Part shown: piece by piece, positions 1 through 34,424 of the stretch
Layout of the letters: each line of letters starts with the position of its first letter
Position numbering within the stretch: position 1 is the first letter of the stretch
DNA from: Verrucomicrobiota bacterium
GTDB taxonomy: Bacteria > Verrucomicrobiota > Verrucomicrobiia > Verrucomicrobiales > DEV007
Reading direction: 5' to 3'
Assembly: GCA_018970725.1 (NCBI GenBank)
Contig: JAGWVU010000048.1
Coordinates: forward strand, 1-34,424
DNA length: 34,424 nt
Position numbers and translations under genes: made by a program
The notes under the pieces: generated by a model
Database searches by the model: none
What the model was told of the DNA's origin: nothing
The model's input: only the letters and a program-made list of their open reading frames with translations

Positions 1-104
1 CGATCGAAAAGTTGGTGAGTTGGGGAATCCCCGGCGGTCCGAGTGAACTCGGCGCGATTCACCGCTTTTCTGCCGATGACCAGCCGCAGCACTCTTCTTG
101 AGGA
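1..104. other. Left edge of cassette array, no gene seen
   Basis: This stretch lies beyond the first attC-like site. It would be the beginning of the next cassette of the minus-strand array, but no convincing start codon or reading frame is visible before the window ends. Short frames crossing it on the plus strand run through the attC site and the lipoprotein gene and look like shadows. Confidence 0.4.
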
Positions 105-158
105 GAACGTCAGCGGACACCCGACGCGATCAGCGGTCGGCGTGCTCCGCCTTGTTCG
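105..158 (-). repeat. attC-like cassette recombination site A (family 1)
   Basis: A 54-bp imperfect inverted repeat bounded by GAAC and GTTC, with inner arms AGCGGA/TCCGCC-like and CAC/GTG, matching the layout of an integron attC site read on the minus strand. It shares most of its sequence with the sites at 577, 2883 and 3861. The lipoprotein gene stop codon at 130-132 lies inside it, as is common in gene cassettes. Confidence 0.75.
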
Positions 159-561
159 TCTCGTGGTCATTGTTTGTCGACGCTTCGCTGTGGACGTTGC
201 GATAAGTTATTTGAACGTTCATAATCATACTCTCTTTCAAGAAGGAAGTCTCGGAGGAAGTTGTAACTTCGAGTTCTCTTGGGGTTATCCATCTGATCGA
301 ATCGATTGGGTCTTCTGTGATGTAAACCTCTCCGGCATCATCGTTCCCAAGCTTCTCGCTTTCGAGCATGATTGAAACGTGATACGAATAGGCGGTAGTT
401 GCTCCGCAGTCTCGCTCGAAGACTACGGCAACCAAGCCATCTCCATTTGGTTCTGATTTCAGCAGACTATTGGCGCAGTCAAACAATGGAAAGCATCCCA
501 CCTGGAGAAACGCTATGAACAAGCATGCAAGGAGCGGTATGGGATTCAGCAGTGATTTCAT
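130..561 (-). CDS. Cassette-borne putative lipoprotein, function unknown
   Basis: A 143-aa protein with a hydrophobic N-terminus (residues about 5-21) ending in LQVGC. This resembles a lipobox with Cys23 as the lipidated residue, although Gln at -3 is not canonical. Export and membrane anchoring are therefore inferred. The mature part has no domain I recognise; it contains an FERDCG stretch and an acidic middle region. The C-terminal residues NKAEHADR are encoded by the attC-like site itself, a hallmark of cassette genes that read into their recombination site. The start lies 16 nt after the preceding attC-like site (577-630). Its role is unknown. Confidence 0.7.
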   Translation of the reverse strand: MKSLLNPIPLLACLFIAFLQVGCFPLFDCANSLLKSEPNGDGLVAVVFERDCGATTAYSYHVSIMLESEKLGNDDAGEVYITEDPIDSIRWITPRELEVTTSSETSFLKESMIMNVQITYRNVHSEASTNNDHETNKAEHADR

Positions 562-576
562 GCACTTTTTGAAGAC

Positions 577-630
577 GAACGTTTAGCGGACACGTGATGC
601 GATCAGCGTTCACCGTGCTCCGCCTGGTTC
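577..630 (-). repeat. attC-like cassette recombination site B (family 1)
   Basis: A 54-bp imperfect inverted repeat with GAAC/GTTC ends and the same internal words as site A (TAGCGGACAC, GCGATCAGCG, GTGCTCCGCC). It contains the stop codon of the PIN partner gene (603-605) and sits 16 nt upstream of the lipoprotein start. Confidence 0.75.
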
Positions 631-830
631 TCCTCCTTCATTTGAACTTGGTAAGCGCGGGCAGCGGCATCGATCTCCGCGACCGATAGGTTGGCGAAGA
701 GTCCCTCCTGCCATTTTGTGTAGTCAAATGGCTCGCGCTGAATCAGGGCGACAAAGCGCTCGGCTTCTACCAGTCCGAGCTTTTCCGCCAACAACTGCAT
801 GCCTGCGACCTTGATTTCGGTATCTGTCAT
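603..830 (-). CDS. Putative antitoxin partner of PIN-domain toxin
   Basis: A 75-aa protein whose start codon overlaps the stop of the PIN gene by 4 nt, so the two are translationally coupled. The sequence (MTDTEIKVAGMQLL, then VEAERFVALIQREPFDY) matches a small helical protein that I recall sitting beside VapC-like PIN proteins in many genomes. It is inferred to bind and silence the PIN nuclease and perhaps to repress the operon, although no DNA-binding fold is evident by eye. The C-terminal NQAEHGER is encoded by the attC-like site. The pair fills one cassette (577 to 1280). Confidence 0.75.
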   Translation of the reverse strand: MTDTEIKVAGMQLLAEKLGLVEAERFVALIQREPFDYTKWQEGLFANLSVAEIDAAARAYQVQMKEENQAEHGER

Positions 831-1258
831 GGGGATTCGATTACGAAGTCTATGGGGCTGATGATTTCCATTGGTAATAAAAGCAGCCTCCGTTTCAGCA
901 TTCGATCATCGGTCGTGATAAACCTATCACATGCGGCCTTTTCCGCACAGGCTAAGTGCAGACTGTCCTTCGGCTTCAGTCCGTTTGACTGGATTTCCGC
1001 GGCCCTGGTCACAATCAAGGGGTCTGAGTCGACGATTGCAGTGGCCAGCTTGCGCCAGTCCGCAATGCGAGTTCGGCGCTCCTCGAACGGATTCTCCGAG
1101 TTTTCGAAGTCGATCATGTATGACCAAATCAATTCGACTCGCCCCGATCGGATTCGCTCCTGGACCTCGAGCTTCGCCTCGGACTCCAAGCGGATGCGGA
1201 GCTGGCCTTGGTCATCGAAGGGGCGATTGAAACTGCAGCTGTCGAGATATACTCTCAT
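827..1258 (-). CDS. PIN-domain ribonuclease toxin (VapC-like)
   Basis: A 143-aa protein starting MRVYLDSCSFNRPF, a typical PIN N-terminus with the first metal-binding Asp at residue 6. Further acidic positions occur in the KDSLHLA helix and in the TTDDRML motif near the C-terminus, matching the PIN active-site pattern. PIN toxins are Mg-dependent RNases that halt translation when not held by an antitoxin. The gene is first in its operon and overlaps the 603-830 gene, which is inferred to be its antitoxin. The order toxin-then-antitoxin is the reverse of classical vapBC. The start is 22 nt from the attC-like site at 1280. Active as a toxin only by inference. Confidence 0.85.
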   Translation of the reverse strand: MRVYLDSCSFNRPFDDQGQLRIRLESEAKLEVQERIRSGRVELIWSYMIDFENSENPFEERRTRIADWRKLATAIVDSDPLIVTRAAEIQSNGLKPKDSLHLACAEKAACDRFITTDDRMLKRRLLLLPMEIISPIDFVIESP

Positions 1259-1279
1259 TTAGTCGGCCACTAATGAGGA

Positions 1280-1331
1280 GAACGTCCCGCATCACCGGCG
1301 CCGTTTAGGTGTCCGGTGAATGCGATTGTTC
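1280..1331 (-). repeat. attC-like cassette recombination site C (family 2)
   Basis: A 52-bp imperfect inverted repeat with GAAC/GTTC ends and strong arms (GCATCACCGG against CCGGTGAATGC). It is nearly identical to the site at 2306 but differs internally from family 1. It lies downstream of hicB and 22 nt upstream of the PIN toxin start. Confidence 0.78.
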
Positions 1332-1361
1332 GCAGTGGTCATGGTTCGTCCGTTCTACCTT

Positions 1362-1571
1362 TCAGACCTCGCAGAAGGCTGCCTCCGTTCGAGGTTCTGG
1401 AACTAGCTCTCCCTCCAGTCTGAGACCCTCAATGTGAAATTCAATGGCCTCCTGCATGGCGTCCTTCACTTCCTGCCGGGTGGCACCGGTGGCGATGCAT
1501 CCTGGAAGATCTGGAGAATAAGCAGAAAATCCACTTTCTGTAGTTTCAATAATGAATAGATAGCGGCTCAT
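1362..1571 (-). CDS. hicB: HicB-family antitoxin
   Basis: A 69-aa protein with the classic partial RNase H-like HicB fold signature: SRYLFIIETTESGFSAYSPDLPGC, then a helix that includes EAIEFHIEGL. HicB proteins bind HicA and block its mRNA cleavage. It follows hicA with a 4-nt overlap (1568-1571), so the two are co-translated. It is short and has no obvious C-terminal DNA-binding domain, so autoregulation through this protein is uncertain. It lies in a cassette that ends at the attC-like site 1280-1331. Confidence 0.88.
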   Translation of the reverse strand: MSRYLFIIETTESGFSAYSPDLPGCIATGATRQEVKDAMQEAIEFHIEGLRLEGELVPEPRTEAAFCEV

Positions 1572-1789
1572 TTTAGTCCTGCTTGCTTCAGAATGCTGTT
1601 CAAGGTCCCGGGGGCCAGATCGTCACTAGGCTTCCCGGCGACCGTGACCAGCCCGGGTTTCATGCCATGTTTGAACTGGCGATGGCTTCCCCGGGTTCGC
1701 ACGAGGTGCCACCCGTCAGCCTCAATCATGGCCACAACCTCCCGGACTTTCACCCTGCTTACCGTGACAGCGATTGCTGGATTGGTCAA
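1568..1789 (-). CDS. hicA: HicA-family mRNA interferase toxin
   Basis: A 73-aa protein with the double-stranded-RNA-binding-like HicA fold. The motif RTRGSHRQFKH carries the conserved Gly-Ser-His, with His as the expected catalytic residue, followed by the typical GTLNSILKQAGL helix. HicA cleaves mRNA and tmRNA in a ribosome-independent way and is neutralised by HicB. The gene precedes hicB (1362-1571) with a 4-nt overlap, the usual hicAB order. The usual start used here gives a slightly longer N-terminus (MTNPAIAVTVSRVKVREV); a later start near VKVREV is possible. Confidence 0.88.
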   Translation of the reverse strand: MTNPAIAVTVSRVKVREVVAMIEADGWHLVRTRGSHRQFKHGMKPGLVTVAGKPSDDLAPGTLNSILKQAGLK

Positions 1790-1843
1790 CTCCCGCAGTT
1801 CTCGCCTGCGTCACGGGATGGGAACGCCCATTTCTACAAAAGT

Positions 1844-1893
1844 GCACCTAATCAGCCACGCCAACCTATGAGGTAGTTGGTGACGCTTGGTGC
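1844..1893 (-). repeat. Divergent attC-like inverted repeat between cassettes
   Basis: A 50-bp imperfect inverted repeat with outer arms GCACC/GGTGC and inner arms CCAAC/GTTGG. It lies exactly where a recombination site is expected, between hicA (start 1789) and the next gene (stop 1896). Its sequence differs from both attC families, so the assignment rests on position and structure only. Confidence 0.4.
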
Positions 1894-1895
1894 GC

Positions 1896-2282
1896 CTAGC
1901 TTTGCCCACCGAGTCGGGTGATGGCGAAGAACTGCTGGAAGTCAATTGGCTCGGCATCGCCTTCTTCATCCTTCCAGTAGTACTCGCAGTGATGCTTATC
2001 TCTGAGGTCGTCAAGTCGGGTGAGCAGGTATCGCATGGCGAAAATGATTACCTGCAAACCATGGTTGGCGCCGATCGGTCCCATTGTGGTTTCCAATCCC
2101 TCAAGTTCTGCCCGGATCCAGATCGTATCACCATGCCCCGCACGCGTGAATGGCAATCCCAAGATCAACTTTACATCCCGTTCTTCCTTATCCTGGAACC
2201 TAGCCACAAACGCGAACTCGGCGAGATTCTCGCCGCAATCACCTTCGAATCTTGCCAGGCACTCTTGGCTGGGGTGAATCAT
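1896..2282 (-). CDS. Hypothetical cassette protein
   Basis: A 128-aa soluble, acidic protein with no signal peptide and no motif I can name with confidence. It begins MIHPSQECLARFEGDCGENL. A mixed alpha/beta layout is suggested by a strand-rich middle (GDTIWIRAELEGL) followed by the helix QVIIFAMRYLLTRLDDL. This arrangement loosely resembles small DUF6968-type proteins, but that is a weak by-eye impression. It occupies one cassette, starting 24 nt after the attC-like site at 2306 and ending at the divergent inverted repeat 1844-1893. Confidence 0.65.
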   Translation of the reverse strand: MIHPSQECLARFEGDCGENLAEFAFVARFQDKEERDVKLILGLPFTRAGHGDTIWIRAELEGLETTMGPIGANHGLQVIIFAMRYLLTRLDDLRDKHHCEYYWKDEEGDAEPIDFQQFFAITRLGGQS

Positions 2283-2305
2283 TCGTGGTAGTCAGGATTC
2301 AAAGC

Positions 2306-2357
2306 GAACGTCCAGCATCACCGGTGCCGTTCAGGTGTCCGGTGGATGCTATTGTTC
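2306..2357 (-). repeat. attC-like cassette recombination site D (family 2)
   Basis: A 52-bp imperfect inverted repeat with GAAC/GTTC ends, nearly the same as the site at 1280 (GCATCACCGG arm, GGTGTCCGGTG arm). It lies 21 nt beyond the stop of the 2379-2867 gene and 24 nt before the next cassette gene. Confidence 0.78.
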
Positions 2358-2378
2358 GGTTGTGCTTTTCTCATCGTC

Positions 2379-2867
2379 CTACTTTGCCCAGTAATACGAG
2401 ATTTTATACCAAGATCTCCTTATCGAACGACCCCACTCTGAGGTCCGCCGTGGATAATGACGGTCAAATTCCGCGTGGGAGAAGCTATCCGGAGCATCAC
2501 GCAGAATCGTGAGCAACAATCGGTTGTGAAGCTCCGGATTCGCCCAGGTTAAATCCACCACTGGTAGATCTGTTACCAACGGCTCCGCCCAATTTACAAG
2601 ACAGCAGCCGATTGAGTAGTCACCCACCCAAAACTCACCACCGCTTGCGTCGCGCACTAAATAACAAGTTCCATTTAAGGCCGCCACATGCCGCAGAAGC
2701 ACAAACGGAGACTGGACAACTAGTTCACGTTTCGTGCCTCGGATCGATGCAATCCTTATAACCTGACCATTAATTATAGGCGGTGGTGCGATTCGGTCAG
2801 TAACAACGAAAAAAACTACGGCGGCGATGGCCGCCGTAGCGCTAATTGAAACCAATATTGTCCTCAT
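2379..2867 (-). CDS. Hypothetical cassette protein with one N-terminal membrane segment
   Basis: A 162-aa protein if begun at the ATG at 2867. The open frame extends to 2987, but that extra part translates the attC-like site at 2883, so the inner start is chosen. It also falls 16 nt from the site, like its neighbours. Residues about 4-22 (ILVSISATAAIAAVVFFVV) form a signal anchor or uncleaved signal peptide. The rest is a mixed soluble domain with a YSIGCCLVNWAEP stretch and a basic, aromatic C-terminus. I do not recognise the family. Confidence 0.65.
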   Translation of the reverse strand: MRTILVSISATAAIAAVVFFVVTDRIAPPPIINGQVIRIASIRGTKRELVVQSPFVLLRHVAALNGTCYLVRDASGGEFWVGDYSIGCCLVNWAEPLVTDLPVVDLTWANPELHNRLLLTILRDAPDSFSHAEFDRHYPRRTSEWGRSIRRSWYKISYYWAK

Positions 2868-2882
2868 TTCAAGTCTATCGCC

Positions 2883-2935
2883 GAACGTCAGCGGCCACGC
2901 ACACCAATCAGGTGTTGCTGTGCGCCGCCTTGTTC
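2883..2935 (-). repeat. attC-like cassette recombination site E (family 1)
   Basis: A 53-bp imperfect inverted repeat with GAAC/GTTC ends. The outer arms AGCGGC/GCCGCC match family 1, while the centre has its own CACACC/GGTGT-like arms. It lies 16 nt upstream of the 2379-2867 start and 55 nt after the second hicA stop. Confidence 0.72.
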
Positions 2936-2990
2936 GGTGTGTCTCCATTTCATGATGAATGCGCGGCAAAGAAATCGCGAAGTCCAAAAG

Positions 2991-3176
2991 TCAGGGGGGC
3001 GGGATGTCGAGATCTTTGCAAATCTTCTTGGCAATCGTCTCTCTGAGTTCTCGATGTCGTGGAACTGACGATTTCCGCTTTGTCTCAGGGTGCCACCAGA
3101 TAGAGTGGCTGCCGCCCTCACGGAGCAGTTCGCAGCCATGTTTCCGTAGATGCCGTAAAAGTTCGTCACGCTTCAT
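2991..3176 (-). CDS. hicA: HicA-family mRNA interferase toxin (second pair)
   Basis: A 61-aa protein with the HicA pattern: KRDELLRHLRKHGCELLREGGSHS, then a basic stretch and IAKKICKDLDIP. The conserved Gly-Ser-His is present, so catalysis is possible. Its start overlaps the stop of the upstream hicB (3173-3385) by 4 nt, giving the order hicB-hicA, the reverse of the pair at 1362-1789. The two HicA proteins have little sequence in common beyond the fold, so this is a separately acquired subfamily, not a recent duplicate. Confidence 0.87.
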   Translation of the reverse strand: MKRDELLRHLRKHGCELLREGGSHSIWWHPETKRKSSVPRHRELRETIAKKICKDLDIPPP

Positions 3177-3385
3177 GTCAGAATCGAGACTTCCTCGTAG
3201 TCGCCCACGGCTTCGCGGCGCGCCTCCTCACGATTCAGTTCGATGATGTCGATCAATGCCTCCTTGAGGCTCTCGATGAGCTTCTCCTTCGTAAGCTCCT
3301 GAGCGTTTACGCCGCTAACCTCTTCAATCCAGCCGATCCACCAGTCTTCCTCCTTCTTGATAATTGCGGTAAATTGAGTATTCAT
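3173..3385 (-). CDS. hicB: HicB-family antitoxin (second pair)
   Basis: A 70-aa protein of the short HicB type, with FTAIIKKEEDWWIGWIEEVSG followed by a long helix with LIESLKEALIDIIELN. It is expected to cap the downstream HicA (2991-3176), whose start overlaps its stop by 4 nt. Being upstream of the toxin, the antitoxin would be made first. The start is 29 nt from the candidate site 3414-3510. Confidence 0.85.
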   Translation of the reverse strand: MNTQFTAIIKKEEDWWIGWIEEVSGVNAQELTKEKLIESLKEALIDIIELNREEARREAVGDYEEVSILT

Positions 3386-3413
3386 AAAGACTTAGTAAGG
3401 TTTCACTCTGCCC

Positions 3414-3510
3414 ACTAGCGTTCCCCTTGGACGACCCGGTGTCAAACCGCTTCGGAGATGGTACGATCCACTTCTCATGCGTCCGGTTCTGCGTCAACGA
3501 TGACGCTAGT
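3414..3510 (-). repeat. Long attC-like inverted repeat between cassettes
   Basis: A 97-bp imperfect inverted repeat with perfect 8-bp outer arms (ACTAGCGT at 3414-3421, ACGCTAGT at 3503-3510) and weaker inner pairing, including CCGG words. It is positioned between hicB and the next cassette gene, and that gene's stop codon (3506-3508) falls inside the right arm. Longer attC sites of this size are known, but the sequence matches neither local family. Confidence 0.42.
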
Positions 3511-3850
3511 CGCTAGAACCATCAGTTCCCGACTTTTGGGTTCCTGTTTCCACTATCCATTCCATCAAGTCCTTTGCCCCTTTGGCCTTCAATGTGTCCA
3601 CCACCTCCCGGAGGAGCGTCAGATGCTTTGTTGTTGCGAAGCACATGAGAGATCGGAACGGGCGGTCTTCAAACGGCGGGAGTTCAGAAATTTCGATATG
3701 TTCTCGCACCCTCGAAATCGTGTAATGGATTCCCTCTAGTCTCCTGGGGCCAAATCTCTTAGGCTTTCTTTTCACCTGGAATTGGCTGGAAAGAATCTCA
3801 TCAATGTGAAGGTCCGCTTCTGGGTGATATAAACCGATCGTATGTGACAT
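3506..3850 (-). CDS. Hypothetical cassette protein
   Basis: A 114-aa soluble protein with no signal peptide or membrane segment and no family I recognise. It starts MSHTIGLYHPEADLHIDEIL. A basic patch (QVKRKPKRFGPRR, residues about 25-37) precedes a likely alpha/beta region, and the C-terminal half has a helix around LTLLREVVDTLKAKGAKDLMEW. The start lies 11 nt after the attC-like site 3861-3913 and the stop sits in the inverted repeat at 3414-3510, so the gene fills its cassette. Confidence 0.65.
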   Translation of the reverse strand: MSHTIGLYHPEADLHIDEILSSQFQVKRKPKRFGPRRLEGIHYTISRVREHIEISELPPFEDRPFRSLMCFATTKHLTLLREVVDTLKAKGAKDLMEWIVETGTQKSGTDGSSD

Positions 3851-3860
3851 ACGAGTTACC

Positions 3861-3913
3861 GAACGCTAGCGGACACTCGACGCGATCAGCGTTCGACGTG
3901 CTCCGCCTGGTTC
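3861..3913 (-). repeat. attC-like cassette recombination site G (family 1)
   Basis: A 53-bp imperfect inverted repeat with GAAC/GTTC ends and the family 1 words CTAGCGGACAC, GCGATCAGCG and GTGCTCCGCC. It separates the 3941-4354 gene from the 3506-3850 gene. Confidence 0.75.
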
Positions 3914-3940
3914 TGCTCTAGTTTGTTTGCGTGTCGTCAT

Positions 3941-4354
3941 TCAAAAGACCCCTTGTCCTCCAAAGTCCTGCAAGCCTTTGAAATCGAGAAGCCAACCGGC
4001 CTCCTCTGCTTGCAACATGATGCTCCATTCTGGATCGGTAGCAAGATCGGTGACTGGGAGTCTAAGGCTGAACCAATCGCTTTCGCGATCAATCGGGGTG
4101 TCCTGATAACCATACGTGGCTTTCATCTCATTGGTCCGGCGGAGAATTCGCGGCCAAATATCTTCCCAATTCTCCCGAAGCTTCGTGTAGTTCTGCTGGA
4201 TGACCAAATCATCGGGGTTCTGAAAACGAGCCTTGATTCTGATCGATCCAATTCCCGGCCATTCCTCCGTAAGCTCAAGGTTCCAATCACCGATTCCAGA
4301 TTGCCTTCGAATTCGTCCCCAGTATGGGTGGTTGATTTCCTCCTCTTCACTCAT
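3941..4354 (-). CDS. Hypothetical cassette protein, first gene of the array
   Basis: A 137-aa soluble protein beginning MSEEEEINHPYWGRIRR. The pattern HPYWG followed by DWNLELTEEW, a predicted strand-rich region and a C-terminal LLDFKGLQDFGG recalls small DUF6985/DUF2262-like proteins often found in immunity or cassette contexts. This is only an impression. It is the cassette nearest the expected attI end. Its start is 9 nt from the inverted repeat at 4364-4407. Confidence 0.65.
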   Translation of the reverse strand: MSEEEEINHPYWGRIRRQSGIGDWNLELTEEWPGIGSIRIKARFQNPDDLVIQQNYTKLRENWEDIWPRILRRTNEMKATYGYQDTPIDRESDWFSLRLPVTDLATDPEWSIMLQAEEAGWLLDFKGLQDFGGQGVF

Positions 4355-4363
4355 TCTATGGAG

Positions 4364-4407
4364 CAGAACAGTCCAATTAACCCTCCCGTTGCCAATAACT
4401 TGTTCTG
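4364..4407 (-). repeat. Candidate terminal recombination site of the cassette array
   Basis: A 44-bp element with perfect 7-bp ends (CAGAACA at 4364-4370, TGTTCTG at 4401-4407). On the minus strand it begins GAACAAG like the family 1 sites, but the interior does not pair well. It could be a decayed attC or an attI-like site. The assignment depends mainly on its place just upstream of the first cassette gene. Confidence 0.33.
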
Positions 4408-4639
4408 GCCGCCGGAGGGAGTTTCAGGGTGTTACCCCGCCTCCATCATGCGGGTGCGTTAGTCGATTGTATTGAATCGTGGCTCCTGGGATTTGGCAAG
4501 GAGATTCTTGGGGCTGGAGTGTAGTTTTGGGTGAGGGGAATGGGCTTGCGCCGGAGTGCTGAGCGTCGTCTCAAGTGTCCCTCCGCAGCTTGTCAAGAGA
4601 CGCATCGCTCCGGCTCGTAGGCAAGCAGGCTGGAAGGTT
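4408..4639. other. Non-coding stretch where an integrase would be expected
   Basis: No credible gene is seen on either strand. In a complete integron, intI would begin here and read away from the cassettes on the plus strand, but no frame with tyrosine-recombinase features is present up to the SDR gene. The array therefore looks integrase-less at this end. Confidence 0.5.
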
Positions 4640-4713
4640 TTTGGTGTCAGGCTCGATGCGCGCTGAACATCAGGAACTCACCATGATCCCAGGTCATTTT
4701 GCCTGACACCAAA
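4640..4713. repeat. Short palindromic element with 13-bp perfect arms
   Basis: TTTGGTGTCAGGC at 4640-4652 is exactly mirrored by GCCTGACACCAAA at 4701-4713, with a 48-bp spacer. The arm word GTGTCAGGC resembles termini found beside REP-associated (IS200-like) transposases in other bacteria. No transposase is present here, so this would be a non-autonomous copy or a regulatory hairpin. Confidence 0.55.
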
Positions 4714-4978
4714 CGGGGAAAGCCACGGTTGGCGTCGGTCGTAACGATCCGAGCGCCAGGAATCAAGCAGATCTGGCGCTCCCGGCGTTGGAGCGGGCAC
4801 GGCACCCGGGCGATGGGTTCCAAGATTGGAGTTGGAGACGTTTCATGAGGGAAACCGGCGCAGGCAGATGCAACGCCCTTGCCCGGACGCGGGCCCGCGC
4901 CGAAGTGAGGTTTGGAGTGCGCGCGACGGGTCGCGCGCAGTCCAAGGGGAGCGGTGTCCGCGGTGGCTTGGCAGTTCC
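4714..4978. other. Non-coding stretch downstream of the SDR gene
   Basis: This 265-bp GC-rich stretch carries only unconvincing Arg/Pro-rich frames on both strands. It includes a palindromic CGGGCCCG run near 4890. No terminator with a T-run or other assignable feature was found. Confidence 0.35.
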
Positions 4979-5707
4979 TTACAGTTGCCCGATCGGCTGC
5001 ACGGTCGGCCAGAGTTTCACTTCCTCCGTGACGAGGTGCGCGGGGAGCCGGGCGATCTGGACGATGAGGTCCCCGAGTTCCCCGGGAGCAATGCATTTGG
5101 CAAGCACTTCGGGGTCCCGCGGGGGAAGATGGGCGCCTTCGGTGAAGTCGGTCTGTCCCCATGAGGGGAGGATCGAGGTCACGCGGACGCCGTGGGGACG
5201 CAACTCGGCGAGAAGGCAGCGCGAGAACATGAGGAGTCCGGCCTTTGCCGCCGAATAGACGCCCCAACCGGCCCAGGCGTGGGTGGAACAGGCGCTGCCG
5301 ATGTTCACGATCAGGCCCGATCCCTGCCCGCTCATAATTCGCGCGGCCCGGGTGCAACCGAGGATCGCTCCGGTCAGATTGCTCGCCAGCGAGCGCTCCA
5401 CCGAGGCGTCGTCCTGAACCGCGGCCTCCCCGATTTTGACCCCCTCCCCCGCGTTGTTGACCAACACGTCGAGACGGCCGGTGGCCCCGAGCACCTCCTC
5501 GAAAAGACCGTCCCACGCCGCGCCGTCGGAGGCGTCCGCCACCCGGTGGCGCGCTCCGATCCGGTCGGCGGCTTCCCGGAGCTTCACCTCGTTGCGACCG
5601 GTGATCCAAACCTTGGCCCCGGCCTTGGCGAACGAGGCGGCGATGCCCGCGCCGTAGCCGCGCGAGCCGCCGGTGACGACGACGGTGGAAGAGGAGAGAT
5701 CGGTCAT
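4979..5707 (-). CDS. Short-chain dehydrogenase/reductase (SDR)
   Basis: A 242-aa classical SDR oxidoreductase. The Rossmann cofactor motif TGGSRGYG spans residues 12-19, the structural motif NNAG 84-87, and the catalytic set is Ser138 (NIGSACS), Tyr151 and Lys155 (YSAAK). ITGRN at 35-39 follows the second strand and suggests NADP(H) preference through its Arg. The substrate cannot be told. The frame continues upstream to a TTG at 5746, but ATG at 5707 gives the normal SDR N-terminus and is chosen. The gene is monocistronic, diverging from the tRNA-Leu gene at 5867. Length is typical of the family. Confidence 0.93.
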   Translation of the reverse strand: MTDLSSSTVVVTGGSRGYGAGIAASFAKAGAKVWITGRNEVKLREAADRIGARHRVADASDGAAWDGLFEEVLGATGRLDVLVNNAGEGVKIGEAAVQDDASVERSLASNLTGAILGCTRAARIMSGQGSGLIVNIGSACSTHAWAGWGVYSAAKAGLLMFSRCLLAELRPHGVRVTSILPSWGQTDFTEGAHLPPRDPEVLAKCIAPGELGDLIVQIARLPAHLVTEEVKLWPTVQPIGQL

Positions 5708-5866
5708 GAGTGGGGGGACCGTGCCTTGACCGGTTTGCGGATTCAAATCAAATTCGCGGATTGAAACGGATTGGGATCAACGGAACTGCCCGTGATCCTC
5801 CGCCCAAAACAACTTGCGCAAATTCCACCGCCGTTTACTCTGCCACTCCGCTGGGGTTCCCAGTGC

Positions 5867-5947
5867 GCCGATGTGGCGGAACGGTAGACGCGTGCGATTC
5901 AAAATCGTATTCCCTCGGGAGTGTGGGTTCGAGTCCCACCATCGGTA
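5867..5947 (+). tRNA. tRNA-Leu (anticodon CAA)
   Basis: The cloverleaf is readable by eye. The acceptor arm GCCGATG pairs with CATCGGT (first pair G-U) with discriminator A. The D-arm region is GCGGAACGGTAGACGC, the anticodon stem TGCGA/TCGTA holds the 7-nt loop TTCAAAA with anticodon CAA, a long class II variable arm CCTCGGGAG is present, and the T-arm contains GGGTTCGAGTCCC. CCA is not encoded. It decodes UUG. It stands alone, converging with gpmI. Confidence 0.95.
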
Positions 5948-5957
5948 GAGCTTTCAG

Positions 5958-5973
5958 TCCCCGCCTCCGGGGA
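5958..5973. terminator. Hairpin between tRNA-Leu and gpmI
   Basis: A perfect 6-bp stem TCCCCG/CGGGGA with loop CCTC, 11 nt after the tRNA and 5 nt past the gpmI stop. There is no T-run on either side, so a terminator role for the two converging genes is inferred from position only. Confidence 0.4.
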
Positions 5974-5978
5974 TCGGG

Positions 5979-7517
5979 TCAGGTCCGCTCCACCCGCAAA
6001 CTTTTGCCGGTCATCGCCGCCGGTTTCGGCAAGCCGAGGAGATCGAGCAAGGTGGGTGCGACATCGCACAAAATGCCGTCCGCCAGGCCATACCGTTGCG
6101 GTTCGTTGGAGACGTAAAAAACGTCCACCGGAAAGGTGGTGTGGGCGGTGTGGGGCGAGCCGTCGGCATTGCGCATGAATTCGCAATTCCCGTGGTCCGC
6201 GGTGATGAGGAGTTGACCGTCGAGCCGGAGGGTCTCCTCCACGACCTGGCGGACGCAATCGTCCACCGTTTCCACGGCGCGCACCGCCGCCTCGGGAACG
6301 CCGGTATGCCCGACCATGTCGGGATTGGCGTAGTTGACGATAACGAGGTCGAATTCGGAGATCCGGTCGAGCAGCAACCGGGTGACTTCCGGGGCGCTCA
6401 TCTCGGGTTGGAGGTCGTAGGTGGCCACCTTCGGGGACGGGATCATCTGGCGGACCTCGCCGGGGTAAGGTTCTTCGAGCCCCCCGTTGAAGAAATAGGA
6501 GACGTGCGGGTATTTCTCGGTTTCCGCCAGCCGCAACTGGGTCAGGCCGGCGCGCGAAACCACCTCGCCGAGGACGTCGTTGAGCGCTTGCGGCGGGAAG
6601 GCGACGGGACATCCGTAGGTCTCGTCGTATTCGGTCAGGGTCACGTAATGGACCCGGGGGACGGCGCCGCGTTCGAATCCGTCGAACCCGGGGCGCAAGA
6701 AGGCCAGCGACAACTGCCGGGCGCGGTCGGCCCGGAAATTGAAGAAGAGGACGACGTCGCCGTCGCGAATCCGTTGTTCGTTGGCGCCGAGGAAGATATG
6801 GGGCTTGATGAACTCATCGGTGACCTTCTCGGCGTACTCCCGGGCCAGCACTTCGCTCGGCAGCCCGGTCTCGATCCGGCCGATCCCGTGGACGATGGCG
6901 TCCCAGCCGAGTTTGGTCCGCTCCCAGCGCTTGTCGCGGTCCATCGCGTAGTAGCGTCCCACCAGCGTGGCGATTTTGGCTCCGGAGGCGGCGAGGTTGG
7001 CCTCGCAGAAGGCGAGATATCCCTTCCCGCCGGTGGGGGAAGTGTCGCGGCCGTCGGTGATGGCGTGGACCCAGATCTCCTCCGCTCCGGCGGCCTTGGC
7101 GGCATTCGCGAGGGCCACGAGATGTTCCTGATGGCTGTGGACGCCGCCATCGGAGACCAGCCCGATGAGATGGAGCCGGTGGCCCCGGGCCTTGGCGAAA
7201 GCTTCCCGGAGGACCGGGTTGGTCCCGAGTTCGCCGTCGCGGATTGCCTTGCCGATCCGGGTCAGATCCTGATACACGATGCGTCCGGCGCCGAGATTGA
7301 GGTGACCGACCTCCGAGTTCCCCATCTGGCCCTCCGGGAGACCGACGTCTTCGCCGCTGGTGCGCAGGTGGCTGTGCGGCCAGGTGGCGAAGAGCGTTTC
7401 ATGAAACGGCGTTTGCGCCAGCAGGGTGGCGTTGGCGTCCTTTTGCGCGGTGGCTTGTCCCCCGGGGTTCCAACCCCAGCCGTCGCGAATGATGAGCACT
7501 ACCGGTTTTTTGGCCAT
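5979..7517 (-). CDS. gpmI: 2,3-bisphosphoglycerate-independent phosphoglycerate mutase
   Basis: A 512-aa cytoplasmic glycolytic enzyme that interconverts 3- and 2-phosphoglycerate using two Mn ions and a phosphoserine. The alkaline-phosphatase-like core is seen in IIRDGWG (Asp12) and in GNSEVGHLNLGAGR with nucleophile Ser68. The phosphotransferase insert runs through SDGGVHSH, TDGRDTSP and VGRYYAMDRDKRWER, and the C-terminus carries NYANPDMVGHTG and TADHGN metal ligands. Length is typical. The open frame extends to 7541, but ATG 7517 (MAKKPVVLIIRDGWG) gives the family N-terminus. It diverges from the SpmAB-like gene across a 126-bp gap. Confidence 0.97.
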   Translation of the reverse strand: MAKKPVVLIIRDGWGWNPGGQATAQKDANATLLAQTPFHETLFATWPHSHLRTSGEDVGLPEGQMGNSEVGHLNLGAGRIVYQDLTRIGKAIRDGELGTNPVLREAFAKARGHRLHLIGLVSDGGVHSHQEHLVALANAAKAAGAEEIWVHAITDGRDTSPTGGKGYLAFCEANLAASGAKIATLVGRYYAMDRDKRWERTKLGWDAIVHGIGRIETGLPSEVLAREYAEKVTDEFIKPHIFLGANEQRIRDGDVVLFFNFRADRARQLSLAFLRPGFDGFERGAVPRVHYVTLTEYDETYGCPVAFPPQALNDVLGEVVSRAGLTQLRLAETEKYPHVSYFFNGGLEEPYPGEVRQMIPSPKVATYDLQPEMSAPEVTRLLLDRISEFDLVIVNYANPDMVGHTGVPEAAVRAVETVDDCVRQVVEETLRLDGQLLITADHGNCEFMRNADGSPHTAHTTFPVDVFYVSNEPQRYGLADGILCDVAPTLLDLLGLPKPAAMTGKSLRVERT

Positions 7518-7643
7518 GTTGAGAAGAGTCCATAGGCGCAAAAGGCGCTCCGACCAACCGGAAAGTCGGGCGCCGCGCGGGTTTTCGCAAAGTTCCCGGA
7601 AAAGATTGGTCCGCGCCGGGAAATCGGATAGTGAAGAGGCTGC

Positions 7644-9056
7644 ATGCTGAACTTCATTTGGTTGGGATTGATTCTCTCGGGCGTGTTCGTGGCCGGGTTA
7701 CTCGGCCGGATCTCGGGGGACCAGAGCATCGCCGAGGGTGCCTTCGCCTCGGCCAAATCCGCGATCACCCTGGCCCTGGGGCTGGTGGGCGGGATGATGC
7801 TCTGGTTGGGAATGCTCCGGCTCGCGGACAAGGCGGGTCTGGTGCGCGGCATCGCTTGGGCGCTGCGGCCGGTGATGCGGCTTCTCTTTCCGGAGATCCC
7901 GCCGGACCATCCGGCCACGGGGGCCATGATTCTCAACATGGCCGCCAACATGCTCGGCCTCGGAAACGCCGCCACCCCGCTCGGTCTCAAGGCCATGCAG
8001 GAACTCAACAAGCTGAATCCGCGCCCCGGCACGGCCACCAATTCCATGGTCACCTTCCTCGCGCTCAACACCAGCGCCGTGACCTTGATCCCCGCCACCT
8101 CGCTCATTTACGTGTCGGCCGCCGGAATCCCGAACCCGCACGGCATTCTCCTTCCGACCATTCTGGCCACGGTTTGCGCCGCCACCGTGGCGGTGTTGCT
8201 GGCGCGGCTTCTGCAAGGCCTCCCCGGCTTCGCCTTGGCCGAAGCCGGGCCGATCCCGGAAACGGACGGGACGGAGGCCCTGGCCGATGCCGAACCGGAG
8301 GCGGCCCGGCCGGTTCCCCTATGGGGCTGGGTTCTCGGCATCCTGACCGTGCTCCTGCTGGCGACGGTGGTGGCGTTCGAGCTGCAGCCCTCCCTGCGGG
8401 AAACTTTCCTCGCGAAATCCGGATTGGGGGAGCTGCTGCAACGGCAGGAAGCGGTCTCGGGCGCGGCCCGGGCGCTCAAGGAAAAGGCCGGGGCCGCAGC
8501 GGCCGCGACCCGTCCGGAGGGATGGCGCGGCCTGCTCGTTTCCGGCTCGGCGCTGGTGATCCCCTGCCTGTTCGTGCTCTTCACCGTGGCGGCCACGATC
8601 CGCGGGGTGAAGATCTACGAGGAATTCGTCCAAGGCGCCAAGGAGGGATGGGAGGTGGCCGTCCGCATCATGCCTTTCCTCGTGGCGATCCTCGTGGCCA
8701 TGGGCCTTTTCCGGGACTCCGGGGCGTTGACCCTCCTGCAATGGCTGGTTTCCCCGGTCCTCAATCTCATCGGTTTCCCGGTGGAACTGCTTCCCCTGGC
8801 CCTGATGCGTCCGTTGAGCGGCAGCGGCTCGGCCGGAATCATGGCGGAAATTCTTTCCCGGCCGGAGATTCCCGACCTGATCAAATACACCGCCGCGACC
8901 ATGTTCGGGTCCACCGAGACCACCTTCTATGTGCTCTCCGTGTATTTCGGTTCGGTCTCGGTGCGGCGGAGTCGGCACGCCATCCTCGCGGGCCTCGGCG
9001 GCGATCTCTCCGGAATCATCGCCTCCGTGATTCTTTGCCGGATGATGCTATCTTGA
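7644..9056 (+). CDS. SpmA-SpmB-like fused membrane protein (nucleoside recognition/Gate domains)
   Basis: A 470-aa inner-membrane protein combining what are two proteins, SpmA and SpmB, in Bacillus. The N-terminal half (about 1-200) has the SpmA-like start [13 protein letters not shown] and the conserved stretches [20 protein letters not shown] and [20 protein letters not shown] charged linker (about 200-290) precedes the SpmB-like half with [35 protein letters not shown] and [19 protein letters not shown]. These are Gate-domain motifs of Pfam nucleoside recognition proteins. In a non-spore-former a solute or ion transport role is likely but unproven. The short upstream GAAGAGG could act as a ribosome binding site. 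It lies 16 nt before mnmA, a probable operon. Confidence 0.9.
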
Positions 9057-9072
9057 TTCTCCGGGCGGACCG

Positions 9073-10173
9073 ATGGCGAAGATACTCGTGGGATTATCCG
9101 GCGGCGTGGACAGCAGCGTCGCGGCGGCCTTGCTCCTGCAACAGGGGCACGAGGTCACCGGCGCCTACATGAAGAACTGGATCAACGAGGAAAACATCGC
9201 CGGCCACTGTCCTTGGGAGGAGGATATCCGCGACGCCCGCGCCGTCGCCGAAACCCTCGGGATCGAATTCAAGGTCGTCAACCTGATGCGCGATTACCGG
9301 GAACGGGTGGTCGATTCCCTCCTGCGCGGCTACACCGAGGGGATCACGCCGAATCCGGACGTGCTCTGCAATCGCGAGATGAAGTTCGGCGTCTTCCTCG
9401 ACCACGCCCTGGCCGAGGGCTACGACTTCGTGGCCACCGGCCATTACGCCCGCCTCCGGGAGAATCCGGACGGGACCCGCGACCTCCTCCGCGGGGTGGA
9501 CCCGAACAAGGACCAGAGCTATTTCCTCGCCCTGCTCCGGCAACCGCAACTGCGGCACGCCCTCTTCCCGGTCGGCCACCTCACCAAGCCGGAGGTGCGC
9601 GCAGCCGCCGCCCGCCACGGCCTCCCCACCGCCGCCAAAAAGGACAGCCAGGGGATCTGCTTCATCGGCGAGATCAAGATGTCCGATTTCCTCCGCCATC
9701 ACGTGCCCGATCAACCGGGCGATATCGTCACCATCGACGGACGCAAGGTCGGCACCCACCGCGGTCTCCACCTCTTTACCCTCGGCCAGCGCAAGGGGAT
9801 CGGCGTCCCGTCCAACACCGAAAACAAGGCGTTCGTCGTGGTGGAAAAGCGCCCGGCCACCCGGGAACTGGTGGTCGGCTTTGATCAACCGGATACCCCG
9901 GGTCTTTACGCGGAGGCTTCCTTGGTCACCGGCATCACCTTCTGCAATCAACCGCTGACCGCGCCCCGGCGGATCGAGGCCGCGCCGCGTTACCGCTCCC
10001 GGGCCGTAGCCATCGGATTCGAGCCGCTGGAAAACGCTCCGGGACGGGCCATGGTGACTTGGTCCACCCCCCAACGGGCCCTCACCCCGGGGCAAATCTG
10101 CGCGTTTTACGAGGGGGAAGTCCTGCTGGGGGGAGGCGTCTTCGCGGAGATCTTTCCCGGGAAAACTTTTTAG
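9073..10173 (+). CDS. mnmA: tRNA-specific 2-thiouridylase MnmA
   Basis: A 366-aa cytoplasmic enzyme that adds sulfur to the wobble uridine (U34) of tRNA-Glu, -Gln and -Lys, using ATP and a persulfide. The PP-loop SGGVDSS lies at residues 9-15. The catalytic pair is Cys99 ([10 protein letters not shown]) and Cys196 (GICFIGE). Also visible are [14 protein letters not shown] and the C-terminal beta-barrel with [15 protein letters not shown]. Length and all key residues are normal. It follows the SpmAB-like gene by 16 nt, without an evident functional link. Confidence 0.97.
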
Positions 10174-10220
10174 GATTCCCGCCTTGCAATCCCGCCATTT
10201 TTGGCCATCATCTCCACACA

Positions 10221-10236
10221 GCCGGGGTAACCCGGC
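10221..10236. terminator. GC hairpin downstream of mnmA
   Basis: A perfect stem GCCGGG/CCCGGC with a GTAA loop, 48 nt past the mnmA stop. No T-run follows, so intrinsic termination is uncertain. Confidence 0.35.
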
Positions 10237-10261
10237 ACCAGAGGCAGTCCGGTTGTTTCCT

Positions 10262-10297
10262 GTTTCGTCAGTTTGGGGGTTTTTTTTCTGACGGAAC
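10262..10297. terminator. Stem-loop with T-rich loop upstream of the POT gene
   Basis: A 10-bp stem (GTTTCGTCAG with CTGACGGAAC, one G-T pair) encloses a 16-nt loop made of T and G, including a run of eight T. The T-run lies in the loop, not after the stem, which is unusual for a terminator. It may instead be a leader element of the transporter gene that starts 83 nt downstream. Confidence 0.35.
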
Positions 10298-10379
10298 CAA
10301 CAGCCGGGCTGCCTTGTTTTTTCCGGCTTCCCGAGCGGATTGCCTTGCGTCCCCCCTCTTCCCCGGCTGAGATTCCCCC

Positions 10380-12236
10380 ATGGCCGGTCCAGCCTATCGC
10401 ACCACGCCCTCGGAAACCGCTTCGATGCCCTCCGGAATCCCGCACATCATCGGGAACGAGGCCGCGGAGCGCTTCAGTTTCTATGGCATGAAGGCGATCC
10501 TCGCCGTGTTCATGGCGGACTACCTCCATCTCATGGGAGCGACACCGGAGACGGCCATGTCCGAGGCGGCGGCGAACGAACGCTACCACTATTTCAATAT
10601 GGCGGTCTATCTCACCCCGTTTTTGGGGGCCATCCTCGCGGACGCCTTTTTTGGAAAATACAAGATCATCATCTGGCTTTCCCTGGTCTACTGCCTCGGC
10701 CATTTCACCCTGGCCTTCATGGGAGTCGGCGGTCCGGCGGGTTGGTGGCTCTTGGGCGGGCTTGCCCTGATCTCGCTCGGTTCGGGCGGCATCAAGCCCT
10801 GTGTGTCCGCCCACGTGGGCGATCAATTCGGGCCGAACAATCATCACCTGCTTCCCAAAATCTTCGCCGCCTTTTATTTCAGCATCAACCTCGGAGCGCT
10901 CGCCTCCCAGATGCTCATCCCGTCGCTTTTGGAATGGCACGGCCCTCATCTGGCCTTCGGCCTCCCCGGCCTTCTGATGGCTCTCGCCACCTTGGTCTTT
11001 TGGATGGGAAGGCACCGGTTCATCCATATCCCGCCCGGCGGCCCTGCCTTTCTGCGGCAAACCTTGAGCCGTGACGGATTGGGAGCCCTCGGCCAACTGA
11101 CCGTGCTCTTCCTCTTTGTCGCCGTCTTTTGGGCCCTCTTTGATCAGACCGGATCCTCCTGGATTTTTCAAGCGCAAGACATGGACCGCCGCCTCTTCGG
11201 CGTGGAGTGGCTCCCCTCCCAGATTCAGTCGATCAATTCCTTTTTCATCCTCCTCTTCATCCCCGCCTTCACCTATGGCGTCTATCCCGCCGTGGAAAGA
11301 GTCTGGCGCTTCACCCCGTTGCGCAAAATCGGCACCGGGCTGGCGCTCATGGTGATCGCATTCGCCCTCTCCAGTCTCATCCAGGTCTGGATCGAGACCG
11401 GCCAGAGGCCGAACATCATCTGGCAAATCCTCGCCTACGCCCTCCTCACCGCCAGCGAAGTGCTCGTCTCCATCACCGCGCTCGAATTCGCCTACACCCA
11501 GGCTCCCCGGAAAATGAAGTCCCTCGTGATGTCGCTCTACCTCTTCTCCGTGGCGGCCGGGAATTTCCTCACCGCCGGGGTGAACCATGCCATTCAGGTC
11601 CCGGCCGTTCCCTTGACCCCGGACGCTCCTCATCCCGGCTTCGACGGCCGGGGCGCAACCACCGACGACCTCCGGCTCGGGGAAGGGGGAGAGGTGATCT
11701 CCGGCGCATCTCCGGTCCTGACCGAGGCGATCCACCGGATCGAGTCCGCCGCCGCGGCTTCCCCGACCCGCGAAGCGCTCCCGAAGACACCGGACGGCAT
11801 CGGCGCCATCGCGGACCTGAGGGACCCGTGGAACCGACCGTTGCGCTACGTCCTGCTGAATTCCGAAACCGCGCGTCTTTCCAGCGACGGCCCGGATGGG
11901 ACCCCCAACACCCCGTGGGACCTCGGGGTGATCCTGACGCGGCGCCCCGGGGAGACTCCGGCCGAAGCCAGGCCGACGTGGCTGGACCGGCGCAAATCGG
12001 AACTCGGGATCGGCCCGGCCCCCGGAGAACGCGGGCCCAAGGGGCTCTTCAACCGCTCCTGGTATGCCGGCGGACAAACCCGGTTGGAAGGTTCCGCCTA
12101 TTTCTGGTTCTTCACCGGACTCATGGCGGCGACCGCCGCCCTCTTCGCCCTGGCGGCCCGCTTCTACCGGGGCCGCGACCATGTGGCGGAACAAGTCGCC
12201 GATCCACCCGCTGGACTTCCGGAAGCGACGAGTTAG
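10380..12236 (+). CDS. POT/PTR-family proton-dependent oligopeptide transporter with a GspG-like insert
   Basis: A 618-aa inner-membrane MFS transporter. The POT signature NEAAERFSFYGM (residues 26-37, E1xxE2RF type) is intact, and about 12 membrane helices can be drawn (about 33-52, 69-91, 95-115, 121-141, 162-184, 191-210, 237-260, 285-306, 317-338, 346-370, 381-405, 574-596). POT proteins import di- and tripeptides with protons. Oddly, a hydrophilic insert of about 165 residues sits between the last two helices, predicted periplasmic. Within it DLRDPWNRPLRYVLL, then SSDGPDGTPNT resembles the C-terminal end of type II secretion pseudopilin GspG. ATG 10380 is used; a start at residue 16 is also possible. 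No partner gene is adjacent. Confidence 0.92.
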   Translation: MAGPAYRTTPSETASMPSGIPHIIGNEAAERFSFYGMKAILAVFMADYLHLMGATPETAMSEAAANERYHYFNMAVYLTPFLGAILADAFFGKYKIIIWLSLVYCLGHFTLAFMGVGGPAGWWLLGGLALISLGSGGIKPCVSAHVGDQFGPNNHHLLPKIFAAFYFSINLGALASQMLIPSLLEWHGPHLAFGLPGLLMALATLVFWMGRHRFIHIPPGGPAFLRQTLSRDGLGALGQLTVLFLFVAVFWALFDQTGSSWIFQAQDMDRRLFGVEWLPSQIQSINSFFILLFIPAFTYGVYPAVERVWRFTPLRKIGTGLALMVIAFALSSLIQVWIETGQRPNIIWQILAYALLTASEVLVSITALEFAYTQAPRKMKSLVMSLYLFSVAAGNFLTAGVNHAIQVPAVPLTPDAPHPGFDGRGATTDDLRLGEGGEVISGASPVLTEAIHRIESAAAASPTREALPKTPDGIGAIADLRDPWNRPLRYVLLNSETARLSSDGPDGTPNTPWDLGVILTRRPGETPAEARPTWLDRRKSELGIGPAPGERGPKGLFNRSWYAGGQTRLEGSAYFWFFTGLMAATAALFALAARFYRGRDHVAEQVADPPAGLPEATS

Positions 12237-12314
12237 GGTGTTGCACGGAGAAAAGGAACGACCGCAACCCGTTTTCGAGCCCACCCTGATCCGTCCCGCA
12301 AGGCGCCCCTCGCG

Positions 12315-12587
12315 ATGAACATCACCAACAAAACACCCAAACCGCTCAGCGTGCCCCTTCCCGGAGGCAAAAAACTGTTTCTCAGCCCCGGAAAAACCGG
12401 CCAAGTCACGCAGAGGGCCATGGAGCACCCGCCCTTGATGAAGCTGCTCGAGTCCGGGGAAATCGCGGCCTCGGATGAAACCGCGCCCCGAACTGCGGCG
12501 GCCAACCGCAAGTTCAATCCACCCTCCGGTTCCTCCACCGGCGGCGGCGCTCCCGGCGGCGCTCCAAGGCAGTCGGGCGACCGCTGA
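12315..12587 (+). CDS. Small conserved-looking hypothetical protein
   Basis: A 90-aa basic protein without signal peptide or membrane segment. The N-terminal half (KPLSVPLPGGKKLFLSPGKTGQV, then HPPLMKLLESGEI) looks like a compact beta-rich domain, and I recall similar short proteins in Verrucomicrobiota and Planctomycetes, with unknown role. The C-terminal 30 residues are Gly/Ser/Pro-rich and probably disordered. It follows the POT gene by 78 nt on the same strand and might be co-transcribed. No clear ribosome binding site is seen. It is real by codon use and domain look, but unproven. Confidence 0.62.
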   Translation: MNITNKTPKPLSVPLPGGKKLFLSPGKTGQVTQRAMEHPPLMKLLESGEIAASDETAPRTAAANRKFNPPSGSSTGGGAPGGAPRQSGDR

Positions 12588-12934
12588 GTCCTTCCATGGC
12601 TGGATCGAAGGGAGGAGTTCCGGACTGAGGTCCGGGCTACCTTCTGAGGCGCGCAGTCAAGCGGGATGATGGTGGCTCCCTTCACAGCCTGGTCGGGACA
12701 CAGCCGTCCCGGCTGAAACGTGTTGCGGGCGTCCCGCCGGCAAAACGATCCTCATCCCGCTTCACCGCTCGCCGTTCTCCCCGCCTCAGCAAGCTTCGGG
12801 CGGAAAGCGGAGACCAGTCTCCGCGCTCCGAAGTCCCGGCGGTTTCCTGTTCCGGTTGCCCGCAGGTTGGAAGGCGGAGCCGCGGCCGGATACGAAGTCG
12901 TCCGGATCTTCGTGAAAACAACCTGCGATGGGTC
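12588..12934. repeat. Non-coding stretch with a series of short perfect hairpins
   Basis: Four short perfect inverted repeats follow each other. CCGGAC/GTCCGG lies at 12620-12635, CGGGAC/GTCCCG at 12694-12711, GCGGG/CCCGC at 12725-12737, and GCGGAGAC/GTCTCCGC at 12807-12824 with a 2-nt loop. No gene is credible here. They may be remnants of dispersed palindromic elements in this genome, and they border a decayed gene. Confidence 0.5.
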
Positions 12935-13690
12935 GTGAAACCCTGCTCTAAAGAGGATTGCACGCTCTATCATGAGGAACCGGCCCGCCGTCCGATGGCT
13001 TGTGTCTTTGGACACACCGGGGATCTCAACACCCTCGGGGCCCCGCCCTCACCCAACCGCCAGAAATCGATCCCATCCCTGATCCACGAAATCGGCCGCG
13101 CCGACGCCTTAGCCCTACCTTTCCTCATGATACATCCGAACGCACATCCCGTTCATGGCGAGGAAGTCGCACTGGCGAACATCGTGGCCGGACTCGACAC
13201 CGATTTTGGCGCCACGGCAGGTTCCCGGGTCCGCATCACCCTGGAAAACACGGCCGGGCAGGGATCCTTTCCCGGCTACCGGATCGGCCATCCGGCGGCC
13301 CTCATCGGACAGGGGCGATCCCCGGACCGTCCCGGGATTTGTCTCGAAACCGCCCGTTTTTTTGCAGCCAGCCACGATGGACGGACCGAGGCGGGTTGGG
13401 AAGCGGCGGTCCACGAGGTGGAGTCCAGCCTCGGTCTGAAACGATTGCTCGGGTTCCCCCTCAAAAACTCCAAGAAGCCCCTCGGCTCGAGGATCGATCG
13501 GCATGAGCATATCGGTCAGGGATCCCCCGGCCGGGAGGCGTTCCGCCGCATGGTCGATGATCCGAGGTTCGCCACCACCCCGGGCTGCCTGGAAACACCC
13601 AAACCAGAGGACAGTCACGCAGACCGGAAAAACCTTGCACTGTGGCGATCGTTGGCGGCGGATTGCTATCCAAAACTCGGTAAAGTATAA
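12935..13690 (+). pseudogene. nfo: Truncated, decayed endonuclease IV (Nfo)
   Basis: A 251-codon frame whose residues from about 29 onward align by eye with endonuclease IV, an AP endonuclease: SIPSLIHEIGRADAL, then IHPNAH, LENTAGQG (Glu kept), SRIDRHEHIG (Asp/His kept), DDPRF and LETPKPED. The first roughly 70 residues of the barrel, with the first zinc-ligand His, are missing. In the remaining metal site the usual LDTAH reads LETARFF (Asp to Glu, His to Arg) and the HLND His is Pro in FPLKNSKK. Residues 1-28 have no counterpart. The product would lack a working trinuclear zinc centre, so this is called a pseudogene, although the frame is still open. Confidence 0.8.
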
Positions 13691-13822
13691 CCACGCGAAC
13701 TGGGTTGCAAATTCATGAAAAAAACAATCCTACGGTATTTTTTTCTTTGATTTCAGATTCGAACCCGTAGTGTAAGGACTTGGAAATACGGGATTACGGA
13801 GTGTTTCACCCGAACGTTATCC

Positions 13823-14905
13823 ATGGGAATCAGCCAAATGAAATTACCGAAGCAAATTGATCAACTTGAGAGGGCCGGACAACACCTCGTGGCCGGACTC
13901 CATCTTCATGCGAAGACGCTGGACATTCCCAATTCTGTGCGCACCTCCGCGGAGTCCGCCCTCCGCGACCTGGCTGCCTCCGATGCCCGCTATGACAAAC
14001 CGTCCCCCATCTTCATGCACACCATCGGGCCGGCCCTTGCCAAGGCCCACTTTCTGTCCGGGTCATCGATCACCCGCGCCAAAGAGGCGTTGCGGCCCCA
14101 TCTCGGTGAAGAGTGGTCGGCCGCTTGGGCGCAGGCTGGCTTCCAGAATTCCCTGCAGACCCCGGGAACCGGGCCCGAACGCATCGAGCTGCTGGACAAA
14201 CTGACCGCTTACTTCAAGGCCCACCCCGAGCACGAGGTTCCGACCAACGAGACGACCGCGGCCCACCTTGCCAAGCGCAGCCAGGAGTTACAGGAGGCAT
14301 TCCACCAGTCCACCGAACACAGCCGGGCTTGGAGCATCGGCGTCAGCTGCCGCACTCAGGCCGCTGAACGGGTGCGTTCGGCCCTGCAGAACGTTCTCGG
14401 GGAACTGGAGCGCAACTTGCCTCCGTCCGATCCCCGTTGGGCAGACTTTGTCGTCGGGAAAGGACTACCGGCCCAGACCGCTCCCAAGGCCGCTCCGTCC
14501 CCCACGATCCCGGCCGCCTTGGGAGCGTTGGCAGCCCCGGTCGAGGCTCTCCCCGCGCGCCGCCGCGGACGGCCCCGCAAGCATCCCCTCCCCGACGCCC
14601 CGAGATCCGTCCCCGTGGCGCCCCAAGCGCTGCACGAAGGCAAATCGGACTCCGCTGCGGAGTTCCAGCTTTGGAAATACGCCTGCCAACTGGCGGAGAA
14701 GGCCAAGGTCCAAGCGGATCAAGCCCGGGAAACCCTCGCCCGCGCGGAAGCGGGTCTGCAACGCCTCCGGAGCGAAGCCGAGCAGGCCATGACCCTGGCC
14801 AAGAGCCTCCAAGCCAAGGCGGATCTCCTTGCTCCGGCCGGTTCCAAGCCGGCCCGCAACGAGGGCTCGCGTTCCACGGGTTCGAACCTGCCTCTGGTCG
14901 GCTGA
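13823..14905 (+). CDS. Uncharacterised protein with AT-hook and C-terminal coiled coil
   Basis: A 360-aa cytoplasmic protein of unknown family. Residues 1-210 are mostly helical without a domain I can name. A Pro/Ala-rich linker follows. RRRGRPRKHP at residues 246-255 is a good AT-hook, a minor-groove DNA-binding motif. Residues about 272-332 form an Ala/Glu/Lys-rich helix likely to be a coiled coil, and the tail is disordered. DNA binding or nucleoid association is therefore inferred. The start at 13823 is the longest choice; the Met at residue 6 (13838) is possible. The 132-bp upstream gap is clearly AT-rich and probably holds the promoter. It converges on the permease gene 24 bp away. Confidence 0.75.
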   Translation: MGISQMKLPKQIDQLERAGQHLVAGLHLHAKTLDIPNSVRTSAESALRDLAASDARYDKPSPIFMHTIGPALAKAHFLSGSSITRAKEALRPHLGEEWSAAWAQAGFQNSLQTPGTGPERIELLDKLTAYFKAHPEHEVPTNETTAAHLAKRSQELQEAFHQSTEHSRAWSIGVSCRTQAAERVRSALQNVLGELERNLPPSDPRWADFVVGKGLPAQTAPKAAPSPTIPAALGALAAPVEALPARRRGRPRKHPLPDAPRSVPVAPQALHEGKSDSAAEFQLWKYACQLAEKAKVQADQARETLARAEAGLQRLRSEAEQAMTLAKSLQAKADLLAPAGSKPARNEGSRSTGSNLPLVG

Positions 14906-14929
14906 GCCCGGGGTTGCTCAACAGGCCCT

Positions 14930-17479
14930 TTACGAATCGGCCCGGACCGCGGCGTTCACCGGCAGGAGAGAAGCTTTCCATGCCGGATAGATCGCCGCGG
15001 ACACGGCCACAGGGATGACCCAGAACGGCGTCCCCAAAATCTCGGCCCAAGGCAGGCGCAGCTCGATCGTCCAGCCGAAGAACGCCAAATTCACCACCCG
15101 GATCAGGATCCAGGACATCCCGAGCCCGCACCCCATCCCGATCAGGCTCCCCGCCAATCCGATGATCCCGGCTTCGTGCCAATAAAGACGCTGCACCTGC
15201 ATCTGGCTCGCCCCGGTCGCCCGCAGAATTCCGGTTTCCCGGGTCCGTTCCATCACCAGAATGGTCAGCGCCAGACTCACCCCGAGAATGGCCACCACGA
15301 CCGCGATGGTGCGGAGGATGTAGGTCACCGCGAACGTCTGGTCGAAGACATCGAACACCCGTTTCCGCAGATCCGCATTGCTCAACCACGCCAACCGGTG
15401 GTCCCTTCCGGTCGCCTCCCGGACCGCCCCCGGGTCCGCGCCGCGCCGCAGCGTCACCGCCACGGAATGCAGACGTTGATCCCCCTGCCACCAGGACTCA
15501 AAGGCGGCGGCGGGGACCACCAGTTTCCCCCGGTCGTCACTGTAGTCGTGATAAATCCCCACCACCGTCAAGGCGATCTCCCCGGACGGCGTCGGGAGGT
15601 TCAGTTTGTCTCCCTCCGCCAATCCGAGCCGGCGCGCCAAAGGTTCCGTGGCAAACGCCGCGCCCGGACGCAACCAAGCCCGGAGCTTTTCCTCGCGCCT
15701 CCCGCTGGTGAAACGAAGCTCCCCGGCGCCGGGATTCCCCACCGCCGCGAGCAGGAAGGGCGGCTTGCCGGGAAGGCTGAGCGGCACCTGGCGGTAGGTC
15801 TCCACCGCCTCGACTCCGGGATGCGACCTCAGCGCCTCGACAAACTCCCCGGGGAGAAAATCCTGGAACCCGGTCACCTCGTTCGAGGCCGGGGTGACAT
15901 ACAGGTCCGCTTTCATCGATTGCGCCACCCACGCGGCCACCGTCGCCCGGAAGGAGGAGACCATTACGGAAACGCCAATCGTCATCGCCAGCGCCGTCAT
16001 CAAGGCCGCCACCGTCACCGCGGACCGGTTCCACGAGCGCTCGAAGTTCTCCACCGCGACCCGGGCGAGGACGTTCCCGGGAAGGAACCGCAGAAGATGC
16101 CGCAACGAGGCGGCGATGAGGCAACTCAAAAACGGAGTGGCCAGGGCAAAGCCGGACACCAGGAAAAAGCAGGCGGCAAAACTCCACCAAGCAGGGCCCG
16201 CGGCCAAGGCCAGCCAGGAGGATCCGGCGCTCAAGGCCAGAAGAACCAAGCCCGCCATCAGCCACTGGCGCACCGGCCCGCGGCCGTCGGTGGCGACACG
16301 GTGAGGCCGCAGCGCTTCCAAGGGCGTGAGCCGGGCCGCCTCCCGGGCCGGCAACCAAGCCCCGGCCAAACTCGAGCCCAGTCCGTAAAGCGCGGCCACC
16401 AGCAAATGCCCCGGTGGAACCGCCGCGCGAGCCACATCGATGAGCACGTAATGGGACGAGATCGTCTCGGAAACCGAACCCGCCAGGGCCTGAGCCAAGA
16501 GCGCCCCGGTCGGCAGGCCGAGGAGAACGCCCGGCACGCCGAGCAGCAGCCCCTCCCCAAGAAAAAGGGTGAAGATCTGTCCGCGGCTCGCTCCATTGGC
16601 CCGCAAGATGCCGATCTCGCGCCGCCTCCGGACCACGGAGGCCGACACCGTGTTGTAAATCAGAAAAACGCCGACCAACGCCGAAACCATGCTCAAGGCG
16701 GTGAGATTCAACTGGAAGCCATCGAGCATCCGCTGCACTTGCAGGCTGCGGGTCCGCGGAGCCTCGACCACGTGGGATTCACCCAACCGGGCCCCTAGGG
16801 CGGCCGCCAGCGCCCCCGCCCCGCCCGGATCCACGAGCCGGAGCTGGATCGAAGTCAATCCCCCGGTGCCGAGGAACTCGCGGGCCCAACCCACATCCAT
16901 CACCGCCAGGGATGGGGCGGCATCCTGACCCAGCGAACGCACCGGGAGGATCCCGGCGACGGTCAACTCGTCCCGGCGGCCGTCCTTTTCCACCGTCAAC
17001 CGATCCCCCGTCTTGATTCCGTGCCCGGACGCGAAACGTTCATGCAACAAAATCCGGCCCGGTCGCCCCAGCCAAGCCTCCAGATCAAAGCCCGCCACCG
17101 CAGTGACCTGATCCCCAAGGGAGGCGAAGGGCGCGCTGGTGAACAGATCGACGCCGACCACGTGGAGGTAAGAGCCGGGCAAGCCGGGCAGCGTGAGGTA
17201 ACCCTCCACCACCGGCGTGGCCGCCTCGACTCCCGGAAACCGGCGGACCTCGGGGAAGCGCTCCTCCGCCACCGGCAGCCCCTGCCCCCGCACCTCGAGA
17301 TGACTGCGGCCCGTCGTCAGATCCAACCCGCTGCGGAAGGAACGGGTGGCGCTGACGTTGGCGGATTGAATGGCCACATAGACCGCCACGCCGATGGCCA
17401 CACTGGCCACGTCGAGCAGGGCAATGACCCGATGCCGCGCGAGGTAGCGCAAAATCAGTTCATGGAGCAAGCGGATCAT
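14930..17479 (-). CDS. ABC transporter permease, FtsX/MacB-like, double FtsX domain
   Basis: An 849-aa inner-membrane protein. The start MIRLLHELILRYLARHR (17479) is chosen over the open frame reaching 17632, because it gives the usual cytoplasmic lead into the first helix. A periplasmic MacB-type domain follows. The first FtsX domain carries SALVGVFLIYNTVSAS and REIGILRANGASRGQ; a second periplasmic domain and a second FtsX domain have GVSLALTILVMERTRETGILRATGAS. Permeases with this layout move lipoproteins, lipids or drugs from the inner membrane with a LolD-like ATPase. No ATPase gene is adjacent on either side, so its partner must be encoded elsewhere. It diverges from the giant gene at 17655. 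Confidence 0.92.
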   Translation of the reverse strand: MIRLLHELILRYLARHRVIALLDVASVAIGVAVYVAIQSANVSATRSFRSGLDLTTGRSHLEVRGQGLPVAEERFPEVRRFPGVEAATPVVEGYLTLPGLPGSYLHVVGVDLFTSAPFASLGDQVTAVAGFDLEAWLGRPGRILLHERFASGHGIKTGDRLTVEKDGRRDELTVAGILPVRSLGQDAAPSLAVMDVGWAREFLGTGGLTSIQLRLVDPGGAGALAAALGARLGESHVVEAPRTRSLQVQRMLDGFQLNLTALSMVSALVGVFLIYNTVSASVVRRRREIGILRANGASRGQIFTLFLGEGLLLGVPGVLLGLPTGALLAQALAGSVSETISSHYVLIDVARAAVPPGHLLVAALYGLGSSLAGAWLPAREAARLTPLEALRPHRVATDGRGPVRQWLMAGLVLLALSAGSSWLALAAGPAWWSFAACFFLVSGFALATPFLSCLIAASLRHLLRFLPGNVLARVAVENFERSWNRSAVTVAALMTALAMTIGVSVMVSSFRATVAAWVAQSMKADLYVTPASNEVTGFQDFLPGEFVEALRSHPGVEAVETYRQVPLSLPGKPPFLLAAVGNPGAGELRFTSGRREEKLRAWLRPGAAFATEPLARRLGLAEGDKLNLPTPSGEIALTVVGIYHDYSDDRGKLVVPAAAFESWWQGDQRLHSVAVTLRRGADPGAVREATGRDHRLAWLSNADLRKRVFDVFDQTFAVTYILRTIAVVVAILGVSLALTILVMERTRETGILRATGASQMQVQRLYWHEAGIIGLAGSLIGMGCGLGMSWILIRVVNLAFFGWTIELRLPWAEILGTPFWVIPVAVSAAIYPAWKASLLPVNAAVRADS

Positions 17480-17654
17480 TGGAGGAAAACGACCGAAACG
17501 ATACGAAAGGGATGGGCGGGCGGGCGGTCCATGACGAACGAATCCCTCCGAATCTTCCCCGGCGCGGGTCCGGGAATGTGACGGATCATTCACGGTGAAG
17601 CCGATGCAAAGCCGCGAACCTTGATCAAGCATTGGGGTTTTCGCGCCTCAACCC

Positions 17655-20600
17655 ATGAATTCACCCCGTCCGCTCGCGCCTCTCGCTCTCTTTTTCAACC
17701 TCGCCGCCATCGCATCCCTGCAGGCGCAGACGGAGACGGTTGCCTATTGGAACTTCAACAGTTTATCCATCGCTACGGCTTCGGCTCCAGGAAGCGGCGG
17801 GGTGCCGACCTCCATCGCCGCGAACCAAGGGAACGGAACGCTATCCTTAACTGGTTGGACGGGTCTGGTCGATGATTTTGGCGGCTCCACGACCAACGCC
17901 ATCGGTCTCGACACCGCGGGAGCCTCTTTGAGCTTGGTCTCGAACGCCGGAAACGGCACCTACATCGAGCTGCAATTGAATCTTGCGGATTATGCCGACC
18001 CGATTGTCACCTTCGCCACGCGGGGAACGACCACCGGCTTCCCCACCGGATCTTGGTCATACAGTGTGGGCAATGGATCTTTCACCACCTTGGCCGGGGT
18101 GAACACCGCGACGACCAGCACTACATTCGCTCTGGCCACGGTCGATTTGAGTTCAATCGATGCCCTCGATGGCCAAGCCAATGTGCGGCTCCGCTACACG
18201 TTGAGCGGGGCCACGAACACGACGGGTAACAACCGGATCGATAACTTGAAGATTGTTGCCACCGTGACCCGCGATACCGCCGCACCGCTGGCCACAGCGT
18301 TCGCACCGCTGGACAACGCCACGAACGTCCCCGTGACCACAACGCCAACCGTCACCTTCAACGAGTCCGTGCAAAAGGGCACCGGCAACATCGTCATCAA
18401 GCGCAGCAGCGACAACTCCACGCTGGAGACGATCGCCGTTTCCTCCGCTCAAGTCACGATCAACGGCAGTTTGGTGACGATTACGCCAGGCGCGAACCTT
18501 GCGAGTTCCACCGGCTACTACATTGAAATCCCCGCCGGAGCGATCAAGGATTTGGCCGGGAACGTTTACGCCGGACTCAGTGCTGCGACCGCCTGGAATT
18601 TCACGACGAGTGCCCCCGCCGTGCTGCCCACCGCCACGGAGACGTTTGTCAACGGTTGGAAAGTGGGACCCACCGGCGCATCCATCGTGGCGGATTATTA
18701 CGCGGAGGGGAACGGTCAGGCGAACTTCGCCCGGTTCGATGTGGGCGTGTTCAACTTCACCAGGCTCGATTTCGGATTGTCCGGAGCCTCCCAGATCACC
18801 GGCGTGACCACCGCCGAATTCACCCTGCGACAAAATTTCCGTTCCTTCACTACCGGAACGCAATTCGAGTTTTTCCTGACGACGGATGGACCAACTGGAA
18901 AAACCTTTAACCCAGCGATTGCCAACGGGATTGATCCGTCCCAGTTCACTAACGCGCCCGTCTCCCTCGGCCAGTTCAGCTACACTCCCACGACGGTCGA
19001 TCCGACCTTCAACACGTTCACTCTCAGCCTGAGTCCGACCGCAAGCGCCACCTTGGCGGCTCGCATCAACACCGGTGAGGATTTCAGCATCATCCTCGCT
19101 GCGGTGAACGCACCAGACGCGATCACCTTTTCGGGTAAAGGCAACACCTTTGACCCGGGTGATCCCGCACTCAAGCTCACTGTCACCGAGACCACCGGGG
19201 TGGACGTGACCCCACCCACCGTCGTCTTCTTCACTCCGGCCGACGGAAGCGGCGGTCTGCCCATCGCTTCCAATCTCCGGGTCAACTTCAATGAAATCAT
19301 CCGCAAAGGTGCCTCCGGCACCATCACCATCTTGCGCAGCGCCGACAACTCCGTTTTCGAAACCATCCCGGTCACCAGTTCCCAGATCACCACCAATCTC
19401 GGCACCGTGACCATCGATCCGGCAAACTCCCTCGAGTCCGCCACCGGCTATTATGTCCAGATCAGCCCGGGAGCGATCGAAGATGCAAGCGGCAATGCCT
19501 TCGCCGGAATCAGCGATTCCACCACCTGGAATTTCAACACCGCACAACCGCCGATCACCAATCTCGGACCCTTCCTCGCCTCACAGAATGCCCCGGGCGG
19601 CACGGTCGTCGGACAGCTCAACAGCAACATCAACGGCAAGGAAGGGATCAGGTATTCCCTGCTCGGGGGCAGCGGCGGCACCACCATGATGAAGGCGGTT
19701 CCCGGCAGCGGTTACCTGGTGACGCCGATTTTCACCATTGGCGATACCATCAACTCGACCACCGGAGCGCTCAACCCGACCTCCGCCGGAAGCTTCTCAC
19801 CCGTCGGCACGCTGGATGGGATCGGAGCCTTCTCGCTCAATGCGAACACGGTGCGGGTCTTCACGAACCATGAAATCGAGCTGCCCGCCACCGGCGCCAG
19901 CGGGTATCCCTACACCTTGGCCAATGGAACGGTGATTTCAAAAGGAGGTTCCCGGATCAGCTATTGGGATATCGATAAGGCGACTCGCCGGGTCATCGAC
20001 GGAGGCCTGGCGATTGCCCGGATCTATGATCGCACCGGCACCGTGGTGACCAACTCCAGCCAGCTCGACCAAGGTGGTTTGGACCGGACTTGCTCGGCCT
20101 CTCTTTTTGAAGCCAATCTTTGGGGAGCCGGGCGCGGCCTGGCCGACCGGATCTACATCATGGGCGAGGAAACCTCCACCCCGTTCGGCCATCCCCATGG
20201 CGGGACCATGTGGGCGCTGGATCCTTCCAATGGAGATTTCTGGGCCCTGCCGGATTTTGGCCGTGGTTCCTGGGAAAACGCCGCGCTGGTCGATACTGGA
20301 ACCACCACCCATGTCGCCTTCCTGCTCGGAGATGACGCTCCGGCCCGCCCCCAGTATCTCTATGTAGGGCAGAAGAGCAGTGCCGCCGGAGCCAACTTCG
20401 TGGAGCGCAACGGTCTGAAAGGGGGCCAGTTGTATGTGTGGAAAACGACGAATGGTCAAACCACGCCACAGCAGTTCAACGGAACGGGGGCAAGCCGGGC
20501 GGGCACCTGGGTCGCCATCAACGCCCGTGACGCCTCCAAAGCAGGAACAACCGGCTACGACGCACAGGGCTACAAAAACGACTCCACCCTCGGCAGTGAA

Positions 20601-23600
20601 GCCGCTGCCGCGGGTGCGTTCCTCTTCTCCCGTCTCGAAGACGTGTCCACCAGTCCCACGGACGGCAGCATCGTCGCCTTCACTTCCACCGGCCGGGGCA
20701 GTGTCTATCCGCTGGATAACTGGGGGGATACCAACATCATCGACATCGATTTCAACGCCAGCGCCGTCCCCACCGCAGGAACCGTCCGGATCCTCTACGA
20801 CAGCGATGACGCCGGGGGCGGTCAGTTCATGACGCCTGAGGAAGGCTTGCGCTGCCCGGATAACTTGGATTGGGCGGACGACGGATTCATCTATGTCCAG
20901 GAAGACCAAGCCAACCAGACTGGAAACTTCGGCGCCGCCGGATTTGAGACCTCCATCTGGAAACTGAACGCCACCACGGGAGCGGCGCTGCGATTGACGG
21001 AGACAGATCGTTCCACCGTGCTCCCGCTCGGCTCCACGGACACCAATCCGAGCGATGTGGGGAACTGGGAGTCCTCGGGGATTCTCGATGTCTCCTCACT
21101 CTTCGGCGAAGCTCCGGGCGAACTCTTCCTCTTTGACTTGCAAGCTCACAGCGTGAACAACGGCCTGATTGCCACCAAGCAACTTTACGAAGGCGGGCAA
21201 CTCTGCTTCCTGGAGAAAGGAATCGAGAAGGGGGCGTTCAAGGTGAACCCGAACACCGGCGTCATCACCATCGCGAATCCCGACGCCATTGATCTGGCCT
21301 CGCAGGCCGCGTATCAACTGCGCCTGCAGGCGTTCGATGGGACCAACCACACCTTGAACCAAGTCACGGTCAACATCACCAACACGGCGGTCGCCACCTC
21401 CAACAGCTTCAAGGCCGCCACCTACAACATCAGCCACTACCGGAATGGTGCCGGAGTGCTTATCACGGATCTCGGCACCGTCACGAACACGCAGAGTCAA
21501 AACATCGCCCGGGTGATCCAGCGGAACAACCCTGACATCATCCTGCTCAATGAGTTCGATTATGATGAAGACGGCCGTGCCCTGCAGCGGTTTCAGGACA
21601 ACTACCTGGAGGTTGGTCAAAGCGGCGAATCCCCGGTCTATTATCCCTACGCCTTCATCGCACCATCCAACACCGGCGTCCACTCCGGGTATGACCTGGA
21701 TAACAACCGTGGGGTCGTCTCCACGCCGGGCGCTGGAAATGGCTACGGAGAAGACGCGTTTGGGTTCGGAGATTACCCGGGCATGTATGGATTCGTGGTG
21801 CTTTCAAAACATCCAATTGATCGGACCAACATCCGCACGTTCCAGAAGTTCCTCTGGAAGGACATGCCCGGCGCCATGCTGCCCGATGATCCCGACATTG
21901 CCGGCACGGGCGACTGGTATAGCCCCGCGGAATTGAACGTCTTCCGGCTCTCCTCCAAGAACCACGCGGACATACCGGTCTTGGTCAATGGGACCCCGGT
22001 GCATATCCTGGCCAGTCACCCCACGCCCCCGGTGTTCGATACGGGAGCTCCCTGGAAGGCCGGGGTGGATCACAACGGCCGCCGCAACAGCGATGAGATC
22101 CGCTTTTGGTCAGATTACGTGAATCCGGCCGCCTCCTCCTATATTTACGACGATAAACAAACCTTCGCGACACGGACGGGCGGTTTGCCGGCAAACACCC
22201 GCTTCCTGATTATGGGGGATCTCAACGCGGACAACAATGAAGGCGACAGCACCGATCCTGCCATCAAACAAATCATCGGTGGCGTCGCCACGGTCGGCGG
22301 AGCCACCATTTCCCCCAACGCCTTCGTCAACTCCACGTTCGTGCCCGGGGCCGGCGCCGGACCGCAACCGGATGACACCGCCGGATTCGGTGGTGGTGTC
22401 CGTGTGGATTACGTCTTGCCCTCGGCGTTTGGCATGACGGTCGATAGCGGGGCGGTTTATTGGCCGGGGGCCGGGGATCCCATGGCCGGGGCCATCACCG
22501 CGACGGACCACCATATGGTCTATCTCAACCTGACCCTGACTGGCGTCACGCCTCCTCCAAACACAACCCTGGTTAACTACTACGCATCCGCTGCCGGATT
22601 GACGGGGGCCGCCTTGCAAACCGCGCTGCACAACATCATCGATGATCACACGGTGATTGATTACAACACCGCCGCCAGTGTGATGCGGGTCATCGACGAA
22701 GCCCCTGGCGACAGCAACTCCATCCGGTTGCTCTACTCCAACGCGAACCTGCCAAAGCTCTCCACGCAGTGGAACCGCGAGCACGTTTGGCCCAGATCCG
22801 ACGGTGTGGATCAGGACGGCCCGGATTTCTCCGACCTGCACCACCTCTTCCCTTCGGAATCGAGCGTGAACAGCGTGCGCTCCGCCTTACCCTTTGACAA
22901 GAGCACGAGCAACGTGCAAAGCAGCCCGTTTGCTCCGGAATCCTTTGCGGACAACAATTCTTTCGAGCCGCACGATCGGGACAAAGGAGTCGTGGCCCGG
23001 GCCCTCCTCTACATGATGGTGCGTTATGATGGATCTGATCCGCTGACCAGTGACTTGATCTTGGCGGACAACACCTCGCCCACGGGCACTCACGGAGTCC
23101 TCAGCACGCTGCTGGCCTGGCACCGCGCTTTCCCGCCATCCGATTTCGAGCGCCAGCGCAACGACGCAATTTATAGCGGGGCCCAGGTCAGCGGGGTGAC
23201 CTACGCCCAGGGCAACCGCAATCCATTCATCGACTTCCCGCAGTTTGCCGACGGGATTTTCGTGGCCAGCACCGCGCAATCCTTCAGCAAGTGGCAGCTC
23301 GAGAATTTCACGATCGCCCAACTGCTCAACAGCGCGGTCTCCGGAGCCAACGTCGATGCCGACGGCGATGGCCGGACGAATTATGCGGAATACCTCACGG
23401 GCGGCGATCCCAACTCCGGGATCGATCCGTTGCTCACCATCACCCGCAGCGGAAGCAACGTGATCCTCTCTTTCCTGCGTCCCAAGGGCATCACCGAACA
23501 AACGGTGGTGCAAAGCTCCGCCACTTTGGGTTCCGCCAGTTGGCAGACCGTGACCAACTGGCAGGCTTCCGCTTCCTACATTGACCTGACGGACTACGAA

Positions 23601-23660
23601 CAGGTCAATGTCACCCTCCCCGCCTCCAGCGCGATGTTTTGGCGCGTGATCTTTCAGTGA
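17655..23660 (+). CDS. Giant secreted phosphohydrolase: PhoX-like + EEP nuclease + endonuclease I
   Basis: A 2001-aa exported protein. A signal peptide (cleavage near residue 24, LQA/QTE) is followed by a beta-rich domain (27-205), an SbsA-type Ig (208-318), a beta domain (324-515) and a second SbsA-type Ig (517-631). The PhoX/DUF839-like region (about 635-1190) has TNHE, Cys813 in DRTCSA, and GEE at 837-839. After a cadherin-like piece comes an endonuclease/exonuclease/phosphatase domain (1251-1632) with TYNIS, LLNE, GDLNAD (1521-1526) and TDHH. Endonuclease I (1638-1870) has NREHVWPRS (1707-1715) and DLHHLFPS. The tail holds a calcium-loop DADGDGRTNYAE (1901-1912) and a beta domain, perhaps for sorting. 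All catalytic motifs seem intact. Breaking down extracellular DNA and releasing phosphate is the inferred job. Confidence 0.93.
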   Translation: MNSPRPLAPLALFFNLAAIASLQAQTETVAYWNFNSLSIATASAPGSGGVPTSIAANQGNGTLSLTGWTGLVDDFGGSTTNAIGLDTAGASLSLVSNAGNGTYIELQLNLADYADPIVTFATRGTTTGFPTGSWSYSVGNGSFTTLAGVNTATTSTTFALATVDLSSIDALDGQANVRLRYTLSGATNTTGNNRIDNLKIVATVTRDTAAPLATAFAPLDNATNVPVTTTPTVTFNESVQKGTGNIVIKRSSDNSTLETIAVSSAQVTINGSLVTITPGANLASSTGYYIEIPAGAIKDLAGNVYAGLSAATAWNFTTSAPAVLPTATETFVNGWKVGPTGASIVADYYAEGNGQANFARFDVGVFNFTRLDFGLSGASQITGVTTAEFTLRQNFRSFTTGTQFEFFLTTDGPTGKTFNPAIANGIDPSQFTNAPVSLGQFSYTPTTVDPTFNTFTLSLSPTASATLAARINTGEDFSIILAAVNAPDAITFSGKGNTFDPGDPALKLTVTETTGVDVTPPTVVFFTPADGSGGLPIASNLRVNFNEIIRKGASGTITILRSADNSVFETIPVTSSQITTNLGTVTIDPANSLESATGYYVQISPGAIEDASGNAFAGISDSTTWNFNTAQPPITNLGPFLASQNAPGGTVVGQLNSNINGKEGIRYSLLGGSGGTTMMKAVPGSGYLVTPIFTIGDTINSTTGALNPTSAGSFSPVGTLDGIGAFSLNANTVRVFTNHEIELPATGASGYPYTLANGTVISKGGSRISYWDIDKATRRVIDGGLAIARIYDRTGTVVTNSSQLDQGGLDRTCSASLFEANLWGAGRGLADRIYIMGEETSTPFGHPHGGTMWALDPSNGDFWALPDFGRGSWENAALVDTGTTTHVAFLLGDDAPARPQYLYVGQKSSAAGANFVERNGLKGGQLYVWKTTNGQTTPQQFNGTGASRAGTWVAINARDASKAGTTGYDAQGYKNDSTLGSEAAAAGAFLFSRLEDVSTSPTDGSIVAFTSTGRGSVYPLDNWGDTNIIDIDFNASAVPTAGTVRILYDSDDAGGGQFMTPEEGLRCPDNLDWADDGFIYVQEDQANQTGNFGAAGFETSIWKLNATTGAALRLTETDRSTVLPLGSTDTNPSDVGNWESSGILDVSSLFGEAPGELFLFDLQAHSVNNGLIATKQLYEGGQLCFLEKGIEKGAFKVNPNTGVITIANPDAIDLASQAAYQLRLQAFDGTNHTLNQVTVNITNTAVATSNSFKAATYNISHYRNGAGVLITDLGTVTNTQSQNIARVIQRNNPDIILLNEFDYDEDGRALQRFQDNYLEVGQSGESPVYYPYAFIAPSNTGVHSGYDLDNNRGVVSTPGAGNGYGEDAFGFGDYPGMYGFVVLSKHPIDRTNIRTFQKFLWKDMPGAMLPDDPDIAGTGDWYSPAELNVFRLSSKNHADIPVLVNGTPVHILASHPTPPVFDTGAPWKAGVDHNGRRNSDEIRFWSDYVNPAASSYIYDDKQTFATRTGGLPANTRFLIMGDLNADNNEGDSTDPAIKQIIGGVATVGGATISPNAFVNSTFVPGAGAGPQPDDTAGFGGGVRVDYVLPSAFGMTVDSGAVYWPGAGDPMAGAITATDHHMVYLNLTLTGVTPPPNTTLVNYYASAAGLTGAALQTALHNIIDDHTVIDYNTAASVMRVIDEAPGDSNSIRLLYSNANLPKLSTQWNREHVWPRSDGVDQDGPDFSDLHHLFPSESSVNSVRSALPFDKSTSNVQSSPFAPESFADNNSFEPHDRDKGVVARALLYMMVRYDGSDPLTSDLILADNTSPTGTHGVLSTLLAWHRAFPPSDFERQRNDAIYSGAQVSGVTYAQGNRNPFIDFPQFADGIFVASTAQSFSKWQLENFTIAQLLNSAVSGANVDADGDGRTNYAEYLTGGDPNSGIDPLLTITRSGSNVILSFLRPKGITEQTVVQSSATLGSASWQTVTNWQASASYIDLTDYEQVNVTLPASSAMFWRVIFQ

Positions 23661-23662
23661 TC

Positions 23663-23699
23663 TCACCCATGTGCAGGAATGTCCGCCCTGCACGGGTGA
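23663..23699. terminator. Strong hairpin between convergent genes
   Basis: TCACCC (23663-23668) and GTGCAGG (23671-23677) pair with CCTGCAC (23687-23693) and GGGTGA (23694-23699), a 13-bp stem with one 2-nt bulge and a 9-nt loop. It begins 2 nt after the giant gene's stop and lies 34 nt beyond the stop of the opposing PDZ gene. No T-run follows, yet the position suits a bidirectional terminator or 3' end stabiliser. Confidence 0.6.
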
Positions 23700-23733
23700 A
23701 TTCGTTGGCCGAGGCCCGTCGTGGCAGCGCCCA

Positions 23734-24723
23734 TTACCGCGGCCTAGCCCACAGGGGCCGCTCTTCGATCACGTAATCGGCCACAACATAATGGATGCCG
23801 TCCCGGAGGAAATAGAGCTTCACGGGGTGATCGACGCCATACATGTAAAGCCACTTTTGAAAGTCGGCCACGCTGAGGATCCGGTTAAAGCCTAGTTGGA
23901 CCAGGATATCCCCTTCCCGGATGCCCATTTTTTGAGCGGGACTGTCTTCCCAGACATCCTCGATGGCCACGCCACCGTGATGCTTCTTCGCGGTGGGGAA
24001 AAACCGCTTTTCCGTGTCGCTCAGCGACCTGACGGAGAAGCCGGTCCAAGGTGACTTCAGGCTGCGCTTCGTCTTGAGGCTTTCGTAGATATTGAAACAG
24101 AGATTGATCGGCAGCAGGTGGGTTTCTCCCGTGTCTTCCGTGTGCCCTGGTTCCAAGGCCGGTTTGAAGCCGGTGCAAATCGCCGCCACGGCTCCGGACT
24201 CCGCGTAGAAAACCGGTCCACCGATGGAATCATCCGGAATGGTGATCCTGGCCCGGAACATCGTGGACGCCAGGCTATGCTGGTAGCATTGCTTCGTGTT
24301 CAGGGCGGTGATCTCGCCGTCGATGAAGCGGAGCGCGCCTTGATCCTCGCGAGCCACGGCTTGCAATTCGGCTCCGGGAACAGGGTCTTGGTTCACGGCG
24401 GCGGTGACGGGCGTGAACTCGGTGTCCGCTTGCAGTTTGAGAATCCCCAAGTTGAGGGTCGGCTCCACGCCAATGACTTCGGCGGCATAACTCTTGGTGC
24501 CGGATGCGGCCCGGATGCGATCCAGGAGCACTCCGGACGCGGGATCGATCAGATTCGTGTAGGTCGTGAGAACGAAGCCGTCTTTTTCCACGATGAAGCC
24601 CAGCCCGCGAGCCTCCAACGGTTCACGGATCCCGGCGGACAACCGGACAATTCCTCTGTCCGCCGTGTCCGCGGCGGGGAGGGCGGGAAGAAGGAGCAGA
24701 AGAAGCCAAAGCAAAGGTCTCAT
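23734..24723 (-). CDS. HtrA-like pseudoprotease with PDZ domain
   Basis: A 329-aa exported protein with signal peptide (PLLWLLLLLLPALPA, cleavage near 17-20). Residues 22-210 follow the trypsin-like HtrA fold (GLGFIVEKDGFVLTT), but the catalytic triad appears lost. The His position is Thr56, the Asp position Asn91 (NLGILKL), and the Ser position Ile167 (DSIGGPV). The C-terminal PDZ domain (about 250-310, AIEDVWEDSPAQKMGIREGDILVQLG) is well kept. It is therefore probably a periplasmic binding or scaffold protein, not a protease. ATG 24723 overlaps the cytochrome stop by 4 nt, so the two are translationally coupled; the open frame upstream to 25392 is not used. Confidence 0.88.
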   Translation of the reverse strand: MRPLLWLLLLLLPALPAADTADRGIVRLSAGIREPLEARGLGFIVEKDGFVLTTYTNLIDPASGVLLDRIRAASGTKSYAAEVIGVEPTLNLGILKLQADTEFTPVTAAVNQDPVPGAELQAVAREDQGALRFIDGEITALNTKQCYQHSLASTMFRARITIPDDSIGGPVFYAESGAVAAICTGFKPALEPGHTEDTGETHLLPINLCFNIYESLKTKRSLKSPWTGFSVRSLSDTEKRFFPTAKKHHGGVAIEDVWEDSPAQKMGIREGDILVQLGFNRILSVADFQKWLYMYGVDHPVKLYFLRDGIHYVVADYVIEERPLWARPR

Positions 24724-25184
24724 GGTGCAAAACTCTGGTTGAAGGGATTCACCTCGGTGCCCCGGGTGATGCGGATAAAGCCGTGTTGCGTGGCCACATG
24801 GCAGGCGTTGCAACTTTGCACGATCAGGTCGAGCCCGGCGACCATCCGTTCCTGATCCTTGGCGGCGATCGCCTCCTGCAGGGGCGCATAGGCCGGGTGC
24901 GCCATGCGGTCGATGAGGACGGCGATGGGAAGATTCTCGTATTCGGGCGCCTCGCGTTGGATTTTGCGGAGTTGTTCCTGTGATTCGTGCAGGTAGAAGG
25001 CAGCAAGTTCGGCGTTTCCGGCATCGGCGGAGAGTGCCAGCTTGTGGGTGAGCCGCTGAAGGTCCCCCATGAGCAGGGCCAATTCGGGCACGTCCGAGTC
25101 GGACGCCGGGGTCTGCGCGTGGAGGGCGAGCCCCAGCGAGCCGCAAAGGGCGGGGAAAAGGAGGCGGAGAACGGGGCGCTTCAT
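24720..25184 (-). CDS. Small periplasmic monohaem cytochrome c
   Basis: A 154-aa protein with a signal peptide (MKRPVLRLLFPALCGSLGLALHA, cleavage before QTP) and a single CxxCH haem site in the C-terminal part (SCNACH, residues about 124-129). The preceding region is helical (ELALLMGDLQRL, AAFYLHESQEQL). The haem near the C-terminus of a helical protein resembles cytochrome c'-like or small class II cytochromes, but I cannot assign the subclass or redox partner. The start at 25184 gives a good signal peptide; the open frame to 25325 runs into an unrelated gene remnant. Its stop overlaps the start of the PDZ protein gene (4 nt), suggesting the two work together. Confidence 0.85.
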   Translation of the reverse strand: MKRPVLRLLFPALCGSLGLALHAQTPASDSDVPELALLMGDLQRLTHKLALSADAGNAELAAFYLHESQEQLRKIQREAPEYENLPIAVLIDRMAHPAYAPLQEAIAAKDQERMVAGLDLIVQSCNACHVATQHGFIRITRGTEVNPFNQSFAP

Positions 25185-25678
25185 AGAGGAGGAATAGAAG
25201 AACCGGGAACCCGCCCCAGCAAGAGAATCTCGTGGAAGTCTGCCATGTGACGAAACTGTTTCCGAGTCGTGATGTTTTTTCTCCGTGGCGAAGGATCGCT
25301 TCTCCGCTTCGTTCAGCGGCCGCACGGCAAACCCTGTCCAGAGTGGTTTCAGGGTGCGCTTCGTCTTGAGGCTTTGGTGACGACTTCGTCACTGGAATTC
25401 ATCATGACCTGTGTCAGGTTTGAAGGTGATTCAGACGGCCTGCACGCGGTAGCGCGAATCCTGCCGGGACACCTCAGCCCTTCCCTACCACGGACCCGGA
25501 GCCTGAGTGACGATACTGTAACTTCTTGAGGCTGGATTCGGTGCAAATCCTCGACTAGGTCCGAATCGCCAGAAGGTCAGGACCCATCGGCTTCCCTTTG
25601 TGGGACATTGTTCGGTTTTGTCCTCTGCTCCCGATCAATTTTGAGCTGTCGTTGTTTTACCCACCCACGCCCTATTCG
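25185..25678. other. Intergenic region between cytochrome c and second giant gene
   Basis: This 494-bp stretch separates two divergent genes and must hold both promoters, though no boxes can be assigned. It includes the PDZ-gene remnant (25267-25378) and two inverted repeats in the likely leader of the giant gene. These are GATTCGG/CCGAATC (25535-25541 and 25561-25567) and GGACA/TGTCC (25603-25607 and 25619-25623). No known riboswitch is recognised. Confidence 0.5.
25267..25378 (-). pseudogene. Remnant of a second copy of the HtrA-like PDZ gene
   Basis: Read on the minus strand, about 37 codons translate as LKTKRTLKPLWTGFAVRPLN, continuing with EAEKRSF and EKKHH. This closely matches residues 216-249 of the 23734-24723 protein (LKTKRSLKSPWTGF and the rest). 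The DNA is also similar (compare 23970-24080). No start, stop or further domains of the copy are left, and the segment sits directly upstream of the cytochrome gene. It points to a past tandem duplication of the operon followed by deletion. Confidence 0.8.
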
Positions 25679-28600
25679 ATGAAGACGAAATTCCTCTCGC
25701 TCGCCTTGGCGGCCTTTACTCTGGGTTCGATCCCATTAGACACACAGGCGCAGAATTTTACATCGGGTAACCTGACCGCCGCATTGGCAAATTCCGCGAC
25801 GACGAACAACACGACGGTGTCAATTGTCGAGCTTTCTCCAACAACGGCCAACCAGTCCTCCCCCGTCCAAACCATAGCCATCGACAGCGGGTCATACCGG
25901 GTGAGTGGTAGTGCGACGTCGACTCTGTATCTTGCGAACAGCGCGGACGGCAGTTTGCTCGCCTTCACCGTTCACAAGTCGAGTAATACAACCGCAAATG
26001 CCAATACTCTTACCAGCCGTGGGGTGTTGACGTTGAATAACGCAAAGACCCTGGCGAACCCTGCTTCCTACACAGGAGCATCCGGCAACCAGACACGATG
26101 TGCCACCACCGTCAACAATTCCACCTGGTTTATCGGGGATCAGGGGGGCTTCTTCACAGATGGAGCGACGTCGCCAAGTCCTTCGGGAAACATTCGAGCC
26201 GTCAAGGCATTTGGGTCAAGCGTCTATGCCTTTACCGCTTCCGCTTCGTCACCTCCTGTAGGCACGATATCGGCCGCAACCGGGGGTACTTATTCGGCGT
26301 TGTCAGGTTTGTCCAATGGCGCGACGTCCCGACAGGACTTTTATCTGATCTCATCCGGCGGCAACGGCACCTTTGATGTTCTTTACGTTTTGGATACAAC
26401 CAGCGCAACCGCTGGCACCATCCTCAAGTATTCGCTGGTCAGCGGATCTTGGACCGCCAATGGCAGCTACACGACTTCTTTTGGTGGTTTTGGGTTGGCA
26501 GCGCGGAAGAACGGCTCCGGGGCGGATCTTTTTGTGACCACAGGCACGGGAGCGACATCCGCCAACAGCTTGATCAAGCTGAATGACACCGCGGGCCACA
26601 ACAGCACGATCAGTGTGACAACAGCAAATAACGTAACCCTTTACACCGCAGCTTCGGGCACGGTTCTCAAGGGGGTGGCATTCACGCCAGTGGCTGTCTC
26701 GACGCCAACCATCACCGGTGGCGCCACCGCGACCGCCCTCTCCACCACCTACGGCACCGCTTCCACCGCCCAAACCTTCAGCATCTCAGGCAGCAATTTG
26801 ACCGCGAGCATCACCGCCACCGCGCCGACTGGTTTTGAAGTCTCCAGCGATGGCACGACTTACGGTTCCACGGCCACCTTCACGCAATCTGGTGGTTCCG
26901 CGAGCGGCACCTTGAGTGTCCGGCTCGCCGCAACGGCGCCGGTCACGGGATCTTACAACTCACAAAACATCGCTCTGACGAGCACGGGCGCGACGACCGT
27001 GAACATCACCACTCCGGCCAGCGGCAACACGGTGACGGCCAAGGCCCTCACGATCAACGGCCTGACCGGAAACAACAAGGTTTACAACGGCACCGCGGCC
27101 GCCACGGTCACCGGCACCGCCGCTTACTCCGGCCTGGTGAACGGAGAAACGTTCAGCGTCACTGGCACGCCTTCCTTCACGTTCGCCGACGCCGCCGTGG
27201 GCAGCGCCAAGACGATCACCGTCACTGGCTACACCGCCCCGAGCACGAACTACTCACTGACCCAGCCTTCCCTCACGGCGGACATCACCACCGCGGCGCT
27301 TACGGTCACGGCAAACAATGTCACCAAGGTTTTCGGAGCCTCGTTGACTTCAATCACCGGTTCCACCGCCTTCACCAGCAGTGGTTTGGTCAATGGTGAA
27401 ACCATCGGATCCGTGACCATCACCTACGGCAGCGGGGCCGCCACCGGGGACCCGGTCGGTTCGTATGCCGGTGCGGTAGTTCCCTCCGCCGCCTCCGGCG
27501 GAACCTTCGCTGCCTCCAACTATGCCATCGCCTATGTGGCGGGAGGTTTGACCGTGAGCGCCGCGCCATCGATTTCGCCATCAGGAACTCCGGCCGCCGT
27601 CAGTGCCATCTACGGGAGCGCTTCCGCCGTTCCGACCAGCTTCAGCGTTTCCGCAGGCAACCTCACCGGTGACTTGACGGTGACGGCTCCGACCGGATTC
27701 GAGGTTTCCACCGCCTCCTCCGCAGGTTATGGCAGCAGCCTCACTTTGGTGGCCACCGGAGGCACCGTGGCGTCCACGACGGTCTACATTCGTCTCGGGG
27801 CGGCCAATCCCGCCGGGAATTATTCGGGGAGTGTGTCCATCTCCGGTGGAGGTGCCACCGCGGAAACCGTCTCTGTTCCTTCCAGCACCGTTTCACCCAA
27901 GGCCCTGACCGTCACCGGACTTTCCGGAGTGAACCGCGTCTATGACGGCGGGACAAGCGCCAGCCTGGCCGGGACAGCTGCCTACGATGGGCTTGAGAAC
28001 GGAGAAACCTTTTCCGTGGTCGGCACTCCCGCCGTGTCGTTTGGCAGTGCTGGTGTCGGCTCCGGGAAGTCCCTCACCGTGACCGGTTTCCAGGCACCGT
28101 CGGCGAACTATTCGGTGACGCAGCCCACCGGGTTGACGGCGGACATCACGGCCAAGGCCTTGACGCTGTCCGGCGCCGCCGTTGCCACAAAAGCTTTTGA
28201 CGGCACCACCGCTGCCACGATCACCGGCACATTGACCGGGGTGATCGCCCCGGATGTGGTCACCCTGAATGGCACCGGCACCTTCGCCAGCGCCAACGCG
28301 GGCACCGGCATTGCGGTCACGTCCACCAGCACCTTGGGCGGTGCGGGGGCGGGGAACTACACCCTGACCCAACCCACCGGGCTTACCGGAACGATCACCG
28401 GCAGCACCAACGCCAACTTGACCGCCTTGGCCATCAGCCCGGGCCAAATCATCCGCACCGGGTCCGGCACGTTCGGCCCCGGCTTCGCCACGTCCTCGAC
28501 GGATTACCTCGCCTTTCTCGCCAACGGGGCCACCAGCGTCACGGTGACGCCCACCTTGGCCGACAGCAACGCCACGGTGACGGTGAACGGGAATTCCGCC

Positions 28601-31600
28601 GGAACGTCGGTTGCTCTCAGTGAGGGCGCCAACACCATCACGGTCCTGGTCACCGCGCAAGACACCACCACGACCAAGACCTACACCATCACCGCATACC
28701 GTTCCGCCGCCGCTTTGACCGCCGGTTCGATCGCCTTCACCGGCTTCAACGCGGACGGGAACGACGACATCGCCTTCGTCGCTTTGACCACGATCCCGCA
28801 AAACTCGGTCATCTTCCTCTCCGATAACGAGTGGAACGGCTCGGCCATCGGTTCCGGCGGCGCCTTCAACGACTTCAACGAGAGCGAAATGGTCTGGGTC
28901 GCGCCCACGGGCGGTCTTGCGGCCGGTTCCATCGTGGTGTTGAACAATATTTCCACGACGCCCACCGCCAACACCGGCACGGTCCTTTACTCCAACCAAG
29001 CCAACCGCGGCTACAGCACCACGGCGGAAGCGGTTTACGCCTTCCAAGGCGCCGCGCAGACACCGGAGGTCTTCCTCGCCGGGATCACGACGGACACGGC
29101 GGCTTCGTTCACGAATACCGGCCTGACCACGGGGTCGCTGCTCACCCTCGCCAGTTCTTCCGACGGTGGCCGCTACAAAGGAGCCCGCACTGGTCAATCG
29201 ACCTTCGCCGGTTACCTGGCCCTGATCGGCAACGTGGCGAGCAACTGGGACGACATCGCCAACGGCGACGGCACTAGCTACCTTCCCTTCAGCACCACCG
29301 CCTTCACTTCCACCGCCAGCGACAGCCTCGTGAGCATCAGCAATGCGTCCGTCACCGAAGGCAACAGCGGCACCGCGACCTTGAGCTTCACGGTGACCCG
29401 CACCAACACCGCTGGCAGCTTCACCGTCGCTTACGCCACCGCTGACGGAACCGCGACCACCGCGGACAACGACTACGTGGCGGCCAGCGGCACGCTGACC
29501 TTCACTGCGGGCGGTGCGGCCACCCAGTCAATCTCGGTGACGGTAAACGGGGACACCAACGTGGAAGGGGATGAAACGATGCTTGTCACCTTGAGCGGGA
29601 TCTCCAACACCTTGGGGACGGCAACCCTCTCCAACACCTCTGGCACGGGGACCATCACCAACGATGAGCCTACAGTCCCGGTCATTACCCAGCAACCTTC
29701 CTCCCAAAGCCTCTATGTTGGGGCGCAAGCGACGTTGACCGTTGCGGTGACCTCCAGTCCCGCCGCCACCCTGCAGTGGTATCAGGGAGCGTCCGGAGTG
29801 ACCACGGCCCCCATTTCCGGGGCTACGGGAAGCAGTTACGTCACCCCGGCTCTCAGCAGCACCGGGTCGTTCTGGGTGCGGGCCACCAATCCCTCCGGCA
29901 GTGTCGACAGCCAAACCGCCACGATCAGCGTAAGCTACGCTCCGGCCCTGGCCAGCGGGAGTCCGAACGTTTTCACCCCGAACACGGCCACATGGAACCC
30001 CTCGGGCGTCACGGTGAACGGGACCACCTTCATCAATCTGGGGCTCCAAGGCGTTGGCCGGGTTTTGGCCAGTTCCACCGACCCGGCGACCGGCGAGACC
30101 CTCGGTTCGATTTCGGACCTCCAGATCACCGGTTGGACCCGGAATCAGGACGGCACCTACAGTGGCGCTTTCCAATCGCTGCCTGACCGGGGGTTCAATT
30201 CCGCGAGCATTTTCTCCAACTATGCGGCGCGCATCAACACCTTCAACTTCACCTTCACCCCCTATACCGCCTCCACCCCCACCACGTCCCAGAATCAGAT
30301 CGCAATGACCTTCGCCGGGTCGACCCGGTTTACCTACGATCACGATGGGAACAGTTCGACAGCTCCGGTTTACACCACCGGTCTGCTGGCGGACGCTGGC
30401 ACGACGCTATTCGGCACCAGCGTGCCTGTCCGCTCCGGAAACTCCACCCAGAGCGATGGCACCGTGAACAACCGTCTGACCCTTGACTCCGAGGGCCTGA
30501 TTCTGGATTCCCGTCCCGGCAAGGCTGGTTCCGGATGGATCGGCGATGAGTATGGCGCCTACATCTACCACTTCAATGCCTCCAAGCAGATCGACGGCCA
30601 GGTCCAGCTTCCGGCCGCCTTGATCCCCCGGGATTCCGGAGGCAACGTTTACTTCAAGGACAGCCCGGCCAACACCAGCGGCCGCCGCGTCAACCAAGGC
30701 ATGGAGGGCATTGCCCAAAGCCCCGACGGCACGCGCCTCTTCGGCCTCATGCAGAGTGCCCTGATGCAGGACAGCGGTGCCAGCGGCAACCAAAACCGCG
30801 TCTTCACCCGGCTGGTGGTCTATGATATCACTGGCTCGGACACGCCGAACGACCCGGTCCAGCAGTATGTGATCCAACTGCCCGCCGTCGACTCCTCCGG
30901 TTCTTCGACGAACGGCTCTGCGGTGGATCGCACTGCCGCGCAAAGCGCGATCATCGCGTTGAACAACACGCAGCTGCTGATCCTTTCCCGGGATGGCAAT
31001 GGTCGTGGTGCCTCCGGAGCGCCGGTCTTCAAATCGGTTCTCCTTGCCGACCTTAGCGGTGCCACGAACATCGATGGCACCTACGACAGCGCAGGAGCCG
31101 CGGTCGCTCCGGCCAACTCCCTGACCGCCGGGGTGACGAAGATTTCCTGGACGGAAGCGCTCAACATGCTGGCGATGTCCGGAACCAGTCCCGAACTGGC
31201 CAAGTTCGGTCTCAACCTGAACTCGGCCCCGGGCGACATCTACACGCTCTGCGAGAAGTGGGAAGCTCTGGCCCTGGTCTCAGCACAGGACAGCGCCAAC
31301 CCGAATGACTACTTCCTCTTCGTGGCCAACGATAACGATTTCCTGACTGCGAGCATCAATTATTTTGATGCCTCCGGGACCTTGCAGACCTACACCGGGA
31401 ACACGGTGGAAAACGATACCGTTGTTCTGGCCTATCGCGTCCGCATGACCGGTTTCAACCAGGCTCCCTTCCTTGCCAGCGCGCCCTCAGCTTCGCAGGC
31501 GGCTGCGGTGGGCACCGCCTTCTCTTTCACCCTGCCTTCGGGCACCTTCGTTGATCCCAACGACGACAGCCTCACCTACAGCGCGGCGCTGGCCAGCGGA

Positions 31601-34424
31601 GCCTCCCTGCCTGCGTGGTTGTCCTTCAATCCGGCGACCCGGGTGCTCTCGGGGACTCCTTCCCCCGTTGATTTGGGCTCGATCGTGGTTCGCCTTACAG
31701 CGACCGACGGCGGGTCGTTGTCCAGCACCACGGACGTGACCCTCACCGTGAGTCCGGCCAGCGGGTTCACTTACTTCCCCAACTCGGTCGCCTCCGGAGA
31801 TCCTCGCGAGACCAGCGTGGTTCTCTGGACCCGTGTGCTGGACGGCAACACATCGGTCGACCGCCCGGTGGCCTTGAGGATCTTGAAGAACACCACGACG
31901 GGTTCGGTCCCAGTGGTTGGCGCCACCACCGAGCTTCAGGGCACGAACGTTTGGACCGGAGGAACCCTCACCGCCCAGTCGGCCCACGACGGCGTCGTCA
32001 AGGTCAAGGTGACCGGCTTGGATGCGGATTCCACCTACTTCTACCAGTTCACCTACAACGGCCAGCGTTCCCCCATCGGCCGCACCCGGACCGCACCGGC
32101 CCCCGGCTCGAACCGGGTTGTGAAGTATGCGGCGATTAACTGCAACGACTATGTGGGTCGCTATTTCAACGCGCTCAAGCACCTCGCCGATCAAGAGGCG
32201 GACAACATCGACTTCGTCCTGAACCTTGGCGACTACATTTATGAGACGACGGGTGACGCGAGTTTCCAGACGACGTCCGCGGCTCGGGCCATGGTCTTTT
32301 CCAACCCCGCCGAGGCGATCAGTCTCGGTGGTGGCAACTACGCCGCCCAATCGATCGGCAACTATCGCGACCTCTACAAGACGATCCGTCAGGACCGCCA
32401 GCTCCAGCGCGTTCATGAGCTTTTCCCGATGATCAGCATCTGGGACGACCATGAGTTCAGTGACGACAACTGGCAGGACAACGCCACCTTCTTCGACGGC
32501 AAGGTCAACGAGCAGCAGAGCGCCCGGAAACGCAATGGGGAGCAGGCCTGGATGGAGTTCCTCCCTACCGAACGCGGCCTGGCCACCGATGGCAATTCGC
32601 TGAGCATCAGTTCCTCGATCCTCTATCCAAACACGGTCATCTACGATGCCTTCAACTTCGGCGGCAACCTTGACTTGGTGACCACGGACAGCCGATCCAA
32701 TCGGGCGGATCACCTGGTGCCCGAACAGGCCTTCCCGGCCACCGTTCCGATGGATGAGGACGCCACTGTGGCCACCCTGGCCGCGGCCTACGGCATGTCA
32801 GCCTCGACGTTTTCCTCGGCGGTTTGGCCTGGGATCAAGGACAACTTCGCCCCCTATGTGAACATCGACAACAGCGCTTACGCCGCCGTGAAGGCCGCGC
32901 TGCAAGCCATCGTCAGCGCAGGGGTTTCCGCCGAACTGGCCACCTTGCCCTCCGGTCAAACCGCAGCCACCACGGGCTCCGCTTACGCCACGGCCAATGT
33001 CGCCGGAAATCTTGACGCCAGCTTCGTGAATTCCATGTTCGCCGCCGCCGGGCAGACCCAACCGTTTGACGCCACCGCTCTGGCAGCGATGCCGCGCGGG
33101 TTGTCGTTCTTCCTCCTCGGCAAGACCGGCTTCTTCAGTGACTACGGGAGCCGCTACCAAGTGGTGAACCAAACCTTCCAGCTTTACGCCGGTTACACCT
33201 ATCAGGCTTTCCTTGCCTCCGGCGGTGCCTTGGGCCGCAATCAGGCCCTCTTCGGCACCACCCAGCAGACCTTCCTTGGCACGGCGCTCGCCACCAGCGC
33301 GGCCGCCGGGCGCACCTGGCGGGTCGTGGCCAGCTCCACGCCTTACACGCCCATCAAGTTTGAGCTCGGGGATCTTCCGACCGGGGTCAGCCTGCCCACG
33401 CAGGGTTCCATCAGCGGGGTCAGCATTCCGGCTTCGATTCCCTCCCAGTTCCTTGTCGAGTTCCTCTTGAATGCGGATGAGCCTTCCGGGTTCCCGCAAT
33501 ACCGCCAGGGGATTGTCGATCTCCTCGCCCAGTATGATTCCATTCTGGTCTCCGGGGACATTCACGCCCAGCTCGTCGGGAACAACCGTGCGAGCAACGG
33601 CCAGAAGGTCGTGGATTTCACCGTCCCGTCCGCCGCCTCGGGCGAATTCCGCCGGGCCGTCTCGGGAGCTTTTGCCGCCGTGGAAAATCTCATGACGCCT
33701 TCTGTGCGCGCTGCGACCGGACTCAGTGGAAACTTCACCTTCGACACCGCCCAGAAGCAGGCGGTGATCAATGCCACCGACGGCATCATCAAGAAGAACA
33801 CCACGGAGATGTTCGATGCTGATACCGCCACCCATGGCTACACCGTTTTCACCGCGGCGCCGGACGCGTTCACTGCGAATTTCCGTAAGATCAACGTCAG
33901 CTACGTTGACGACAACCTCTACGGTGATACCTCTTCCGCCCTCGACGCCCTGTTCACCCGGCAGCAATATGTCGTCACCAAGACCGGGAGCGGCGCAAGC
34001 ACGGACCTGTCGCTCGGCGTGCCCACAACGGTGACACCCACGGTGGCGGCGAACACCGGCGGGAGCGTTTCCGGCGGTGGCGAAGTCGTGATCGGTTCGG
34101 CCGCCACCTTCACCGCCACTCCGGCCGCGGGTTACCGCCTCCTGGGCTGGAAGGTCAACGGCGCCGCCGCTGGTTCCACCAATCCGTTGGTCACCACCGT
34201 CACTGCCGGCATGACCGTCGAGGCCAGCTTCACCTACCAAGTTCAGATTCTGCACTTCTACGGCGAAAGCGGCCTGCTCGGCATCACCACCGCTCCGATC
34301 ATGGGCGCGATGATCGACCGGTTCGACGATCAATACGCCAACACCGTCATCCTGGCCGAGGGCGATACCTTCATCCCCGGTCCTTGGCTGGTCGCGGGTG
34401 CGGATCCGTCCTTCAACCGCCTCC
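25679..34424 (+). CDS. Giant secreted protein, 3' end beyond window: phytase-like + PhoD + 5'-nucleotidase
   Basis: An open frame of 2915 codons with no stop seen, starting MKTKFLSLALAAFTLG with a signal peptide (about 1-24). In order: a propeller-like region (25-340); Ig-like, YDG and MBG repeats (341-910, partly duplicated); a cadherin-like beta-sandwich (914-1010); a domain like those with lamin-tail folds (1012-1210); Calx-beta (1214-1330); Ig (1334-1419); an esterase-like phytase domain (1420-1927; DSEGL, GMEGIAQSPDG); a putative Ig (1928-2029); PhoD with its N-terminal domain (2031-2757; VASGDP, NLGDYIYE, DDHEFSDDNW, SGDIHAQL); a bacterial repeat domain (2781-2852); and the start of a 5'-nucleotidase (from 2854; GDTFIPGPWL). 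Reading-frame phase was checked at several points along the gene. A role in extracellular phosphate release is inferred. Confidence 0.9.
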   Translation, partial: MKTKFLSLALAAFTLGSIPLDTQAQNFTSGNLTAALANSATTNNTTVSIVELSPTTANQSSPVQTIAIDSGSYRVSGSATSTLYLANSADGSLLAFTVHKSSNTTANANTLTSRGVLTLNNAKTLANPASYTGASGNQTRCATTVNNSTWFIGDQGGFFTDGATSPSPSGNIRAVKAFGSSVYAFTASASSPPVGTISAATGGTYSALSGLSNGATSRQDFYLISSGGNGTFDVLYVLDTTSATAGTILKYSLVSGSWTANGSYTTSFGGFGLAARKNGSGADLFVTTGTGATSANSLIKLNDTAGHNSTISVTTANNVTLYTAASGTVLKGVAFTPVAVSTPTITGGATATALSTTYGTASTAQTFSISGSNLTASITATAPTGFEVSSDGTTYGSTATFTQSGGSASGTLSVRLAATAPVTGSYNSQNIALTSTGATTVNITTPASGNTVTAKALTINGLTGNNKVYNGTAAATVTGTAAYSGLVNGETFSVTGTPSFTFADAAVGSAKTITVTGYTAPSTNYSLTQPSLTADITTAALTVTANNVTKVFGASLTSITGSTAFTSSGLVNGETIGSVTITYGSGAATGDPVGSYAGAVVPSAASGGTFAASNYAIAYVAGGLTVSAAPSISPSGTPAAVSAIYGSASAVPTSFSVSAGNLTGDLTVTAPTGFEVSTASSAGYGSSLTLVATGGTVASTTVYIRLGAANPAGNYSGSVSISGGGATAETVSVPSSTVSPKALTVTGLSGVNRVYDGGTSASLAGTAAYDGLENGETFSVVGTPAVSFGSAGVGSGKSLTVTGFQAPSANYSVTQPTGLTADITAKALTLSGAAVATKAFDGTTAATITGTLTGVIAPDVVTLNGTGTFASANAGTGIAVTSTSTLGGAGAGNYTLTQPTGLTGTITGSTNANLTALAISPGQIIRTGSGTFGPGFATSSTDYLAFLANGATSVTVTPTLADSNATVTVNGNSAGTSVALSEGANTITVLVTAQDTTTTKTYTITAYRSAAALTAGSIAFTGFNADGNDDIAFVALTTIPQNSVIFLSDNEWNGSAIGSGGAFNDFNESEMVWVAPTGGLAAGSIVVLNNISTTPTANTGTVLYSNQANRGYSTTAEAVYAFQGAAQTPEVFLAGITTDTAASFTNTGLTTGSLLTLASSSDGGRYKGARTGQSTFAGYLALIGNVASNWDDIANGDGTSYLPFSTTAFTSTASDSLVSISNASVTEGNSGTATLSFTVTRTNTAGSFTVAYATADGTATTADNDYVAASGTLTFTAGGAATQSISVTVNGDTNVEGDETMLVTLSGISNTLGTATLSNTSGTGTITNDEPTVPVITQQPSSQSLYVGAQATLTVAVTSSPAATLQWYQGASGVTTAPISGATGSSYVTPALSSTGSFWVRATNPSGSVDSQTATISVSYAPALASGSPNVFTPNTATWNPSGVTVNGTTFINLGLQGVGRVLASSTDPATGETLGSISDLQITGWTRNQDGTYSGAFQSLPDRGFNSASIFSNYAARINTFNFTFTPYTASTPTTSQNQIAMTFAGSTRFTYDHDGNSSTAPVYTTGLLADAGTTLFGTSVPVRSGNSTQSDGTVNNRLTLDSEGLILDSRPGKAGSGWIGDEYGAYIYHFNASKQIDGQVQLPAALIPRDSGGNVYFKDSPANTSGRRVNQGMEGIAQSPDGTRLFGLMQSALMQDSGASGNQNRVFTRLVVYDITGSDTPNDPVQQYVIQLPAVDSSGSSTNGSAVDRTAAQSAIIALNNTQLLILSRDGNGRGASGAPVFKSVLLADLSGATNIDGTYDSAGAAVAPANSLTAGVTKISWTEALNMLAMSGTSPELAKFGLNLNSAPGDIYTLCEKWEALALVSAQDSANPNDYFLFVANDNDFLTASINYFDASGTLQTYTGNTVENDTVVLAYRVRMTGFNQAPFLASAPSASQAAAVGTAFSFTLPSGTFVDPNDDSLTYSAALASGASLPAWLSFNPATRVLSGTPSPVDLGSIVVRLTATDGGSLSSTTDVTLTVSPASGFTYFPNSVASGDPRETSVVLWTRVLDGNTSVDRPVALRILKNTTTGSVPVVGATTELQGTNVWTGGTLTAQSAHDGVVKVKVTGLDADSTYFYQFTYNGQRSPIGRTRTAPAPGSNRVVKYAAINCNDYVGRYFNALKHLADQEADNIDFVLNLGDYIYETTGDASFQTTSAARAMVFSNPAEAISLGGGNYAAQSIGNYRDLYKTIRQDRQLQRVHELFPMISIWDDHEFSDDNWQDNATFFDGKVNEQQSARKRNGEQAWMEFLPTERGLATDGNSLSISSSILYPNTVIYDAFNFGGNLDLVTTDSRSNRADHLVPEQAFPATVPMDEDATVATLAAAYGMSASTFSSAVWPGIKDNFAPYVNIDNSAYAAVKAALQAIVSAGVSAELATLPSGQTAATTGSAYATANVAGNLDASFVNSMFAAAGQTQPFDATALAAMPRGLSFFLLGKTGFFSDYGSRYQVVNQTFQLYAGYTYQAFLASGGALGRNQALFGTTQQTFLGTALATSAAAGRTWRVVASSTPYTPIKFELGDLPTGVSLPTQGSISGVSIPASIPSQFLVEFLLNADEPSGFPQYRQGIVDLLAQYDSILVSGDIHAQLVGNNRASNGQKVVDFTVPSAASGEFRRAVSGAFAAVENLMTPSVRAATGLSGNFTFDTAQKQAVINATDGIIKKNTTEMFDADTATHGYTVFTAAPDAFTANFRKINVSYVDDNLYGDTSSALDALFTRQQYVVTKTGSGASTDLSLGVPTTVTPTVAANTGGSVSGGGEVVIGSAATFTATPAAGYRLLGWKVNGAAAGSTNPLVTTVTAGMTVEASFTYQVQILHFYGESGLLGITTAPIMGAMIDRFDDQYANTVILAEGDTFIPGPWLVAGADPSFNRL

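Follow-up and report, generated by a model that had tools for sequence, protein, structure and literature searches.

The stretch analysed here, which we call the window, is a 34,424-nucleotide contig (C39) of a Verrucomicrobiota genome (G000; 4.9 Mb, 108 contigs, 96.5% complete), and carries two long open reading frames on the forward strand, genes A and B (Table 1). A preliminary description had assigned PhoX-like, EEP (endonuclease/exonuclease/phosphatase), endonuclease I, phytase-like, PhoD and 5´-nucleotidase-type domains to these two polypeptides. All six were found there, as documented by Pfam matches, a structural model of the PhoX-like domain, and the overlap of the window with a second contig, C61, that carries a 5_nucleotid_C match. 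The same description had fitted everything into 17 kb; the two open frames are present, but B is longer and its 5´-nucleotidase-like domain only begins in the window.

Table 1. Features of the A-B locus (window positions; E values are given with the Pfam matches)
Feature	Position	Strand	Evidence
Conserved 17-base block GTGACGGATCATTCACG upstream of A	17578..17594	+	pattern GTGWCGRAKSATTCACG
Gene A, multi-enzyme protein, 2001 aa	17655..23660	+	ORF and translation
Signal-peptide-like N-terminus of A	17655..17726	+	translation, by eye
Big_5 Ig-like domain of A, first of two	18273..18608	+	Pfam 1.4e-37, 2 stretches
PhoX-like beta-propeller phosphatase domain of A	19680..21224	+	Pfam PhoX 3e-14, partial profile
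EEP domain of A	21420..22511	+	Pfam 2.5e-25
Endonuclease I domain (EndA/Vvn type) of A	22602..23240	+	Pfam 4.9e-30
Trypsin-like/PDZ protein gene, recurrent neighbour	23734..24724 (about)	-	Pfam Trypsin_2 and PDZ
150-aa protein with CNACH (haem-type CxxCH) motif, recurrent neighbour	24735..25184	-	sequence and translation
Gene B, ATG start, first 2915 codons	25679..34424	+	open frame to contig end
N-terminal domain of B, outside any Pfam family	25679..26692	+	tblastn
Phytase-like (PF13449) beta-propeller domain of B	30341..31342	+	Pfam 3e-31
PhoD_N and PhoD domain of B, with insertion	31784..33697	+	Pfam 2e-20 and 2e-42
5´-nucleotidase-like domain of B, start (rest on C61)	34244..34424	+	5_nucleotid_C 7e-16 on C61

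The product of gene A is probably secreted. Pfam finds in it Big_5 in two stretches (the second domain at about residues 520-630, by eye), a partial PhoX match, a cadherin-like domain, EEP and endonuclease I, and NCBIfam assigns it to no family. Pfam was run on A and two orthologues, and the architecture of the remaining orthologues was read from the alignment. Orthologues occur in 14 other genomes at 59-87% identity, including the genus-mates G001 and G002, and the region from PhoX to endonuclease I lies in one frame in these 14 metagenome-assembled genomes (MAGs) at 65-91%, one copy (L090) being cut by a contig end. The MAGs are titled Verrucomicrobiaceae, Verrucomicrobiales, Verrucomicrobia, Prosthecobacter, Opitutaceae or Akkermansia muciniphila, and some titles contain lake or pond names. 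Judging by these titles, the Verrucomicrobiota that carry A and B probably live in freshwater.

The partial PhoX match is a real PhoX-type domain, because its AlphaFold2 model (pLDDT 78.9) aligns with Pseudomonas fluorescens PhoX (3zwu; Z 25.6, rmsd 4.0 over 430 residues; Foldseek 1.6e-19) and because a 15-sequence profile of the domain finds 3zwu at 9e-11; phosphatase activity is presumed. The next rows after 3zwu were other propellers, with Z no higher than 24.3 and fewer than 300 residues aligned. The profile aligns the positions of E273, D292, R385 and E387 of 3zwu, which we take to be ligand and catalytic residues, and all four are kept in 15/15 A orthologues. An invariant Cys lies upstream, not aligned to the position of C179, presumably the Cys ligand of PhoX.

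In the EEP domain, the N, E, H, GDxN, D and DH positions that we presume to be catalytic are invariant in all 15 orthologues; its sequence found no match in the PDB at E<=0.1. Since the N-terminal lamin-tail domain (LTD) of ExeM was not found in A by Pfam at E<=0.01, we file the domain as EEP and not as ExeM. EndA is a member of the endonuclease I family, to which the third enzyme domain of A belongs. The Vibrio nuclease 1oup gives a weak sequence match to this domain (E 0.0055), and its EH, DxH, N and R positions, again presumed catalytic, are likewise invariant in 15/15. In total, 20 presumed catalytic positions (six PhoX-like, eight EEP and six endonuclease I) do not vary among the 15 sequences.

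Gene B begins with a signal-peptide-like stretch (by eye); its mechanical ORF starts at a TTG at 25598, ahead of the ATG. The last 143 bases of the window are exactly the first 143 of C61, in frame with B, and nothing else in the genome matches this overlap at E<=0.001. Going by this one exact overlap, B would run on for 1,942 residues on C61, to about 4,857 aa in all. The part of B in the window also contains YDG/MBG, cadherin-like, Calx-beta and Ig domains, and the C61 part has matches to 5_nucleotid_C, InlB-type repeats, Calx-beta and Big_7. One relative (G082) encodes the N-terminal domain of B as a stand-alone unit that has a PEP-CTERM sorting motif and lies before A (L091:3543-4652).

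The PhoD domain of B matches the PDB entries 9uya (5e-31) and 2yeq (9e-27). The window and 3/3 orthologues retain its Cys, Asp, DDHE and GDxH, and the Tyr three residues after the Cys is Phe in the three orthologues. Because B scores 119.5 bits against an NCBIfam equivalog cut-off of 1000, we describe it as having a PhoD domain and not as a PhoD equivalog. The phytase-like domain has the conserved acidic motifs DRGxN, DxEG, DEYG and RRxNxG. Its model shows a propeller fold at low confidence (pLDDT 65.8), for which the best rows are tied between glutaminyl cyclase (Z 13.5) and human apyrase (Z 13.4), and its profile gave three chance-level matches only among PDB sequences.

The 5´-nucleotidase-like domain of B aligns with the Thermus thermophilus 5´-nucleotidase 2z1a at 3e-27, and we compared it in seven B-family sequences (that of the window in two pieces, L068, L069, L075, L134, L136 and L139) with the two-metal site of UshA, which we take to comprise D41, H43, D84, N116, H217, H252 and position 254. 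In UshA numbering, the D84, N116/H117 and H252 positions are kept in 7/7; D41 is lost with a one-residue deletion that breaks the DxH motif, and the H43, H217 (to Gln) and 254 positions are replaced. The GG[IL]R and ANGGD motifs of the nucleotide-binding C-terminal domain are kept. Because several metal ligands are lost, we do not file the domain as a working 5´-nucleotidase and, to judge from the alignment, this one of the six domains looks inactive. The proposal that the locus supplies enzymes for DNA, nucleotides and organic phosphates is upheld in part: the presumed catalytic residues are kept in the PhoX-like, EEP, endonuclease I and PhoD domains, but several metal ligands of the 5´-nucleotidase-like domain are not. 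Four mosaic giants (L072, L073, L074 and L079) show the reverse of the B family, with D41 and H217 kept and H252 lost, and three of them (L072-L074) have two such domains per protein; L078 of the genus-mate G001 is also of this kind. Two contig ends of G001 (G001:C40 and G001:C182, with L067 and L078) carry sequences like the region of B from the repeats to the nucleotidase, perhaps a shared repeat that hinders assembly.

Genes A and B do not form an operon, since the trypsin/PDZ and CxxCH genes separate them on the other strand. The 150-aa CxxCH protein has no Pfam match. As in the window, the same two genes stand ahead of B on the opposite strand in G080, G081, G085, G086, G087 and G089, and 7 of the 14 other A loci have a trypsin/PDZ gene nearby, within the flanks covered. 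Between the CxxCH gene and B, positions 25268-25446 of the window hold a partial 3´ copy of the trypsin/PDZ gene (77% over 111 bases). A subtilase directly follows A in three relatives (G079, G085 and G089), fitting a use of extracellular macromolecules.

The remainder of the window was scanned as well. Positions 7644-17632 encode a Gate (nucleoside recognition) domain protein, an MnmA-like protein, a POT/PTR2 transporter, a xylose-isomerase-like protein and an FtsX/MacB permease, with no known phosphate gene among the ORFs scanned; nor was a known phosphate transporter found among the scanned ORFs neighbouring A and B. The nearest nucleoside-related match among these ORFs is the Gate-domain protein, 8.6 kb before A. 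The first 4600 positions have a GC content of about 53%, against 57-68% across the remaining window, and are possibly an acquired stretch; two ORFs tested within them had no Pfam match, and a tRNA-Leu(CAA) gene lies nearby at 5867-5947. Rfam found this tRNA and no other RNA family in the window.

A B-family gene shares the contig of A in 8 of 15 A-bearing genomes; in three of the other seven (G077, G081 and G084), the contig stops too close to A for linkage to be judged. B follows A by 2.0 kb in the window, ends about 0.9 kb before A in G079, and is divergent from A in G078, with 166 bp between the open frames; elsewhere the distance is 3.7 kb (G080), 7.3 kb (G089), 14.8 kb (G085) or 35-36 kb (G086 and G087). 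Before A in G082 there is only the stand-alone N-terminal domain of B, and the contigs of G076, G083 and G088, 15-45 kb long, showed no phytase/PhoD-type B next to A. Conservation of the two genes side by side had been suggested as a check; they share a contig in these eight genomes, two genes lie between them in the window, and G001 has A without a phytase/PhoD-type B.

The association of A with B was counted in the family of G085 (68 genomes), in which A was scored, full or fragmentary, at E<=1e-60, and a B-like match was a phytase or PhoD region at E<=1e-60 among at most eight candidates scored per genome. Such a match is present in 10/11 genomes with A and in 7/57 without (Fisher 6.6e-7, ignoring relatedness and genome gaps), and the PhoD-bearing form of B (at least 66%) in 5/11 and 0/57, respectively (4.4e-5, again ignoring both). 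Around G000 the picture differs: full-length A occurs in 3/76 genomes, and only one of the three, that of the window, has a phytase/PhoD-type B. This B is absent from G001, a 96%-complete genome of the same genus in which A is present. Of the 73 genomes without full A, 6 match one of the two regions at E<=1e-60 (phytase region in G048, G055, G070, G071 and G073; PhoD region in G005). Co-occurrence of the two genes, which the preliminary description had made a touchstone, is strong in one family and was seen in one of the three genomes with full A around G000.

Upstream of A, the pattern GTGWCGRAKSATTCACG is present in 10 of 15 genomes, nine times exactly and once with one mismatch (G079). At other places in the same 15 genomes it matches exactly once, inside an ORF (G000:C87), and with one mismatch 11 times; the reversed pattern, used as a control, gave 0 matches. 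A reading of the block as a regulon-wide operator is not supported, because the exact form lies upstream of A and only once elsewhere, within an ORF. We also applied a direct-repeat score for Pho boxes to the upstream sequences, of 300 bp at most, of 15 A, seven B-family and 15 pstS-like loci. No consistent Pho box was found upstream of A or B, and most of the pstS control loci likewise gave no signal: three of the 15 A regions (L089, L091 and L097) reached a p of about 0.01 or less, none of the seven B-family regions fell below 0.1, and among the controls, several of which are probably mis-chosen ORFs, L159 reached 0.02 and L151 0.05, with the rest higher.

The modules of B are reshuffled between species, whereas the enzyme region of A is unshuffled in 15/15 genomes. 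No PhoD match was found in the B-family proteins of G077 and G086, and no 5_nucleotid_C match in that of G079. B-family and related giants mix Phytase-like, PhoD, choice-of-anchor I, 5´-nucleotidase-like, EEP, PhoX-like, SdiA-regulated and lamin-tail domains, and the order and number of modules vary among those scanned. Their sizes include 3574 (L068), 3166 (L069), 2768 (L072), 2918 (L074), 2255 (L079), 3105 (L124), 3724 (L134) and 3533 aa (L136). L073, of 4427 aa, combines PhoX, phytase-like, EEP and nucleotidase-like domains. Among more distant proteins, L099 has PhoX, choice-of-anchor I and EEP; in L102, from the planctomycete Stieleria, a dockerin match accompanies PhoX and choice-of-anchor I; and the 2046 aa of L101, from a cyanobacterial MAG, include two PhoX domains, a GDPD domain and phytase-like domains.

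Taking together the domains, the PhoX-like fold, the invariance of the presumed catalytic residues, the co-occurrence in one family and the partial linkage, we consider it rather probable that A and B are secreted and, as polyenzymes, digest nucleic acid and organic phosphates in the surroundings of the cell. In this model, the endonuclease I and EEP domains of A would cut DNA or RNA to oligonucleotides and nucleotides, and phosphate would be taken off mono- and diesters by the PhoX-like domain in A together with PhoD in B. Further phosphate esters may be substrates of the phytase-like propeller in B. The 5´-nucleotidase-like domain probably binds nucleotides and may no longer cleave them, while the Ig, cadherin, Calx-beta and repeat domains would keep the catalysts apart and present them extracellularly. 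We infer secretion, the activities, the order in which substrates are used, and phosphorus, as against nitrogen, carbon or nucleosides, as the main gain. A more daring version, which we hold to be unlikely, is that of a fused extracellular assembly line, in which A would cleave nucleic acid and begin to remove phosphate, leaving a partly interchangeable B to complete the dephosphorylation. The nucleotidase-like module would then have turned into a nucleotide-capture domain feeding the PhoD and phytase-like domains, and lineages would swap modules to match the local organic phosphorus.

Other uses of such proteins have to be weighed. At the cell surface, the modules could be there to remodel the matrix or for defence, acting in dispersal, on slime DNA, or on the DNA of phages and competitors, with phosphate release as a by-product. 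There is precedent in Shewanella, where ExeM strongly affects biofilm formation and detachment and it is EndA that serves phosphorus use, according to the passages we cite (PMC6085458), and the recurrent neighbours of the two genes are trypsin/PDZ, CxxCH and subtilase genes, not phosphate transporters. We nonetheless regard a matrix or defence role as improbable: in A, B and the mosaic giants scanned, the nucleases come with phosphatase-type or phosphatase-like modules, and a pure matrix nuclease would presumably need neither PhoX nor PhoD. It is also conceivable, if doubtful, that A and B are ordinary long surface mosaics of Verrucomicrobiota with little functional coupling, brought close together by a region of secreted-protein genes. 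The differing order and content of modules among the B-family and related proteins scanned would agree with this, as would the 35-36 kb between the genes in G086 and G087 and the similar proteins in a planctomycete and a cyanobacterial MAG. Against it stand the integrity of the enzyme region of A in all 15 genomes, the strong co-occurrence of A and B in one family, and the make-up of the scanned B-family proteins, in which most enzyme-type modules are either propellers or directed at phosphoesters or nucleotides.

If the scavenging model is correct, steps in the use of extracellular DNA and organic phosphate that are carried out by separate enzymes elsewhere have been packed into two giant proteins. 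This would make a testable claim about phosphorus recycling in freshwater, and about why several catalysts stay on one chain. The B-family 5´-nucleotidase-like module, which is without several metal ligands, is also a warning that activity is overestimated when it is read from the names of domains alone.

In Shewanella and Pseudomonas, domains of these kinds act in the use of DNA as separate proteins, and phosphate limitation plays a part (PMC6085458, PMC3572637). In Pseudomonas aeruginosa, the secreted DNase EddB is made when DNA is present and phosphate limiting and is required for DNA as a phosphate source; the alkaline phosphatase EddA, encoded upstream, may be required too (PMC3572637). 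The likeness is that a nuclease gene neighbours a phosphatase gene, although in the window two other genes intervene, and EddA and EddB are separate proteins, whereas here PhoX-like, EEP and endonuclease I domains share one chain and PhoD, phytase-like and nucleotidase-like domains another. Shewanella oneidensis EndA, ExeM and ExeS are likewise extracellular nucleases, of which ExeM is an EEP enzyme; EndA is mainly required for the use of DNA as a phosphorus source, and ExeM has a strong effect on biofilm formation and detachment (PMC6085458). These three are separate proteins, and ExeM (871 aa) has a lamin-tail domain, which A is without, and no phosphatase fusion among the domains described for it in the sections we draw on (PMC6085458). 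The "DNA-degradation loci" of Candidatus Izemoplasmatales are similar in that secreted nucleases and phosphohydrolases are clustered and were read as serving extracellular DNA use; they include ABC and phosphate transporters and a nuclease protein of 1,049 aa (PMC8289736). A and B, in contrast, are far larger and have no phosphate transporter among the ORFs scanned. Fusions of organic-phosphate domains have been described in cyanobacteria, with several such enzyme domains per polypeptide, as in L101; in the parts of these reports that we cite, they have neither a nuclease domain nor a second giant partner, unlike A and B (PMC3610870, PMC11098088).

A literature search over titles and the beginnings of abstracts, with most subscription journals outside its scope, found no paper describing the arrangement of A and B. 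The preliminary description had known of no such system; this remains so for the exact arrangement, but the principle has been described for EddA/EddB, EndA/ExeM and the Izemoplasmatales, as far as the passages cited go. The best explanation is that A and B represent a fused variant of known scavenging by nuclease plus phosphatase, as in EddA/EddB and EndA/ExeM, and no new principle. What is distinctive here is the fusion of two nuclease types and PhoX in one conserved chain, together with a variable second giant and a degenerate nucleotidase-like module.
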